Shown: one piece after another, positions 1 to 64,000 of the stretch
Numbering within the stretch: position 1 is the first letter of the stretch
Layout of the letters: every line of letters begins with the position of its first letter
Source of the DNA: Mariniflexile maritimum
Lineage (GTDB): Bacteria; Bacteroidota; Bacteroidia; Flavobacteriales; Flavobacteriaceae
Reading direction: 5' to 3'
Assembly (NCBI RefSeq): GCF_009746565.1
Contig: NZ_WRPN01000005.1
Span: forward strand, 186,001-250,000
Length of the DNA: 64,000 nt
Translations under genes and position numbers: made by a program
The notes under the pieces: generated by a model
Seen by the model: only the letters and a program-made list of their open reading frames with translations
Told to the model about the DNA's origin: nothing
Databases searched by the model: none

Positions 1-164
1 TCGGGATTAATTTCGTGCAAGTGCGTCGTCTTTTCACCTTTACAAATATCGTGTTTGTGGTGTGCAAAAATATGTGAAAACTTTACGGCCGTAGGCACCA
101 ATAGCACCATGGCCAGAACCAACGCCAGTATTTTGTAAAAAATATGTTCTTTTAGTTTTTTCAC
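1..164 (-). CDS. Small exported His-rich protein, 5' part only
   Basis: This is the N-terminal 54 codons of a gene that runs off the left edge. It starts at a GTG that overlaps the TGA stop of the upstream gene by four bases (GTGA), which suggests translational coupling. The visible protein has a basic start (KKLKEH), one hydrophobic helix of about 17 residues (signal peptide or anchor), then a short segment rich in His and Cys (HHKHDIC, later THLHE). Short flavobacterial proteins of this kind are known near metal-related outer-membrane receptors, but no function can be assigned here. The reading frame and start are clear; the identity is not. Confidence 0.6.
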   Translation of the reverse strand, partial: MKKLKEHIFYKILALVLAMVLLVPTAVKFSHIFAHHKHDICKGEKTTHLHEINP

Positions 165-658
165 GAATCCATTAACTTATTAAAGCCCATGCGGCGCAAC
201 ATTTTTTTTTCAAAATTCCAAAAAAAACGAAACTGTCCTAAAAGCCATCCTATGCATACCAAAAGTATTTGATAGAAAATGAAGCCAATAATAATATATA
301 AAATCCAATATAGCGCAGGGTTTAGGTTTTCTTTAGTAATTCCCAAAAGTTTTATAATAGGTTTTCCTACAAATACGGAAGCGGTACCCGTAATTGCAAA
401 TACTAAAAAAACGCGTATCATTTCCCATTTATAGGTTAGTTTCCATTTATTTTCAAGTCTTTTAAAAAGAAATAGTACAAATTTTAAAAGTATGGTAAAA
501 AAAAGAAAAGTTAAAAGCACCACAAAAAGGGTTGGTTGGTCTTTTAGAAGTAAAAAAGCTAATTTAAAAGAAGAATACAGCAAAACAACTACACCAAAAA
601 AGGGAAATATAAGTTGCCAGTTATGTTGAATGTCCCAATGGGTCTTGAATTTTTCCAC
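161..658 (-). CDS. DUF6787-like membrane protein
   Basis: A 165-residue integral membrane protein of unknown function. It has about four hydrophobic segments (roughly residues 15-38, 44-66, 82-98 and 112-142) and a basic C-terminal tail (FEKKMLRRMGF). The region from RVFLVFAITGTASV to the GQFRFFWNFEKK stretch resembles the flavobacterial DUF6787 family as I remember it; that assignment is from memory and not certain. It is transcribed leftward from a TATTTTTG box at 676-683 and overlaps the next gene by four bases, so the two probably form a small operon. Confidence 0.75.
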   Translation of the reverse strand: MEKFKTHWDIQHNWQLIFPFFGVVVLLYSSFKLAFLLLKDQPTLFVVLLTFLFFTILLKFVLFLFKRLENKWKLTYKWEMIRVFLVFAITGTASVFVGKPIIKLLGITKENLNPALYWILYIIIGFIFYQILLVCIGWLLGQFRFFWNFEKKMLRRMGFNKLMDS

Positions 659-675
659 TTAAATAATTTGAAGTG

Positions 676-683
676 CAAAAATA
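676..683 (-). promoter_or_regulatory. Bacteroidota -7 box (TATTTTTG)
   Basis: On the minus strand this reads TATTTTTG, a full match to the Bacteroidota TAnnTTTG element, 18 bases upstream of the start at 658. Confidence 0.55.
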
Positions 684-694
684 GTAATTTAGGT

Positions 695-1132
695 TTAAAT
701 TCTGGGAACAAATCCGGCTAAACGTTGTTTGTAGGTTAGCTGAAAATAAATAAAATAATTGTATAGTTTATAGTTTACCTCGTAGCCATAATCGATATTG
801 GGTTGGTAATCTATTTGCATTTCGTATAAATTGGGGTTGTAACGTTGTGGTTGCATAACACGACTGTTCCATTCATTTACATAAATCAAGTTTCTGCTTT
901 CCAAGAATTGCTGTGAATAATAGCCTTCGGGTTTTGCTGTACTTGCTAGCCAGAAATTAAAACCCGGTTCAATGATAATGATTTCGTATTCTAAAGCATC
1001 ATTTGAAATGCTTACGGTATCGTTTAGTTTTAGGCTTTCTAGTGCTTCATCGTTATTGGAGGTGCTGTTTTTAACGGTGTTGCAGCTTATTGCAAATATG
1101 CTAAGTAGTAAAATGGATAGAATTGTTTTCAT
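695..1132 (-). CDS. DUF6146 family lipoprotein
   Basis: A 145-residue predicted lipoprotein. The N-terminus is a hydrophobic signal ending in a lipobox-like AISC, with the lipidated cysteine at residue 17. The mature part holds the conserved core of the flavobacterial DUF6146 family: EPGFNFWLAS, GYYSQQFLE, EWNSRV and an aromatic C-terminus (YGYEVNYKLYNYFIYFQ). It is probably anchored in the outer or inner membrane facing the periplasm. No biochemical role is known to me. A 7/8 promoter match (TACATTTA, minus strand, 1150-1157) lies upstream. Confidence 0.8.
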   Translation of the reverse strand: MKTILSILLLSIFAISCNTVKNSTSNNDEALESLKLNDTVSISNDALEYEIIIIEPGFNFWLASTAKPEGYYSQQFLESRNLIYVNEWNSRVMQPQRYNPNLYEMQIDYQPNIDYGYEVNYKLYNYFIYFQLTYKQRLAGFVPRI

Positions 1133-1293
1133 TAGTTCTAATTTTTTGTAAATGTAGGTTGCAACGGTGTGTCAATAAAAGCGACTTCGATGAAACCAAG
1201 CGTTTAATTGCGTAACGTAGCTTTTTCACAGAGTTTTAAGTGAACTTAAATTTACAAAAAATCATCCATATTTACGTGGTTTTGAACTTGTTT

Positions 1294-1326
1294 AAAAAAA
1301 AACGCCAAACTAATGCGTTTGACGTT
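1294..1326 (-). terminator. Rho-independent terminator after the DUF937 gene
   Basis: The arms AACGCCAAAC and GTTTGACGTT (9 of 10 pairs) enclose a six-base loop. On the minus strand they are followed by a run of T. It lies just downstream of the stop at 1352. Confidence 0.7.
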
Positions 1327-1351
1327 TGCTATTTTTAATAAGATAATTCGA

Positions 1352-1990
1352 TTATCTTTTTCCGAAGAGTCCGCCCAACAAACCTCCAAGACCTCCTTGT
1401 TTTTTGTTGCCACCCAAAACCATACCTGCCACATCGTCGATAACGCTGCCATCGCCGTCGGCATCCAGAATGGATTCTAAAAAGCTCTGTTCGTTTTTAG
1501 CGGAACTGCCTCCAAGCAACCCTCCTAAAAGACCTTCTAAGCCACTAGGGTTGCTTACATTTTGCTGTTTTGCCTGATTGCCCAATACACCCATTAAAAT
1601 AGGCGCCGCCACTTTAAGGATCTGGGCTACCGAATTGGCATCTAAACCTGCTTTTGCACCCAAAGTGCTTTCAACGGCCTGTTGTTTGTTTCCTAAAACG
1701 TGACCCAAAATTTTGCTACCATCTTCAAGAACGCTGGCATCTACACCACCACTGAATAACCCGCCCAAGTTTTCCAATAGGCTGCCGTCGTGTTTGTTGT
1801 TTAATGCATTTAATAAGCCTTCGGCGCCTTGCGGTGTTGCGGCGTTACGTTTCATGGCTTGCATTAAAACGGGCAACGCCATTGTTAAAACATCTTGGGT
1901 TTTACTTTGAGGTTGTTTGGTTTGTCCGGCAACACCATTAATGATGGTTTTTCCAAGATCACTGTTTAATAAGTCTAAAATTCCTGACAT
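1352..1990 (-). CDS. DUF937 domain protein
   Basis: A 212-residue soluble protein of the DUF937 (YidB-like) family. It opens with MSGILDLLNSDLGKTIINGV and contains the family's helical repeats, with KTQDVLTMALPVLMQAMKRN at about residues 30-50 and a second copy around APILMGVLGNQAKQQN. Gly-Leu-rich linkers (GLGGLLGGLFG) close the protein. There is no signal peptide or membrane segment. The molecular function is unknown. It lies downstream of serA but is separated from it by a terminator, so it is probably transcribed on its own. Confidence 0.85.
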   Translation of the reverse strand: MSGILDLLNSDLGKTIINGVAGQTKQPQSKTQDVLTMALPVLMQAMKRNAATPQGAEGLLNALNNKHDGSLLENLGGLFSGGVDASVLEDGSKILGHVLGNKQQAVESTLGAKAGLDANSVAQILKVAAPILMGVLGNQAKQQNVSNPSGLEGLLGGLLGGSSAKNEQSFLESILDADGDGSVIDDVAGMVLGGNKKQGGLGGLLGGLFGKR

Positions 1991-2084
1991 GATTGGTTAT
2001 GTTTAAGATTTAATAATTACAATGTTATAAGGCCTTTGTTTGAACACAGAACCTTGATAGTTACAGTTTTGCGGTTCAATGTAC

Positions 2085-2115
2085 AAAAAAAGTCCTAACC
2101 ATTTAAGTTAGGACT
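2085..2115 (-). terminator. Terminator of the serC-serA unit
   Basis: A perfect nine-base stem (AGTCCTAAC / GTTAGGACT) is followed on the minus strand by seven T residues. It lies 35 bases past the serA stop. Confidence 0.8.
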
Positions 2116-2149
2116 CCATTTTGTCGTTTAGGTCACAAGTTTTAGTGCC

Positions 2150-3100
2150 TTATTTTAAGAGGCTTATAATTTGAGCTGCCAATTCGGTGCCAATTCTATC
2201 CTGGGCCTCTTCGGTGGCGGCACCAATATGGGGAGTTAACGATAAACCGGCGTTCATTAATAATTGGATTTCTGGTTTTGGTTCGTTTTCAAAAACATCC
2301 AATGCTGCGCCTGCAACTTTTCCGCTTTGTATGGCAGCCACTAAAGCCGCCTCGTCAACCACACCACCTCGCGCCGCATTAGCTATAAACACGCCATTTT
2401 TCATGATTTCAAATTCTGGGGCACCAATTACATAGTCTTTTTGTGCAGGTACGTGCAAGGTGATAAAATCGGCTTGTTTTAAAACGTCTTCCTTGGAAAT
2501 GGTTTTAATATCAAAGCTTACTTTCTGGCCGTCAAAAAAGTCTAATTCCAAGTTGGCTTTTTCAATAAATGGGTCAAATGCAATTACTTTCATACCAGCA
2601 CCTAGGGCTACTTTTGCAGTTGCTTGTCCAATTCTACCAAATCCTAAAACACCTAAGGTTTTGCCTTTAAGTTCTACACCTTTGGCATAAGCTTTTTTTA
2701 GTTTTCCAAAGTTAGCGTCACCTTCTAAAGGCATGTCTCTGTTTGAATTGTGTAAAAATCGAGCCAATCCGTAAAAATGGCCAAACACTAATTCTGCAAC
2801 AGAATGTGATGAAGATGCGGGTGTATTGATAACGTGAATGCCTTTTGCTTTTGCATAATCGACATCAATATTATCCATGCCAACGCCGCCACGACCCACA
2901 ATCTTGATGCTTGGGCATGCATCAATAAGGTCTTTACGAACGGTGGTTGCGCTTCGAACCAATAAAACGTCAATTTGTTTTTCGTTGATATAATTTGCCA
3001 ACTGCTCTTGGGCAACAGTGGTTGTGATTACCTCAAATCCTCCATTTTCGAGTGCCTCTTTTCCGCTTTTTGAAATACCGTCGTTTGCTAATATTTTCAT
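2150..3100 (-). CDS. serA: D-3-phosphoglycerate dehydrogenase (short form)
   Basis: A 316-residue NAD-dependent D-2-hydroxyacid dehydrogenase. The first step of serine synthesis (3-phosphoglycerate to 3-phosphohydroxypyruvate) is the likely reaction because serC lies directly upstream. The Rossmann motif GFGRIG is at residues 153-158. The catalytic set is present: Arg244 (AARGG), Glu273 (ENEP) and His291 (TPHIG). GRGGVGMDNID near residue 70 is typical of the family. It lacks the C-terminal ACT or ASB regulatory domains of longer SerA forms, so feedback inhibition by serine through an ACT domain is not expected. A related 2-hydroxyacid dehydrogenase specificity cannot be fully excluded. Confidence 0.92.
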   Translation of the reverse strand: MKILANDGISKSGKEALENGGFEVITTTVAQEQLANYINEKQIDVLLVRSATTVRKDLIDACPSIKIVGRGGVGMDNIDVDYAKAKGIHVINTPASSSHSVAELVFGHFYGLARFLHNSNRDMPLEGDANFGKLKKAYAKGVELKGKTLGVLGFGRIGQATAKVALGAGMKVIAFDPFIEKANLELDFFDGQKVSFDIKTISKEDVLKQADFITLHVPAQKDYVIGAPEFEIMKNGVFIANAARGGVVDEAALVAAIQSGKVAGAALDVFENEPKPEIQLLMNAGLSLTPHIGAATEEAQDRIGTELAAQIISLLK

Positions 3101-3107
3101 TTTTTAA

Positions 3108-3130
3108 GTTAAAGGTTAAAGGTTAAAAGT
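3108..3130. repeat. Short GTTAAAG tandem repeat
   Basis: Three imperfect copies of GTTAAAG lie in the 152-base gap between serC and serA. It is low-complexity sequence with no evident function. The rest of the gap shows nothing recognisable. Confidence 0.5.
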
Positions 3131-3252
3131 TGAAAGTTTCAAGAAACGTCATCTTTTTTACTTTAGATTAATTTTATTTTTTTATTTCCGCGAAAGCGAA
3201 AAAATGATAATGCTTTGTAAGCACTGAAAACTGTTTTGGCTTACTGCTATTT

Positions 3253-4317
3253 TTATGCTTTGCTTTCCAGTTCACTCATTACTTCTACCAGTGCCTTTAC
3301 ACTTTCAATGGGTAAGGCATTGTACATGGATGCCCTATAACCCCCAACACTTCTATGGCCACCTAAACCGCTAATGCCCGCTTCTTTAAGCATTGTTTCG
3401 AAGGTTTCTTTTAAATTTTCATTTTCTAGGGTGAAGGTTGCATTCATGATAGAGCGATCTTCTTTACTGGCAAAACCGTTGAATAATGGGTTTAAATCTA
3501 TTTCAGAATACATCACACTTGCTTTTTTGTTGTTTAGTTCCTCAAGTGCTTTGATGCCGCCTAATTTTTTAATCCATTCTAGGGTTAGCATGGAGGTATA
3601 AACGGCAAATACGGGCGGTGTGTTGTACATGCTGCCATTCTCGATATGCAATTTATAATCCATGATGGATGGGATTTTTCGGGATACTTTTCCTAAAATA
3701 GCTTCCTTAACCACCACAAGCGTTGTGCCTGCTGGCCCCATGTTTTTTTGTGCGCCGGCGTAAATTAAATCGAATTTCGAGAAATCCAATACTCGTGAGA
3801 ATATATCGCTACTCATATCGCAAACCATGGGAATGGGCGAGTCTGGGAATGTTTTTATTTGGGTTCCAAAAATGGTATTGTTTGATGTGCAATGGAAATA
3901 ATCATAATCCTCTGGAATTTCATAACCCTTTGGAATGTAGTTGAAGTTGGCAGCTTCAGAAGAAGCTACTTCATAAATATCGTCAAGCATTTTGGCCTCC
4001 TTGATGGCTTTTTTGCTCCAGGTGCCCGTGTTTAAATAGCCAGCTCTTTTTTCTAAAAGATTTAATGCCACCATTAAAAACTGTGTACTGGCACCACCTT
4101 GTAAAAACAAGGCTTTGTAGCCTTTGCCCTCTAAACCTAGAAGCTCTAAAACCAGTGCCCTGGCTTTTTCCATAACATCAATAAACGATTTGCTTCTATG
4201 TGAAATCTCTAATATGGATAGGCCTTCATTATTAAAATCTATTACGGCATGAGATGATTTAAGTAGTACTTCTTGTGGTAAAATACTGGGTCCTGCACTA
4301 AAGTTGTGTTTCTTCAT
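3253..4317 (-). CDS. serC: Phosphoserine aminotransferase
   Basis: A 354-residue PLP-dependent class V aminotransferase. It converts 3-phosphohydroxypyruvate plus glutamate to phosphoserine plus 2-oxoglutarate, the second step of serine synthesis, and acts in pyridoxine synthesis in some bacteria. The N-terminal NFSAGPSILP and the Schiff-base lysine (Lys191 in AGAQKNMGPAG) are diagnostic. The C-terminus contains GHRSVGGYRASMYNA, the family's phosphate-binding region. Length is normal. It is followed by serA on the same strand, making a serine operon. A near-consensus promoter box (CAACTTTG) lies upstream at about 4343-4350. Confidence 0.95.
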   Translation of the reverse strand: MKKHNFSAGPSILPQEVLLKSSHAVIDFNNEGLSILEISHRSKSFIDVMEKARALVLELLGLEGKGYKALFLQGGASTQFLMVALNLLEKRAGYLNTGTWSKKAIKEAKMLDDIYEVASSEAANFNYIPKGYEIPEDYDYFHCTSNNTIFGTQIKTFPDSPIPMVCDMSSDIFSRVLDFSKFDLIYAGAQKNMGPAGTTLVVVKEAILGKVSRKIPSIMDYKLHIENGSMYNTPPVFAVYTSMLTLEWIKKLGGIKALEELNNKKASVMYSEIDLNPLFNGFASKEDRSIMNATFTLENENLKETFETMLKEAGISGLGGHRSVGGYRASMYNALPIESVKALVEVMSELESKA

Positions 4318-4393
4318 TTTTGTTGTAGAATTTTAAGGTGCAAAGTTGCTAATTAATTAGAAATTTTATAGTAAAAATTCAATAATAATTTTG

Positions 4394-5452
4394 TCAAATT
4401 GCTAATAAAAATTCAATAGAATCGACACTATCCGCATAATCCCAAAGATATGGTTTTTGAGTGGCACCGAATGGGATTTCATTTTTTGTAAAACCTTTGG
4501 AGACGATGCATTGGATGAAGTTTCTATCGGCTTCTAATTTTTGCTGAAGTTGTGTTGGGTCATCATAATATTCATAAAACACGGTGGCAATGGGCGATGC
4601 GTAACTGGGGTCTTCTTTAATCATCAAAAACCCGTTTTCGAGCATATCGAACTCACTCATTAAATAAACGGCCTTGTTGTAATCGTAATTATTTGCATAT
4701 TTGGCCTTTTCAATAATAGGATGCCAGTGGTACATGGCCTTAAAAAACGCATCAAAATTGTAGTTTTTTGGTACGAACAGTTTGGAAACATTTCTACACC
4801 CTAGGCCGTAATATCTAAAAATATCTTCTGATAGGTTTACGAGTTCCGCATCGGTTTCATGGCCCGTTAAAACGGCTACCGAGTTTCGGTTTTTTCTAAT
4901 AATGGAGGGTTTGTCTTTAAAATAATATTCAAAATAACGCGCTGTATTGTTGCTTCCTGTGGCGATAACGGCATCAAACGTGCTTACTTTTTCTTCGGTA
5001 AACGCTATTTTTCCTTTAAATTCGGGTTCAACATACTCTAAATATTTGGCTAAATAGGGCAGTAGTTGCTTGTCGTTGGACGACTGTTTTACCAATACCT
5101 TATGGCCGCAAATGAGCACTGCCAAAAAATCGTGGAAACCCACAAGCGGAATGTTTCCAGCCATAATAATCACAACTTGTTTTGGTATTGGAATAGCAAT
5201 GTTATAGGGCTTTAACCATGTTCTTAAATTAGGTTCTGTTAACGATTCGGCCCAACCTGAAATAGCAAACTGCATGTTTTCTGGGGTAAACCATCCGTTG
5301 TGTTCTTCGGCCAACTTTAATTGGTGCTTGAAGCCTTCAAAAAAAATGGCGTTGTGTTCAACTTGGTCATTTTTTTGGATTTCCTCATTGGTAAATTGAC
5401 TTAAAAAGGCCCCTAATTTTACAAAAGCGTTAATTCTTTGCTCTAATTGCAT
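4394..5452 (-). CDS. LuxC-like acyl-CoA reductase
   Basis: A 352-residue protein of the acyl-CoA reductase (LuxC) superfamily, related to aldehyde dehydrogenases. It would reduce an acyl-CoA or acyl thioester to an aldehyde. Visible features are [20 protein letters not shown] in the N-terminal nucleotide-binding half, [15 protein letters not shown], and [12 protein letters not shown], where the cysteine is the likely catalytic nucleophile. The start at 5452 ([10 protein letters not shown]) is preferred to the in-frame ATG at 5584, which would lie inside the divergent ferredoxin gene. There are no lux genes nearby, so bioluminescence is not implied. The substrate is unknown. Confidence 0.85.
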
Positions 5453-5482
5453 GCGCGATTTGGATATGAATAGTTTTGGCGT

Positions 5483-5490
5483 TATTTTTG
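5483..5490 (+). promoter_or_regulatory. Promoter box for the ferredoxin gene
   Basis: TATTTTTG is a full consensus match 29 bases before the ATG at 5520. It rules out the longer in-frame start at 5451. Confidence 0.6.
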
Positions 5491-5519
5491 CGATTACAAA
5501 TTTAGAAAGAAAAAACGCT

Positions 5520-5873
5520 ATGGCAATAATTATAACAGATGAATGTATAAATTGTGGTGCTTGCGAACCTGAGTGCCCCAACACAGCAATATACGAAGGG
5601 GCCGATGATTGGCGCTACAAGGATGGCACTAGTTTAAAAGGCAAAGTGGTGCTAACCAATGGAAACGAAGTGGATGCCGACGAAGCCCAAGAGCCTATAA
5701 GTGACGAATATTATTATATTGTTCCCGATAAATGTACCGAATGTAAAGGGTTTCACGACGAGCCCCAATGTGCTGCGGTTTGCCCAGTAGATTGTTGTGT
5801 GCCAGATGATAACCATGTGGAAACAGAGGAAGAACTGTTGGCCAAACAACGTTTTATGCACCCAGAGGGGTAA
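5520..5873 (+). CDS. 4Fe-4S dicluster ferredoxin (Alvin type)
   Basis: A 117-residue electron carrier with two predicted [4Fe-4S] clusters. The ligands are Cys9, Cys12, Cys15 and Cys19 ([12 protein letters not shown]), then Cys72, Cys75, Cys84 and Cys88. The second set has the C-x2-C-x8-C-x3-C spacing of Allochromatium-type ferredoxins, with further cysteines at 92 and 93. An insertion of about 50 residues separates the clusters. It is divergent from the acyl-CoA reductase gene across only 67 bases. Its redox partners are not evident. A strong terminator follows. Confidence 0.92.
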
Positions 5874-5948
5874 TTAATAATGAATAGTTAACAATGAATA
5901 ATTAATAATGAAAAATTAAAAATTATAGATTGTTTTGAACGAACCGTA

Positions 5949-5977
5949 ATCCCGGGCTTTGTCCTGGGATTTTTTTT
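5949..5977 (+). terminator. Terminator of the ferredoxin gene
   Basis: An eight-pair stem (ATCCCGGG / CCTGGGAT, one G-U) with a six-base loop is followed by T8. Between the stop and this hairpin lies an AT-rich stretch of repeated TTAATAATGAATA units. Confidence 0.85.
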
Positions 5978-6027
5978 GTCGTTATTATTGTGGGTTTCAG
6001 TTTTAAGTAAAAAAGCACTTAAAATAA

Positions 6028-6086
6028 AAAACCTTAGGTTGTAACGCAAACCGTTTTATGGTATTGACATTATAACTTAAGGTTTT
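6028..6086. repeat. Long stem-loop downstream of galT
   Basis: The 17-base arms at 6028-6044 and 6070-6086 pair completely as plus-strand RNA if two G-U pairs are allowed; as minus-strand RNA there are two A-C mismatches. The loop is 25 bases. On the minus strand it is followed by a T-rich stretch, so it may end the gal operon, but the G-U pattern favours a plus-strand RNA. Confidence 0.5.
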
Positions 6087-6124
6087 GCTCCTTCTTGATT
6101 TGAATCCGTATAATTTCAGAAAAC

Positions 6125-7144
6125 TCAAATAAGCTCTTGCAATCGTTTTGCGGCAATTTCGGCAGTTATATCACGCTGTGGCGAACCGAACATTTCATAG
6201 CCAACCATAAACTTTTTAACGGTTGCACTTCGCAATAACGGTGGATAGAAACTCATGTGCCAATGCCAGTGTTTATTTTCATTACCATCAGTTGGTGCTT
6301 GGTGGATACCGCTCGAATACGGAAACGACGTGTTGAATAATTTATCGTAAGCCTTTGTTATGGCTGCAATGGCCTCGGCGAATTGCAGGGTTTCGTTTGG
6401 AAGCATGTCCAAAATACTTGCTTGCGTCCTTTTGGGAACGATCATGGTTTCAAAAGGCCATACCGCCCAAAAAGGTACCAAAACCACAAACGATCCGTTT
6501 TCAAAAACAATACGTTCTTGCTTTTCAAGTTCCTGTGAAAGATAGTCGCCTAATAGACTTTTTTTGTTTTTGGAATAATAGGCAAGTTGTTGCTTGTCTT
6601 TTTTGTCCACTTCATTGGGAAGGGTCGATTGGCTCCAAATTTGTCCGTGCGGATGCGGATTGCTACAACCCATTACGGCGCCTTTGTTTTCAAAAATTTG
6701 AACATAATTGATGGTGTCGATATCGCCAAGTTCTTTGTATTCCTTTTGCCATGCGAAAACCACTTTTTCAATCTCTGCCGGAGTCATGTCCGCTAGACTT
6801 TTAGAGTGGTCGGGGCTAAAGCAAATCACCTTACAAATGCCGGTTTCACTTTGCGCTTTCAATAAACCATCCTCCACCTTAAAGGCTTTGGAATCGTTTT
6901 GAAGGGCGGCAAAATCGTTTGTAAACACAAACACATCTTTATAATCGGGGTTTGTTTCACCGTTAATGCGTTTATTTCCAGCACATAAATAACAGCTTGG
7001 GTCATGCGACGGTCTTTTTTCCGTGGAAATATCCTCATTTTGACCCTGCCATGGGCGTTTTGCACGATGGGGTGAAACTAAAATCCATTCGCCTGTTAGG
7101 ATATTGTAACGTTTATGTGAAAAATCTTGTAAATCGGTATTCAT
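6125..7144 (-). CDS. galT: Galactose-1-phosphate uridylyltransferase
   Basis: A 339-residue HIT-superfamily enzyme of the Leloir pathway: UDP-glucose plus galactose-1-phosphate gives UDP-galactose plus glucose-1-phosphate. The zinc site begins with Cys51 and Cys54 (CYLC). The active site is HPHGQIW with the nucleophilic His166. The HWHWHMSFYPP segment near residue 290 supplies further metal and phosphate contacts. Length is normal. It is the last gene of the gntR-galK-galT operon, 16 bases after galK. Confidence 0.96.
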   Translation of the reverse strand: MNTDLQDFSHKRYNILTGEWILVSPHRAKRPWQGQNEDISTEKRPSHDPSCYLCAGNKRINGETNPDYKDVFVFTNDFAALQNDSKAFKVEDGLLKAQSETGICKVICFSPDHSKSLADMTPAEIEKVVFAWQKEYKELGDIDTINYVQIFENKGAVMGCSNPHPHGQIWSQSTLPNEVDKKDKQQLAYYSKNKKSLLGDYLSQELEKQERIVFENGSFVVLVPFWAVWPFETMIVPKRTQASILDMLPNETLQFAEAIAAITKAYDKLFNTSFPYSSGIHQAPTDGNENKHWHWHMSFYPPLLRSATVKKFMVGYEMFGSPQRDITAEIAAKRLQELI

Positions 7145-7160
7145 TTTCTTCGATGATTAA

Positions 7161-8309
7161 TTAATTGATAACATGCGTTCCGTTGGAAAGTTCTACCGCA
7201 TAAATAGAACAATCTTTGTTGAATTTCTCTTTATAGGCTTTGGAAGCGCTTGCTTTGAATGATTCGGCTTCATTTTTGGCCACTAAGTTAATGGTACAAC
7301 CGCCAAAACCGCCACCCATCATGCGGGCGCCCAAAACATGACCGTTCAATCTGGCTTGTTCTACTAGAAAATCCAGTTCCTCGCAACTTACTTTGTATTG
7401 GTTTTGCAAACCATCATGCGATGCATAAATCAATTTCCCGAGCGTTTCCAAATCATCTGCTTTCATTGCCTGTGAAGCGCGAACCGCACGGTTGTTTTCC
7501 TGAATTACGAATAGGGCTTTTTGGTAATTCTCGGGTGTAATTTTATCCTTTATGCCTTGTAAATCAAATTCGGTGGCGTCGCGCAATGCCTTCACTTTCA
7601 GCATTTCAGAAATGGATTCGCAAACCGAACGTCTATCGTTATACGCGCTATCCGATAAACTGTGCTTTACGTTGGTATTGATTAAAATAAGTTCGTGGTC
7701 TTTAAAATTTATTTCAAAAGGAGTCGATGTTACAGTACGGCAATCCAGCAATAACGCATGGTTTTCGATACCGAACATGCTAGCATATTGGTCCATGATG
7801 CCACATTTCACGCCCACGTAATTATGTTCGGCCTTTTGTGAAATTAAAATCATGTCGTGTTTCGATAAATCCAACTTGAAGAGTTCATTTAACCCATACA
7901 CCACGCTGTTTTCCAGAGCTGCGGAAGATGACATGCCCGCACCCCCCGGAATATCGCCCCCAAAAGCGATGTTGAAATTTCCAATGGTTTTGCTCCGGTT
8001 CTGGATTTCAGCAATAACGCCCAAAATATAATTTTGCCAACTGCCTTGTGCCATGGGTTTTAGGTTGTTTAGGTTAAACTCAACCACCTCTTGTTTGTCC
8101 ACCGCAAAGGCCTTTGAGGTGTTGGAATCGCTTTTTTGTATAGCGGCAATGATGCCTTTATTTACGGCGGCTGGGAACACGAAACCATCGTTATAATCGG
8201 TATGTTCGCCTATAATATTGATTCTTCCCGGAGAAAAAATCAGCATCGGTTCAGTTTGGAATTTGTTAATGAAACTTTCTTTTACAGTGTTGATTAATGC
8301 TACATTCAT
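7161..8309 (-). CDS. galK: Galactokinase
   Basis: A 382-residue GHMP-family kinase that phosphorylates alpha-D-galactose with ATP at C1. All signatures are present: GRINIIGEHTDYNDG at residues 28-42 (galactokinase signature), GGAGMSSSAAL (ATP-binding P-loop of GHMP kinases) and GARMMGGGFGGC near the C-terminus. It lies 19 bases after the regulator gene and 16 before galT, so the three are probably co-transcribed. No epimerase (galE) or mutarotase is in the window. Confidence 0.97.
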   Translation of the reverse strand: MNVALINTVKESFINKFQTEPMLIFSPGRINIIGEHTDYNDGFVFPAAVNKGIIAAIQKSDSNTSKAFAVDKQEVVEFNLNNLKPMAQGSWQNYILGVIAEIQNRSKTIGNFNIAFGGDIPGGAGMSSSAALENSVVYGLNELFKLDLSKHDMILISQKAEHNYVGVKCGIMDQYASMFGIENHALLLDCRTVTSTPFEINFKDHELILINTNVKHSLSDSAYNDRRSVCESISEMLKVKALRDATEFDLQGIKDKITPENYQKALFVIQENNRAVRASQAMKADDLETLGKLIYASHDGLQNQYKVSCEELDFLVEQARLNGHVLGARMMGGGFGGCTINLVAKNEAESFKASASKAYKEKFNKDCSIYAVELSNGTHVIN

Positions 8310-8328
8310 GGTTGTTTTTTTAATTGTT

Positions 8329-9321
8329 TTATAGCGAATTCCGCAAAATGAGCGCGTTGCTATTTTCTATTTTTACTTGTTCTTTAGTGTTTATCATGTT
8401 TGCTAATTGTTCGCCCATTTTATTGAAATCGGTTGAAATGGTAGTGATTCCGCCTTCAACGAGTTCCTTGAGCAAGGTGTCGTTGTATGAAATGATGCCT
8501 ATATCTTGTGAAAGTACTAAATTTTTCTCTTTAATTTTTTTGATAATCCTTAACAGGTTTTTATCATCTGGAATTATAAATACGTCGCCTTTTGCAAGCG
8601 GTAGGTTTTCTAAGGAAGCTATTACAGCATGTTCCAAAACGTTCGATATACAAAATTTTTCAAAACCAATGCGCATGCCTTCAGGCTGTCTGCTCTCATC
8701 AAAAAGCAATATGATCCTATTGTATTTTTTTATTAGCGGGAGCGCTTTGTTAAGGTTGGAAATAATATCCTTCTCGAAATTTTGATAAACGGCGGGATAT
8801 TTTAATAATTCGCTGTGCATTTGGTCTAGTATGTAAACCCTTTCCTTGGGCAAACTGTCTATTGCAACGTGCGTGTTCTTTAAGTTGGCAGGCATGATGA
8901 TGTACTGGTTGTAAGCCCCTCTGTTTTCATGGATTAGCTTACTAAACATATCATAATTAAAATGATGGAAAAAAGTATCGACCCGTATGTTTTTATCTAA
9001 ATGTTTTAAAAATGAACTGTATAAATCTTCCTTAAATGAATTGAGTTCATCAAACAACAAGAAAATTTTTTGCGTTACATCAACCTGGTCATTCAAAACA
9101 TAATAACCCTTACCAACTATCGATTGAACGATACCCCTGGTTTTTAACTCGTTGAAGGCCATTAATACAGTATCCCTTGAAAGTTTGTGGGCCATACTTA
9201 CACTATTTATAGAAGGTAGCGCATCGCCTTTTTTTAAAGTTCCCGAAACAATAGCATTTTCAATAGAAGCAATAATTTGCTTGTATTTAGGGGTGCCTGT
9301 CTTTTGCTGAATACTAATCAT
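8329..9321 (-). CDS. GntR-family regulator with a LacI-type sensor domain
   Basis: A 330-residue transcription factor. Residues 1-70 form a GntR winged helix (QIIASIENAIVSGTLKKGDALPS, then SRDTVLMAFNELKTRG). Residues 80-330 resemble a periplasmic-binding-protein sensor (IIPDDKNLLRIIKK, DIGIISYNDTLLKEL, GITTISTDFNKMGEQLANMI), as in LacI regulators. Its position at the head of galK-galT suggests it senses a galactose-pathway sugar and controls its own operon. The promoter box at 9330-9337 lies only eight bases before the ATG, so the message would have almost no leader. Confidence 0.9.
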   Translation of the reverse strand: MISIQQKTGTPKYKQIIASIENAIVSGTLKKGDALPSINSVSMAHKLSRDTVLMAFNELKTRGIVQSIVGKGYYVLNDQVDVTQKIFLLFDELNSFKEDLYSSFLKHLDKNIRVDTFFHHFNYDMFSKLIHENRGAYNQYIIMPANLKNTHVAIDSLPKERVYILDQMHSELLKYPAVYQNFEKDIISNLNKALPLIKKYNRIILLFDESRQPEGMRIGFEKFCISNVLEHAVIASLENLPLAKGDVFIIPDDKNLLRIIKKIKEKNLVLSQDIGIISYNDTLLKELVEGGITTISTDFNKMGEQLANMINTKEQVKIENSNALILRNSL

Positions 9322-9329
9322 AATGCATG

Positions 9330-9337
9330 CAAATATA
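9330..9337 (-). promoter_or_regulatory. Promoter box of the gal operon (TATATTTG)
   Basis: A full TAnnTTTG match on the minus strand, eight bases from the start codon at 9321. Transcription would begin at or just before the ATG. Confidence 0.55.
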
Positions 9338-9350
9338 ATAAAAAAAACAA

Positions 9351-9370
9351 CTAGTAGGTACTGGTAGGTA
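9351..9370. promoter_or_regulatory. Candidate operator: two GTAGGTA direct repeats
   Basis: CTAGTAGGTA is followed immediately by CTGGTAGGTA, ten-base units differing at one position. A weaker ACTAGGTA lies at 9385-9392. The pair covers the expected -33 region of the gal promoter, where a bound repressor would block transcription. It may be the target of the adjacent GntR-type protein; this is inference from position. Confidence 0.45.
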
Positions 9371-9474
9371 ATTATATTATTAAGACTAGGTAAAAATAGG
9401 CAGTTTTGGATAGGCTTGAATAAACATTATCTACTGAAAATGTTTACATTTACTAAGGAAAATAGTATAAAAAA

Positions 9475-10173
9475 GTGATTATTTTGGAATTAGAAGGACA
9501 TTACATACATAGAAGCGGTTGGTTAAGAGCGGCCATATTAGGTGCCAACGATGGTATTTTGTCAACAGCAAGTGTTATAATTGGTGTTGCGGCTGCTAGC
9601 CATACACGCGAGCCCATTGTGCTCGCGGGCGTTGCAGGTTTGGTGGCCGGTGCATTATCCATGGCGGCTGGGGAATATGTTTCGGTTAGTTCGCAATCGG
9701 ATGTCGAGCATGCCGATCTTCAAAGGGAAATAAAGGAACTAAAAGATTCACCTGAACATGAGTTAACCGAATTGGCAGAAATTTATGAACAACGCGGTTT
9801 GGATAGAGTATTGTCTCTTAAAGTTGCCGAACAACTAACAGCCCATGATGCTTTAGGTGCTCATGCCCGCGACGAACTTGGCATAAATGAAATTACGCAA
9901 GCAAAACCATTACAAGCTGCTTTAGCTTCTGGCGGAGCATTTTTGTTTGGTGGCATTTTGCCTGTTATCGTTGCGTTGGTTGCGCCCGTTAAGCAAATGG
10001 TTTATATACAGTACATTTTTGCAACACTTTTTTTAGTTGTTTTAGGCGTTACGGCTGCAAAAGCAGGTGGTTCCAATATTAAAAAAGCCATATTGCGCAT
10101 TACGTTTTGGGGTACCATTGCAATGGGCATTACGGCTTTAATAGGCTACTTGTTTGGAGTGAATATGGCGTAG
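9475..10173 (+). CDS. VIT1/CCC1-family transporter
   Basis: A 232-residue membrane protein of the VIT1/CCC1 family, which moves Fe2+ or Mn2+ out of the cytoplasm. The first membrane region carries the family motif RAAILGANDGILSTASVIIGV. Further segments are VLAGVAGLVAGALSMAAGEYVSV, a charged cytoplasmic stretch (residues 80-150, rich in Glu, metal-binding in this family) and three C-terminal helices. The start is a GTG at 9475; an in-frame TTG at 9484 is possible. It is a single gene divergent from the gal operon. Confidence 0.9.
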   Translation: MIILELEGHYIHRSGWLRAAILGANDGILSTASVIIGVAAASHTREPIVLAGVAGLVAGALSMAAGEYVSVSSQSDVEHADLQREIKELKDSPEHELTELAEIYEQRGLDRVLSLKVAEQLTAHDALGAHARDELGINEITQAKPLQAALASGGAFLFGGILPVIVALVAPVKQMVYIQYIFATLFLVVLGVTAAKAGGSNIKKAILRITFWGTIAMGITALIGYLFGVNMA

Positions 10174-10196
10174 CTTGGTAGTAAATTAAAGATTTA

Positions 10197-10280
10197 ACAC
10201 GGATTTTTATTGCTATGCCATGATTTTTTATGAAAAACCACTCAAAGTATTATGTGCAACATTCCCAAAAAAATCCGTGT
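10197..10280. repeat. Inverted repeat flanking 60 bases
   Basis: Perfect 12-base arms ACACGGATTTTT (10197-10208) and AAAAATCCGTGT (10269-10280) lie in the gap between two convergent genes. It may fold as a long hairpin or be an intergenic repeat unit. Confidence 0.55.
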
Positions 10281-10288
10281 GCGTTCGT

Positions 10289-10474
10289 TTAATCCTTAAC
10301 CCCCAATTTTGCTAAAATAGTATCCATTAAGCACCATTTGGTGATGGACGATTGTAATAAATTGGCACCCACAAAAGCGGTAAACCAAAGCCAATTAATG
10401 TTTACATAAATAGCAAGTAGCAAGCTTATAAGTATAAATGTGCCTGCAACTGCGCGTACAATTCTGTTTTTCAT
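10289..10474 (-). CDS. DUF2892 (YgaP-like) small membrane protein
   Basis: A 61-residue protein with two hydrophobic helices (residues 5-24 and 26-43). It matches the DUF2892 family: MKNRIVRAVAGTFILISLLL, then NWLWFTAFVGANLLQSSITKWC with the conserved C-terminal Cys and LxxLGV end. DUF2892 domains often accompany sulfur-transfer (rhodanese) or metal-export genes. Here it is the last gene of the RND efflux operon, 11 bases after the PII-like gene. The function is unknown. Confidence 0.85.
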   Translation of the reverse strand: MKNRIVRAVAGTFILISLLLAIYVNINWLWFTAFVGANLLQSSITKWCLMDTILAKLGVKD

Positions 10475-10485
10475 GGTTATTTATT

Positions 10486-10791
10486 TTAGTTTGATTTTTC
10501 AATGTTCATTACCGCAATATGGATGTGCGATAGGGTTTTTTGTTTTTTGTTGAAATCGTTTATTTCATTAAACAAGGCATCAACAGTTTCATTTTTCACA
10601 AAGGCATAAAATAGAATGGATTCCGTTTGGTTCATTTCACTTGAAAACCAGTTCGATTCTACGGCATCTTCGGTACTATCCCTATATCCGGTAACTTCTC
10701 GAAATGAAAATGTTTTTACTTCGGCTTTTTTTAGATGTAATTTGATGTCCTTTTCAAATTCTTTTATGGCAGTAATAATGACTAATTTCAT
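10486..10791 (-). CDS. PII-like signalling protein linked to RND efflux
   Basis: A 101-residue protein with the ferredoxin-like fold pattern of PII/CutA proteins: MKLVIITAIKEFEKDIKLHL (strand-helix), TFSFREVTGYRDS at the second strand where PII has its T-loop, then FYAFVKNETVDALFNEINDF and a last strand HIHIAVMNIEKSN. Canonical PII ATP-binding signatures are not evident. It starts nine bases after the RND permease gene and is surely in that operon. It may sense a ligand and regulate the pump, as proposed for PII-like proteins coupled to transporters, but this is inference. Confidence 0.7.
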   Translation of the reverse strand: MKLVIITAIKEFEKDIKLHLKKAEVKTFSFREVTGYRDSTEDAVESNWFSSEMNQTESILFYAFVKNETVDALFNEINDFNKKQKTLSHIHIAVMNIEKSN

Positions 10792-10800
10792 AGTATTGTA

Positions 10801-13800
10801 TTATAGTTTAGTGGTTTCATCTTCCTCTTCTTTGGAAGGGGTCGTGGTGGTTTCCCATTTTTTGCGTTCGGTGATGTAATAAATCAATGGCACCACAATA
10901 AGCGTTAATAAGGTTGAAACGATGGCACCTGCCACCAGCGAAATGGCCAATCCTTGGAAAATGGGATCGAACAAAATGATGGATGCTCCAATAACAACGG
11001 CACCCGTAGTTAATAAAATGGGGGTTGTTCGAACCGCTCCCGCATCAATAATGGCTTGTTTTAATGGAATGCCGTCATTTAAACGTATTTCAATAAAGTC
11101 TATTAAAAGCACCGAATTTCTTACCATCACGCCCGCTAGGGCAATCATGCCAATAAAGGAGGTGGCGGTAAAAAATGCGCCCAACATCCAGTGTCCCAGT
11201 ACAATACCAACGAGTGATAGTGGTATGGCAACCATCATAACCAACGGGGTTTTGAAGTTTTGGAACCAGCCAACAATAAGCATATAGATAATAACGATAA
11301 CCACTAAAAAGGCCGTTCCCAAATCGCGGAACACTTCCAAGGTTATTTGCCATTCGCCATCCCATTTTACGGTAAAATCGGTTTCTTCACTTGGTGAACC
11401 AATGTATAGTTCATTTATTTTGTAGCCTTTTGGAAGTTCTATTTTTTGGAGTTTTTCGTTCATTCCTAAAATGGCATACACCGGACTTTCAAGTTCGCCA
11501 GCCATATCTGCCAACACATATACCACCCGTTTTTGGTCTTTTCTGTATATATTATGATCGAGTGTTTCTTTTTTAACCGAAACTAAATCGTTTACAGGAA
11601 TCACGTTGCCCCGGCTTCCCTTAATTTTTAAATTTTGAATGTCTTGAAGCGATGTTTTATCCTTATCGTCTAGCGACAGCACGATGCTTACATTATCGTT
11701 TGAAGTTTCATCGTATAAATTGGCAATGGGATATTCTTGCAACAAATAGGTTAAATTCCCCACTATTTGTTGTGGGGCAATGCCGTTAAGCATCGCTTTT
11801 TCTTTATCAACTTCCAAACGGTATTCCACCTGGTCTGCTTCAACCATCCAATCGGCATCAACCACATCCACCGTGTTTTCCAAAATGTGCTTCACTTGGT
11901 TGGCAACCTTAATTTGCTCGTCGTAGTTTGGGCCATAAACTTCGGCCACAAGGGTAGAAAGTACAGGTGGCCCTGGTGGTACTTCAACAATTTTTACATT
12001 AGCGTTGAATTTTTTGGCTATTTTTTGAATGTTAGGACGCACTATTTTGGCAATATCATGGCTCTGTAAGTCCCTGTTTTCTTTGTGAAGCAAGTTTACT
12101 TGAATATCGGCCATATTGCTGCCACCGCGCATATCATAATGCCTTACCAAACCATTAAACGTAATGGGGGCAGAGGCACCAATGTAGTTTTGGTAATCGA
12201 CCACTTCGGGAACCGTTTTTAAATATTGGGCAATCTCTTGGGTTACCATGGCAGTTCTTTCCAGCGTGGTGCCTTCGGGCATATCTATTACCACTTGAAA
12301 TTCATTTTTATTATCAAATGGCAACATTTTTACGGCCACCGATTTGGTAAAAAACATCACGACCGACCCTAAAAGCAATAGGATGGTAACAACAAACATG
12401 AGGTTTCGTTTTTTAGGGTTATCCAAAAACGGTTGCTCCACTTTTTTGTATATTTTGTAAATACGGCTCGTTTCTAAACCGGCTTCTTCTTTATGTGCCT
12501 GTTCATCTTTTTCCTGTAATAAATGATAGCCTAAATAGGGCGTAACCGTTAATGCCACAAATAGCGATAAAATCATGGCAATGGAAGCGCCAATGGGCAT
12601 TGGGCTCATATAAGGCCCCATCATGCCCGATACAAACGCCATGGGCAAAATGGCGGCAATTACCGTAAATGTTGCTAATATGGTGGGGTTGCCTACTTCG
12701 TTTATGGCATAAATGGCGGCTTGTTTAAATGGTAAACGCTTCATTTTAAAATGGCGGTGCATGTTTTCGGCAATGATAATACTGTCGTCAACCACTATAC
12801 CTACCACAAATACCAATGCAAAAAGGGTAATCCTGTTCAATGTATAACCTAGCATGTAATAGGCAAATAAGGTTAATGCAAAGGTTAATGGCACCGAGAA
12901 GAATACCACCAAACCACCGCGCCAACCCATGGCCAACATAACCAATATGGTAACGGCTAAAATGGCCACTCCTAAATGCAATAAAAGTTCGCCCACCTTA
13001 TCGGAAGCGGTTTCACCATAATTCCTGGTTACTTCCACATGCACATCGTTGGGTATTAAGGTCGATTTTAGTTTGTCGATATGGGTAATTATCTTTTCGG
13101 AAATTTTCATCGCGTCGGCCCCTTTTACCTTTGAAACAGAAATGGTAACCGCTGGGTATTCCGATTTAAAATCTTTATACGCCTCATGGGTTTGTCCGAA
13201 TCCAAACGCTACATAACTTTTTGCCGATGCGGGCCCGTCCTCGATGTTTGCCACTTGTTTTAAATAAACGGGCATATTTTTATTAACGCCTACCACCAAA
13301 TTTTCAACATCCTCTTTGGTTTCTAAAAAGCGTCCGGTGGTAATTAAATATTCGGTATCGTTATTCACAAAACTTCCCGATTGCGAACTGCTGTTGTTGG
13401 CCTGTACCATTTGCATAATGCCAAGGGCATCTACATTGTTCCCAGCCATTTTGTCTTTGTCCAAAACCACTTTAAGCTCGCGGTTTCTGCCACCAATTAC
13501 TTTGGTAATCGACACATCCTTAACCTTTTCAATTTCAGAGGTAAGTTCTTCGGCCATTTGGCGTAATTGGAAATCGTCATAATGCTCGCTCCAAAGGGTA
13601 AGCCCCAACATGGGTACATCATCAATAGAGCGTGTTTTTACAATAGGTTTATAAACCCCCTGCGGAAACATGTTTTCATGTTTCATTAGCTCATCGTACA
13701 GTTTTACATACGAACGCTCAGTATCTTCGCCCACATAAAACTGAACGATAATGACCGCTTGACCGTTCATGGCCATACTATGTACGTGCTCAACGCCTTT

Positions 13801-14037
13801 AATGTTGCTTATAATTTTTTCCAAAGGCTTCACCACACGGTTTTCAACCTCGCTTGGGTTAGCCCCAGGGTAGCCCACCATCACATCGGCCATGGGCACG
13901 TTAATTTGCGGTTCTTCCTCACGCGGAATGAGAAACGAACTGTATGTTCCAATAATCATCAAACCAATCATCAATAAAATGGTCAGTTTTGAATTGATGA
14001 AAAAATGAGCGATTTTACCCGAAATTCCTTCTTGCAT
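10801..14037 (-). CDS. RND-family efflux permease
   Basis: A 1078-residue inner-membrane proton-driven pump of the AcrB/CusA superfamily. It has the expected duplicated plan of twelve helices and two large periplasmic loops. Seen in sequence: the N-terminal helix followed by PREEEPQINVPMADVMVGYPGA, the VVGIVVDDSIIIAENMHRHF segment of helix 4 with the paired Asp residues used for proton relay, and the C-terminal repeat GMIALAGVMVRNSVLLIDF. The substrate is uncertain: sequence features alone do not settle metal versus organic compounds. It lies between the adaptor and PII-like genes, third in the operon. Confidence 0.93.
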   Translation of the reverse strand: MQEGISGKIAHFFINSKLTILLMIGLMIIGTYSSFLIPREEEPQINVPMADVMVGYPGANPSEVENRVVKPLEKIISNIKGVEHVHSMAMNGQAVIIVQFYVGEDTERSYVKLYDELMKHENMFPQGVYKPIVKTRSIDDVPMLGLTLWSEHYDDFQLRQMAEELTSEIEKVKDVSITKVIGGRNRELKVVLDKDKMAGNNVDALGIMQMVQANNSSSQSGSFVNNDTEYLITTGRFLETKEDVENLVVGVNKNMPVYLKQVANIEDGPASAKSYVAFGFGQTHEAYKDFKSEYPAVTISVSKVKGADAMKISEKIITHIDKLKSTLIPNDVHVEVTRNYGETASDKVGELLLHLGVAILAVTILVMLAMGWRGGLVVFFSVPLTFALTLFAYYMLGYTLNRITLFALVFVVGIVVDDSIIIAENMHRHFKMKRLPFKQAAIYAINEVGNPTILATFTVIAAILPMAFVSGMMGPYMSPMPIGASIAMILSLFVALTVTPYLGYHLLQEKDEQAHKEEAGLETSRIYKIYKKVEQPFLDNPKKRNLMFVVTILLLLGSVVMFFTKSVAVKMLPFDNKNEFQVVIDMPEGTTLERTAMVTQEIAQYLKTVPEVVDYQNYIGASAPITFNGLVRHYDMRGGSNMADIQVNLLHKENRDLQSHDIAKIVRPNIQKIAKKFNANVKIVEVPPGPPVLSTLVAEVYGPNYDEQIKVANQVKHILENTVDVVDADWMVEADQVEYRLEVDKEKAMLNGIAPQQIVGNLTYLLQEYPIANLYDETSNDNVSIVLSLDDKDKTSLQDIQNLKIKGSRGNVIPVNDLVSVKKETLDHNIYRKDQKRVVYVLADMAGELESPVYAILGMNEKLQKIELPKGYKINELYIGSPSEETDFTVKWDGEWQITLEVFRDLGTAFLVVIVIIYMLIVGWFQNFKTPLVMMVAIPLSLVGIVLGHWMLGAFFTATSFIGMIALAGVMVRNSVLLIDFIEIRLNDGIPLKQAIIDAGAVRTTPILLTTGAVVIGASIILFDPIFQGLAISLVAGAIVSTLLTLIVVPLIYYITERKKWETTTTPSKEEEDETTKL

Positions 14038-14207
14038 GTTTTTATGTTTTTGGGCGTTTTAACAGGCTATCCGTTACAATCTTTTTTTTTATTTTCGTCA
14101 TTCCAAAGTAATTTACATTGTGCCGTGGCCGTTTGTCCAACTATTTGGATATGGCAATTTAATTTCAAAAAAAAGGATTTTCACTGCTATCCTTAACGCG
14201 TTATTTA

Positions 14208-15287
14208 TTATTGAATAGTTACTTTAACCCCGTTGTACAACTTGCCATCGGCCCAGGTAATATATGGCTCGTTTGCTGCCAATCCAGATAAAACCTCTAC
14301 TTGATCGCCAAAGGTTCTGCCCAAGCGCAACCAACGCAATAGGGCTGTTTTGCTCTCGCTTACGGTATATACACCCGAAAGCTGCCCTTTCGTTACAAGC
14401 GCACTTTTGGGTATTAAAACCATTTCAACTTTTTCCTGGGTTTTTATAGGAAATTGAACCGTTACAAACATGCCCGATAAAATGGAAGCATCTGTTTTGT
14501 CTAAAGCAACTTTCACTATATATTGTCCGCCCGTATTGGCTGCCGAGGTGCTTACTTCGGTAACTTTACCAGTTAGTGTAGTGTTCATGGATTTAACAAG
14601 TACGTTAACACTTGTTCCCGAGGTGATTTTTGAGATTTCACTTTCAGGTACCAAAGCGGTTACTTCAAAAGTTCCGGGAGTTTCAACCGAAATAAGGGGC
14701 ATGCCGGGGTTGGCCATATCGCCTTCATCAATACTTTTACTGGTAACAACCCCGCTAAACGGTGCCGTAATATTGGAATAGGCAAATTGTGCACTAACTT
14801 CGTTTTTCATTTGGTTGGCACCTTCCAAACGGGCTTTTGCCATATTGTAATGTGCTGCCATATCGTCAAATTCCTTTTGCGATACGCTGTTGTCGGCCAA
14901 TAGGTTTTTAAAGCGGTTGTAATCTTTACTGGCATTGTTAAACGCTGCGGTGGCTTCGGTGATGCTCGCATTTACTTGTGCTTTTTTGGCCTGTAAATCG
15001 GTATTGTTTATAGAAACCAATAATTGTCCTTTGCTCACTTTATCGCCCACCTTCACATGTACTTTGGTAACATAGCCCATCATGCGGGTACTTAAATTGG
15101 CGCTGTTTACGGCTTCAATGGTGCCACTTGCCGTTAAAAAAGGGCTACTGCCACTTTCTGATACGGCGTTTACTTTAACGGAAACAGGTTGGCCACTATC
15201 TGTCGCTTCGTTTTTCTTGTCGCTACCACAACTTGTTATAAAAAGTGAGGCTGTTATTAAAGCTAGTAGAAATGTATATCTTTTCAT
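14208..15287 (-). CDS. RND periplasmic adaptor (membrane fusion protein), lipoprotein
   Basis: A 359-residue adaptor that bridges the RND pump and TolC channel. The signal peptide ends in ITSC with Cys20 as lipidation site. It has a split lipoyl domain (GYVTKVHVKVGDKVSKGQLLVSI, later ITAPFSGVVTSKSIDEGDMA), a coiled-coil hairpin (about residues 95-165) and a beta-barrel and membrane-proximal C-terminal domain (VLIPKSALVTKGQLSGVYTV). Length and order are normal for the HlyD/AcrA family. It follows the TolC gene by 71 bases and precedes the permease. Confidence 0.93.
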   Translation of the reverse strand: MKRYTFLLALITASLFITSCGSDKKNEATDSGQPVSVKVNAVSESGSSPFLTASGTIEAVNSANLSTRMMGYVTKVHVKVGDKVSKGQLLVSINNTDLQAKKAQVNASITEATAAFNNASKDYNRFKNLLADNSVSQKEFDDMAAHYNMAKARLEGANQMKNEVSAQFAYSNITAPFSGVVTSKSIDEGDMANPGMPLISVETPGTFEVTALVPESEISKITSGTSVNVLVKSMNTTLTGKVTEVSTSAANTGGQYIVKVALDKTDASILSGMFVTVQFPIKTQEKVEMVLIPKSALVTKGQLSGVYTVSESKTALLRWLRLGRTFGDQVEVLSGLAANEPYITWADGKLYNGVKVTIQ

Positions 15288-15358
15288 TTTTTTAATTGTT
15301 TATTGATTTTTTGTCGATTAAAGCCGCGGAATGTTGTAAACTGCGACTGTTCACTTTT

Positions 15359-16672
15359 TTATTCTTTAGTTAAAAATGCTAAATAAGCTTGTGTATAATT
15401 GTACTCAAAAACCGTTTGGTAGTATTCCAGTTGTTTTTGGGCGTATTGGGTTTCGGCCATTAACAAATCGGAGGTTTTTTCCAAACCTTCCTTAAATCTA
15501 TTTGTCCTAATTCGTAAGGATTCTTTGGATTGGTTTAATGCCAGATTGGTTAGGTTCAATCGGTTTTCCGCATCGGTTAGGGCGCGTTTTGTTTTGTTCA
15601 ATTCCAAATTGCTTTGCGAAACATAGTGTTCGTATTGTAGTTTCGATTTTTCAAATTCCGATTTGCTTTTTTGGGTTTTCCCCAATCGCTTCGAACCTTG
15701 AAATAAATCCCAGCTTAATTGTGCACCAAATAAATAACCGTTCGCATCACCTTGAAAAATTTGGTCGTCGTACAGTTCATAACTTCCAAAGGCATTTAAT
15801 CGAGGTAAAAACGCCATTTTATCGGCCTTGTTCATGGCATCATAAGCGTTTGAAACGGATGCCATGGCTTTAATGTCGGCACGGTTTTCTGAAACTATCG
15901 AGGCTTCTTTTAAGTCGATTTTGCTAACCGTTAAACTATCACTTGGTTGATACACTACATACGATGCGTCGTTCATTAAAAAAGACAGATAATTAGAAGC
16001 ATTTTGCACATTGCTTTGTGCCGTTTGCAATTGGTTTTGTACTTCGGTAACATGCACTTCCACATTTAAAACATCGGCACGTTGTAAATAGCCTTGTTTG
16101 AAGCTGTTTTCTGCCAATTTTTTGTTTGATAGGGCTGCTTCCAATGCTTTCTCTAAAACGGCAACGCCTTTGTATGCCAATTGTAATTGCATATAGGCTT
16201 TTTCAACTTCTAAGGCCAAATACTCTTTGGTACGTTGCGATTGCAACGACATGGCATCCATTTTAGATTTTGCCGCTTTGCGTTGGTAAATACCATCTAA
16301 ATTTAGCAAGGGTTGTTGTACCTCAAATTTTGTGGCGAAATTTTGGGTATGGCTTGGGTTGTTTAACAGCGCAGGATTAAAATCGTTTTGGGTTAAAATT
16401 TCCTGATTCAATTTCGAGCCAAAAGCCATTAAGGGATTGGTGGTTGATATACCGGTATGCGATGCCGTAATGTTTGGTAAAAATATAGCATTGGTTTGTC
16501 GGTAATCGGCACGGGCTTGTTTGAAGTCTTCATCTGAAATTTTCAAGGTTTGGTTGCCCTCTGAAACTTTCAACAAGACATCAAGCTTACTAATGGGCAC
16601 CAGCTCTTGGGCCTCCATTGTGGCAAAAAATCCGAAAAAACAAAGTGAAATAATTAAAAGGTTGTTTTTCAT
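15359..16672 (-). CDS. TolC-family outer membrane channel
   Basis: A 437-residue outer-membrane efflux protein. It has a signal peptide (residues 1-21, ending MEAQ) and two internally similar coiled-coil halves typical of TolC (QLAYKGVAVLEKALEAALSN in the first, SESKFEKSKLQYEH-like helices in the second). It forms the exit duct for the RND pump encoded downstream. It is the first gene of the operon, with a full promoter box at 16693-16700. Confidence 0.93.
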   Translation of the reverse strand: MKNNLLIISLCFFGFFATMEAQELVPISKLDVLLKVSEGNQTLKISDEDFKQARADYRQTNAIFLPNITASHTGISTTNPLMAFGSKLNQEILTQNDFNPALLNNPSHTQNFATKFEVQQPLLNLDGIYQRKAAKSKMDAMSLQSQRTKEYLALEVEKAYMQLQLAYKGVAVLEKALEAALSNKKLAENSFKQGYLQRADVLNVEVHVTEVQNQLQTAQSNVQNASNYLSFLMNDASYVVYQPSDSLTVSKIDLKEASIVSENRADIKAMASVSNAYDAMNKADKMAFLPRLNAFGSYELYDDQIFQGDANGYLFGAQLSWDLFQGSKRLGKTQKSKSEFEKSKLQYEHYVSQSNLELNKTKRALTDAENRLNLTNLALNQSKESLRIRTNRFKEGLEKTSDLLMAETQYAQKQLEYYQTVFEYNYTQAYLAFLTKE

Positions 16673-16692
16673 TTTTAGTATTATTTATGCCA

Positions 16693-16700
16693 CAAAAGTA
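16693..16700 (-). promoter_or_regulatory. Promoter box of the efflux operon (TACTTTTG)
   Basis: A full TAnnTTTG match 21 bases upstream of the TolC start. It is back to back with the plus-strand promoter at 16789. Confidence 0.6.
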
Positions 16701-16788
16701 AGTGAGACAAACGTTTTGCTCGGTAACCTATGTTACCAACTAAAAGAAGGGAATGTTAACTTATTGTAATTGTTAACAAACCATGGCT

Positions 16789-16796
16789 TATTTTTG
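16789..16796 (+). promoter_or_regulatory. Promoter box of the YdjM-type gene (TATTTTTG)
   Basis: A full consensus match 18 bases before the ATG at 16814. TTG elements at 16764 and 16770 sit at plausible -33 spacing. Confidence 0.6.
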
Positions 16797-16813
16797 CAAA
16801 AAAAAAATAAACT

Positions 16814-17812
16814 ATGGATTCTCTTACCCAAATTGTATTAGGTGCCGCGGTTGGTGAGGCTGTTTTAGGTAAAAAAGTAGGGAACAAGGCCATGCTTTAT
16901 GGCGCTATTGCTGGAACCATACCCGATCTTGATGTATTTGCTTCCTATTTTACCGATACGGTTACCGCTATTTCCATACATCGGGGTTTTACCCATTCCA
17001 TTGTTTTTTCTGTGCTTTTTGCGCCTGTTTTTGGTTGGCTGGTTTCTAGTTATGAAGCTTATAAAAACGTTAAGGATTGGTCGTGGTTATTCTTTTGGGC
17101 ATTTTTAACACACCCTATTTTGGATGCCCATACTACCTGGGGCACCCAATTGTTTTGGCCGTTCGACCTAAGACTGGCTTTTCATACCATTTTTGTTATC
17201 GACCCCCTATATACATTGCCCTTTTTGGTGTTTTTAATTCTTGCCATGATGCAAAAGCGCAGTTCAAGAAAGCGTTCGTTTTATAACAAAATGGGGTTGT
17301 TGCTAAGCTCTTCCTATTTACTACTTACCTTTTTATTAAAATGGCTGGCCCTAAACCAATTTAAAGCCGCTTTAAAAAGTGAAAATATTGAATACCGAGC
17401 CATTGATACCCGACCAGCCCCATTGAACACCATACTTTGGAACGCGAATGTAGAAACGGACACGGCCTATTTGTTGGGCAATTATTCGTTTTTTGACACA
17501 CAACCCATTAGTTTTGAGATCTATCCAAAAAACCATCAGTTATTGGGAAGTTTGGCAGAAGACGCAAATGTAAAACGTATGATGGCCATTTCAGAAGGTT
17601 GGTTTACCATCACCAAAAAAGATGAAACCCTTTATTTTAACGATTTGCGATTTGGACTGCTAAGTCTTGAACCTAAATCGCAAAACTTTGTTTTTCAATA
17701 TAAAATGGATGTTGATGCTTTTGGTAATGTACAGTTTACCGAAATGCCCAAAAATAATCGTGATGGCAAAAAATTGCTATCAGATTTATGGCTGCGTATT
17801 AAAGGGAATTAA
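16814..17812 (+). CDS. YdjM-type membrane metal-dependent hydrolase
   Basis: A 332-residue inner-membrane protein of the LexA-binding/YdjM hydrolase family (PF04307). The family's polar motifs are present: MDSLTQIVLGAAVGEAVLG, GTIPDLD, HRGFTHS and HPILDAHTTWG, which together supply the His and Asp residues expected to bind metal. About four transmembrane helices lie in residues 1-180, followed by a soluble C-terminal domain of about 150 residues. The substrate is unknown; a lipid is plausible because the motifs lie at the membrane face. It is a single gene. Confidence 0.9.
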   Translation: MDSLTQIVLGAAVGEAVLGKKVGNKAMLYGAIAGTIPDLDVFASYFTDTVTAISIHRGFTHSIVFSVLFAPVFGWLVSSYEAYKNVKDWSWLFFWAFLTHPILDAHTTWGTQLFWPFDLRLAFHTIFVIDPLYTLPFLVFLILAMMQKRSSRKRSFYNKMGLLLSSSYLLLTFLLKWLALNQFKAALKSENIEYRAIDTRPAPLNTILWNANVETDTAYLLGNYSFFDTQPISFEIYPKNHQLLGSLAEDANVKRMMAISEGWFTITKKDETLYFNDLRFGLLSLEPKSQNFVFQYKMDVDAFGNVQFTEMPKNNRDGKKLLSDLWLRIKGN

Positions 17813-17851
17813 TGGCTTGGTTTTAAAAAAGTTTTAGTTGCTGAAAACGCT

Positions 17852-18889
17852 TTACTGCGGAATTTGCTGACTCAAGCAATGCAGGGTGCCAAAGCCCCAA
17901 ATAAAATCGGTGGCGGCGATACCTATTATTTCTCTATCAGGAAAACAATTGGCAATAATGTTCAATGCTTCACGGTCGTTGGCATCATTAAATGTGGGCA
18001 CTAAAACCGTTTTGTTCAAAATTAAAAAATTGGCATAACTTGCAGGAATCCTAATCCCATCAAAATCCAAACGTTTTGGCATTGGCAAGGTTACAATAGT
18101 TGGTTGTTTGCTGTTTTCTAAAGTTGACGCTTGCAAGCGTTTTAAATTATCTTGTAGTGGTTTGTAATTAGCATCTTTTGTGTCCGTTTCAACTACGGTA
18201 ATAATGGTGTTTTCGTTTACAAAGCGCGCCAAATCGTCGATATGGCCGTGGGTATCATCGCCTTCAATGCCATTTCCTAGCCAAATCACATTGGTAACGC
18301 CCAAATATGTTTTAAAAACCGTTTCATAATCGGCTTTTTTAAAACCTACATTCCGAACTTGGATGCTGGGGTGCAGTAAACATTCTTCCGACGTTAACAA
18401 TGTGCCTTTTCCGTTTACATCAATAGCGCCGCCTTCCAAAACAACAGGTTTGCCTTTGTAAACAGCTTGTTCTAATGGGATGTTTAAAAACTCGGCAACT
18501 TTAGCCGGCACGTGTTTGTCTAATTTGTAATTGGTATATTTTGCCCAACCGTTAAAATTGAAGTTGATGGCTTTTCTGTTTTTTCCATTTTTGACGATGA
18601 TAGGGCCCGAATCGCGCATCCAACTGCGATTGGTTTTTTGAATGATGAACGACACATGTTTTAAGTTTACATGTGCCTTTTCCAACATGCCTGAGACCTT
18701 GGTTTTTAGCTTATTATCAGCAACCAAAAGCATGACCTCTTCCACCGAAGCTACTTTTTTAATAAACTCTACAAAGGCCCATTGTACCGCTTCATATTTC
18801 CCCGGCCAATCGTTGCCGTTATGCGGAAAACATAATAAAATACCTTGTTGTTTTTCCCATTCCGCTGGAAATATCCAATTGTTCTTCAT
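17852..18889 (-). CDS. aguA: Agmatine deiminase
   Basis: A 345-residue member of the guanidino-modifying (PAD_porph) family. It hydrolyses agmatine to N-carbamoylputrescine and ammonia. The catalytic cysteine is near the end (Cys338 in GTLHCLSQQ). The other active-site segments are RDSGPIIV, EGGAIDV and GDDTHGHIDD. The start at 18889 (MKNNWIFPAEWEKQQ) fits the family; nine extra codons upstream are possible but run into a repeat. It follows aguB on the same strand with a gap of about 140 bases, so the two steps from agmatine to putrescine are paired. Confidence 0.93.
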   Translation of the reverse strand: MKNNWIFPAEWEKQQGILLCFPHNGNDWPGKYEAVQWAFVEFIKKVASVEEVMLLVADNKLKTKVSGMLEKAHVNLKHVSFIIQKTNRSWMRDSGPIIVKNGKNRKAINFNFNGWAKYTNYKLDKHVPAKVAEFLNIPLEQAVYKGKPVVLEGGAIDVNGKGTLLTSEECLLHPSIQVRNVGFKKADYETVFKTYLGVTNVIWLGNGIEGDDTHGHIDDLARFVNENTIITVVETDTKDANYKPLQDNLKRLQASTLENSKQPTIVTLPMPKRLDFDGIRIPASYANFLILNKTVLVPTFNDANDREALNIIANCFPDREIIGIAATDFIWGFGTLHCLSQQIPQ

Positions 18890-18904
18890 TTTAATATATT
18901 TTGA

Positions 18905-18921
18905 CACGAATTGCACGAATT
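18905..18921. repeat. CACGAATT direct repeat
   Basis: Two copies of CACGAATT separated by one base lie between aguB and aguA. The same word occurs in the intergenic palindromes at 27542 and 36726. Confidence 0.45.
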
Positions 18922-19030
18922 TTCATAAATATATTTTTATTCCAAATATACTGTCAAACGAGTGTGCTTATAAATTTCACTAATTTACAGACTTTCAGCC
19001 TGATTTAGCATTTTATTGAAATTTGGATTT

Positions 19031-19918
19031 TTAATCAATAGCCCTTTTAGTGATCTCACCATAGGTATCAATGCGTCTATCGCGCAAAAAAGGCCAATTT
19101 TGACGCACATTTTCCTGTAAGTCTAGATCGACTTCGGCTATTAAAATTTCTTCTTTATCGGTTGAAGCTTGGGCCAAAATCTCGCCCTGTGGGCCAGCAA
19201 TAAACGACGAGCCCCAAAACTCGATACCATGGGTATCTGGCACATATTTTTCCAGACCTATTCTATTGGCGGCCGCTACATAAACGCCGTTTGCTACGGC
19301 ATGTCCGCGCATCACGTTCATCCACGCGCCTTGTTGGTTGTCGCCATATTGCGCTTTTTCTTGCGGGTGCCAACCAATGGCGGTAGGGTAAAACAATACT
19401 TCGGCACCTTGCAAGGCGGTTAATCTGGCCGCTTCGGGATACCATTGGTCCCAACAAATAAGGGTGCCAATATTTCCTTTTTTGGTTGGGAATGATTTAA
19501 AGCCTATATCGCCGGGTGTGAAATAGAATTTTTCGTAAAAATGCGGGTCGTCTGGAATGTGCATTTTTCGGTACAAACCAGCTTCGGTGCCATCGGTATC
19601 GATAATATAGGCACTGTTGTGGTAAATTCCTGCCATGCGTTTTTCAAAAAAAGGCACGATAATAACCACGCCCAGTGCTTTGGCCAAGTCGCTAAACGCA
19701 GTAAACGAAGTGCTATAAAGTGGTTCGGCATATTTAAAATTAGCAACATCTTCACTTTGGCAGAAATAATGACTGCTATAAAGTTCGGGCAATAAAATAA
19801 TTTCGGCGCCTTTTTTGGCAGCATCCTTTACCCATTGCATGCATTTTTTGAGATTATTTTCAGGTATATCATTCAAATTTAATTGAAGGACAGCTATATT
19901 ATACGTGTTTTTTGGCAT
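19031..19918 (-). CDS. aguB: N-carbamoylputrescine amidase
   Basis: A 295-residue nitrilase-superfamily enzyme that converts N-carbamoylputrescine to putrescine, CO2 and ammonia. The catalytic triad is clear: Glu45 (LLPELY), Lys118 (YRKMHIPDD) and Cys155 (LICWDQWYPE). YRKMHIPDDPHFYEKFYFTPGD is characteristic of AguB. Length is normal. It is first in the aguB-aguA pair and has a full promoter box at 19943-19950. Putrescine made this way feeds polyamine pools in bacteria lacking ornithine decarboxylase. Confidence 0.95.
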   Translation of the reverse strand: MPKNTYNIAVLQLNLNDIPENNLKKCMQWVKDAAKKGAEIILLPELYSSHYFCQSEDVANFKYAEPLYSTSFTAFSDLAKALGVVIIVPFFEKRMAGIYHNSAYIIDTDGTEAGLYRKMHIPDDPHFYEKFYFTPGDIGFKSFPTKKGNIGTLICWDQWYPEAARLTALQGAEVLFYPTAIGWHPQEKAQYGDNQQGAWMNVMRGHAVANGVYVAAANRIGLEKYVPDTHGIEFWGSSFIAGPQGEILAQASTDKEEILIAEVDLDLQENVRQNWPFLRDRRIDTYGEITKRAID

Positions 19919-19942
19919 TACAAATTGTTGAAAAATTTATTG

Positions 19943-19950
19943 CAAATATA
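19943..19950 (-). promoter_or_regulatory. Promoter box of aguB (TATATTTG)
   Basis: A full TAnnTTTG match on the minus strand, 25 bases upstream of the aguB ATG. Confidence 0.55.
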
Positions 19951-20038
19951 GCTAAAATTTATATTTCGATTTTAAAGTGAATTGTGTAGGTTTTTTTTTA
20001 TTTTTATAAAAAAATTGACATTAATATTGGGTTCAAAA

Positions 20039-21559
20039 ATGAAAAGATTGATTATTATTTTAACAGTACTTTTAAATGTTACAGCACATTCGCAAACAGA
20101 GTTTCAAAAATTTGAATCTAAATATGATGAGTTTGATTTTTATGCGAAACCTTCACCCAAAAACGAACTTTCCCGCTTTTTCAGAAACCACATAAATACC
20201 AGTTTATTGGATGCGGTTAAATTTCGGGATACAATTGAAGCCAATAAACGTATCTTTTTGGTTTTTCATTTAAACAGTAAAAACGAATTGACCGGTCTGT
20301 CTGCTAATTCTGCTTATGCAGAGTTGAACAAAAGTATCACGGATGCTTTTAGAAAATATGATATTGAAAAATTGAACATTCCCAATAAAAATCGTTTAGA
20401 CACCTATGTGCTGCAAATAATTTCCAGTGAAAACGGAAAGGCTATTTTGAATTGCAGTACTGAAATTGTTTATGATAAATTGCCAATTCTTGAGGGTTGC
20501 GAATCAATTAAAACCCATAATGAACTGAAGAAATGTAATAACAAATCTATTGAAAAACATATAGTTAATACAATTTCATTTGCAAAAATACAAAGCGAAA
20601 AGATTTTAGGCGAATTGAAGTTAAGTGTGAAATTTTTGGTGGATTACGACGGAGGTATAAAAAATATTGAGTGTAAAGCACCTACCGAAGCGTTAACAGA
20701 AGAATTGAATAGGGTGATGGAAACTTTTCCAAAAGCGAAAGTAGCTCCCACAAGAAATGGTAACCCAACTTTTTGGGAAATAAAGGAGCATATTTTTTTG
20801 ATTATTGAGCCAAAAACAGAAAGCTACAAAGATGAGGTGCAAAAAAGTAAAGATACGTTGCTTGACGAAAACAGTGATTTAGCACTACACTTTAAAAAAT
20901 ATATTACCGATACTGAATTACAAAATATTAAACTGCAAGCTAGACAACATAGTGTTATTATATCTTTTAGCATCGATAAGAATGGGCGCTATATTGATGT
21001 TTCAAATAACATAAAAGACGTGTTGTTTAACGAAAAATTGAATTCGATATTAAGAACATACCCTATTGAAAAGCATGGTATTGGTCAAGTTGATTTATTA
21101 GCTAAATATTCATATTCTGTAATTACAAAAGGTTACGATAATTATACAATTCAAACACAACAAGAACCCATGGTTATGTTATCGCCCATTTTTAAAGGTT
21201 GTGAAAAGGAAAAAAGTTTTAATGATATAAAAAAATGCAATAGTGTAAAGGTTGGCTATCAAATAAATAAGGAGTTTGATAAAAACCTGCGTAGCAAAAC
21301 TGATTTAAAAGGCGATATTAGGATATTTTGCGTTTTTAAAGTGGATACCGATGGGAAAATTGTGGATGTAAAAGTGCAGGCTCCCAATCCGTTTCTGGCA
21401 AACGAAGTTGAATCGATTATAAAAAGTTTGCCACCAGTAATTAAACCAGGTATTCAAAATGGAAAACCGGTAAAAGTGCCTTTTTCGCTTCCTGTTGTTT
21501 TTAGGGTAGGCGAAAACAGACCCGAAGACCTTTTTAAAAGTTCAATAAGAAAACAGTAA
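20039..21559 (+). CDS. Secreted protein made of alternating TonB-C-like modules
   Basis: A 506-residue exported protein. The start at 20039 is chosen because it gives a clean signal peptide (MKRLIIILTVLLNVTAHSQ); an upstream in-frame start at 19982 is less likely. Two segments, residues 149-257 and 383-490, match the flavobacterial TonB C-terminal domain pattern: P-I-x-x-G-C, an N-x-x-K-C-N motif, a strand with VD-x-DG, then KPGIQNGKPVKVPFSLPVVFRV in the second. Residues 45-128 and 281-363 look like shorter degenerate copies. There is no membrane anchor or proline-rich spanner, so it is not a normal TonB. A periplasmic or surface role is likely; the function is unknown. Confidence 0.8.
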   Translation: MKRLIIILTVLLNVTAHSQTEFQKFESKYDEFDFYAKPSPKNELSRFFRNHINTSLLDAVKFRDTIEANKRIFLVFHLNSKNELTGLSANSAYAELNKSITDAFRKYDIEKLNIPNKNRLDTYVLQIISSENGKAILNCSTEIVYDKLPILEGCESIKTHNELKKCNNKSIEKHIVNTISFAKIQSEKILGELKLSVKFLVDYDGGIKNIECKAPTEALTEELNRVMETFPKAKVAPTRNGNPTFWEIKEHIFLIIEPKTESYKDEVQKSKDTLLDENSDLALHFKKYITDTELQNIKLQARQHSVIISFSIDKNGRYIDVSNNIKDVLFNEKLNSILRTYPIEKHGIGQVDLLAKYSYSVITKGYDNYTIQTQQEPMVMLSPIFKGCEKEKSFNDIKKCNSVKVGYQINKEFDKNLRSKTDLKGDIRIFCVFKVDTDGKIVDVKVQAPNPFLANEVESIIKSLPPVIKPGIQNGKPVKVPFSLPVVFRVGENRPEDLFKSSIRKQ

Positions 21560-21561
21560 GG

Positions 21562-22290
21562 TTATTTATCCTTCTTATAAATCGGAATACGGTACGAAAG
21601 CGTGTAGCTATACCCAACACCAATGCCGCTACTGTCGAAGGTTTTGTTAAAACCCGGTATATAAACGTTCTCGAAATTGTTAGGTTCGGTTTCGCTTGCC
21701 GAAATTTTAAACTGCACATTAAGCGACAGATACAGGTTGTTAAGCAATTGGGCTTTAATGCCCAACATCAGTTCTGGCCAAATGGCCGTTAAACCTTTGA
21801 ACTCCTGCACTTCGGATGATGTGAGCTGTGGCGACCAATAGGGGTCTGTGGTGTAAATGGTATAGCTGTTCAATTTTTGGCTAAAAGTACTCGCACATAC
21901 CCTAAAACCCGCATAGATCATGTTGTCCATATCCAACCAATTTTGGTACATGTTGTAATCAATCCCGGCCTTAATATAGCTGCCGTTGGTGGTAATGTTC
22001 AAATAATCGTTCACCGTATTTTTTTTGTCGATACCTATTTCGCCCGCAATGTAGAGTCGTTTTTTTAGGCGGTAATCTGCCGAAATCTCAAAACCCGAAT
22101 AATCGTCATCCACAAAAGAGCGTATCAGTTTCCCAATATCGCCACCCACCCGAAGTCCATATTTCTCTTTTATTTTTATGGAATCGTTAGCAGTAGGTGC
22201 AATGCTATCGTTTTGGGCGTTTGCCCCAAAAGAAAGCAAAAGCATGAACAGGCAACTAATGATATATGTTAAAATGTGTTTCAGTTTCAT
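21562..22290 (-). CDS. DUF6048 family outer-membrane-like protein
   Basis: A 242-residue exported protein with a signal peptide (cleavage after GANAQ, about residue 26). The rest is rich in alternating hydrophobic/aromatic strands (YGLRVGGDIGKLIRSF, FEISADYRLKKRLYIAGEIG, GIGVGYSYTLSYRI) and ends in a strand, so it looks like a small outer-membrane beta-barrel. It matches the flavobacterial DUF6048 family. Its start overlaps the end of the DUF6452 gene by 35 bases, as in other Flavobacteriaceae where these genes accompany rlmD. The role is unknown. Confidence 0.85.
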   Translation of the reverse strand: MKLKHILTYIISCLFMLLLSFGANAQNDSIAPTANDSIKIKEKYGLRVGGDIGKLIRSFVDDDYSGFEISADYRLKKRLYIAGEIGIDKKNTVNDYLNITTNGSYIKAGIDYNMYQNWLDMDNMIYAGFRVCASTFSQKLNSYTIYTTDPYWSPQLTSSEVQEFKGLTAIWPELMLGIKAQLLNNLYLSLNVQFKISASETEPNNFENVYIPGFNKTFDSSGIGVGYSYTLSYRIPIYKKDK

Positions 22291-22804
22291 CTTCTACGGT
22301 TTGGTTTTCGTTTACAGGTATTACCGATTTAATCCAGTTGTCGGCATCGGGTTCGATGGTAACGGTAACGTTTTTATAAATGGTTTTGTAGCCACAAGCG
22401 CGCGACACATATACTTCTTCGCGGGTGTAATTGATGGTTACAATATCTTCATTGCCCGTAATGAAATCATCGCTGGTATCATCGGGCGTGCCATTATTAT
22501 TTATTTTAGCATCTTTTACAAAAACATATTGGGTTGAGTTGGCATCGGTTTTTAAGGGAAGCACAATTTCGGAAGTTGATACAATACCATATTTTGGCAA
22601 TACAAAATCGTTATCAACACCTGCAACCAGCAAATTGGGTATGTTTTTTTTGTTTTCGGTGTTGGTCGTATCGTAAGCTTCTATAATTAAACTTGGGGTT
22701 GTGGGGGTGCTTTCCGGACAAATATCATCGGCTTCACAACTTAAATTTATAACAACACCTATGAAGGTCATTAAAATTAAAAGTAAACTTATTTTTTTCA
22801 TCAA
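22256..22804 (-). CDS. DUF6452 family lipoprotein
   Basis: A 182-residue predicted lipoprotein. The signal ends in VINLSC with Cys23 as the probable lipid anchor, followed by EADDICPES, the conserved start of DUF6452 proteins. The body is predicted beta-rich with a central DDTSDDF acidic loop. It lies 78 bases after rlmD and overlaps the DUF6048 gene, which implies co-expression and a joint role at the cell envelope. No function is known. Confidence 0.85.
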   Translation of the reverse strand: MMKKISLLLILMTFIGVVINLSCEADDICPESTPTTPSLIIEAYDTTNTENKKNIPNLLVAGVDNDFVLPKYGIVSTSEIVLPLKTDANSTQYVFVKDAKINNNGTPDDTSDDFITGNEDIVTINYTREEVYVSRACGYKTIYKNVTVTIEPDADNWIKSVIPVNENQTVEDETETHFNIYH

Positions 22805-22882
22805 TCTTTTTTATTGCGTTTAGTTGTTTGGCTGTTTGTTGTTTGGTCGTTTCAACTTAAAGACTCTGTAACAAACAACGCG

Positions 22883-24292
22883 CTATTTTCTTTCCAAAAG
22901 CACCACATTTTCAACGTGAAAAGTTTGTGGAAACATGTCAACCGCTTGTGTTTTTGTTACTTTGTAAGTAGCATTTAAAAGTTCTAAATCCCGTGCCTGT
23001 GTGGCACTGTTGCAACTTACATACACAATTTTTTTTGGGGCAATGTTTATTAGTTGCTGTACCACATCCTTGTGCATGCCGTCGCGTGGCGGGTCGGTAA
23101 TAACCACATCGGGTTGCCCGTGTTCCTTAATAAAGGCATCGTTAAACACCACTTTCATGTCGCCTACAAAGAAATGAACGTTTTTAATGCCATTTAATTG
23201 TGCGTTTTCCTTGGCAGCGGCAATCGCATCGGGAACCGACTCAACGCCCACCACTTTTTTGGCTTGTTTTGCCACAAATTGCGCAATGGTGCCGGTGCCC
23301 GTATATAAATCGAACACCAGTTCGTTGCCCTTCAACCCAGCAAAATCGCGGGTTATTTTATAAAGTTCAAACGCTTGTTGCGAGTTGGTTTGGTAAAACG
23401 ATTTGGCATTTATTTTAAACTTCAAACCTTCCATTTCTTCAAAAATATGGTCTTCACCTTTATAGCAAATCACATCTTGGTCGTAAATGGTGTCGTTTGC
23501 TTTGCCGTTGATGATGTATTGCAACGAACTTATCTGCGGAAAGTTTTCAGCAAGAAAATCCAATAACATCGTACGTTTGGCTTTGTCTTCCTTAAAAAAC
23601 TGAATTACCACCATCACATCGCCCGTACTGGAGGTTCGAATCATCATGGTGCGTAACAATCCTGTTTGGTTGCGGGTGTTGAAGAATTCAAGATTGTTAT
23701 CAAGTGCAAATTGCTTCACGGCATTGCGGATAGCGTTTGAAGGATCTTCCTGTAAATGGCATTTTTTAATATCCAAAATTTTGTCCCACATCCCGGGAAT
23801 ATGAAATCCCAACGCGTTTCTATCGCCCAAATCGGCACCCGATTGCACTTCTTCCTGTGTTAACCAACGGCTATCGCTAAATGAAAATTCCATTTTATTC
23901 CGGTAGAAATACTGATGGGCCGAACCCAAAATAGGCGTAACCTCGGGCAATTGAATATGGCCAATACGGGTTAAATTATTGGTAACTTCCTTTTGTTTAT
24001 AGTACAGTTGGTGCTCATAGGCCATATCTTGCCATTTGCAACCGCCGCAAACCCCAAAATGCTCACAAACAGGCGTGGTACGCTTACTAGAAAGCGTATG
24101 GAATGTGGTTGCTTTTCCTTCGTAATAGGCTTTTCTGGCCTTAAAGGTTTGCACATCTACCACATCGCCCGGTACGGTATTGGATAGGAAAATAACTTTG
24201 CCATCGGGGGCTTTGGCTATGGTTTTGCCTTTAGCACCGGCATCTAATACTTCTATATGGGTAAAGACTTGTTTTTTCGTTCGTTTCGACAT
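22883..24292 (-). CDS. rlmD: 23S rRNA (uracil-1939-C5)-methyltransferase
   Basis: A 469-residue SAM-dependent RNA methyltransferase of the RumA/TrmA family. It has an N-terminal TRAM domain (residues 8-66), an iron-sulfur site (Cys76, Cys82, Cys85 and Cys178), a SAM-binding motif FDLYTGTGTIAQF and the catalytic cysteine in YVSCNSATQARDL. Several paralogs exist in bacteria, so RlmD versus RlmC cannot be fully fixed. A full promoter box ends four bases before the ATG. Confidence 0.9.
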   Translation of the reverse strand: MSKRTKKQVFTHIEVLDAGAKGKTIAKAPDGKVIFLSNTVPGDVVDVQTFKARKAYYEGKATTFHTLSSKRTTPVCEHFGVCGGCKWQDMAYEHQLYYKQKEVTNNLTRIGHIQLPEVTPILGSAHQYFYRNKMEFSFSDSRWLTQEEVQSGADLGDRNALGFHIPGMWDKILDIKKCHLQEDPSNAIRNAVKQFALDNNLEFFNTRNQTGLLRTMMIRTSSTGDVMVVIQFFKEDKAKRTMLLDFLAENFPQISSLQYIINGKANDTIYDQDVICYKGEDHIFEEMEGLKFKINAKSFYQTNSQQAFELYKITRDFAGLKGNELVFDLYTGTGTIAQFVAKQAKKVVGVESVPDAIAAAKENAQLNGIKNVHFFVGDMKVVFNDAFIKEHGQPDVVITDPPRDGMHKDVVQQLINIAPKKIVYVSCNSATQARDLELLNATYKVTKTQAVDMFPQTFHVENVVLLERK

Positions 24293-24296
24293 GCCG

Positions 24297-24304
24297 CAAA
24301 AGTA
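24297..24304 (-). promoter_or_regulatory. Promoter box abutting the rlmD start (TACTTTTG)
   Basis: A full consensus match separated from the ATG at 24292 by four bases. If used, the transcript would be leaderless. Confidence 0.5.
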
Positions 24305-24314
24305 ATGAAACCAA

Positions 24315-24337
24315 TTCTGAATTCTGAATTCTGAATT
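24315..24337. repeat. Tandem CTGAATT repeat
   Basis: Three copies of a seven-base word lie in the 274-base gap between rlmD and rocD. A similar short tandem, AACGAAT, lies at about 24392-24407. Confidence 0.5.
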
Positions 24338-24490
24338 ACGAATTTTTAACCCATTGGCATTTCTTTGGAAATCTTCGGAAGAAAAGGATTAACGAATAAC
24401 GAATAACGATTTTTGAAACTTTGAAACTTCCAACAATATTCACTAAATTGCAAGTTCTAGGGATGATTTCTCTCCCACGCTGAATTTTCG

Positions 24491-24508
24491 TCCCGATGCT
24501 TATCGGGA
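24491..24508. repeat. TCCCGAT palindrome
   Basis: Perfect seven-base arms TCCCGAT / ATCGGGA enclose a GCTT loop, 59 bases before rocD. Palindromes of this kind are, from memory, frequent between genes in Flavobacteriaceae. There is no T run, so it is not a standard terminator. Confidence 0.55.
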
Positions 24509-24566
24509 TCTCGGAAGGAAAAAGGTACAGAAGGAATGGTTATTTTATCAATTTAAAAACATTAAA

Positions 24567-25811
24567 ATGGCTATTTTAGAACACATCACGTCGCAACAAG
24601 CCATCGATTTAGAAAACAATTATGGGGCACACAATTACCATCCTTTACCCGTAGTATTGTGTAAGGGCGAAGGTGTTTTTGTTTGGGATGTGGAAGGCAA
24701 ACGGTATTACGATTTTTTATCGGCGTATTCGGCTGTAAACCAAGGGCATTGCCATCCTAAAATAATAAATGCCCTGGTGCAACAGGCACAAACATTAACC
24801 TTAACATCGCGTGCCTTTTACAACAATGTTTTGGGTAGCTATGAGAAATTTGCCTGCGCGTTTTTTGGTTTCGACAAATTATTGCCCATGAACACTGGCG
24901 CAGAAGCGGTTGAAACAGCTTTAAAACTTTGCAGAAAATGGGCTTATGAAGTGAAGGGCATTGACGAAAATGAAGCTGAAATTTTGGTTTGCGATAATAA
25001 TTTCCATGGAAGGACCACAACCATTATCTCGTTTTCCAACGACCCAGTTGCCAGAAAAAATTTCGGCCCGTTTACCAAAGGTTTTATAAAAATTGAATAC
25101 GACAATTTAGAAGATTTGGAAACCGCATTACAAAACAACCCCAATATAGCCGGTTTTTTAGTGGAACCTATACAAGGGGAAGCTGGGGTTTACGTGCCAA
25201 CAGAAGGGTATTTGGCTAAGGCTAAAGTGTTATGCGAACAGTACAATGTGCTGTTCATTGCCGATGAAGTTCAAACAGGTATTGCACGAACGGGTAAATT
25301 ATTGGCAGTGGACCATGAAAACGTAAAACCCGATATCTTGGTTTTGGGCAAAGCTTTAAGTGGCGGCGTTTATCCTGTTTCGGCGGTTTTGGCAAACAAC
25401 GCAATTATGAACGTGATGAAGCCCGGGAACCATGGCAGTACGTTTGGTGGTAATCCTGTGGCTGCAGCAGTTGGTATTGCTGCCTTGGAAGTTGTTAGAG
25501 ACGAACAACTTGCTGAAAACGCCGAAGCGCTTGGTAATTTATTTAGAATTGAGTTAAACAATTATATTTCAACTAGCAATATTGTAAAATTGACAAGAGG
25601 TAAAGGTTTGCTGAATGCCATTGTAATTAATGATACCGAAACGAGTAAAACCGCATGGAACATTTGTTTAGCTTTACGCGATAACGGTTTGTTGGCCAAA
25701 CCAACACACGGTAATATCATCCGTTTTGCACCGCCTTTGGTGATGACAAAAGCACAATTATTGGACTGTGTGCAGATTATTATTAAAACACTCAAGCAAT
25801 TTGAAAGGTAG
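24567..25811 (+). CDS. rocD: Ornithine aminotransferase
   Basis: A 414-residue PLP-dependent class III aminotransferase. It transfers the delta-amino group of ornithine to 2-oxoglutarate, giving glutamate-5-semialdehyde, and links arginine and proline metabolism. Key segments are [18 protein letters not shown], the PLP-pocket [14 protein letters not shown] and the Schiff-base lysine in [19 protein letters not shown] and GSTFGGNP are typical of the RocD branch. Length is normal. It is monocistronic, with a terminator at 25832-25860. Confidence 0.95.
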
Positions 25812-25831
25812 AAAGCGATATTTTTCTCAAC

Positions 25832-25860
25832 AAAAAAAGCGACCAAACGGTCGCTTTTTA
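25832..25860. terminator. Bidirectional terminator between rocD and the CCC-motif gene
   Basis: A perfect ten-base stem AAAAGCGACC / GGTCGCTTTT with a four-base AAAC loop has A and T runs on the two sides. It can serve both convergent genes. Confidence 0.9.
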
Positions 25861-25878
25861 TTTTAGGAATTTAAAAGA

Positions 25879-26205
25879 TTATCTATTTTGGTATTGCTCC
25901 ATAATTTGTCTGGATTGTTCCCAAAGCTCATCCCAACCAATCGTAGAAATTCTATAAATGGTCAAAACTAAGTAAGCAATGTTTATTAATAAGATTACTA
26001 ATGCTACAATTTTAGCGGTATTCATTGCTTTTACACTCGCTTGGTCATAATTTTCAGGGTTTGATTTTACAGCACCTAGTTTACTGTTGGCCATTAAAAA
26101 AGCGATGCCTGCTAGAATAAATCCGAGACCGCCAAAACAGCAGCATAATAAGCCTAAAATAGCTAAAACATAAACAAGCGTTGGGTTGAGTTTTTGGTTT
26201 TCCAT
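25879..26205 (-). CDS. CCC motif membrane protein
   Basis: A 108-residue membrane protein with two hydrophobic regions (residues 9-38 and 66-88). The first contains LLCCCFGGLGFILAGIAFLMA, the triple-cysteine signature for which this flavobacterial family is named. A short basic and Tyr-Asn segment (KSNPENYDQASVKAMNTAK) links the helices. It lies seven bases after a DUF2752 gene, an arrangement I believe is conserved in Flavobacteriaceae. The function is unknown. Confidence 0.85.
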   Translation of the reverse strand: MENQKLNPTLVYVLAILGLLCCCFGGLGFILAGIAFLMANSKLGAVKSNPENYDQASVKAMNTAKIVALVILLINIAYLVLTIYRISTIGWDELWEQSRQIMEQYQNR

Positions 26206-26212
26206 AGTGATT

Positions 26213-26497
26213 TTAATTAGTTAGTTTTATAACATAGCTTGTAATAATTATAGCTATTGTTGCCACAGAAAGTATCGTAATGATCTTATCTGAGTTTTTA
26301 AATTTAAAGAAAAAATTCATTCCGATAAATAAAATTAAAGGAATAAGCGTATAAATAGCCGGATACATTTTAAAGGCGGCCATAAATTCACCGTGAAAAA
26401 GAAGGCTAACCGACCGTTGCATGCCACAGCCCATACATTCAAAACCAAAAAGTTTTTTGTTTAGGCAAGGTAACATGTAATCGTCCAACGTCTGCAT
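26213..26497 (-). CDS. DUF2752 membrane protein
   Basis: A 94-residue protein of the DUF2752 family. The N-terminal motif DYMLPCLNKKLFGFECMGCGMQRS has the family's C-P-x-x-GCGxxR pattern (here Cys-Met-Gly-Cys-Gly-Met-Gln-Arg). Three hydrophobic helices follow. It is transcribed with the CCC-motif gene from a TAAATTTG box at 26515-26522. The 264 bases between this gene and the next at 26762 hold only that promoter; I see nothing else in them. Confidence 0.85.
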   Translation of the reverse strand: MQTLDDYMLPCLNKKLFGFECMGCGMQRSVSLLFHGEFMAAFKMYPAIYTLIPLILFIGMNFFFKFKNSDKIITILSVATIAIIITSYVIKLTN

Positions 26498-26514
26498 TTT
26501 TAATATTGGTTTTT

Positions 26515-26522
26515 CAAATTTA
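26515..26522 (-). promoter_or_regulatory. Promoter box of the DUF2752 gene (TAAATTTG)
   Basis: A full TAnnTTTG match on the minus strand, 18 bases upstream of the ATG at 26497. Confidence 0.5.
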
Positions 26523-26761
26523 AAAATTTTTGCGAACTTCGGTTATTTTATGTTCTTTTTCTTATATTAATAAAACCAGATTTTCATCATGCTGCACATT
26601 GCAGGTTGTATGGAGTACAGTTTAAATGCCTAAAAAATAAGGATTCAAACAATCTAACCAATCAAAAAAACAATCTGCCCACAATCAGTTTCTAAAATTA
26701 TCGGCATAACTCTAATTTTTAATGTAATTTTATCGTCTTAAAAATTTACTTTTTTCAGCAA

Positions 26762-26950
26762 ATGAAGTATATCAATTATCTATGTATCATTATCGGTGCT
26801 TTTGTGGCGATGTACGCAAAAACCGGAACCGCGCAAAACCAATATGTTTTAATTGCGGGCATTGCACTGTTAATGGTTGGTGTTTATAATGTTGCAAAAA
26901 CAATACCGAGTAAAAATGGGGATGAAACCGATGAAGAACACAGAAACTAA
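26762..26950 (+). CDS. Small two-helix membrane protein
   Basis: A 62-residue protein with two hydrophobic helices (residues 4-21 and 26-44, the second containing YVLIAGIALLMVGVYNVAKT) and a charged tail (NGDETDEEHRN). I do not recognise a named family. It overlaps the start region of the Smr gene, so the two are probably translated together. Its coding status rests on position and the clean helix-loop-helix pattern. Confidence 0.65.
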   Translation: MKYINYLCIIIGAFVAMYAKTGTAQNQYVLIAGIALLMVGVYNVAKTIPSKNGDETDEEHRN

Positions 26951-27518
26951 CAAAACAACGTTTAAAGTGGGCGATACCGTTTTGGTTTTAGATGAAGCCA
27001 TGTCGGGTAAAATTAAAAAAATGGTTGGAAATACCATCACCATTGAAACCTCCGATGGGTTTTTGCTTGATTTTGAAAGCAATGAATTGGTAAAAAAAAC
27101 AACCGATGTTAGTATAAAAAAAGAATTGTTCTCGCATGAAAGTTTAGATGAGGCCCTACATACAAAAGAAGCTTCAATCAAAAAAAAGCAGCCCCAAACA
27201 CGCCCGAAAGAACGTTTTGAGCCTACCATGGAAATTGATCTGCACATCCACCAGCTTACAAATTCTTTTAAGGGGATGAGCAACCATGATATGTTAACGC
27301 TTCAGTTGGAAACCGCTAAACGCCAACTGGAGTTCGCCATTTCCAAACGCATCCAAAAAGTGGTATTTATTCATGGCGTGGGCGAAGGCGTGCTAAAAGT
27401 TGAATTGGAATACTTGTTTGGAAGGTACAACAACGTTAAATTTTACGATGCCAATTACCAAAAATATGGCGTGGGTGCTACCGAGGTTTACATTTTTCAA
27501 AATGCGCCAAACAACTAA
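26931..27518 (+). CDS. DUF2027/Smr domain protein
   Basis: A 195-residue protein from the start proposed at 26931 (MKNTETNKTTFKVGDTV); in-frame ATGs at 26877, 26916 and 26922 are alternatives. The N-terminal part (VGDTVLVLDEAMSGKIKKMV) looks like a small SH3/KOW barrel, the DUF2027 part. The C-terminal 95 residues form a Smr domain, with MEIDLHIHQL (the LDLH-like motif) and HGVGEGVLKVELEYLF (HGxGxGxL). Smr domains are nucleases or nucleic-acid binders found in MutS2 and alone. It overlaps the preceding 62-residue gene by 20 bases. Confidence 0.85.
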   Translation: MKNTETNKTTFKVGDTVLVLDEAMSGKIKKMVGNTITIETSDGFLLDFESNELVKKTTDVSIKKELFSHESLDEALHTKEASIKKKQPQTRPKERFEPTMEIDLHIHQLTNSFKGMSNHDMLTLQLETAKRQLEFAISKRIQKVVFIHGVGEGVLKVELEYLFGRYNNVKFYDANYQKYGVGATEVYIFQNAPNN

Positions 27519-27541
27519 TTCGAAAAGGAAGAATATTAAGC

Positions 27542-27586
27542 CACGAATTACAAGAATTATAAACGACGTTCATTCATTTATTCGTG
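27542..27586. repeat. CACGAAT-type imperfect palindrome
   Basis: CACGAATTACAAGAATTA at 27542-27559 faces an imperfect inverted copy at 27570-27586 across a ten-base loop. It lies between convergent genes and shares its core word with elements at 18905 and 36726. Confidence 0.5.
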
Positions 27587-27633
27587 CAATGAGTAAAAGT
27601 CGTGACTAAAAAAAAAGCATTTACGCTAATCGC

Positions 27634-28551
27634 CTATTTGAAATCGGGCGTTTTTTTACGGGTTTTTGATAGGGCACCATCTTCCAAAACCCCAAAATTG
27701 AACACGTCCAGAGTTATTATCTGTAAATCAAAATTTGATACGGTAAGCGTAACCACATAGGTTTGGTAAATGCTGTGTTCCCTAAATTTTGTTGCTGGAT
27801 GGTTGTTTTCAACTACTTGCGGGTTTAGGTAATCGGCTATCTTTCCATCGGACAGATCGTTTGTTGGGTTTTGGTCTTGGGTAATGTTTTCTTCGTTGCG
27901 GGTTAAAATGTTATCGCCATCATCATCCGTATCCAAATAATTGGGTATGCCATCGCCATCGGTATCCAAGGCATCGCTTAAGTTGCCGTCGTTATTGGGG
28001 TCTGGTTTTTCTAATTTTGTGGGCACATTATCGCCATCATCGTCATCATCCAAATAATTGGGAATGCCATCTTTGTCGGTATCATCATCGTCATAATTAC
28101 CATTTCCGTTTATATCTTCTAATTTAGCGGGAATCCCATCGTTATCATCCTCGGTTAAAACCGTTTTAATGTGTACTTTGCCACTGGTACTTTCAATATC
28201 TTTTTTTATTTTAACTTCCGATAGGGGCAAGTCGTTACAGAACAAATCCGTAGGCAAGGTTTTATTGAAATAGGTGATATAATTGAAGGTGTTGGTGCTA
28301 CTTAACTCAAAATCTTTTTCATAAGAATTCGTAACAGGATCGATCACTAAAATATCTTCAAGTTTTAATGAACTGATTTTTATCGATAAAGATTCCGACG
28401 GGTCGTTTTTTGTTTTGTAAAAAACCAATCCGTTGCTGCCACAGGCTTTAAATGTTTCGTCAAAATCAAATTCAACCGTTATAATATCACCATCATCACA
28501 GGTGTAAAAACTGAAGGCACAAAGACTGAAAACAAAAAATAACTTACGCAT
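27634..28551 (-). CDS. Lipoprotein with acidic DxDxDG calcium-type repeats
   Basis: A 305-residue predicted lipoprotein (signal ending FYTC, Cys18). Residues 18-125 form a beta-rich domain (ITVEFDFDETFKACG at its start). Residues 140-235 are a run of Asp-rich repeats such as DTDKDGIPNYLDDDDDGD and DTDGDGIPNYLDTDDDGD, the thrombospondin type 3 pattern that binds Ca2+. About 70 further residues follow. It is probably attached to the outer membrane. Its partner or substrate is unknown. Confidence 0.8.
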   Translation of the reverse strand: MRKLFFVFSLCAFSFYTCDDGDIITVEFDFDETFKACGSNGLVFYKTKNDPSESLSIKISSLKLEDILVIDPVTNSYEKDFELSSTNTFNYITYFNKTLPTDLFCNDLPLSEVKIKKDIESTSGKVHIKTVLTEDDNDGIPAKLEDINGNGNYDDDDTDKDGIPNYLDDDDDGDNVPTKLEKPDPNNDGNLSDALDTDGDGIPNYLDTDDDGDNILTRNEENITQDQNPTNDLSDGKIADYLNPQVVENNHPATKFREHSIYQTYVVTLTVSNFDLQIITLDVFNFGVLEDGALSKTRKKTPDFK

Positions 28552-28628
28552 TAGGTTTGGGTTTTAACGACAAAAATAAACCAATTGTTAATTATAACGT
28601 AGCATATTAATAATAATTTTATTCTAAG

Positions 28629-28636
28629 TATTTTTG
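28629..28636 (+). promoter_or_regulatory. Promoter box of the cysteine desulfurase gene
   Basis: TATTTTTG, a full match 18 bases before the ATG at 28655. It overlaps the alternative in-frame start at 28634 and so argues against it. Confidence 0.6.
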
Positions 28637-28654
28637 TGCCATAAGAAAACTTGT

Positions 28655-29797
28655 ATGCAACACGTCTATTTTGATAATGCCGCCACCACACAAATTAGGG
28701 ATGAAGTGATAACGGCCATGGCCGAAGTGATGCGCACCAATTATGGCAATGCATCATCATCCCACAGTTTTGGTAGGTCGGCTAAAGTGTTGATTGAAAG
28801 CGCGCGGAAAACCATTGCGGGGTATTTAAATGTAACGGCAGGTGAACTTATTTTCACTTCGGGAGGTACCGAAGCCGATAATTTAATTTTAAGAAGTGCC
28901 GTTAAGGATTTGAAGGTAATGCACATTATTACCTCAAAAATTGAACACCATGCGGTGCTGCACACCATCGAACAGTTGGTAAAGGACTATAAGATAACGG
29001 TGAGTTATGTAGATTTAAAACCTAACGGAAACCCCGATTTGCTTCATTTGGAAACCCTATTGAAACATGAAAGCAAAACCCTGGTAAGTTTGATGCACAT
29101 TAACAATGAAATTGGCAACATCATAAATATTAAAAAAGTAGCCGATTTGTGCAAAGCGCATGAAGCCTTGTTCCATAGCGATACGGTGCAATCGGTGGGG
29201 CATTACAAACTGGACTTACAAACTATTTCAGCCGATTTTATAACGGCTGCTGCGCATAAATTTCATGGGCCCAAAGGGGTTGGTTTTGCGTTTATTAGAA
29301 AGAACTCACTTTTAAAACCCTTGATTTTGGGGGGCGAACAGGAACGCGGACTCCGTGCGGGCACCGAAAGTGTGCACAATATTGTTGGCATGGAAACCGC
29401 TTTAAAAATGGCCTATGATAATTTGGAAAAAGAAACAGCTTACCTTAAAGGTTTAAAAAGTTATTTTATTGATACGCTTAAAAGCCAGATTCCTAACGCA
29501 ACGTTTAACGGCCATTCCGGAAACTTAGAAAAAAGCACCTATACTTTAGTGAATGTGTGTTTGCCCATTGCGCCAAAAAAAGCCGCTATGTTGTTGTTCC
29601 AGCTCGATTTAAAAGGTATTGCCTGTTCCAAAGGAAGCGCCTGCCAAAGCGGAAGCAACCAAACATCGCATGTATTGGCCGAAATATTGAGCGATAGCGA
29701 TTTGCAAAAACCATCCATCCGCTTTTCGTTCAGTAGTTACAACACAAAGGAAGAAATTGATTATGTGATTGCCGTTTTAAAGGAATTTGTAGCTTAG
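28655..29797 (+). CDS. Cysteine desulfurase (NifS/IscS type)
   Basis: A 380-residue PLP enzyme that removes sulfur from cysteine, giving alanine and an enzyme persulfide. Motifs in order: MQHVYFDNAATT, TSGGTEADNLIL, the PLP lysine in AAHKFHGPKGVGF and the mobile loop cysteine in CSKGSACQSG, the GSACxSG pattern of the IscS/NifS group. No isc or suf genes lie nearby, so it may serve tRNA thiolation or a general sulfur supply. The gene is followed by a long palindrome. Confidence 0.92.
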   Translation: MQHVYFDNAATTQIRDEVITAMAEVMRTNYGNASSSHSFGRSAKVLIESARKTIAGYLNVTAGELIFTSGGTEADNLILRSAVKDLKVMHIITSKIEHHAVLHTIEQLVKDYKITVSYVDLKPNGNPDLLHLETLLKHESKTLVSLMHINNEIGNIINIKKVADLCKAHEALFHSDTVQSVGHYKLDLQTISADFITAAAHKFHGPKGVGFAFIRKNSLLKPLILGGEQERGLRAGTESVHNIVGMETALKMAYDNLEKETAYLKGLKSYFIDTLKSQIPNATFNGHSGNLEKSTYTLVNVCLPIAPKKAAMLLFQLDLKGIACSKGSACQSGSNQTSHVLAEILSDSDLQKPSIRFSFSSYNTKEEIDYVIAVLKEFVA

Positions 29798-29869
29798 TTT
29801 TTTTAGTATATGGCTAAAATTTAGAACGCAAAATGCACGTATTTAGTATTTTAACGTATGTTCTTTGTC

Positions 29870-29903
29870 AAGACCTTACAGGTTTTTAAAACCTGTGAGG
29901 TCT
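29870..29903. repeat. 34-base palindrome, possible terminator
   Basis: AAGACCTTACAGGTTTT is followed by its near-perfect inverse, AAAACCTGTGAGGTCTT (one G-U pair, 17-base arms sharing the centre). A T-rich CTTTATTTAT follows on the plus strand. It can terminate the desulfurase gene, but its length suggests a repeated intergenic element. Confidence 0.7.
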
Positions 29904-29983
29904 TCTTTATTTATAGAATTTGGAATTTATCTTTTTTTGGAATTTCAACGGCTCACAAACGCTATTTTGAGATAACTTATTCG

Positions 29984-31222
29984 TTATTTTTCCAAAGCCG
30001 TAAGTTCTGCAATTTTGCAAATAACCTCGGTGGCTTTCAGCATGCTTTCAACGGGCACATATTCATAGCGGCCATGAAAGTTATGGCCACCGGCAAAAAT
30101 ATTGGGGCAGGGTAAGCCCATATAACTTAGTTGCGACCCATCGGTACCCCCACGAATGGCTTTAATCAAGGGTTCAATGCCTACTTGTTTCATGGCTTCT
30201 TCGGCAATATCAACAATATGCATTACGGGTTCTACCTTTTCTTTCATATTAAAATACTGATCGGTAATTTCAGTATGAATCACTTCCCAACCATATTGTT
30301 GGTTAAGCTCGTTGGTTAATTTAACCATCACTTCTTTACGGGCTTCAAAATGGTTTTTGTCGTGGTCGCGAATAATGTAGTGCAAAACGGTTTCCTCAAC
30401 AACGCCCTTTATGGACGTTAAATGAAAAAAACCTTGATACCCTTCGGTATGTTCTGGGGTTTCCAAGCGCGGTAACGAGTTTATAAACTCTTGCGCGATG
30501 TACATGGAATTTATCATTTTGCCTTTTGCCGTGCCCGGGTGTACACTTTTGCCTTTTACCTTTACTACGGCAGCGGCGGCGTTAAAATTTTCGTATTCCA
30601 GTTCGCCTATTTGGCTACCGTCCATGGTATAGGCCCAATCGGCTGCAAATTTTTTAACGTCAAATTTGTGCGCGCCCCGGCCAATTTCTTCATCGGGGGT
30701 GAAACCAACGCGAATGGTACCGTGTTTAATTTCTGGATGGTTGATTAAATATTCCATGGCCGAAACTATTTCGGTAATACCTGCTTTATCATCGGCTCCT
30801 AAAAGTGTTGTGCCATCGGTAGTAATCAAGGTTTGATGTTTGTAAAGGTGCAAATCCTCAAAATAATCGGGCGATAATATAATGTTTTCGGCTTCGTTCA
30901 ACACAATATCCTTGCCGTTGTAATTTTCAATAATTTGTGGTTTCACATGGGCACCCGTAAAATCGGGCGAGGTATCAAAATGCGAAATAAACCCAATAGT
31001 GGGCACCTGGTAAGGTACGTTACTGGGCAAGGTTGCCATAATATAGGCGTTTTCATCAATCGTAACATCGTGCATGCCAATGGCTTTTAGTTCTTCAACC
31101 AGTTTGTTTGCCAATACCCATTGTTTTTCCGTACTGGGCGTTGTGTTTGAGGTAGGGTCCGATTCGGTGTCAATGGTAGCGTAACTTATAAAACGGTTTA
31201 TGATGTGTTCTTTTGAAATCAT
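29984..31222 (-). CDS. pepT: Peptidase T (tripeptidase)
   Basis: A 412-residue cytoplasmic di-zinc aminotripeptidase of the M20 family. The metal and catalytic residues are visible: SHFDTSPDF (His and Asp), [10 protein letters not shown] (bridging Asp), TPDEEIGRG (catalytic Glu pair), [17 protein letters not shown], and the C-terminal [27 protein letters not shown] and GGTDGSQLS are typical of PepT. Length is normal. It would recycle tripeptides. It is monocistronic. Confidence 0.95.
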
Positions 31223-31354
31223 TTTTCAGTGAATTTAAAATCCCAAAATAACTTGGGAATGTGATAAAATGGAATGAAGTTATGAGTTCAAAAATACGAT
31301 TATTAATTTTGATGCTTTTAAATTTCCTTATTTTTTATTTTGAATATTTAAGAT

Positions 31355-31362
31355 TACTTTTG
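31355..31362 (+). promoter_or_regulatory. Promoter box of pyrD (TACTTTTG)
   Basis: A full consensus match 15 bases before the ATG at 31377, giving a very short leader. Confidence 0.55.
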
Positions 31363-31376
31363 CACAAATACTGCAG

Positions 31377-32411
31377 ATGTACAAACTCATACTTCGTCCG
31401 TTATTTTTCTTGTTCGATCCTGAAAAGATTCATCATTTTACGTTTTCATTAATAAAAACAACCTCCAAAATCCCTGGTTTTCAAGCTGTTTTTCGACATT
31501 TATTTGTTGTAGAAGATGAACGACTCCATCGCAAGGTATTCGGACTTACCTTTAAAAACCCCGTAGGATTGGCGGCAGGTTTTGATAAAAATGCGGTTTT
31601 ATATAATGAGTTGGCCAATTTCGGATTCGGTTTTATTGAAATTGGTACCGTAACGCCCAAGGCACAGGCGGGAAACCCTAAAAAACGACTGTTTCGGTTA
31701 CAGGCAGACCACGGCATTATTAACCGAATGGGGTTCAATAACGAAGGACTAGAAGCTGCCATTTCACAATTAAAGAAGAATCAAGGCAAACTGATTATTG
31801 GTGGAAATATTGGAAAAAATACCAATACAGCACCTGAAGATTATACCAAAGATTATTTGGAATGTTTTAACGCCTTGCATCCGTATGTTGATTATTTTGT
31901 ACTGAATGTGAGTTGCCCCAACGTAGGAAGCCACGCGAAACTAAACGATAAGGATTATTTGGAAGAATTGATTGGTGCGGTGCAAAATGCCAATAAAACG
32001 TTTGCCAAACAAAAACCGATACTTTTAAAAATTGCGCCCGATTTGAATACCAATCAGTTGGATGAAATTATCGAACTGGTTGCAACCACCCAATTGGATG
32101 GCGTGATAGCCAGCAACACATCAACCGATAGAACGGGTTTGAAAGCCACTAAAGCACAGTTGTATGCTATTGGTAACGGTGGTTTAAGCGGACAACCCAT
32201 TAAGGATAAAAGCACGCAGGTTATTAAATATTTAGCCAAAAAAAGCAACAAAGCGTTTCCTATTATTGGGGTTGGAGGTATTCATTCTGCCGAAGATGCC
32301 TTGGAAAAAATGCATGCGGGCGCCGATTTGGTTCAGGTTTACACAGGTTTTATTTATGAAGGGCCCAGTTTGGTGAAATCCATCAACAAAGCGTTACTTA
32401 AAACGTTTTAA
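31377..32411 (+). CDS. pyrD: Dihydroorotate dehydrogenase, quinone type
   Basis: A 344-residue FMN enzyme that oxidises dihydroorotate to orotate in pyrimidine synthesis. The N-terminal helices ([20 protein letters not shown]) dock to the membrane and pass electrons to quinone, as in class 2 enzymes. [31 protein letters not shown] and the FMN motifs [12 protein letters not shown] and [10 protein letters not shown] are present. At the catalytic-base position the sequence is NVSCPNVG: Cys, where E. coli PyrD has Ser175. Class 1 enzymes use Cys. So the protein combines a class 2 fold with a class 1-like base, a pattern I believe recurs in Bacteroidota. Confidence 0.95.
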
Positions 32412-32412
32412 A

Positions 32413-34323
32413 TTATCTGATAATTTTTTTGGTTACTTTGGAATTCGGACTGTTTATGGTCAATAAGTACATGCCCGAAGTTAATGGTGCGACATTAATT
32501 TGCCGACTGGTTAACATGCCATATTTTAAAACTTTACCCGCCAAATTTGAGATCTCATAAGTTCTGTTTTCGGTTGAAGCCATTCCGCTTAAATACAGAA
32601 TATCACCAGAAATAGGGTTGGGAAACACCTTAACCGCGGCATCGGAAATGGGAACATCAATTGTTTTGAGAAGCACGTTATCAATCGCAATATCGCCATC
32701 CCAGTCTAAGCCCCTAACAGCCCTAAAACGTAGATTGATGGTTTGAAACGCATAATCTGAAACATCGATGGATGTTTCTAAAAAAGCATCTTCTTGATTT
32801 TTTTGTTGGCCACCAATAAGTGCTGGAATGATATCGTTAATATAGCCAGCATCGGTTTTGAGGTCTATGTGCAATGCGCCCACATGGTTTCCAAACATGT
32901 GGTATGAAAATGTTATTTCAGAGTTTGGGTTTTCAATAGTTATGCACGGAGACAGAAGTTCGGCCACATTACCGGGTTTTGCGCCTGTTGCCTCAGCATA
33001 CATATAATTTTTTGCATTGTTTTTTAAGGTAGGCCCTGTACCATCGGATGGTGTTTTGCCGGCATTTAAAAGCCAGTTATAGCCGTTTTCTGTAACATCT
33101 TTAGTCGTCCAGTTCAAATCGTTTTGGGTTTCAACGGTGTCAAAATCCTCATCGAAAAGCGACATGGCGTTGCCCACTTTAATAAGCTTTGAATAGGTTT
33201 TTTTTAAGCTTTTGGTTTTGTTTGATACCGTTAAGGAAACATCGTACATACCGCTTTTAAAGATGTGCGTTGGGTTTTGTGTGGTATAATCGATGATGCC
33301 ATCACTATCAATATCCCATTCCCATTTGGTGATGTTTTTGCAGGAACTTTGAAAATGTACGGTTAGTTCACTTTCACAGGTTTGGTTAACATCAACGGTA
33401 AAATTGGCATTGAACGTCGGGCAAGCCAAATAGCTTTTTGCGGTTTGGTAAAAAGCATACATGCGTGCCAATTGCTGTTGCGAAAAATGCGAGCGGCACC
33501 CTTTCATGGCATACGACATAATGTTGCCAGTATCTGGTTTGTAGGTGTCACCATGGGCATCGGTCGCGGTTCCTGTATATTCACAAAAATTATTTACGTT
33601 TTTGGCGGTCAATTTGGGGTCTGCGGGCGTATCGCAAATACCATCGCCATCGGTATCGCAGTTGCTGCCGTCCACCCATTCGGTTGTCATGGCATCATCA
33701 GGCCCGTGCGTGTGAAGTAACGAGAAAAAATGCCCCATTTCGTGCGCTAAAGAGGTGCCGTTTGAAACACAACTGTTCTTCATTACAATCAGGTCGTTTC
33801 TGCCCTCGTTATTGGCATATCCGCAAATACTTTCATCAGGGTTCGTTTCAATATAATCGGTAAAATAAATATTGATAACCCCAGAAACATTGTTGTTTTC
33901 CATCAGGTTTTTTTCATTTCCTTTTTTAAGATGGAACAACGCACTTTCGTCGATATAGTTGATGCCATCACATAAAAAGAATTCCATAAAAGCATCGGCA
34001 TACAGGTTGTTTAATGTTGAAATAGCACTGTTTAGGTCTGAAATGCACAACCCTCCAACACCGTTTGATTGTCGGATAATGTGGGCTTTAATGGGTATGG
34101 CATTGATGGTTTTTACCTGCGATTTTTTACCAAGCGATGTCATTTTGTTAAATGATTGCTCGTACTTTTTCAGTTGGGGTCCAATTTTTTTATAAGAGTT
34201 TAAAGTTTCCGAAGTAATAACAGTGCCGCAGGTTTCTGTGCCGTTTTGACTGGGTACGGGATATGAAAACGATAGAAATACCGCAGTAAACAATAAGTAA
34301 ATTGTAGGTTTAAAAATATGCAT
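32413..34323 (-). CDS. Secreted M43-type metalloprotease with PKD domain and T9SS type A signal
   Basis: A 636-residue secreted protease. The start at 34323 (MHIFKPTIYLL) gives a signal peptide, and a promoter box at 34342-34349 excludes the longer start at 34362. Order of parts: signal, propeptide-like region, catalytic domain with the zinc motif HEMGHFFSLLH and a Met-turn near NIMSYAMKGC (residues 175-300), a PKD domain (VHFQSSCKNITKWEWDIDSDG, about residues 325-385), a jelly-roll region and a T9SS type A C-terminal signal (VKVFPNP to SKVTKKIIR). The M43 motif normally has Gly in the eighth position; here it is Ser. It is likely a cytophagalysin-like exo-protease of the cell surface. Confidence 0.9.
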   Translation of the reverse strand: MHIFKPTIYLLFTAVFLSFSYPVPSQNGTETCGTVITSETLNSYKKIGPQLKKYEQSFNKMTSLGKKSQVKTINAIPIKAHIIRQSNGVGGLCISDLNSAISTLNNLYADAFMEFFLCDGINYIDESALFHLKKGNEKNLMENNNVSGVINIYFTDYIETNPDESICGYANNEGRNDLIVMKNSCVSNGTSLAHEMGHFFSLLHTHGPDDAMTTEWVDGSNCDTDGDGICDTPADPKLTAKNVNNFCEYTGTATDAHGDTYKPDTGNIMSYAMKGCRSHFSQQQLARMYAFYQTAKSYLACPTFNANFTVDVNQTCESELTVHFQSSCKNITKWEWDIDSDGIIDYTTQNPTHIFKSGMYDVSLTVSNKTKSLKKTYSKLIKVGNAMSLFDEDFDTVETQNDLNWTTKDVTENGYNWLLNAGKTPSDGTGPTLKNNAKNYMYAEATGAKPGNVAELLSPCITIENPNSEITFSYHMFGNHVGALHIDLKTDAGYINDIIPALIGGQQKNQEDAFLETSIDVSDYAFQTINLRFRAVRGLDWDGDIAIDNVLLKTIDVPISDAAVKVFPNPISGDILYLSGMASTENRTYEISNLAGKVLKYGMLTSRQINVAPLTSGMYLLTINSPNSKVTKKIIR

Positions 34324-34341
34324 TTGGGAACAACATTTTTT

Positions 34342-34349
34342 CAAATGTA
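34342..34349 (-). promoter_or_regulatory. Promoter box of the M43 protease gene (TACATTTG)
   Basis: A full TAnnTTTG match on the minus strand, 19 bases upstream of the ATG at 34323. It decides between two possible starts. Confidence 0.6.
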
Positions 34350-34505
34350 TCGGTATTTTCACCTTGGCAATAATAAAAACGTTAAACCGATTGTTTTTAT
34401 CGGTTAGCCTTCGTTTTCTTATACTTTATTGTATATTTCTTTATTAAATTTGTAATCGGTGCTTTAAAAAATTATAGTATTTTTAGCCTCGAAATTTAAA
34501 ATCAC

Positions 34506-35369
34506 ATGTCCAGTCCTATAAAGATTATTGAATGCCCTCGCGATGCCATGCAAGGTATTAAGGACTTTATCCCTACCGAAAAAAAGGTACAGTATATCCA
34601 GTCGTTGCTGCGCGTTGGGTTTGATACCATTGATTTTGGCAGTTTCGTTTCTGCAAAGGCCATACCCCAAATGATTGATACGGCCGAGGTTTTATCCAGA
34701 TTGGATTTAAGCCATACAACAAGCAAACTCCTTGCCATCATTGCGAATACCCGCGGCGCGGAAGATGCCAGTATGCATGCTGAAATTGACTATTTAGGGT
34801 ATCCGTTTTCTATTTCCGAGAATTTTCAAATGCGAAACACCCATAAAACCATAGCGCAATCAATAATTACACTTTCTGAAATTTTAGAGATTGCCGATAA
34901 GTTTAACAAAGAAGTGGTTGTTTATATTTCCATGGGCTTTGGAAACCCTTACGGCGATCCGTGGAATGTGGATATTGTAGCCGATTGGACCGAACGATTA
35001 AGTGCCATGGGCGTGAAGATATTGTCGTTAAGCGATACTATTGGAAGTTCAAATGCTGAAAATATTCGTTATTTGTTTTCAAATTTAATTCCGCAATACA
35101 CACAAATTGAGTTCGGTGCCCATTTACATACCACACCTTCAACATGGTTCGAAAAAATTGATGCCGCTTTTAAGGCCGGATGCCACCGTTTTGATGGTGC
35201 TATCCAAGGCTATGGCGGTTGCCCCATGGCGAAGGATGAGTTGACCGGAAATATGCCAACCGAAAAGTTATTATCCTACTTTACTTCCCAAAAAAACAAT
35301 CCGTTAAACGCGTTAAGTTTTGAAAGCGCACACAACGAAGCTACCAAAATTTTTAAAAACTACCATTAA
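34506..35369 (+). CDS. Hydroxymethylglutaryl-CoA lyase family protein
   Basis: A 287-residue TIM-barrel enzyme of the HMGL-like family. It would cleave HMG-CoA to acetyl-CoA and acetoacetate, the last step of leucine degradation. Seen: IIECPRDAMQG (the Arg-Asp of the active site), the metal-binding HLHTTPS, and GYGGCPMAKDELTGNMPTE with the catalytic Cys. The usual GxGGCPxAxGAxGN reads KDELTGN here, a small deviation. There is no signal peptide. It stands alone, between the protease (divergent) and the porin (160 bases downstream). Related aldolases are possible but less likely. Confidence 0.88.
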   Translation: MSSPIKIIECPRDAMQGIKDFIPTEKKVQYIQSLLRVGFDTIDFGSFVSAKAIPQMIDTAEVLSRLDLSHTTSKLLAIIANTRGAEDASMHAEIDYLGYPFSISENFQMRNTHKTIAQSIITLSEILEIADKFNKEVVVYISMGFGNPYGDPWNVDIVADWTERLSAMGVKILSLSDTIGSSNAENIRYLFSNLIPQYTQIEFGAHLHTTPSTWFEKIDAAFKAGCHRFDGAIQGYGGCPMAKDELTGNMPTEKLLSYFTSQKNNPLNALSFESAHNEATKIFKNYH

Positions 35370-35529
35370 TTATTATTTCAAATAACTGTAATTGAGCTAA
35401 TTAATTATTTGGTTAAAATATTATTTAAAATTAATCTAAATAAACTTAGTGTTTTTCATTTTGTATTTTTTTTGCCGACGTCTTATTATTTGTAATGAGT
35501 CTAAATAAAAACAAAAAACAATCAACAAA

Positions 35530-36687
35530 ATGAAAAGAATACCTTTATTATTAGCAATTTTCACTACTGCTTTTACATTTTCACAAACAGTTCCAGAGGA
35601 AACAAGTTCAAATCCAAACAGCCAATTAAATGGTGCACAGCGTATTATGTCTGGAAACATCACAAATGGCGTAACCATTGGCGGTTACGGTGAAATTAAT
35701 TATAACCAACCCGAAGGCGGTAATGGAACGTTGGACGTGCAGCGTTTGGTTATGCTGTTTGGTTATAAATTTAACGACCGTGTACAGTTTGTAACGGAAA
35801 TTGAATTTGAGCACGTAAAAGAAGTATTTGTAGAGCAAGCATTTTTGCAATACAGTTTAAACAATAATGTGAACCTACGCGGTGGTTTAATGCTTGTACC
35901 TATGGGCATTGTAAACGAATACCACGAACCGACCACGTTTAACGGGGTTGACAGGCCCAGTGTCGATAAGAGCATTGTACCAACCACATGGCGGGAAATT
36001 GGCGTAGGTGTTCAAGGGAGGTTTAATGAAATTTCGTTAGGCTACCAAGCCTATCTTTTCAATGGCTTTAAGTCCGTAAATGCTGGAAAAGTATTGGGAG
36101 GTTCCAACGGTTTGCGAAATGGTCGCCAAAAAGGGGCCGAATCTACTATTAACACACCAAATGTGTCTGGTAAATTGGATTATTATGGAATCCCTGGATT
36201 GCGAATGGGCTTATCTGGCTATTTTGGTCGAACTCAGGCCGAAGATGCTGTGGACATGCTCGAGGGTGCCGATGTGGGCATTTCCATGGTAGGCATGGAT
36301 GCGCGCTATGCATACCAACGTTTTACGGCTCGTGGGCAATTTATACATGCAAGCATTTCGGATACAGAAGCCTACAATACCTTAAATACGACCGATTTGG
36401 GCAGTGCATTACAAGGTTGGTATTTGGAAGGTGCTTACAATTTGTTGCCACTTACCAAACAGCAACAGTTATTTGCCTTTGCTAGGTATGAAGATTATGA
36501 TACCCATGCCTCAGTAGAAGGTGGATTAATAAGAAACGATAGTTACAACAGAAACGAATGGACTTTTGGATTGAGCTATAAAGTAGCACCAGGAGCGGTT
36601 GTGAAAGCAGATTATCAAGTAAAGGAAAATGCCGCTGCCACAAGTGCAAAAAACCAATTGAATGTGGGCATTGGGGTTTGGTTTTAA
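35530..36687 (+). CDS. Phosphate-selective-type porin (OprP-like)
   Basis: A 385-residue outer-membrane protein. Signal peptide: residues 1-19 (MKRIPLLLAIFTTAFTFSQ). The rest is a beta-barrel: many alternating strands (TIGGYGEINYNQ, LMLVPMGIVNEYHEPTTFNGV, GYQAYLFNGFK, WTFGLSYKVAPGAVVKADYQVK) ending in a terminal aromatic residue (GIGVWF), the outer-membrane insertion signal. GYGEINYNQPEGG and RREIGVGVQG-type loops resemble the porin O/P family. Downstream on the same strand are an FMN-binding and a membrane protein, with a long hairpin between. The solute is unknown; anion or metal passage is possible. Confidence 0.85.
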   Translation: MKRIPLLLAIFTTAFTFSQTVPEETSSNPNSQLNGAQRIMSGNITNGVTIGGYGEINYNQPEGGNGTLDVQRLVMLFGYKFNDRVQFVTEIEFEHVKEVFVEQAFLQYSLNNNVNLRGGLMLVPMGIVNEYHEPTTFNGVDRPSVDKSIVPTTWREIGVGVQGRFNEISLGYQAYLFNGFKSVNAGKVLGGSNGLRNGRQKGAESTINTPNVSGKLDYYGIPGLRMGLSGYFGRTQAEDAVDMLEGADVGISMVGMDARYAYQRFTARGQFIHASISDTEAYNTLNTTDLGSALQGWYLEGAYNLLPLTKQQQLFAFARYEDYDTHASVEGGLIRNDSYNRNEWTFGLSYKVAPGAVVKADYQVKENAAATSAKNQLNVGIGVWF

Positions 36688-36725
36688 GCGAATGGCATTG
36701 TTAAGAAACTATTAAATTATAAAAG

Positions 36726-36767
36726 TTGCCACAAATACACGAATAAATTTTTGTGTGTTTGTGGCAA
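36726..36767 (+). repeat. Long hairpin between porin and FMN-binding gene
   Basis: Arms of 18 bases (TTGCCACAAATACACGAA and its inverse at 36750-36767; 16 of 18 pair) enclose a short T-rich loop. There is no T tract after it, so it may attenuate rather than end transcription, or be an intergenic repeat. Confidence 0.6.
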
Positions 36768-36794
36768 ATACCAATAAATCAATACTTTTGCTAG

Positions 36795-37322
36795 ATGGAT
36801 ATGAAACGGTTTTCACTTTTATTCATTACTTTAATTTTGATGTCTTTTGCCATTCAAAAAGACCTGAACAAAAAAGTTGACAAGGAAATTAAGGAAGTGT
36901 TTAAGGTAAGCAATTACACGTATAGTGCTATTTTGTTGTCTTCAGAGATTAAAAAACAATTGCCTTCAAAATTTGAAACGGATAATTTTATAGCCCTAAA
37001 AGCCAATAATGCGTTAATTGGATATGCATACATGGGGAAAGCCCCAAGTAAAACCGATGCGTTTGACTATTTGGTGCTGCTTGATAAAAACCAAGTGATA
37101 TTAAAAACCAAGGTAATTGCCTATCGCGAAGATTATGGCGGTGAAATAGGCAGTAAGCGGTGGTTGCAGCAATTTATTGGTAAAAAACCATCGGATCAAT
37201 TAAGATATGGCGATACTGTTGTGGCCATTTCTGGCGCCACTATTTCGGTGCGTTCCATGACCGATGCCATGAATAATTTATTGGAATCCTTAAAAATCCT
37301 TCAATCAAAAAAAATATTGTAA
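36795..37322 (+). CDS. Exported FMN-binding domain protein
   Basis: A 175-residue protein with an N-terminal signal/anchor (residues 4-18). It carries a covalent FMN-binding domain (PF04205 type, as in NqrC/RnfG): ALIGYAYMGKAPSK at the start, YGGEIGSKRWLQQFIGKKP, then VVAISGATISVRSM, where Thr in SGAT is the expected site of FMN attachment by ApbE. It is an extracytoplasmic redox protein. The stop codon is followed directly by the start of the next gene, so the two form an operon. No apbE lies in the window. The start used here is ATG at 36795; a second ATG (36801) is possible. Confidence 0.85.
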   Translation: MDMKRFSLLFITLILMSFAIQKDLNKKVDKEIKEVFKVSNYTYSAILLSSEIKKQLPSKFETDNFIALKANNALIGYAYMGKAPSKTDAFDYLVLLDKNQVILKTKVIAYREDYGGEIGSKRWLQQFIGKKPSDQLRYGDTVVAISGATISVRSMTDAMNNLLESLKILQSKKIL

Positions 37323-37811
37323 ATGCAACTAAACGGATTGATAACAACGCTTCCCAAAGAATTAAAATTATTAATCGGGATTTTTTTAGTGGTTCTAAGC
37401 ATGGGTTTTTTTACCGGATTATTGTTTGTGGGCGAAACATCATCTGCAAATCCGAATGGTATTGAAGCGCATTATTTGGGTAATGAAAATGATGAAAACG
37501 CCACAGTGATGCACTTTAAAAAAAGTGAACGCGAAATGCTTACCTTGGTGCATAACCATATTTTGTCCATGTCCATTATTTTTTTCTTATTGGGTAGTTT
37601 AGTGTCCATAACCAAGCTCAACAAAAAACTGAAACTTTTTTTAATGTTAGAGCCCTTTCTATCGGTAGTCCTCACCTTTGGAGGCTTATATCTGCTTTGG
37701 TGCGGATGGCTTTGGATGACCTATATCGTGATGTTTTCTGGGGTGTTAATGACCGCCACGTTTACCGCTTCCGTAGTAATTGTGCTTAAACAACTGCTTC
37801 AAAAAAAATAG
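37323..37811 (+). CDS. Four-helix membrane protein partner of FMN-binding protein
   Basis: A 162-residue integral membrane protein with about four helices (residues 14-34, 78-97, 106-124 and 129-155). A periplasmic loop of about 40 residues lies after helix 1, and its end carries TLVHNHILSMSIIFFLLG with two His near the membrane surface. I do not recognise a named family. The ATG follows the upstream stop with no spacer, so it is co-translated with the FMN-binding protein and may pass electrons to it; the His pair might bind heme, which is inference only. After it come 99 bases containing two AAGACATTAA copies. Confidence 0.7.
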   Translation: MQLNGLITTLPKELKLLIGIFLVVLSMGFFTGLLFVGETSSANPNGIEAHYLGNENDENATVMHFKKSEREMLTLVHNHILSMSIIFFLLGSLVSITKLNKKLKLFLMLEPFLSVVLTFGGLYLLWCGWLWMTYIVMFSGVLMTATFTASVVIVLKQLLQKK

Positions 37812-37910
37812 TAGCCAACTTCGTAAAGACATTAAGTTTTTTTTAACATTTAAGACATTAAACCTTTCGTGGTGTGGGAAGTCAAACTCCAAACTTATTA
37901 AGCCATTAAA

Positions 37911-40673
37911 TTGAAAAGGTTATTTTTACTTCTAGTCCTGTTTTCCTCATCCATATTGTTCGCTCAAAAATTTACTTTAGAAGGCGTTGTTAAAGACCAC
38001 AGTGCCACCCTTTTGGAAGGCGCCACCGTATATGTGCAAAGCATAAAGGATAGTGTTCCCATAGCGTATGGCATTACCAACAAAAACGGTGCATTCTCAT
38101 TGCAGGTGAATACCGAAACCGATTCTAATGCTATCTTTAAGATTGCGTATTTGGGCTACAAGCCTTATAAACAAGATATTAATGTGCCCGAAGGCAAACA
38201 GTTGCATTTGGGAACGATTGTGCTAGAAGACCAAATAGAACAATTAAATGTGGTATCCATAATTGGGAAGGCGCCTCCAATTTTGATAAAACGCGATACT
38301 ATCGAGTATCATGCCGATAGCTTTAAGACCCTACCCAACGATAAGGCCGAAGACTTATTGAAAAAACTGCCCGGGGTTGAAATAGATCTAGATGGCAACA
38401 TTACCGTAAATGGGGTGGAGGTAGAAGCCATAAATGTAGATGGTATGCGGTTTTTTGGTGAAAAAAAGGGCGATATCGCATTAAAAAACTTGCCCAGTAA
38501 CGTTATTAGCAAGGTACAGGTTACCGATTATAAAAGCAACATGCAAAAGTTTACGGGCGAAGAATCCGATTCGGGCACCAAGGAAATAAACCTCACCATA
38601 AAAAAAGGAAAAAACAGGGCTACTTTTGGCGATGTTAAAGTGGGCTATGGTACCGATGAAAAATACCAAGCCAATGCCAATGTGTTCCAATTGATTGATG
38701 GTAAGCAATTAGGTTTGATTACGGGCACCAACAATATTAACATGTCGAAAGGCTTTAATGCACTGCCCGATACCGATACCAGTAATGGCTATATAGAATC
38801 GGATTTTGTGGGTGCCAATTTTTCAAAGGGAAAATGGAACGAAACGCGTACCAATGGAAATTACAGGTTTAGTTCCCAAAATACCGATAACGCCCAAATT
38901 AGCCACACCGAGAATTTTCTGCCCAATTTGAATTACGTTACAGATTCTGAAAGCAGTAGTTTTAACGATTCCGAAAGCCATCAAGGAGGAGCCGATTTAA
39001 AGTTCATCATAGAACCCAAAAATAAAGCGTCAAGAAACAAGGTGCAATTATCCAATGAAACCGATTTTAATGTTGAAAATTCAGATTCTGGGTCCTTATC
39101 CAATCGGTTTTCACAAGAAACCAATGGCGACTTGGTAAGTGCCTATAAAGCATCAAACCAAACAACTTCTTCAAATTATCAAATTACAAACAACTTCAGC
39201 ATTACTCCCATTACGGGCAAAGGAAGGGATTATTTGAATGTGGAACTGGGGACCGATTTTAAAAAGGGCCATTCCGATACCCAAAAGTATTCTGAAAACA
39301 TTCGCTTCAAAAAGAACGATACTATTGTACAAAATCAAATAAACGACGCAAAAAACGCAAACAACAACATCAGTTTGAATGCAATGTGGAGCAAAGAGCT
39401 GTTTACTAATTTCAGGCTCATTCCCAGATACCATGTTAGTATCAATACTCAAGATAATGAAAAATACATTTATGATTATAACAAAACCACCAACGACTAT
39501 GATGATTTTAATGAAGTTCTAAGTTCAGACAGTCGATATTCTACCACAACCATTAGGCCTGCTTTAAGGTTGCGGTATGACTATAAGGATTTTCGTTTTG
39601 AAGTGGAAGGCGCCTTAACGAATACTTATAGAAATTACGAAGATGAACTTGTGGAAGCTCGGAACTTTAAAAAAGATTTTGAATATGTAACCTATTCGGC
39701 AAGGGTGCGCTATCGCGATAAAAATGGCTATAAAAACATCAACTTAAACTATAACCAAAGGGTCGATTTGCCCTCGGTAAGCCAATTGCAACCGGTTGAG
39801 GATGTTAGCAATATTACCCATATACGGGTGGGAAACCCCTTTTTAAAACCAGAAATAGACCATAATATTAATTTCGAGTACCAAAACAATGTGGCATTTC
39901 ACAACATCAATATTACGGGAAATGCCAAGGCGCAATTTGTTCAGGATAAAATCATTAACGCGACCATTACCGACGACGATTTGAATAAATATACCACATA
40001 CGCCAACATAAATGGCGATTATTCGTTTTCCGGCAATGCAGCCATTTCAAAATCATTTTACAACAAAAAAACAAACATCAATATAAACGCGCGAATAAAT
40101 GGGTCGTACGGCAACACGTTGTCCATCCAAAATGCCATAAAGTTTACCGCAAAAACCACAAATATAAAACCGTCTGTCTCGTTTAAGTATTCCTATGATA
40201 ATAAATTGGATTTTAGCGGTACTTATAGTTATTCAACAAACACCAGTGTTTACGATACCGATACTTTTAACGATAACAACTATTTTGTTCAAAATGTAGA
40301 TTTTGATGCCTCGGTCTTTTTCTTAAAAAATGTGTTCTTGTCCAATAAAATTTCCTATCGTTATAACAGTCGTGTAGGCGATGCTTATGATGGGGATGCC
40401 ATTTTCTGGAATGTGGGACTTGGTGCTGAGTTATGGGACAATAAAGCAACCCTAACATTGATTGGCTACGATATGCTTGGTAAAAACAATGGTTACAGAC
40501 GGCTGGTAACAGAAACATCCATCCAAGATGTAGAGAATAAAATTCTAGAGCAGTATTTTATGCTCAACTTTACCTATAAATTTGGGCGTTTTGCTGGACA
40601 GAAAATGAACATGGGCGGTGACCGCGATTCAAGACGTGGCAGGGGAGAAGGTGGTGGTATGCGACGATGGTAA
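37911..40673 (+). CDS. Outer-membrane beta-barrel protein, TonB-receptor-like
   Basis: A 920-residue protein starting at a TTG (MKRLFLLLVLFSSSILFAQ signal peptide). Order: a carboxypeptidase-regulatory-like domain (FTLEGVVKDHSATLLEGATV, residues 21-105), a plug-like domain (DKAEDLLKKLPGVEIDLDGN, residues 120-220) and a beta-barrel to the end. The Flavobacteriia 'outer membrane beta-barrel family' fits. The C-terminus is odd: after the last strand FTYKFGRFAGQKM comes a 20-residue Arg-Gly-rich tail (GDRDSRRGRGEGGG). The substrate is unknown and no SusD-like partner lies nearby. Confidence 0.88.
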   Translation: MKRLFLLLVLFSSSILFAQKFTLEGVVKDHSATLLEGATVYVQSIKDSVPIAYGITNKNGAFSLQVNTETDSNAIFKIAYLGYKPYKQDINVPEGKQLHLGTIVLEDQIEQLNVVSIIGKAPPILIKRDTIEYHADSFKTLPNDKAEDLLKKLPGVEIDLDGNITVNGVEVEAINVDGMRFFGEKKGDIALKNLPSNVISKVQVTDYKSNMQKFTGEESDSGTKEINLTIKKGKNRATFGDVKVGYGTDEKYQANANVFQLIDGKQLGLITGTNNINMSKGFNALPDTDTSNGYIESDFVGANFSKGKWNETRTNGNYRFSSQNTDNAQISHTENFLPNLNYVTDSESSSFNDSESHQGGADLKFIIEPKNKASRNKVQLSNETDFNVENSDSGSLSNRFSQETNGDLVSAYKASNQTTSSNYQITNNFSITPITGKGRDYLNVELGTDFKKGHSDTQKYSENIRFKKNDTIVQNQINDAKNANNNISLNAMWSKELFTNFRLIPRYHVSINTQDNEKYIYDYNKTTNDYDDFNEVLSSDSRYSTTTIRPALRLRYDYKDFRFEVEGALTNTYRNYEDELVEARNFKKDFEYVTYSARVRYRDKNGYKNINLNYNQRVDLPSVSQLQPVEDVSNITHIRVGNPFLKPEIDHNINFEYQNNVAFHNINITGNAKAQFVQDKIINATITDDDLNKYTTYANINGDYSFSGNAAISKSFYNKKTNININARINGSYGNTLSIQNAIKFTAKTTNIKPSVSFKYSYDNKLDFSGTYSYSTNTSVYDTDTFNDNNYFVQNVDFDASVFFLKNVFLSNKISYRYNSRVGDAYDGDAIFWNVGLGAELWDNKATLTLIGYDMLGKNNGYRRLVTETSIQDVENKILEQYFMLNFTYKFGRFAGQKMNMGGDRDSRRGRGEGGGMRRW

Positions 40674-40797
40674 ATTTTGAATACCCATCATATTACAGAT
40701 TATGAGAAGGTTGATGCAGCCTACTGTCCAATAAACAACCCACGTTAGATGGATTATTTTATTACTAGGAATTTCCACGAGCAAACAGAAAAATGTG

Positions 40798-40805
40798 TAT
40801 ATTTG
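40798..40805 (+). promoter_or_regulatory. Promoter box of guaB (TATATTTG)
   Basis: A full TAnnTTTG match 26 bases before the ATG at 40832. It overlaps and so excludes the longer in-frame start at 40793. Confidence 0.6.
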
Positions 40806-40831
40806 CACGCAATTATAACAGTAATTGCAAC

Positions 40832-42304
40832 ATGATTTCACATACCAATAAAATAGTAGGAGAAGGTTTAGCCTACGACGATGTTCTACTAGTTCCCGCA
40901 TATTCTGAAATTCTTCCGCGCGAAGTCAACATTCAATCAAAATTTACCCGAAACATTACCATCAACGTACCTATCGTTTCGGCAGCCATGGATACCGTAA
41001 CCGAAAGTAAAATGGCCATTGCCATGGCACAAGAAGGCGGTATTGGCGTACTCCATAAAAACATGACCATTGAAGCGCAGGCCATTAAGGTAAGAAAGGT
41101 GAAACGTGCCGAAAGCGGCATGATTATAGACCCCGTTACATTACCGCTTACCGCGAGGGTTAAAGATGCCAAACAGTGTATGGCCGAATATGGTATAGGC
41201 GGAATTCCCATTGTTGATGAGGAAGGCACTTTAAAAGGCATTGTTACCAACAGGGACTTGCGTTTTGAACACGATAAAAAACGTCCTATCGTTGAAGTGA
41301 TGACGAGCAAAAACCTAGTAACCGCTTCGGTAGGGACCTCGTTAAAGGATGCTGAAATCATACTTCAAAAGCACAAAATAGAAAAACTCCTTATTGTTGA
41401 TGAGCACTATAAACTTTCAGGGTTGATTACCTTTAGGGACATCACCAAATTAAGCCAAAAACCCATGGCAAACAAAGATGCTTTTGGACGTTTGCGCGTT
41501 GCCGCGGCCATAGGCGTTACTGCCGATGCCGTTGATAGGGCCGAAGCCTTGGTGAACGCCGGGGTAGATGCCGTAGTAATTGACACAGCCCATGGGCACA
41601 CCAAGGGCGTTGTAAGTGTTCTAAAGGAAATTAAAGCCAAATTTCCAACCTTAGAAGTTATTGTTGGCAATATAGCAACAGGTGCCGCAGCAAAATATTT
41701 AGTTGAAGCAGGTGCCGATGCCGTAAAAGTGGGCATTGGTCCCGGTTCTATATGCACAACCCGTGTGGTTGCAGGCGTTGGTTTTCCACAGTTTTCGGCT
41801 GTTTTGGAAGTGGCGGCAGCCATTAAGGGCAGTGGTGTTCCCGTTATTGCCGATGGTGGGATTCGTTACACCGGCGATATTCCCAAGGCCATTGCAGCAG
41901 GTGCAGATACGGTCATGTTGGGTTCTCTTTTGGCTGGAACAAAAGAATCTCCTGGGGAAACCATTATTTACGAAGGGCGAAAATTCAAATCGTACCGTGG
42001 TATGGGCTCTGTTGAAGCGATGAAAGAAGGCAGTAAAGACCGTTATTTTCAAGATGTTGAAGATGATATTAAAAAGTTGGTGCCAGAAGGTATCGTAGGG
42101 CGCGTGCCCTATAAAGGCGATTTATACGAAAGTATCCATCAGTTTGTTGGTGGGTTGCGCGCAGGTATGGGATATTGCGGTGCTAAAGATATTGCGTCCT
42201 TGCAAAATACTGGCCAGTTTGTAAAAATTACAGCCAGTGGTATCAATGAAAGCCATCCGCACGATGTAACCATTACCAACGAATCGCCAAATTATTCAAG
42301 ATAA
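40832..42304 (+). CDS. guaB: IMP dehydrogenase
   Basis: A 490-residue TIM-barrel enzyme that oxidises IMP to XMP with NAD+, the first committed step of GMP synthesis. Start [20 protein letters not shown]. Two CBS domains lie at about residues 95-205 ([20 protein letters not shown], then [16 protein letters not shown]). The active-site loop [13 protein letters not shown] contains the catalytic cysteine, and the C-terminal mobile flap has [10 protein letters not shown]. Length is normal. It is single, with its own promoter and terminator. Confidence 0.97.
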
Positions 42305-42325
42305 ATTTCGTGAAATTACAATACG

Positions 42326-42362
42326 AAAGGCTTTGGTAGAAACTATCGAAGCCTTTTTTTTT
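42326..42362 (+). terminator. Terminator of guaB
   Basis: The stem AAAGGCTT / AAGCCTTT, extended by a few more pairs, is followed by T9. Confidence 0.85.
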
Positions 42363-42420
42363 ACCCTATTTATAACTTTCTGAAATCAAGGATAGGAAGG
42401 CATCATTCAATTTCTAAAAA

Positions 42421-43383
42421 TTAATGTTGTTTAGCAAGTTTGGACGCCAAAATGCTGATGATGAATATTTGAACAAAATGAAACAGCATAAGTGGCAACA
42501 AGATAACGCCCACCGATGCCGTGTTGTGAAAAAGTATTTTGGAGAATACCGTGCCGTGGACCAACGATTTTTTTGTACCACAAAATTGGGCTGTAATACG
42601 GTCTTCTATAGTGAAGTTTAAAAAAACAGCACTTTGTTTAATGGCAAAAAAAACAACCGTGAACAAGCCCAAAACCGCCAATAAAATTAGCGCCAAATCG
42701 ACTAGGTTTACAGCACTAAAAACCTTTTCATCAAACGATTGTGCAAAACTTTTATAAATAATCAAAAGAATGACGGATTTGTCGAATAGCGTTAGTTGTA
42801 AGCTGTATTTTCTAACAAAATCTCCTAAATAACGTTGCAATGCCATACCAATAATTACGGGCAATAAAATTTCGGTAATCAATTTTATATAAATAGTCCC
42901 TAAATTAAAATCGGTTGCGGTTTTCTGCAAAAACAAACCCATCCAAAGCGGTGTAACCACAATACCGATAAGTCCAGAAATGCTTGCATTAAAAATAGCT
43001 GCGGGAATATTGCCCTTCGCCATGGCAACCATGACTACCGATGACGAAACGGTTGATGGCAATGCCGCCAAAAACATAAAACCCAGCCAAATAGTTTGGT
43101 TGCTCTCGGTTTTTATAAATGGGTAAACGGCCAATAGGATGATAGGAAATAAAACAAAACTGGATGCCTGTACCAATAGGTGCAATTGCCAGTTTTTTAA
43201 GCCTGTTTTTAGCTTTGCAGGACTTAGTTTCAACCCATAAAAAAAGAAAATTAGCGATACACCCATACTTCCAATAAGGTTTAAGGGTACGGGACTATTT
43301 TTGCTGCCCAAATAAGGAAAAAAGTATGCCAAAAAAACAACGGTTATAATGGCAAGTACAAACCCATCAATTTTAGGTTTCAT
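42421..43383 (-). CDS. Bile acid:sodium symporter-like transporter (SBF-like)
   Basis: A 320-residue membrane protein with about nine to ten helices, of the SBF-like family (PF13593). Characteristic segments: GVSLIFFFYGLKLSPAKLKTGL, LPSTVSSSVVMVAMAKGNIPAAIFNASISG (the crossed-helix region) and the C-terminal ITAQFCGTKKSLVHGTVFSKILF. Family members import or export organic acids with Na+; the substrate here is unknown. It lies nine bases after the ClC gene, so the two are co-transcribed. Confidence 0.9.
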   Translation of the reverse strand: MKPKIDGFVLAIITVVFLAYFFPYLGSKNSPVPLNLIGSMGVSLIFFFYGLKLSPAKLKTGLKNWQLHLLVQASSFVLFPIILLAVYPFIKTESNQTIWLGFMFLAALPSTVSSSVVMVAMAKGNIPAAIFNASISGLIGIVVTPLWMGLFLQKTATDFNLGTIYIKLITEILLPVIIGMALQRYLGDFVRKYSLQLTLFDKSVILLIIYKSFAQSFDEKVFSAVNLVDLALILLAVLGLFTVVFFAIKQSAVFLNFTIEDRITAQFCGTKKSLVHGTVFSKILFHNTASVGVILLPLMLFHFVQIFIISILASKLAKQH

Positions 43384-43391
43384 AATTGATT

Positions 43392-44672
43392 TTAGGGTTT
43401 AAGTGTTTTTTTGTCCATTTGAGAACTTATAAAAGGGATTCTTGGTGCTAAAAAATATCCTGTTAAACTGGCAAACAAAATAGGAATGAAATATGAAAAA
43501 CCTGTAAGTGTTGCCAGTAAAATGGTGGTACTCATGGGGGTTCGTGTTACACAAGCATTAATGGCCGCCATGCAACTTATTATGGCCAACGTAAGATTTG
43601 TTGATGGAAAAAAGTAATGTATGATAAGCCCTAGGGTTGCACCAACAAAAAAAAGAGGAATAATGAACCCGCCCCTCCAACCTGAGGTAACTGTTATGGA
43701 AATTGCGATTATTTTAAATATTAAAATTAAAAACAAGAATTTTATTGAGTAGGTGTGGTTTAGTAACGTGTTGATTTCGTTATGTCCAAAATATCGGGTT
43801 ATTGGTAAATAATAGGAAATAATACCTAATAGCAGCCCACCTACTAATGTTTTTATGTAAATAGGAATAGGGCGCTTTTCAAATAAAGATTTAAAAAATT
43901 TAGTGCAATAAATAAATAGCCAACCTATGGTGGTTGCCGTAATGCCAAAAATAACGGCCAGGGCAAAATCGAAAATACCCGAGTACTCATAAATTGGTAC
44001 TTTCCAAACCGCACCAAGTCCAAGTTGTACGATACATGCGAAAACTATGTAACTAAAACTGCTTGCCACTAATGCGGGAATAATTGCTTTATAATATTCC
44101 ACGGCATGTTTGTGATGTAATATTTCCAGTGAAAATAAACTGCCACCCAAGGGTGCTCCAAACAATGCGGTAAAACCAGATGCCATACCTGCAATGCTCA
44201 TAGATCTTAATTCCTCACCTTTAAGCCTAAAAATTTTGCCAAACCAAGTGCCGGTGGAACCAGTTACCTGTACCAAAGGTGCTTCTGGACCCAAACTTCC
44301 TCCGGATGCCACACAAAGTAATGATGATAAAATCATGGAGGGGTTATTTTTAGGATCTAATTTTCCGTTATTGAATCGAATATTGTTTACGATTAAATGT
44401 ATTTCTCCGGGATCACCAATTAAATGGATTACCAATCCTGCCAAAAATCCGCAAATAGCCATAATGGGAATAACAAGCAAGCCTTCAAAAAGTGCAATTT
44501 TATGGGTTAAAAATTCTAAAACTATCCAATAAATACCTGCTATGAGGCCGCCCAATAAACCGAGTATTGCCCATAATAAAAACGTACGGCTAAATACGAA
44601 TGGGTTAAATCGCATGGGACGATCTAATATGTTTAGATAGGTTACTAATTTTCTTCTTCGTTTTAGTTTCAC
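43392..44672 (-). CDS. ClC-family channel, variant filter
   Basis: A 426-residue membrane protein with about ten to twelve helices, of the voltage-gated chloride channel fold. The segment GGSLGPEAPLVQ (residues 124-135) aligns with the GREGP motif of E. coli ClcA, but the gating glutamate (Glu148 in ClcA) is Leu here. The first filter motif GSGIP is replaced by GDPGEIH. The third appears as SGWRGGFIIPLFFVG. So it belongs to a divergent group that may work as a channel or carry another anion. It is first in an operon with the SBF-like gene. Confidence 0.85.
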   Translation of the reverse strand: MKLKRRRKLVTYLNILDRPMRFNPFVFSRTFLLWAILGLLGGLIAGIYWIVLEFLTHKIALFEGLLVIPIMAICGFLAGLVIHLIGDPGEIHLIVNNIRFNNGKLDPKNNPSMILSSLLCVASGGSLGPEAPLVQVTGSTGTWFGKIFRLKGEELRSMSIAGMASGFTALFGAPLGGSLFSLEILHHKHAVEYYKAIIPALVASSFSYIVFACIVQLGLGAVWKVPIYEYSGIFDFALAVIFGITATTIGWLFIYCTKFFKSLFEKRPIPIYIKTLVGGLLLGIISYYLPITRYFGHNEINTLLNHTYSIKFLFLILIFKIIAISITVTSGWRGGFIIPLFFVGATLGLIIHYFFPSTNLTLAIISCMAAINACVTRTPMSTTILLATLTGFSYFIPILFASLTGYFLAPRIPFISSQMDKKTLKP

Positions 44673-44755
44673 AATTGTAAAATTTTAAAGTGAAATAGAA
44701 CTTTTTGTTTGAAATTGGATTTTACCAATAATATTTAAGGTCAATAATTATAAAC

Positions 44756-45424
44756 CTATAAATTTTCTATTGCTACTTTTCGAAAATCGATGGGATAACC
44801 TTCATATTGCAATAAAATTCGGCCTTTTAAAATGGTCGCATCGTTACCTTCATTCACCAATTTTCCGTTAAGCTTTTGGGTTATGGTACCATTTGCATGA
44901 GTAATTTCCAAAGTGTTCCAAGTTCCATAAGGCTTTTCGGCATCAGCAAAACGGGTGGCCACCACACTTTTTCCGGCCTCGGTTTTGCTGCCTTTAATAA
45001 CCAAAGTTACCTCTTGAAGCATTATAAAATCGCCGGTAGCATCTTCTTTTAGTTGAAATTGATACCCTTTTGGCCATAGCATGTCGGGCGTATCTTGGGG
45101 CACTAAATACATAACGCCACTATTCTTTTTATCGTTTTTTCTGGCAAAGGCTTCATGGGTATTCCATCTAAACTTCACCGTTAATTTAAAATTCCCAAAA
45201 CTTTGGTCGCTCATCAAATACCCCGCTTTGTTGCCATAAAATCGAATGAGATGTTTTTCAACCTTAAATAATTTTGAAGCGTCCTCTTGTTTACCGTCCT
45301 CGGCACTAAAAGCATACCAACCCTCCAGATTTTTTCCGTTAAAAAGATTGGTTTTTTTTTGGGCGGAATTAAACTGTGATAATGTTAAAAATATGATTAT
45401 CAGTATTTTGTGTTTTAAATTCAT
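44756..45424 (-). CDS. DUF1080 exported protein
   Basis: A 222-residue protein of the DUF1080 (3-keto-disaccharide hydrolase) family, with a signal peptide ending NSAQ at about residue 21. The typical start NLFNGKNLEGWYAF and a concanavalin-like beta-sandwich with FRWNTHEAFARKNDKKNSGV and PYGTWNTLEITHANG follow. Family members act on 3-keto-glycosides made by sugar dehydrogenases, but no such dehydrogenase lies nearby. It follows a 78-residue gene by 24 bases on the same strand. Confidence 0.88.
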   Translation of the reverse strand: MNLKHKILIIIFLTLSQFNSAQKKTNLFNGKNLEGWYAFSAEDGKQEDASKLFKVEKHLIRFYGNKAGYLMSDQSFGNFKLTVKFRWNTHEAFARKNDKKNSGVMYLVPQDTPDMLWPKGYQFQLKEDATGDFIMLQEVTLVIKGSKTEAGKSVVATRFADAEKPYGTWNTLEITHANGTITQKLNGKLVNEGNDATILKGRILLQYEGYPIDFRKVAIENL

Positions 45425-45448
45425 GTTTTTTTATAAGTTAAATAAGCT

Positions 45449-45685
45449 TTAAGGCGTGTAAACTTGCCCCCTGTGTGGTTTTAGGGCATCCCTTATTGGT
45501 ATCATGTCTGTTTCAGCAACTACTATAAAGGCTATGGCATGAACCTCGTTTATATTTTCAAACCCCGTAATGGTAACGTTCAGTTTTTTTAATTGGATGT
45601 ATTCTTTTAAATGGATTTCGTGGTGTTGCGCCGTTAGGTGTGCGTCAAGGCCCCGAAAATCCCATATCAATTTTAATGTTCGCAT
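45449..45685 (-). CDS. Short conserved hypothetical protein, alpha/beta
   Basis: A 78-residue soluble protein. It begins LIWDFRGLDAHLTAQHHEIHLKEYI, then a hydrophobic strand AIAFIVVAETDMIPIRDAL and KPHRGQVYTP. The ALKPHRGQVYTP end and the His-rich helix (HHEIH) look conserved rather than random. The pattern fits a small ferredoxin-like alpha/beta fold. I recall short flavobacterial proteins of this kind, without a known role. A 7/8 promoter match (TACCTTTC) lies at about 45704-45711. Confidence 0.6.
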   Translation of the reverse strand: MRTLKLIWDFRGLDAHLTAQHHEIHLKEYIQLKKLNVTITGFENINEVHAIAFIVVAETDMIPIRDALKPHRGQVYTP

Positions 45686-45792
45686 GGTAAAAAAATAATA
45701 GGGTCGAAAGGTAAAAATTCTATTTTAATAATCGCAATTATTTATCTTTTTAAACGTTTGTTAAAGCAACTTGCATAAAAGGTTTATATTAG

Positions 45793-45800
45793 TATTTTTG
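45793..45800 (+). promoter_or_regulatory. Promoter box of the folding-factor operon (TATTTTTG)
   Basis: A full match 23 bases before the ATG at 45824, with TTG at 45771-45773 and a 19-base spacer. It excludes the longer in-frame start at 45800. Confidence 0.65.
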
Positions 45801-45823
45801 TGGCAACCTATAATTTTTTTCTA

Positions 45824-47776
45824 ATGAAGTTAAAGTATTTGTTTGTATTGGTGTTCTCGGTATTCATTGTAAATGCCCAGGCACAATCTTCTAAAAAAGA
45901 CGTTCTTTTTACTGTCGATAACGACCCCTTTTATGTTTCAGAATTTTTAAGGGTCTATAATAAAAATCTGGATTTGGTCCAGGACGAATCGCAAAAAGAT
46001 GTGGATGAATATTTAACGCTTTTTACTAACTATAAATTAAAATTAAAGGAAGCCAAAGCGTTGCAGCTTCAGGAAAAACCGTCATATATTCGAGAATTGG
46101 CAACCTACAAGCAACAACTTGCAAAAAGTTTTGTAACCGACGCCAAAGTAAGCGATGCCTTGGTGCAGGAAGCTTATGAAAGGGTTTCAAATGATGTAAA
46201 GGCTTCCCATATTTTAATCAAAATCCCCGAAAATGCGAGTCCGGAAGATACCTTGGTAGCCTATAACAACATCCTAAAACTACGGGAAAGGGCATTAACC
46301 GAAGGTTTTGAAACGGTTAGGAAAGAAGTGCACAACGGAAAAACGGTTTTTGGTGAAGATTTAGGATGGTTTTCTGGTTTTAGGATGGTTTATCCTTTTG
46401 AAAATGCCGCCTATCAAACCAAAGTTGGCGAAATCTCGCAACCGTTCAGGACGCAATTTGGGTACCACCTTGTTAATGTGGTTGATAAGCGAAAATCAAG
46501 GGGCGAGCGTACCGTGGCACACATCATGGTGGTAGAAAAAGCGGGCGATTCCTTAGCTGAAAAACCTCAGGACAGAATTCAGGATATTTATAAAAAACTG
46601 CAACAGGGTGAAGATTTTGAAGCCTTGGCAAAACAATTTTCCGATGATGGGAATTCGGCACCAAATGGGGGCAAATTGGCACCTTTTTCTATGGGCCAAC
46701 TAAACGCTAAAGAGTTTGAGGATGTGGCATTTGGTTTGCAACAAATTGGCGATGTATCGCAACCTTTTAAAACCGCCTATGGATGGCACATTGTAAAGTT
46801 ATATGCCATAAAGCCCATTGTTTCGTTTGAAGACATGAAGCCCGAGTTGGAAGAAAAAGTAAAACGCGACGAGCGTTCAAAATTAATTGATGCAGCATTG
46901 TACAAAAAACTGAAGGAAAAATATAAAGTTCCATCAAAACAGCCTGATTTAGAGTATTTCACTTCTATTTTAAATGACGATTATTTTAAAAGAACTTGGC
47001 AATTGCCCGAAAATTTTCAAGCAGATAGACCGCTGTTGAAAATTGGTAACAAGGCATTTACCTATAAAGATTTTGGCGATTATTTGCTGTCATCACAGTC
47101 CAATGGCGACGGTGCAACAGATTTAAAAACCTTGGTCTCAAAAAAATATGATACTTTTTTAAACACCAGTTTGGTAAAGTACCAAGAAGATAATTTGGAA
47201 AGTGAAAATGAGGACTTTGCAAATGTTGTAGCCGAATATAGAGACGGTTTGTTGTTGTTCGATTTAATGGAAACTACCATTTGGAACACCGCCACATCCG
47301 ATTCATTGGCCATTAACGATTTTTACAATACGCACAAACAACAGTACATGTTTCCAAAACGCGTTGATGCTGTGGTGGCCGCTTCAAAAGACCAAAAAAC
47401 ACTAAAAAAAGTAGCAAAGCTTTTAGAGGAAGGCATGGCCATCGATCAAATAAAATCATTAATAAACAGCAATGATAAAATTGATGTTATTTTTACAACA
47501 GATGTTATGGACAGCACCCACCAAGCCCTGCCACCCAATTTTGATTTTAAAAAAGGAATCTCACCTGTTTATAACCATAACGATGGCTTTGTGGTCGTGC
47601 AGGTGAAGGAACTATTGCCCGAAACGCAAAAAACACTTGAGGAAGCCAAAGGGTTGGTTATAAGCGATTACCAAGCTTTTAAGGAAGAAAAATGGCTCAA
47701 GGAACTTGCCGAAAAATATAAAATTGTTGTAAACCAAAAAGCTTTGAAACACGTTAAGTCCCAACTAAAAAAATAA
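45824..47776 (+). CDS. Periplasmic peptidylprolyl isomerase with two parvulin domains
   Basis: A 650-residue exported folding factor. Signal peptide MKLKYLFVLVFSVFIVNAQAQ. After an N-terminal helical chaperone region (residues 30-115, PFYVSEFLRVYNKN), two PpiC parvulin domains follow: one near VKASHILIKIPENASPED (about 125-220) and one near RTVAHIMVVEKAGD (about 225-335). A long helical C-terminal part (340-650) completes it. It is first of a three-gene set and probably assists outer-membrane or secreted protein folding, as SurA and PpiD do. Confidence 0.92.
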   Translation: MKLKYLFVLVFSVFIVNAQAQSSKKDVLFTVDNDPFYVSEFLRVYNKNLDLVQDESQKDVDEYLTLFTNYKLKLKEAKALQLQEKPSYIRELATYKQQLAKSFVTDAKVSDALVQEAYERVSNDVKASHILIKIPENASPEDTLVAYNNILKLRERALTEGFETVRKEVHNGKTVFGEDLGWFSGFRMVYPFENAAYQTKVGEISQPFRTQFGYHLVNVVDKRKSRGERTVAHIMVVEKAGDSLAEKPQDRIQDIYKKLQQGEDFEALAKQFSDDGNSAPNGGKLAPFSMGQLNAKEFEDVAFGLQQIGDVSQPFKTAYGWHIVKLYAIKPIVSFEDMKPELEEKVKRDERSKLIDAALYKKLKEKYKVPSKQPDLEYFTSILNDDYFKRTWQLPENFQADRPLLKIGNKAFTYKDFGDYLLSSQSNGDGATDLKTLVSKKYDTFLNTSLVKYQEDNLESENEDFANVVAEYRDGLLLFDLMETTIWNTATSDSLAINDFYNTHKQQYMFPKRVDAVVAASKDQKTLKKVAKLLEEGMAIDQIKSLINSNDKIDVIFTTDVMDSTHQALPPNFDFKKGISPVYNHNDGFVVVQVKELLPETQKTLEEAKGLVISDYQAFKEEKWLKELAEKYKIVVNQKALKHVKSQLKK

Positions 47777-47780
47777 ACAA

Positions 47781-48635
47781 GTGCGCAATAAAACCATCAT
47801 ATATGTTATACTTTTAATAGGCATGTCATCTTGCGATTTTTTTAAAAAAACCGACGATAGAGTTCCAGTAGCGCGCGTAAACGACACTTATTTGTATTAT
47901 GATGATATAAAAGATTTGGTTTCTGAAGGCACCCCTGAAGAAGACAGTATTTCGGTGGTTCAAAACTTTATCAACCGTTGGGCAACCCAACAGCTATTTG
48001 TTGATGGCGCCAAACGTAATTTGAACGAAGCCAAACAAGACGAATTTGATAAATTGGTCGATCAGTACAAAAATGATTTATATACAAAAGCCTATCTTGA
48101 AGCGTTGGTAAACAGAGACATGAATACCACGGTAACAAGCGATGAAGCGCAAACCTATTACAAGGCCAATAAGGATGTTTTTAAATTAAATGAAGAGCTG
48201 TTAAAGTTTAGGTACATTCATCTGGACGGTAACATGAACAATTATAGCACCATCGAACAAAAATTTAAACGCTTTAATGCCAAGGACAAAAAAGATTTGG
48301 AGGCCATGTCCATTCAGTTTAAATCCTATTCATTAAACGATACCATTTGGATAAAAGCGAGTCAGGTTGTCAATAAAATTTCCGCCATTACCCCCGAAAA
48401 CAAAAGCCAATTGTTAAAAAAATCTAATTTTGTACAGCTCAAAGATTCATTAGGAGTATATTTGATGCAAATTAATGATGTTTTACTTCGAAATGACACA
48501 GCGCCTTTAGAATATGTAAAACCTGTAATAGACCAGATCGTTATTAATAAAAGAAAACTTGAACGGATTAGAGAATTAGAAAAAGACATAACTAAAGATG
48601 CTATTAAAAATAAACAATTTGAAATTTATAAATAA
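47781..48635 (+). CDS. SurA-like lipoprotein without a parvulin domain
   Basis: A 284-residue predicted lipoprotein starting at a GTG five bases after the previous stop. The signal ends in GMSSC (Cys18). The mature protein begins with a SurA-N-like segment (RVPVARVNDTYLYYDDIKDLV, then VQNFINRWATQQLFVDGAKR). It continues as helices typical of a parvulin-linked chaperone core, but I cannot see the parvulin motifs (ASHILI and the like). The C-terminal helices resemble its neighbours. It is probably a chaperone-only member held on a membrane, and it overlaps the next gene by 38 bases. Confidence 0.8.
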   Translation: MRNKTIIYVILLIGMSSCDFFKKTDDRVPVARVNDTYLYYDDIKDLVSEGTPEEDSISVVQNFINRWATQQLFVDGAKRNLNEAKQDEFDKLVDQYKNDLYTKAYLEALVNRDMNTTVTSDEAQTYYKANKDVFKLNEELLKFRYIHLDGNMNNYSTIEQKFKRFNAKDKKDLEAMSIQFKSYSLNDTIWIKASQVVNKISAITPENKSQLLKKSNFVQLKDSLGVYLMQINDVLLRNDTAPLEYVKPVIDQIVINKRKLERIRELEKDITKDAIKNKQFEIYK

Positions 48636-50052
48636 CCTAAAATCGGTCCTTGTAATTGGCACATTTTTGTTCTTAGGAAACCTTATCCCAGCACAAGAAA
48701 TACTAAACGACCAGGCAACAAAAACAGCACCCGCCAAAAAAGATTCCATCCCTAACCAAAACGCCAAAAAGGTTGATGGCGTTGCTGCCGTAGTGGGCGA
48801 TTATATTATTTTAGATTCTGATATTCCTAAAAACAGGTTGCAACTGGAAGCAGGTGGTTACGACTCAAAAGACATTACCGATTGCGAATTGTTTGGGAAA
48901 TTGCTAGAGGACAAGCTATATGCCCATTGGGCCATACAAGACAGTATTCAAGTTTCCGATGCCGAAATTAGAAGAAATGTCGATTATCAAATTGAGCAAT
49001 TTTTAGCGCAATCCGGTAAATCCATGCCGGAACTATTGGCATTTTACAAAAAAGATGATGAAAAATCATTTAGGGACGAAATGTTCGAAATCAACAAAAG
49101 CAATGAACTGGCAAAAAAAATGCAAGCTAAAATCATTGAAAACGTTGAGGTAACGCCCGAAGAGGTTCGTGCTTTTTTTGACAAAATACCCAAAGAAGAA
49201 CGTCCCACATTTGGTACCGAACTTAAAGTAGCACAAATAGTAGCCGAACCAAAAGTTACCGAAGAAGAGAAACAACGTGTTATCAACAGGTTAAAGGAAT
49301 TTAAGGCCGACATACTTGAGAATGGTGCCAGCTTCCGCTCTAAGGCAATCCTGTATTCGGAAGATCCGGGGTCGGCCAGCAAAGGTGGAAAATATACCCT
49401 AAACAGAAAGCAGCCCCGAATGGTTAAGGAATTTAGGCAAGTGGCTTTTTCACTTCAAGAAGGTGAAATATCCGAACCTTTTGAAACCGAATTTGGCTAT
49501 CACATCATTCAATGTGATAAAATTAGGGGTCAAGAATACGATATTGCGCACATATTATTATCGCCAAAAGTTTCGGTTGAAGCCATAAAGGAAGCCAAAG
49601 AACGCCTTGAAAAAGTTCGCCAGCGTATCATAAATGGTGAAATATCTTTTGCCGATGCCGCAAGGGAAGCCAGTGATGAAAAGGAAACCCGAAATGATGG
49701 GGGCCAATTGATAAACCCAACCACGCAAGATTATAATTTTGAATTAACCAGAATGGACCCCGAATTATATGCCCAAATACAAAATTTAAAAGATAAGGAA
49801 GTCAGTCTTGTTTTAAAAGAGGAGGACAGAACGGGAAAAACCAAGTTTAAAATTTTAATGGTTACAGATAGAATCGACCAGCACGAAGCCGATTATGCAC
49901 GCGATTATTTGAAAATCAAACAGTTGGCTTTAGATGAAAAAAAGATAAATACCATCGCAAAATGGCAGGAAGATAAAATTTTTGATACCTATATAAAAGT
50001 AAGTGGCTCTTTTAGGGATTGCAAATTTTCTAGCAACTGGTTAAAAAAATAA
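48598..50052 (+). CDS. SurA-like periplasmic chaperone/isomerase
   Basis: A 484-residue exported protein. A signal (residues 9-32) ends near IPAQ. It has a SurA-N domain (VDGVAAVVGDYIILDSDIP to NVDYQIEQFLAQSG, residues 55-150) and two parvulin-like domains (ELKVAQIVAEPKVTEEEKQ; QEYDIAHILLSPKVSVEAI). This architecture is that of SurA, which escorts beta-barrel proteins to the BAM complex. The start ATG lies inside the previous gene. It is third in the operon and followed by moxR after four bases. Confidence 0.92.
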   Translation: MLLKINNLKFINNLKSVLVIGTFLFLGNLIPAQEILNDQATKTAPAKKDSIPNQNAKKVDGVAAVVGDYIILDSDIPKNRLQLEAGGYDSKDITDCELFGKLLEDKLYAHWAIQDSIQVSDAEIRRNVDYQIEQFLAQSGKSMPELLAFYKKDDEKSFRDEMFEINKSNELAKKMQAKIIENVEVTPEEVRAFFDKIPKEERPTFGTELKVAQIVAEPKVTEEEKQRVINRLKEFKADILENGASFRSKAILYSEDPGSASKGGKYTLNRKQPRMVKEFRQVAFSLQEGEISEPFETEFGYHIIQCDKIRGQEYDIAHILLSPKVSVEAIKEAKERLEKVRQRIINGEISFADAAREASDEKETRNDGGQLINPTTQDYNFELTRMDPELYAQIQNLKDKEVSLVLKEEDRTGKTKFKILMVTDRIDQHEADYARDYLKIKQLALDEKKINTIAKWQEDKIFDTYIKVSGSFRDCKFSSNWLKK

Positions 50053-50056
50053 GAAT

Positions 50057-51010
50057 ATGTCGGATGTAGCTGCCATTGAACAATTTGTAAAACGATATAA
50101 AGATTTAAGAACCGAAATTGCCAAAGTCATCGTTGGTCAGGACGAGGTTGTCAATCAAGTGCTAATCTCAATATTTTCTGGTGGCCATTCCTTGCTTATT
50201 GGAGTGCCCGGTTTAGCAAAAACCCTAATGGTTAACACCATAGCGCAGGCCTTAGGTCTCGATTTTAAGCGCATTCAATTCACGCCCGATTTAATGCCAA
50301 GCGATATTTTGGGCAGTGAGATTTTAGACGAAGACCGCCACTTTAAATTTATAAAAGGGCCCATTTTTGCCAATATCATTTTAGCCGACGAAATTAACCG
50401 AACCCCACCTAAAACACAGGCAGCCTTATTGGAAGCCATGCAAGAACGCGCCGTAACCGTTGCGGGCCAGCATTATAAACTGGAATTGCCCTATTTTGTT
50501 CTCGCTACCCAAAACCCCATTGAGCAGGAAGGTACCTATCCGTTGCCTGAAGCCCAATTGGACCGTTTTATGTTTGCCATCAATTTAGAGTATCCCTCCT
50601 TTAACGAGGAAGTTCAGGTGGTTAAGGCTACAACATCCGATACAAAAACCACAATAAACGCCCTTTTTTCCGCTAAGGAAATTTTAGGGTTCCAGCATCT
50701 TATCCGTCGTATCCCGGTAGCCGACAATGTTATAGAATATGCCGTAACCATGGTTGGAAAAACCCGACCTAATGGCGATTCTGCAAATACCTTGGTTAAA
50801 AATTATATCGATTGGGGCGCAGGCCCAAGAGCCTCGCAAAACCTAATCTTAGCAGCAAAAACCCATGCGGCCATCCACGGTAAGTTTTCACCGGATATTG
50901 AAAACGTGAAGGCCGTAGCACATAGTATTCTGCGCCATCGCATCATTAAAAACTACAAAGCAGATGCCGAGGGTGTTTCCGAAGAACAAATTATCAATAG
51001 CCTGCTCTAA
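50057..51010 (+). CDS. MoxR-family AAA+ ATPase
   Basis: A 317-residue AAA+ ATPase. Walker A is GVPGLAKTL and Walker B is IILADEINR, with the MoxR PPKTQAALLEAMQE helix. Sensor 1 is LATQNPIEQEGTYPLPEAQLDRFM. The C-terminal lid follows. MoxR proteins act as chaperones with von Willebrand partners, usually encoded next to them with DUF58, Bat or CoxE genes. Here those partners are absent, and the gene instead closes the three-gene folding operon. Confidence 0.94.
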   Translation: MSDVAAIEQFVKRYKDLRTEIAKVIVGQDEVVNQVLISIFSGGHSLLIGVPGLAKTLMVNTIAQALGLDFKRIQFTPDLMPSDILGSEILDEDRHFKFIKGPIFANIILADEINRTPPKTQAALLEAMQERAVTVAGQHYKLELPYFVLATQNPIEQEGTYPLPEAQLDRFMFAINLEYPSFNEEVQVVKATTSDTKTTINALFSAKEILGFQHLIRRIPVADNVIEYAVTMVGKTRPNGDSANTLVKNYIDWGAGPRASQNLILAAKTHAAIHGKFSPDIENVKAVAHSILRHRIIKNYKADAEGVSEEQIINSLL

Positions 51011-51042
51011 TACTTCATATATTTCATTGTTAAATCATCATT

Positions 51043-51083
51043 TTTCATATATAATTCATAAAAAAAAATAGAATTATATGAAT
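51043..51083. repeat. AT-rich inverted repeat after moxR
   Basis: The arms TTCATATATAATTC and GAATTATATGAA (one-base bulge) enclose an A-rich loop of about 13 bases. It may end the folding-factor operon. The rest of the 192-base gap contains a weak TAATTTCG promoter-like word at about 51153 ahead of the aconitase gene. Confidence 0.45.
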
Positions 51084-51202
51084 TAAAAATGTGACTATAA
51101 TAAATTACTATCCTTAATTATTGCATTGCAGGGTTTATTTTTAGACCTTTGGATTAATTTCGTAATTTGCGAAACTTTTAAACAAAAATTAAAATAGAAG
51201 CT

Positions 51203-53470
51203 ATGGCATTTGACATTGACATGATTAAAGGTGTGTACACCAAAATGGCTGAACGCGTTGATAAAGCACGTGAAATTGTAGGGCGACCATTAACCCTTTC
51301 TGAAAAAATATTATACAATCATCTGTGGGACGGCATGCCTACCAAGGCTTTTGAAAGGGGTAAGGATTATGTTGATTTTGCGCCCGATAGGATAGCCTGT
51401 CAAGATGCAACGGCACAAATGGCCTTATTGCAATTTATGCAAGCTGGAAAAAGCAAAGTGGCAGTACCTACAACCGTACATTGCGACCACTTAATTCAAG
51501 CTAAAGACGGCGCTGTTGCCGATTTAAGACATGCCAATAGCGTAAGCAGCGAAGTGTTCAATTTCTTGGAATCTGTTTCAAACAAATATGGTATTGGTTT
51601 TTGGAAACCCGGTGCCGGTATTATTCACCAAGTGGTTCTGGAAAATTACGCATTCCCCGGTGGTATGATGATAGGTACCGATTCGCATACCGTAAACGCA
51701 GGCGGTTTAGGCATGGTAGCTATTGGTGTGGGTGGTGCCGATGCTGTTGATGTAATGGCTGGTATGGCTTGGGAGCTGAAATTCCCTAAATTGATAGGGG
51801 TACGGTTAACCGGTAAATTATCGGGTTGGACCGCTCCAAAAGACGTGATTTTAAAGGTTGCCGAAATTTTAACCGTAAAAGGAGGAACTGGCGCTATTGT
51901 TGAATATTTTGGATCAGGGGCACTATCCATGTCTTGTACCGGAAAAGGCACTATTTGTAACATGGGTGCTGAAATTGGCGCTACTACATCAACCTTTGGG
52001 TATGATGATTCCATGGAGCGTTATTTGCGTTCTACCGATAGGGCCGATGTTGCCGATGCAGCAAATAAAGTAAAATCATATTTAACCGCCGATGCTGAAG
52101 TGTATGCCAACCCAGAACTATATTTCGACCAGGTAATTGATATCAACTTATCAGAATTAGGCCCCTTATTAAATGGCCCTTTTACGCCCGATCTATCTTC
52201 AACTGTTGGAACGGATATTAAAGAAAAAGCTTTGGCAAATGATTGGCCCATGACGGTTGAATGGGGCTTGATTGGATCGTGTACCAATTCATCGTATGAA
52301 GATTTATCGCGCGCTTCATCCATTGCCCAACAAGCATTGGACAAAGGCCTTAAAATGAAAGCCGAATTGGGCATCAACCCAGGGTCTGAGCAAGTTCGCT
52401 ATACTGCCGAACGTGACGGTATCCTGCAAGTTTTTGAAAAATTGGATGCCAAAATTTTCACCAATGCTTGTGGCCCCTGTATTGGGCAATGGGCGCGTTA
52501 TAGCGACCCAAAAAACGCCCCGAAAAACAGCATTGTTCATTCATTTAACAGAAACTTTGCAAAACGCGCCGATGGAAACCCCAATACGCATGCATTTGTA
52601 GCATCTCCCGAAATTACTGCGGCAATCGCTATTGCAGGGCGTTTGGATTTTAATCCAATGACCGATAAACTTATAAATGAAAAAGGGGAAGAAGTGATGT
52701 TTGACGAACCAACAGGATGGGAATTGCCACCGAAAGGTTTTGAGGTAAAAGATAACGGCTATCTAGCTCCTGAAGAAGATGGGTACCATGTACAGGTTAA
52801 AGTGGATAAAGATTCTGAAAGATTGCAATTGCTCGAACCTTTTGAACCCATTGGAAACACAATAAACGGAGCCAAATTATTAATTAAAGCCTTTGGAAAA
52901 TGTACTACCGACCATATTAGTATGGCAGGGCCTTGGTTGCGTTTTAGAGGCCATCTGGATAACATTGCTAACAATACCTTAATTGGTGCCGTAAACGCTT
53001 TTAACAAGAAAACAAATTTTGTAAAAAACCAGCTTACAGGCGAATATGGTGGTGTGCCAGATGTGCAACGCGAATACAAGAAAAACCATATTTTATCCGT
53101 TGTGGTGGGCGATCATAATTACGGAGAAGGCTCTTCACGCGAGCATGCAGCTATGCAACCTCGCTTTTTGGGCGTTGCTGCGGTAATCGTAAAATCATTT
53201 GCCCGTATCCACGAAACAAACCTTAAAAAGCAAGGTCTTTTAGGATTAACGTTTGCAAACGAAGCCGATTACGATTTAATACAGGAAGATGATACTTTCA
53301 ACTTCATCGATTTAAAGGACTTTGCTCCCGATAAGCCCTTAACTTTGGAAGCTGTTCATGCCGATGGCAGTAAAGATCTAATCAAATTGAACCATACCTA
53401 TAACGCAGCACAAATTGCTTGGTATAACGAGGGTTCTGCCCTAAACCTTATAAAAAAGCAAAACGCTTAA
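51203..53470 (+). CDS. acn: Aconitate hydratase (mitochondrial type)
   Basis: A 755-residue aconitase that interconverts citrate and isocitrate in the TCA cycle. The three cluster ligands are seen in [12 protein letters not shown] and in [12 protein letters not shown], the C-x2-C pair. The swivel domain is complete ([33 protein letters not shown]). The sequence follows the mitochondrial-type branch rather than the bacterial AcnA/IRP or AcnB branches, as is usual in Bacteroidota. It is monocistronic, with a terminator at 53501-53530. Confidence 0.96.
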
Positions 53471-53500
53471 CAACTTTAAAAATCTTTTCAAGGTTTGCTA

Positions 53501-53530
53501 AAAATCCAGCTTTTTTGCTGGATTTTTTGT
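53501..53530 (+). terminator. Terminator of the aconitase gene
   Basis: A perfect ten-base stem AAAATCCAGC / GCTGGATTTT with a T6 loop is followed by a further T run. Confidence 0.85.
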
Positions 53531-53585
53531 TTTGTGCCCATCAGTAAAAACCATTAATAATCGTATTTTTACAAAAACAATTTGT

Positions 53586-54362
53586 ATGAATTCCAGAGCC
53601 GACCAACTAAAAGCATTTGATAGATTACTAACCATTATGGATGAGTTACGGGCAGGTTGCCCATGGGATAAAAAACAGACCATGGAAAGTTTACGCCATT
53701 TAACCATTGAGGAAACCTACGAACTTGGTGATGCCATTTTAGAAAATGATTTGCAGGAAATTAAAAAGGAATTGGGCGACGTGCTGTTGCATATTGTATT
53801 TTATTCGAAGATAGGAAGCGAGACCAACGCTTTTGATATTGCCGATGTTTGCAATGGCATTTCTGAGAAACTAATAAGCCGACACCCCCACATTTATAGC
53901 GATGTTAAGGTTGATAACGAAGAAGATGTTAAGCGAAATTGGGAAAATTTAAAACTTAAGGAAGGCAATAAAAGTGTTTTGGAAGGTGTGCCAAAAAGTT
54001 TGCCAGCCTTGGTAAAAGCCAATAGGATACAGGAAAAAGTAGCGGGTGTGGGTTTTGATTGGGAAAACCCAAACCAAGTTTGGGAAAAAGTAACCGAAGA
54101 GCTTCAAGAGTTTAGGGATGAAGTGGAAAAAGGACAGTATGATGCCATGGAAAGCGAGTTTGGCGATGTATTGTTTTCCATGGTGAACTATGCCCGATTT
54201 TTAAATATAAATCCAGAAAACGCCTTGGAACGTACCAATAAAAAGTTCGTAAAACGGTTTCAATATCTTGAGGAAAAAGCCAAAAGCCTTAATAAACCAT
54301 TGAAAGATATGACCTTGTCTGAAATGGATGTGTTTTGGGAAGAAGCCAAATTTTTGCAGTAA
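53586..54362 (+). CDS. mazG: Nucleoside triphosphate pyrophosphohydrolase
   Basis: A 258-residue MazG protein that hydrolyses NTPs to NMP and PPi, clearing non-canonical or excess nucleotides. Two MazG domains are visible. The first has GCPWDKKQT, EETYELGDAI and LGDVLLHIVFYSKI. The second has EELQEFRDEV and FGDVLFSMVNYARF. The start at 53586 (MNSRADQLKAFDRL) is preferred to the ORF start at 53532. A 7/8 promoter match TATTTTTA lies at 53564-53571. The 193 bases to the next gene hold nothing I recognise apart from weak inverted words (GTTTCAAT). Confidence 0.94.
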   Translation: MNSRADQLKAFDRLLTIMDELRAGCPWDKKQTMESLRHLTIEETYELGDAILENDLQEIKKELGDVLLHIVFYSKIGSETNAFDIADVCNGISEKLISRHPHIYSDVKVDNEEDVKRNWENLKLKEGNKSVLEGVPKSLPALVKANRIQEKVAGVGFDWENPNQVWEKVTEELQEFRDEVEKGQYDAMESEFGDVLFSMVNYARFLNINPENALERTNKKFVKRFQYLEEKAKSLNKPLKDMTLSEMDVFWEEAKFLQ

Positions 54363-54555
54363 CATTTCTCCATTTATTAAAGTATAACTAACTAATTGCT
54401 TGTTGATATTCATATTTAACGTTTCAATCGGAATTTTTGGGAATATTAAATTGAAACTAACAATTTAGAATTATCAATGCTAGTCTTTTGTAATCTTTAG
54501 ATAGTACGGTTTTATTTATAGCTACGTTAAAAAACATATTTGGAAAGTACACTGT

Positions 54556-56040
54556 ATGCGCACCATGAAGAAAAATAATCTAATTGAAATAGTAACAAAC
54601 CCTTACCTTATTTTAGTTATTTTATCTATAATTTTTGTTTTTAACTCACTTAATCCTGTAGTTAGTTATGACGAAAACCTTTGGTCTTACATGGGAAACT
54701 TATGGGCCAAACATGGCATTCCGCCTTATACTGGAGCAGTAGAAAATAAAACACCAGCTATATTTTTTCTATATGCCACGGCCAATTTTTTAACGGCCGA
54801 AAGCATCTTTGTTATTAGAATTTTAGGAGTTTTTGCCACCTTATTGTCCGCTTTTATACTTTATTGTATTTGCGAAAAGCTGCATAGTAAACGAGCAGGC
54901 ATATTTTGCATGCTTATTTTTGGTTTAAGTATGAGTTGGCGACTGGTCGATGGCTCCTATTTTGCGCATACCGAGGTGTTTATGGTTTTGTTTTCTGTTT
55001 TGGCTTTTTACTTTATAATAAAGGCCAAGGGTAGTTCTAAAATGAAGTACGATCTTTTTTTGGCAGGTATATTTATTGGTATCGCTATTAGTTTTAAACA
55101 GATAGCGGTTACCACATTGGTGGCTGTTGTTTTGTTTTTTTTGGTGTTTTCAGCAAACCACCTATCCATAAAAAAGAAAATCTTAGGAATTTCTTTATTT
55201 TTCCTAGGGGTTATCCTTTCCATTTCGTTATCTATCTTAATTCTATTTATTTATGGCGTTTCTTTTCTCGATTATATAGAGGGCGCTTGGTTGATCTTGT
55301 TTAATTCGGGATCGAAAGTGTCTAGCTTTGGCATTCAAATCGCCCATTTTTTTGATAAGTTAATAGGTTCTCGATTTGTATTTTTTTATTTTTTTGTGTT
55401 TTTGTTTTTCTATCAAAAAAAATTGGTCAACAAGCCATTGTTTTACGGTATTTTACTGTGGTTCGTTTTTGATTTTATAGGCGTAAACGCATCAGGATAC
55501 TATTACGGACACCAAATTAAACAGGTTATTCCTTCTTTATCCCTAATGGGTGGTATGGTAATGGGTAATTTAATGGCTCCTCATTTTTATTTAAAAAGAA
55601 AGAATTTAAACCTGTTATGGTATTTTATTATACTTGCTTTTTTGTTTTTTCCTTATAAACAATGTTATAGAACCCTCAACTTGTTGTTAAATCCACCAGA
55701 CTCCTTTTCTAAAAACATGGGATATTGGGTAAAAGAGCATACTTTCAAAAACGATTATATTTATATTTTAGGTGATGATGATAAACTTATTTCTGCTTTG
55801 GCCGCCTCAAGTAGGGTGTCATCCAGCAATTATTTTAATTTAATTTTTATTAAAGAAGATATACATAGACATAAAGTGTATTCAGATTTAATGAACAACA
55901 CCCCTAAAATCATTTTAAAGATTGAAAACGACTCACTTCAAATAAAAGAAGCGTATGGGGAAAAGGTTGATGAGTTTTTTAAAAGTAACTATACGCTTTT
56001 TACGGTAAAAGAAGGTTTTGAGGTTTATAAATACCATTAA
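54556..56040 (+). CDS. GT-C glycosyltransferase, PMT/ArnT-like
   Basis: A 494-residue membrane protein with about ten to eleven helices and a C-terminal soluble tail. The first periplasmic loop holds VVSYDENLWSYMGNLWAKHG, the acidic Asp-Glu motif expected for a metal and lipid-sugar donor in GT-C enzymes, followed by YTGAVENKTPAIFF. It fits the GT39/PMT_2 group, which uses polyprenyl-phosphate sugars. The acceptor is unknown. An alternative start is the ATG at 54565. The next gene codes for a secreted lectin-domain protein 126 bases away. Confidence 0.85.
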   Translation: MRTMKKNNLIEIVTNPYLILVILSIIFVFNSLNPVVSYDENLWSYMGNLWAKHGIPPYTGAVENKTPAIFFLYATANFLTAESIFVIRILGVFATLLSAFILYCICEKLHSKRAGIFCMLIFGLSMSWRLVDGSYFAHTEVFMVLFSVLAFYFIIKAKGSSKMKYDLFLAGIFIGIAISFKQIAVTTLVAVVLFFLVFSANHLSIKKKILGISLFFLGVILSISLSILILFIYGVSFLDYIEGAWLILFNSGSKVSSFGIQIAHFFDKLIGSRFVFFYFFVFLFFYQKKLVNKPLFYGILLWFVFDFIGVNASGYYYGHQIKQVIPSLSLMGGMVMGNLMAPHFYLKRKNLNLLWYFIILAFLFFPYKQCYRTLNLLLNPPDSFSKNMGYWVKEHTFKNDYIYILGDDDKLISALAASSRVSSSNYFNLIFIKEDIHRHKVYSDLMNNTPKIILKIENDSLQIKEAYGEKVDEFFKSNYTLFTVKEGFEVYKYH

Positions 56041-56166
56041 AATCAATGGTAATAAAACCAAATCTGTTTAAGTTTTTTATAAAACGAAAAGCATAAGCTA
56101 TGTCCATACTGGTTTTAAGATGTAGCAATCGGCATTTAGTCGTATTAATGCCGTTTTTTATCTTAA

Positions 56167-58371
56167 TTGGCAAAATGTTTTCAAATAATTAGAAAAAAAT
56201 CATTTTATTTATATACAAAACTAAACGTAGTGCTCAAAAATATAAGCCTCTTTAAATGTAGTGTTGTTTTTTTATTGTTATCAGTATCAATGGGGTGGTC
56301 GCAAAATTTAACGGCAACTGGAAATCAGCTCTATTGCCCAAAAAGTGACATTCATATAGTAACCGATTTTACAATTACCAACCCCGATAATACGGCCATT
56401 GATGCTGTTTATATTCAAGTGTCTTTGGGATATGTTCAAGGGGAAGATGTTTTAACTTTAGATGGCATCCATCCCAATGTTACAGCACAATGGGTTCCTT
56501 CAGAAGGTAAGTTAACTTTAAATCGAAACACATCAACGGTTCCATATACCGATTTGGTGACCGCCGTAAAAAACGTACTTTTTAACAGTACCAGCAATAA
56601 TCCCATAAACAAAGAATTTTCAATAACCATAGGCGATGCAAATTATTTGCCTTCAACGGGGCACTATTATCAATACATCCCAGATTTAGCAATTACTTGG
56701 TCAAATGCAAGAATAGCCGCAGCTGCCAAAACGTACTTTGGTTTACAGGGGTATTTGGCAACCTTAACGTCTGCGGAAGAAGCACAACTGTGCGGAAAAC
56801 AGGCCGCAGGCGCAGGCTGGATAGGAGGTTCGGATGAAGAGGTCGAGGGCACATGGAAATGGGTTACCGGACCCGAAAGTGGCACTGTTTTTTGGTATGG
56901 CAATGGCAATGGTTATTCTCCAAATTTTGCATTTTGGAACACTTCAGAACCCAACCAATCAGGAAATGAAGATTATGCGCATATTACAGCGCCCGGAGTG
57001 GGCATTCCAGGTTCTTGGAACGATTTAAGCAATACCGGAAGCTTAATTAATGGCAATAATTATCAGCCAAAAGGCTATATTGTTGAATATGGTGGCTTGC
57101 CGGGAGATCCAATTTTGAATATCGCAACAAGCTCAAAAATCTATACAGCTTCTATTATAAACACTACTGCCGATGCTATTTGTGATGGCGGTATGGTTAC
57201 TCTGGAAGCGACCGTTTCTCAGGGCGTTACAGCGGCATGGTTTCATGTTTCAACAGGAGGCTCGATATTGTATGAAGGTGCTGTTTTTCAGCCAAATGTT
57301 ATGGGAACCACGACTTATTATGTTGGAATTAAAGAATGTGCGAATATAGAACGAAAGGCAGTGGTAGCCACAGTTACGACAACTCCCACCATAGTGGATG
57401 TAACCGATGGTGTGGCTTGCGGTTCAGGCCCGGGAACTTTGTTCGCTTCGGCATCACAGGGCACTATTAATTGGTATGATGCTCCCACGGGTGGCGTTTC
57501 TTTGCATACAGGAGCCTCTTTTACGGTCTCTGGTTTAAGCGCAACCAAAACCTATTATGTGGATGCTACACTTAACAATTGTACATCACCCAATAGAACC
57601 CCTGTGGCGCTTACGGTAAATAGCGCCCCAGAATTTGAAGTAACTGGAACAACCGTTTATTGCACGGGAACGGCTCCCATTGTTTTACAGGTTATTAACC
57701 CAAAAGATCATTATTCTTATGAGTGGAAAAACAGCAAGGGAGAAATTATAGGTAGTGCCATGAGTGTTGAAGTTAGTGGTGGGGATACTTATTCGGTGGT
57801 AGCCACTTCAAACCAACTTTGTAGTTCGGCCCCTAAAACTGTTTTGGTACAAGAATCTGATAAAGCCAGAATTAGTTTAGAAGATGTTACAATTATTGAA
57901 AACAGCGATAACAACACCATTATAATCAACAACCAAAACAATAATCTGGGTCCGGGCAATTATGAGTTTGCTTTGGATGCTTTTGATGGCCCTTATAAGG
58001 ACGAACCTATATTTAACAACGTTGTTGCAGGGTTGCATGTTGTTTATGTAAAGGATAAAAATGGCTGTGGGGTGTCTCAATTGAACGTATTTGTTCTTGG
58101 GTTTCCTAGGTTTTTCACGCCAAATAACGATGGCGTAAACGATACGTGGCAGGTTAAAGGTGTTGATGTTAATTTTTCCAACGCTTCCAACGTAACGATT
58201 TATGATCGCTATGGAAAATTAATCAAGCAAATAAATGCCAAAAACGGGGTTTGGGATGGTACTTTTAACGGACAGCCACTTGGGGGAGCCGATTATTGGT
58301 TTGTAGCGCAGTTGAAGGATGCTGCTGGAGCCATTAAAACATATAGAGGCCACTTTAGTTTGGTTCGATAA
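56167..58371 (+). CDS. T9SS type B surface protein with C-type lectin domain
   Basis: A 734-residue protein, starting at a TTG (56167); a GTG at 56230 is an equally plausible start that would place the signal peptide (ending MGWSQ) nearer the N-terminus. After a short beta region (residues 45-160) comes a C-type lectin domain (about 165-315) with WIGGSDEEVEGTWKWVTG, the sugar-binding EPN in WNTSEPNQSGNED, and SWNDLSN. Then Ig-like/PKD-like regions, and a T9SS type B gliding-motility-type C-terminus (FFTPNNDGVNDTWQVKG to YRGHFSLVR). EPN with WND is the mannose-type Ca2+-dependent site. It is a probable cell-surface adhesin. Confidence 0.88.
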   Translation: MAKCFQIIRKKSFYLYTKLNVVLKNISLFKCSVVFLLLSVSMGWSQNLTATGNQLYCPKSDIHIVTDFTITNPDNTAIDAVYIQVSLGYVQGEDVLTLDGIHPNVTAQWVPSEGKLTLNRNTSTVPYTDLVTAVKNVLFNSTSNNPINKEFSITIGDANYLPSTGHYYQYIPDLAITWSNARIAAAAKTYFGLQGYLATLTSAEEAQLCGKQAAGAGWIGGSDEEVEGTWKWVTGPESGTVFWYGNGNGYSPNFAFWNTSEPNQSGNEDYAHITAPGVGIPGSWNDLSNTGSLINGNNYQPKGYIVEYGGLPGDPILNIATSSKIYTASIINTTADAICDGGMVTLEATVSQGVTAAWFHVSTGGSILYEGAVFQPNVMGTTTYYVGIKECANIERKAVVATVTTTPTIVDVTDGVACGSGPGTLFASASQGTINWYDAPTGGVSLHTGASFTVSGLSATKTYYVDATLNNCTSPNRTPVALTVNSAPEFEVTGTTVYCTGTAPIVLQVINPKDHYSYEWKNSKGEIIGSAMSVEVSGGDTYSVVATSNQLCSSAPKTVLVQESDKARISLEDVTIIENSDNNTIIINNQNNNLGPGNYEFALDAFDGPYKDEPIFNNVVAGLHVVYVKDKNGCGVSQLNVFVLGFPRFFTPNNDGVNDTWQVKGVDVNFSNASNVTIYDRYGKLIKQINAKNGVWDGTFNGQPLGGADYWFVAQLKDAAGAIKTYRGHFSLVR

Positions 58372-58398
58372 TGGCTTTCTACCCAAAATATTAGTTAC

Positions 58399-58436
58399 AA
58401 AAAAACGGCTTAAATTTTATTTAAACCGTTTTTTTA
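58399..58436. terminator. Bidirectional terminator at 58.4 kb
   Basis: The stem ACGGCTTAAA / TTTAAACCGT (nine of ten pairs, one mismatch) with a TTTTA loop has A5 and T7 runs on the two sides. It serves the lectin gene and the convergent DUF349 gene. Confidence 0.85.
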
Positions 58437-58453
58437 TATCCTGTTAAAGCGTT

Positions 58454-60448
58454 TTAATATAGTTCCTTGATTTTGCTTAGTTTGCTCTTCCAAAGTTTTA
58501 ATTCGTCTTTATGTGCTTTAATGTTTTTGTGCACGTCTTTTACAAGCGGATTATCGGCATTGACATTGGTAAAAAACTGCAGATTATTTTCCAATTGGTT
58601 TATTTGGGCTTTTAGTTCGTCAATCTTTTTTCTGATAAAATTGCGTTCATTATCCAAATCCCTATTGTCATCGGAAGCGTTCATGGTATCCAATTTGTTC
58701 TCAAACTTGATCATTTCAACCTCGTTCTTGTCCATTTTCAAACTAGAAAGAAATTCTTCAATGGCTTTGTTGAATTTGCCTTCTATGTAGCGTTTATCGT
58801 TTGGTACCCTGCCAAGTTCTTTCCATTTGTTTATAAAATCCTTTACGGTTTCAACATCTTTGTCTTTGTCGTTTGAAGGTTTTAATTCTTTAACGGCATC
58901 TAAAAGTTGTAGTTTGTTGTTAAATGCGTCCGAGCTTTCCTTGTTTGCGGCATTTTTTGTGGCATGCAATCGGTCAAAATAGGCATTGCAAGCGTTTTTG
59001 AAGCGTTTCCAAATTTTATCGCTGTCTTTACGTGGTACGTGTCCTATTTTTTTCCAATCGTTCTGGATTTTTTTCATCAACGCACTGGTAACCTCAAAAT
59101 CGTCGCTGTCCTTGTTGTCTTCAGCTATTTTAATTAAGTCCAATTTTTTTTGTAGGTTGTCGTATTGGTCTTTTTTTAGGCCTTTGTAAAACGAATTCTT
59201 TTTTCGGTTAAAATTTCTAACGGCTTCTTTAAATTTTGCCCAAGTTTTTTCATTCACATTGCTGGGCACTTTACCAATACTGAAAAAGGTTTCGCGCAAG
59301 GCCTCAATGTCCTTTATTTTTTTCTGCCAACCATTGTGTGAATTGATGTCTTCTGCATTTAACGCTTGTATGGCGTTAATAACCTCTAGTTTTTTTTCCA
59401 GGTTATTTTCGTAAACCTTATCAATTTCTTGATAATATAGTTGCCGTTTGTCGTTAATTATTTTGGTTGCAGCTTTAAACTTTTCCCATATAGCTTCGCG
59501 ATGTTCTTTATCAACAGGGCCAAGTTCTTCTTTCCACATTTTATGGAGTTCTTGCAATTCCCTAAAGGCGCGCATAATGTTGTCGTCTTTGGCCAATTCT
59601 TCAGCGCGTTCAATAATAAGAAGTTTACGTTCTAAATTATGTTTAAAATCTAAATCGCGTAAATCTCTGTTTAGGTGTAAAAAATCGTAGAACATTTCCA
59701 CATGGTGGTGGTAGCTGTTCCATGCATTGTTGTATTTGTCGCGCGGAATGGGGCCGGTTTGTCGCCAGCGTTCTTGCAACTCCTTGAAGTGTTTGTAAGT
59801 GGTGTTTATGTTTTCTTCAACATTAATTAGGCCTTTTAATTCTTCAATAATTTCAAGTTTATCGGCTAAATTCTGTTTTAGGTTTTGTTCTAGGTTTTGG
59901 TAATGTTCGTTTAACTTTTTTCTATAATTGTGATAAACCTCTTTATAGCGTTTCTGTATGGGCGAGGCATAGTAAAAGTCTATTTCGTTGCCGCCATCGT
60001 TTAAAAATTCTTCTTTTTTCTCATCCAATAAGGCTTGGAATTTTTCTTTGAACTCGCTGTTTATGGCGTCAACATGCGATTTTATTGCCTGAATTTTCTC
60101 GTTCTTAACCAGTTTTTCAAGTTCTTGAACAAGGGCCTCTAACGACATTTTATCATACTCCTTTACCTCAATGGTGTGCCGTTCCTTATTGCCCTCATCT
60201 TCGGCATCTTCAGCGTTGGAGTCTTCAATTTCATTTAAAACCGTGTCGTCATCTTCGTGCGTATTCTTGGTTGAAGTGCCTTCTTCCGTAGTTTCGGGCT
60301 TGTCAGTTTCATCAGAAACGGATTGGTTTACTGGGGTTTCAGCATCCATGGTTTCTAATTGCGTGGGTTCTTCAACAAGGGGTGCAGCATCACTTACGGG
60401 CTTGTTTTCTTCTTCTTCTCCTTTGGGCAAATGGTTTATTTCAGACAT
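58454..60448 (-). CDS. DUF349 multi-repeat protein
   Basis: A 664-residue protein. The first 100 residues are acidic and disordered (many Glu, Thr, Pro). The rest is a series of about six DUF349 units of 70-75 residues, each with a W-x-x-IGPVPR/K-like motif (GRTGPIPRDKYNNAWNSY-type; KKIGHVPRKDSDKIWKRFKNAC; KELGRVPNDKRYIEGKFNKA), then a C-terminal coiled coil (about 605-660). The function in Flavobacteriia is unknown. Weak promoter word TATCTTTA lies at 60487-60494. Confidence 0.9.
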   Translation of the reverse strand: MSEINHLPKGEEEENKPVSDAAPLVEEPTQLETMDAETPVNQSVSDETDKPETTEEGTSTKNTHEDDDTVLNEIEDSNAEDAEDEGNKERHTIEVKEYDKMSLEALVQELEKLVKNEKIQAIKSHVDAINSEFKEKFQALLDEKKEEFLNDGGNEIDFYYASPIQKRYKEVYHNYRKKLNEHYQNLEQNLKQNLADKLEIIEELKGLINVEENINTTYKHFKELQERWRQTGPIPRDKYNNAWNSYHHHVEMFYDFLHLNRDLRDLDFKHNLERKLLIIERAEELAKDDNIMRAFRELQELHKMWKEELGPVDKEHREAIWEKFKAATKIINDKRQLYYQEIDKVYENNLEKKLEVINAIQALNAEDINSHNGWQKKIKDIEALRETFFSIGKVPSNVNEKTWAKFKEAVRNFNRKKNSFYKGLKKDQYDNLQKKLDLIKIAEDNKDSDDFEVTSALMKKIQNDWKKIGHVPRKDSDKIWKRFKNACNAYFDRLHATKNAANKESSDAFNNKLQLLDAVKELKPSNDKDKDVETVKDFINKWKELGRVPNDKRYIEGKFNKAIEEFLSSLKMDKNEVEMIKFENKLDTMNASDDNRDLDNERNFIRKKIDELKAQINQLENNLQFFTNVNADNPLVKDVHKNIKAHKDELKLWKSKLSKIKELY

Positions 60449-60553
60449 TTTAAAAAATGTTAAGGTTCATTTATAACTTTAAGGTTTAAAGATACTAACA
60501 AGTCTATTATTAACAAAGGACTTCATGTGGTTTTAATGATTTAGTGGGTTTTT

Positions 60554-61294
60554 TTAGTGCAGTTTCCAGATGGCCCAGGCTTTTTCTGCCTGAAGTGTAA
60601 GCATTTTTAGTCCGTTTACGGTTGTTGCATGCTGCTGTTTGCCTAATTTTAGGAATTTTGTTTCTTCCGGATTGTAAATTAAATCGAACAGAATATGGTT
60701 TTCGGTGATGGCTTGATAGGGGATATTTGGACAATCTTCAGTGTTTGGAAACGTGCCCAACGGAGAGCAGTTTACAATAATTAGATGCTGTTTAATGATG
60801 GCCTCGGATAGCGTGTTGTAGGTGAATTTTATGTTTTCTGATTGGTTTCTTGAAACATATTCGAAAGCGATGCCCAGTTCTTTAAATGTAAATGCCACTG
60901 CTTTGCTTGCGCCACCCGTTCCTAAAATAAGGGCCGTTGTATGCTGTGGTTTTAAATGGGGTTTTAACGATTTTTTAAAGCCATAACAATCGGTGTTAAA
61001 ACCAATTAACTTGCCTTTTTTTGTAATTTTAATGGTGTTTACCGCGCCAATTGTTTTTGCTTTTTTGTTAATCTTGTCCAAATAGGGCATTACGGCTTCT
61101 TTATAGGGAATGGTTACGTTTAAGCCCTTTAAATTTGCGGTGTTTTTTATTATGGAAGGAAACAAATCGATGGTTTCTATATCGAAATTTTCGTAAGTTG
61201 TATCGGTAATATGTTCGCTTTCAAACTTTTTCTTAAAATATGCTTTTGAAAATGAGTAGGAAATGTTTCTGCCCAGTAATCCTAATTTATTCAT
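60554..61294 (-). CDS. aroE: Shikimate dehydrogenase
   Basis: A 246-residue NADP-dependent enzyme that reduces 3-dehydroshikimate to shikimate. Seen: SYSFSKAYF (substrate site), NVTIPYKEAVMPYL with the catalytic Lys, GAVNTIKI, GFNTDCYGF with the catalytic Asp, and the cofactor motif ILGTGGASKAVAF. It is about 25 residues shorter than E. coli AroE, as in other Flavobacteriaceae. The start overlaps the upstream DUF368 gene by eight bases (ATGAATAA), so it is translated with the DUF368 pair. Confidence 0.94.
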   Translation of the reverse strand: MNKLGLLGRNISYSFSKAYFKKKFESEHITDTTYENFDIETIDLFPSIIKNTANLKGLNVTIPYKEAVMPYLDKINKKAKTIGAVNTIKITKKGKLIGFNTDCYGFKKSLKPHLKPQHTTALILGTGGASKAVAFTFKELGIAFEYVSRNQSENIKFTYNTLSEAIIKQHLIIVNCSPLGTFPNTEDCPNIPYQAITENHILFDLIYNPEETKFLKLGKQQHATTVNGLKMLTLQAEKAWAIWKLH

Positions 61295-62306
61295 TGATTT
61301 TTCTTGTTTTTTGTCCGTAATACTCTAATGCCAAAACAATCGCAATTCCTAGGAAAATAAAAGCGATGGCGTAATAGGTTTCGGTGTTAAGCTGCGGAAT
61401 GTAGCGTTCGTAATTCATTACCACTTTTGTGCCGGTAGAATCAAAAAGGTGGGTACCGTCATCTGCCAACTTATAAATGGTTTTTTTCCAGGGCCAAACA
61501 ACCCCAAGTGAGCCAACTATAAATCCAATGATAACAGACAGTGTCATGCTTTTGTAATGTTTTAAAATATAACTTAGAATGTGCGAAAACGTTACCAATC
61601 CCGTCACCGAACCTAAAGTAAATACCACTAAAACCTTGAGCATTCTTAGTCTTTGCGCATTATGGATAAAACTAAAGTCGCCACTAAAAATATCAATAAA
61701 CGTATCCGATAGTGCATTTACCGAATCGACCAGAAGGAGCACGTAATTTCCTAAAAGGATGAGTATAAACGACCCCGAAAACCCGGGAAGCGTCATGCCC
61801 GAAACACTAATAATGCCACAAAAAAACACAAACCATAAATTGTCGTTTTCTTTGGCAGGATTTAAAAAACTGATGCTCAGGCCCCCAATAATGCCTAAAG
61901 CCAAGGCCGTATAGGTTTTATAGTTCCAATCCTTAAAATCTTTGTTGATGTAGTAGATGGAACCTATGATCATTCCAAAAAACACGCTCCAAACGTACAG
62001 TTCGTAGTGCTTAATTAAGTAGTCCAATACTTTTGAAACGCTAAAGTAGCTCACAATCATCCCAAAAAACAACAATCCTAAAAAGCGTCCGTTTATGTAA
62101 TTGTAAAAACTTTTATAGCGCCCATTAATAAGTAGTTTAAAGGCTTTTTGGTTAACTTTTTTTAATGAATAAATAAATTCCTCATAAAAACCAGCAACAA
62201 ATGCAACCACACCACCAGAAACTCCGGGTACTTTATTGGCAGCACCCATGCCCAATCCTTTTAAGACTAGAAAAACTTTATCCTTAAATGTTCTGGTGCT
62301 TTCCAT
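61287..62306 (-). CDS. DUF368 membrane protein (PopT-like), second copy
   Basis: A 339-residue polytopic membrane protein with about nine to ten helices. It contains the DUF368 signature twice: GMGAANKVPGVSGGVVAFVAGFYEEF near the N-terminus and GMTLPGFSGSFILILLGNY in the middle. Members of this family (PopT) have been shown to move undecaprenyl phosphate across the inner membrane, recycling the lipid carrier for cell-wall synthesis. The copy has a longer C-terminal loop than its neighbour and starts at the stop of that gene (TAATG). The role is inferred from the family. Confidence 0.9.
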   Translation of the reverse strand: MESTRTFKDKVFLVLKGLGMGAANKVPGVSGGVVAFVAGFYEEFIYSLKKVNQKAFKLLINGRYKSFYNYINGRFLGLLFFGMIVSYFSVSKVLDYLIKHYELYVWSVFFGMIIGSIYYINKDFKDWNYKTYTALALGIIGGLSISFLNPAKENDNLWFVFFCGIISVSGMTLPGFSGSFILILLGNYVLLLVDSVNALSDTFIDIFSGDFSFIHNAQRLRMLKVLVVFTLGSVTGLVTFSHILSYILKHYKSMTLSVIIGFIVGSLGVVWPWKKTIYKLADDGTHLFDSTGTKVVMNYERYIPQLNTETYYAIAFIFLGIAIVLALEYYGQKTRKINE

Positions 62307-63226
62307 TACTGTTTCTTTGAACCTGCTTTTTCAAGAATAAAAATAGTGAAAAAACCTAAAACCATTAAAGCAATGGCGAACGGAAGTTGATTATCGCCTG
62401 CAAATGAAAATGGCGAAATGCTTTTTTGCAACAATGGTATTTTTATCCCTTTTGAATCGACAAGCCATGTTAGGGTTTCTTTCCAGGGCCACACTTTATC
62501 CAACGATCCAAAAATAAAACCGGTAAGCAATGCCAAGGTAATATTATGATAGTGCTTAAATAGCCATTTTAATACATGACTGAAACTAAGCAGGCCAATA
62601 ACCGCGCCCGCTACAAAAAGCGCAATTTTTTTAATATCCAAATCGTGAATGGCATCACTTAACGTTTTATAGGCACCCAAAATTATTAATATAAACGAAC
62701 CCGATATACCAGGAAGTATCATGGCACAAATGGCGAGGGCACCCGCAAAAAACAAGAAAATAGCACTGTTGTTTGTTGCCATGGTAGGAAGTGAACTTAT
62801 ATAATAGGCTATGCCCGTACCAACCAATAAGGCCAAAACAACAGGGAGGTTCCACGTGTTTATTTGTTTGCCTACAAAGTAAATACTGGCTATGATGAGT
62901 CCGAAAAAAAACGACCAGATTAAAACAGGTTCGTTTTCCAGTAAATACTTGGCAAGCCGCATAAATGACACATAGCTGATTAGGATGCCACTTAAAAGCG
63001 CCACAACAAAATAGCCGTTTGCCTGTTTCCAGAAGGCCTTAAAGCCTGAGTTGAAAAGCGTTTTGAATAAATTTGCGTTAACGTTGCTTATGGTTGAGAC
63101 CAGTTCTTCATAAATCCCGGAAATAAAGGCGATGGTGCCTCCAGAAACCCCCGGAACTGCATCGGCAGCACCCATGGCCAGACCTTTTAATGTGATGGTG
63201 GCATAATCTTTTAAACGTCGCTGCAT
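62306..63226 (-). CDS. DUF368 membrane protein (PopT-like), first copy
   Basis: A 306-residue polytopic membrane protein, paralogous to the next gene. The two signature loops are GMGAADAVPGVSGGTIAFISGIYEEL and CAMILPGISGSFILIILGAY. The N-terminal loop has Asp-Ala-Val-Pro, as in canonical members, whereas the other copy has Asn-Lys-Val-Pro. It is first of the three-gene set DUF368-DUF368-aroE, with a full TACCTTTG box at 63249-63256. It is predicted to translocate undecaprenyl phosphate. Confidence 0.92.
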   Translation of the reverse strand: MQRRLKDYATITLKGLAMGAADAVPGVSGGTIAFISGIYEELVSTISNVNANLFKTLFNSGFKAFWKQANGYFVVALLSGILISYVSFMRLAKYLLENEPVLIWSFFFGLIIASIYFVGKQINTWNLPVVLALLVGTGIAYYISSLPTMATNNSAIFLFFAGALAICAMILPGISGSFILIILGAYKTLSDAIHDLDIKKIALFVAGAVIGLLSFSHVLKWLFKHYHNITLALLTGFIFGSLDKVWPWKETLTWLVDSKGIKIPLLQKSISPFSFAGDNQLPFAIALMVLGFFTIFILEKAGSKKQ

Positions 63227-63248
63227 TGATTTGTTGTTAAGCTTAAAC

Positions 63249-63256
63249 CAAAGGTA
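63249..63256 (-). promoter_or_regulatory. Promoter box of the DUF368-aroE operon (TACCTTTG)
   Basis: A full TAnnTTTG match on the minus strand, 23 bases upstream of the ATG at 63226. It lies in the short gap after the TPR gene. Confidence 0.55.
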
Positions 63257-63281
63257 TGGATTTTTTTACCCAGACGGTTGC

Positions 63282-64000
63282 CTATTGATTTGTTTTTAGT
63301 AGATTTTTAACGAGCATTTTTTTTGAAACTTCCGGAAAAAGCTCATCAATAATAAAGGCATATTCCTCGTTATTGCGAAGGGCGTTTTTTAAATGGAATG
63401 TGCCTTTTTCAATATCCTGTAAAGTAAAGAACAAACCTGCCAAACGGTATTGCACCTCGGCGTTTTCTGGATAGGATTCTAGGGCCTGTTCAAAATTGTA
63501 TATGGCCGCCTCGGGTTCGCCCAATTTAATTAATAAGTCGCCACGGCTCAACCAGGTATTTAATTCGTTGTTTCCTAGTTCGAGGGTTTTCTTAAAACCG
63601 CGTTCGGCTTCTTCAAATTGGTTTAAGCGTTGGTTTATTTGTGAATAGAGCTTCCAATAAATAACATTTTCAGAATCGATATTAATGGCTTTGTTAATGT
63701 AATATAATGCCTTTTGATAGTTGCGCTTGCGGTTGTAATAGCGTGTTATGGCAATCCAGCCTTTATCCAACATTGGGTCTTCATGGACTGTTTTGTAAAA
63801 ATACTGTACTGCTAGGTCGTCATTTTTAAGTTTTTCATAACAAAAACCTATGCGCAACAAAGCAAAGGATGAAGGTTCGTCGAGCTCTAGGGTGATGCTG
63901 TAGTTTTCAATGGCTTCCTCAAAACGTTTTAGTTTCTCCAGAACTTTTCCGCGTTCAAGATAGGCGCCTACAAATGTATCGTCGGAAATAATGGCAAAAT
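63282..64000 (-). CDS. Tetratricopeptide repeat protein, 3' part only
   Basis: The C-terminal 239 residues of a gene that runs off the right edge. The frame stays open to position 64000 (FAIISDDTFVGAYLERGKVL), and the first methionine-like codon inside (TTG near 63860) is only an internal Leu. At least six TPR units are visible, with A-x-x-Y/F and the small-hydrophobic pattern (QKALYYINKAINIDSENVIY, EEAERGFKKTLELGNNELNT, EAAIYNFEQALESYPENAEV). It is a protein-interaction scaffold with an unknown partner. A promoter separates it from the DUF368 genes. Confidence 0.9.
   Translation of the reverse strand, partial: FAIISDDTFVGAYLERGKVLEKLKRFEEAIENYSITLELDEPSSFALLRIGFCYEKLKNDDLAVQYFYKTVHEDPMLDKGWIAITRYYNRKRNYQKALYYINKAINIDSENVIYWKLYSQINQRLNQFEEAERGFKKTLELGNNELNTWLSRGDLLIKLGEPEAAIYNFEQALESYPENAEVQYRLAGLFFTLQDIEKGTFHLKNALRNNEEYAFIIDELFPEVSKKMLVKNLLKTNQ

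Follow-up and report, generated by a model that had tools for sequence, protein, structure and literature searches.

We find that a three-gene cassette of Mariniflexile maritimum, encoding a porin, an FMN-binding protein, and a four-helix membrane protein, is probably an iron-starvation operon under Fur control, specifying a ferric reductase that works with flavin in the periplasm. Computation supports the grouping of the three genes, the tie to ApbE, the Fur-type operators, and the associations with FeoB, FTR1, Fur, and ferritin. A preliminary description of this DNA had proposed a route from membrane to flavin to solute and had left the solute unnamed. That route is still the best reading, and the operators and the gene neighborhood point to iron as the most likely solute.

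A Conserved Three-Gene Unit

In the window (the whole stretch of DNA analyzed, 64,000 nucleotides), the three ORFs of the preliminary description, for a porin, an FMN-binding protein, and a membrane protein, were found as it gave them, at 35530-37811. All three lie on the forward strand: a porin of the Porin_O_P family (35530..36687, 385 aa); an RnfG-like FMN_bind protein, P0002, that is a predicted ApbE substrate (36795..37322, 175 aa); and a four-helix membrane protein, P0003, here called mem4, that we propose as the electron-input partner of the flavoprotein (37323..37811, 162 aa). The stop codon of the FMN_bind gene ends at 37322 and the ATG of mem4 begins at 37323, leaving zero spacer between them, as had been noticed.

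Searches for mem4 were confined to the window’s phylum, Bacteroidota. Of 60 relatives, 19 have the protein (one weak match included); it also occurs in 432 stretches of GTDB contigs, 80 of which were retained. With 54 loci from other genomes, for which wide-flank gene maps were drawn, these make up 134 mem4 loci, at least one genome being represented twice (L025 = L215); weak matches (G057/L021, G142/L127, and G120/L178, the last a fragment of 34 aa where a contig ends) were removed ahead of the counts. The FMN_bind gene is immediately 5′ of mem4 at 133 of the 134 loci, the lone exception being a contig end, and at these 133 junctions the two genes either overlap or abut (113) or are separated by a gap of at most 15 bp (20). 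A porin lies within the cassette at 132/134 loci. The exceptions are the same contig end and locus L133, where a DUF6607 protein replaces the porin; in family f47, the porin gene runs divergently on the opposite strand. The linkage of the three genes in relatives, on which the preliminary description had staked its reading, has held, and it exceeds chance.

Among GTDB-classified contigs, carriers of mem4 are mostly Flavobacteriaceae, and the cassette reaches many Bacteroidota families, including marine Flavobacteriaceae from iron-scarce habitats. It is also dispensable, as mem4 is present in only one of five other genomes of the same genus and in 27 of 296 genomes sampled from the phylum (one weak match included). 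No match to P0003 was found in plasmid sequences.

Genes flanking the cassette in the window and its close relatives were considered as further members and rejected. The downstream OMP_b-brl_3 gene (37911-40673) was taken as a later insertion, because IMPDH comes within ~600 bp after mem4 in most relatives. The genes for an HMG-CoA-lyase-like protein and for IMPDH occur at 70/80 and 71/80 Flavobacteriaceae loci, respectively, and were not seen at distant loci; from neighbor clustering and the maps of distant loci, which are without them, we attribute their linkage to local synteny.

Fur-Type Operators at the Operon Head

The porin promoters of the 80 Flavobacteriaceae loci have in common an inverted repeat, ATTTAGAnTnAnTCTAAAT. 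At up to two mismatches, it was present in 76 of 77 usable promoters and in none of 77 shuffles, and in the control promoters it was present in 0/69 (HMG-CoA-lyase-like gene) and 4/71 (IMPDH). Many of these loci have another copy closer to the start codon, and 63 of the 80 have two TCTAAAT-type sites. Operator 1 of the window, ATTTAAAATTAATCTAAAT (35423..35441, no strand assigned), has one mismatch to the repeat, and its 23-bp form (35421-35443) has none to the 23-mer; operator 2, ATTTGTAATGAGTCTAAAT (35488..35506, also without strand), has two mismatches. These are the only matches at up to three mismatches in the entire 64 kb. Ten shuffles of the window gave 15 matches in total at that level and one at up to two mismatches; since shuffles often reach three, it is the one- and two-mismatch level of the window sites that carries weight. 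Both sites sit just 5′ of the point at which the preliminary description began and were absent from it.

The Flavobacteriaceae box agrees with the one given for Fur in Riemerella anatipestifer, ATTTAGAATTATTCTAAAT; the text of PMC5609570 reports EMSA tests on four promoters there and binding of Fur to candidate promoters. Across 53 genomes, the box was found at the operon head in 47 at up to three mismatches, against 0.55 expected, and in 39 at up to two, against 0.03 expected (expectations from single-base shuffles, 40 per locus). It follows whichever gene leads the operon. That gene encodes the porin in most families, Fur in three (f50, f52, and f72), ApbE in f27, a GC-rich family, and DUF6607 in f19. 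The box was not found in f28 or f47 (four genomes; 4 to 8 mismatches), nor at up to three mismatches in G037 and G352, where it is weak. In the source genome, the 23-mer has nine distinct sites, against two matches for a reversed-pattern control. Two are at the window operon, two are 5′ of a TonB receptor gene with a PepSY_TM gene (L225), one is directly 5′ of feoAB, one lies between hemA and an AraC-type regulator gene, and three are less clear. The operon counts as a predicted member of the Fur regulon: a predicted Fur box stands at its promoter and is kept in relatives.

Iron-Related Neighbors

In distant relatives, iron genes are inserted into the cassette. A FUR-family gene is part of it at 6 of the 54 wide-flank loci, and Pfam confirmed four of the six. 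Of 60 genomes, four carry FeoB in the cassette (G311, G432, G284, and G063) and three carry FTR1 there (G435, G372, and G405); FTR1 exceeds its cut-off in only 5/60 overall. FeoB_C was not found in G435 or G405 (the latter 67% complete), both of which have FTR1 in the cassette, and the two permeases therefore look interchangeable. At 18 of the 80 Flavobacteriaceae loci, a ferritin gene lies near the cassette, sharing its strand in every case (18/18) and lying directly 3′ of mem4 in 12; neither the ferritin nor the FeoB counts are independent with respect to phylogeny. At L133, ferritin adjoins the cassette on the opposite strand. FeS_assembly_P genes adjoin ApbE in three cases. In family f27, the cassette has as neighbors the genes for PCuAC, a copper chaperone, and for a solute-binding protein, which could point to another metal or an anion.

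The Flavoprotein and ApbE

The FMN_bind domain and the SGAT motif that had been noticed in P0002 were borne out: the Pfam score is 32.8 bits against a cut-off of 22, and the motif codons lie at 37230..37241 on the forward strand. A hydrophobic stretch at the N-terminus is seen in the sequence, making P0002 a putative periplasmic export. By sequence, RnfG and NqrC are its closest relatives (9eri RnfG, E 0.0012, among PDB sequences), and the GAT motif is common to all of them. However, P0002 falls far under both NCBIfam equivalog cut-offs (rnfG, 33.1 bits against 102; nqrC, 11.4 bits against 144), and Rnf or Nqr genes are absent next to its gene. All FMN_bind homologs retain GAT (133/133), the preceding residue being S in 118, A in 12, V in 2, and T in 1. 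We predict that FMN is attached covalently to Thr149 of this motif by ApbE.

The preliminary description had made its reading depend on the presence of apbE, and the gene is there. The source genome has two copies, one within a DUF3570-ApbE-thioredoxin cluster and the other ~15 kb from another, longer FMN_bind gene. ApbE is also present in 43/43 mem4 genomes of a first set and 16/17 of a second; it was not found in G381 (440 contigs, 97% complete). In 19 of 60 genomes, from eight families, apbE lies inside the cluster on the cassette strand. Eleven of these 19 were profiled for both families and have the cassette FMN_bind and ApbE as sole copies genome-wide, the FMN_bind copy count leaving out the 17 genomes of the second ApbE set. 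Because the single FMN_bind and the single ApbE share the cassette, the P0002 group is the expected ApbE substrate in these 11 genomes, and deletions of apbE or of the operon would probe one pathway cleanly there.

The Membrane Protein mem4

The preliminary description had placed the last protein in no known family, and we agree: P0003 had zero matches in Pfam and zero in NCBIfam, and a mem4 profile run against PDB sequences gave a single chance match and no true relative. Twenty-three divergent mem4 proteins gave scattered weak Pfam matches, none of them common to more than three members among the matches listed (the best 25 of 28 families, E up to 10). The NapH, MsrQ, PepSY, DsbD, NqrB/RnfD, and DUF4405 families were absent for P0003 and, for the 23 divergent proteins, among those same listed matches (best 25 of 28).

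AlphaFold2 predicts four long helices (12-39, 69-95, 101-126, and 132-158; mean pLDDT 86.2), in line with the four-helix call made earlier. Foldseek of this model against the PDB returned nothing at E up to 0.001. The best VIA-align row was vinculin (Z 9.2), inside the range of generic helical bundles, and chain C of a menaquinol:organohalide oxidoreductase complex (8q4h_C; Z 6.8, 87 residues) was within background. We rejected assignment of a mem4 cofactor by fold comparison, as Foldseek was empty and the VIA-align rows were generic helix bundles.

The HNH pair that had been picked out earlier is present in mem4 (codons 37551..37559, forward strand). Its two histidines, His77 and His79 (HxH), are invariant at 134/134 loci, and a buried E110-P111 is kept at 132/134. 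Positive residues at the N-terminus, in the 2-3 loop, and at the C-terminus suggest an N-in, C-in topology. By this positive-inside rule, helix 2 would carry HxH at its periplasmic end, the side on which mem4 and the flavoprotein would make contact. The protein is without a recognized electron-transfer motif of a known class, and HxH on a single helix is insufficient alone for the usual two-sided heme ligation. Proteobacteria may have similar HxH membrane proteins next to FMN-binding proteins. The mem4 family is nameless in the libraries searched, and its two invariant histidines are the likely electron entry point.

The Porin

The first protein had been called an OprP-like porin. The label stands for family and fold: the window porin exceeds the Porin_O_P threshold (24.8 bits, cut-off 20.9) and is modeled as 16 strands (AlphaFold2, mean pLDDT 77.4), sharing with OprP and OprO both the family and the 16-stranded outer-membrane barrel. 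Beyond that, the likeness fades. The top Foldseek matches in the PDB are other 16-stranded porins, OprP ranks 11th, and its identity to the window porin is low (13%); the OprP-like label carries no message on phosphate for this porin. Phosphate uptake as the main role, which only the Pfam name suggests, was rejected; the neighbors give it no support except in f27, where the gene for the solute-binding protein is ~3 kb from the cassette. Outside proteobacteria, Porin_O_P gains a possible nonphosphate role.

Proposed Function and Alternatives

The mechanism that we propose would begin at the operators. Fur with iron would repress the operon through one or both of the sites at its head, and iron shortage would release Fur. 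The porin may then admit small ferric complexes or ferric ions to the periplasm, where P0002, with FMN fixed on Thr149 by ApbE, would reduce Fe(III) to Fe(II). Electrons would be passed to P0002 from the membrane quinol pool by mem4, at a site around the invariant HxH on the periplasmic face. The Fe(II) would be imported by FeoB (by FTR1 in some relatives) and then stored in ferritin. The direction of electron flow, the quinol donor, mem4 as the donor to the flavoprotein, iron as the direct acceptor, and the porin as the entry are what we infer. We take mem4 as the natural electron source because it is the constant partner of FMN_bind, is kept next to either permease, and has no RnfG or NqrC competitor in genomes with a single FMN_bind. 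A broader proposal, which we advance tentatively and with less than even confidence, is that mem4 founds a new minimal class of quinol:flavoprotein oxidoreductase, in which one four-helix protein of ~165 residues, with HxH at the periplasmic face as its sole fully conserved histidines and without heme or Fe-S, delivers electrons straight to a covalent-FMN protein. Together with a dedicated porin, it would constitute a phylum-wide, Fur-controlled ferric-reduction module that accepts either FeoB or FTR1.

Mem4 might instead handle iron itself, as an Fe(II) channel, receptor, or chaperone, with HxH and the buried E110-P111 as a metal path and the flavoprotein reduced by another donor, such as another quinol dehydrogenase. 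The iron context fits this reading, and HxH at the periplasmic end together with the conserved Glu-Pro (132/134) is as much like a metal path as like a quinol site. Nevertheless, we consider it unlikely: mem4 is retained beside a dedicated permease, FeoB or FTR1, in seven genomes and so is not simply a permease substitute; what it is coupled to is the FMN_bind gene (133/134 loci); and an alternative route through an RnfG or NqrC partner is missing from the 11 genomes with a single FMN_bind.

Extracellular electron transfer is a further reading: the flavoprotein would sit inside the barrel or beneath it and hand electrons across the outer membrane to an acceptor outside, iron or another. This would be a flavin counterpart of porin-cytochrome conduits, and it would account for the constancy of the porin, which is second only to that of FMN_bind and mem4 (132/134) and goes beyond the need of plain diffusion. 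However, one FMN domain does not reach far enough to wire across a membrane, and the barrel is modeled as an ordinary 16-stranded porin, whereas known conduits are larger barrels. The porin is replaced by DUF6607 at L133 and is on the opposite strand in f47, and the Fur-type operator and the iron permeases favor assimilation, making this reading quite improbable. We give the least credence to a system that is merely controlled by iron, as in a response to metal or peroxide stress, and that reduces copper, a phosphorus oxyanion, or an organic acceptor instead. PCuAC and the solute-binding protein adjoin the f27 cassettes, Porin_O_P takes its name from phosphate porins, and the FUR family includes regulators that sense signals other than iron. 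Against this, several families pair the cassette with FeoB, FTR1, or ferritin, which are specific to iron, and the other operator copies of the source genome are at feoAB, at the TonB receptor-PepSY pair, and beside hemA.

Relation to Known Systems

Meheust et al. 2021 describe five transmembrane classes of flavinylated extracytosolic electron transfer systems (NapH-, MsrQ-, PepSY-, DsbD-, and NQR/RNF-like), some of them tied to iron (PMC8238504), and DUF4405 cytochromes appear in the text of PMC11334425 as a further flavinylation-linked membrane class. As these texts present them, the systems resemble the cassette in combining an extracytoplasmic ApbE substrate with a small membrane protein, and several are proposed iron reductases. 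However, they have multiple heme histidines, whereas mem4 has one HxH and no match to their Pfam families. The word “porin” is absent from the main text of both papers.

Closer in context are the P19/FTR1 iron assimilation clusters with FMN-binding genes reported in PMC8238504 and the bfeUO-sifABCDE cluster of Bifidobacterium breve, in which FMN-binding SifE and FTR1 are part of an iron cluster and for which the text of PMC5449479 reports iron-chelator sensitivity of cluster mutants and of an apbE mutant. In both, as in some of the cassettes, FMN_bind stands next to FTR1 under iron limitation; the cassette differs by adding a porin, mem4, and a Fur-type box and by having FTR1 in just 3/60 genomes. 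The PepSY/FoxB ferric-siderophore reductases share with it a redox step for iron at the inner membrane, and the PepSY_TM gene of the source genome (L225) shares its operator, but their membrane fold is unlike mem4 and the TonB receptor-PepSY pair is without a flavoprotein partner. In two papers on iron in Flavobacteriales (PMC5429918, PMC9478572), the FMN protein is not mentioned in the main text, and among the papers listed in our literature search, none described this cassette; the supplements of PMC8238504 may hold it as an unannotated cluster.

Since flavinylation and the SifE/FTR1 precedents are already described in those texts, and mem4 matches no known class by sequence, we file the cassette within flavin-based iron assimilation, a known kind, in which it is distinguished by its Fur-type control, its porin, and a membrane protein that lacks a name. 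Many ApbE substrates in bacterial genomes are without an assigned task, according to the text of PMC8238504, and the cassette offers one group of them a testable job and a regulator.

Variation around mem4

In the window, a gene for an OMP_b-brl_3 protein (37911-40673, with TTG as its called start) lies between the gene for mem4, the four-helix membrane protein of the cassette, and IMPDH. In most relatives, IMPDH directly follows mem4, and the OMP_b-brl_3 gene was therefore probably inserted later.

The most divergent mem4 proteins belong to the relatives grouped as f28 (L195 and L196), which retain the HxH histidines (His77/His79), have lost the buried E110-P111 pair, and may point to a wider family. 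Gene order at both loci is FeoB-porin-FMN-mem4-ApbE, and no Fur-type box, the proposed iron-responsive operator, was recognizable at either. At another locus, L133, the position upstream of FMN_bind and mem4 is occupied by a DUF6607 protein (7644-8570; locus positions are local throughout) instead of the porin, and its gene is preceded by a Fur-type box, an arrangement that provides a clue to the role of DUF6607. At the f50 loci (L141, L185, and L190), a gene for a secreted protein (∼400 aa) separates Fur/FTR1 from the porin; Pfam confirms PD40 (β-propeller) repeats in the L141 and L185 proteins, and this is possibly an extra iron-handling component. Restricted to the GC-rich genus f27 (L131, L132, L145, and L204) are a PCuAC copper-chaperone gene immediately 3′ of mem4 and, ∼3 kb further on, a solute-binding protein gene.

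Iron and flavinylation genes elsewhere in M. maritimum

L225 (G000:C35:141000-149000; 157-3900) carries a TonB receptor gene with a PepSY_TM gene after it. Fur-type boxes stand at 3817 and at 3878, and the two proteins are probably a siderophore uptake/reduction pair sharing the cassette's regulon. In L227 (G000:C38:34500-50500), the box at 12341-12363, in the gap between hemA and an AraC-type regulator, suggests that haem synthesis or the regulator is under iron control. A second box (3001-3023) lies just downstream of a ferritin gene and 338 bp upstream of a small lipoprotein-like gene. L226 (G000:C38:12000-24000) encodes a DtxR-type iron-dependent repressor with a C-terminal FeoA domain (10104-10757) near a split FeoB-like GTPase/permease pair, additional to the feoAB under a Fur-type box. 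Clustered DUF3570, ApbE (flavin transferase), and thioredoxin-like genes (L129, G000:C1:546000-562000; 6438-9531) give this genome a second flavinylation system.
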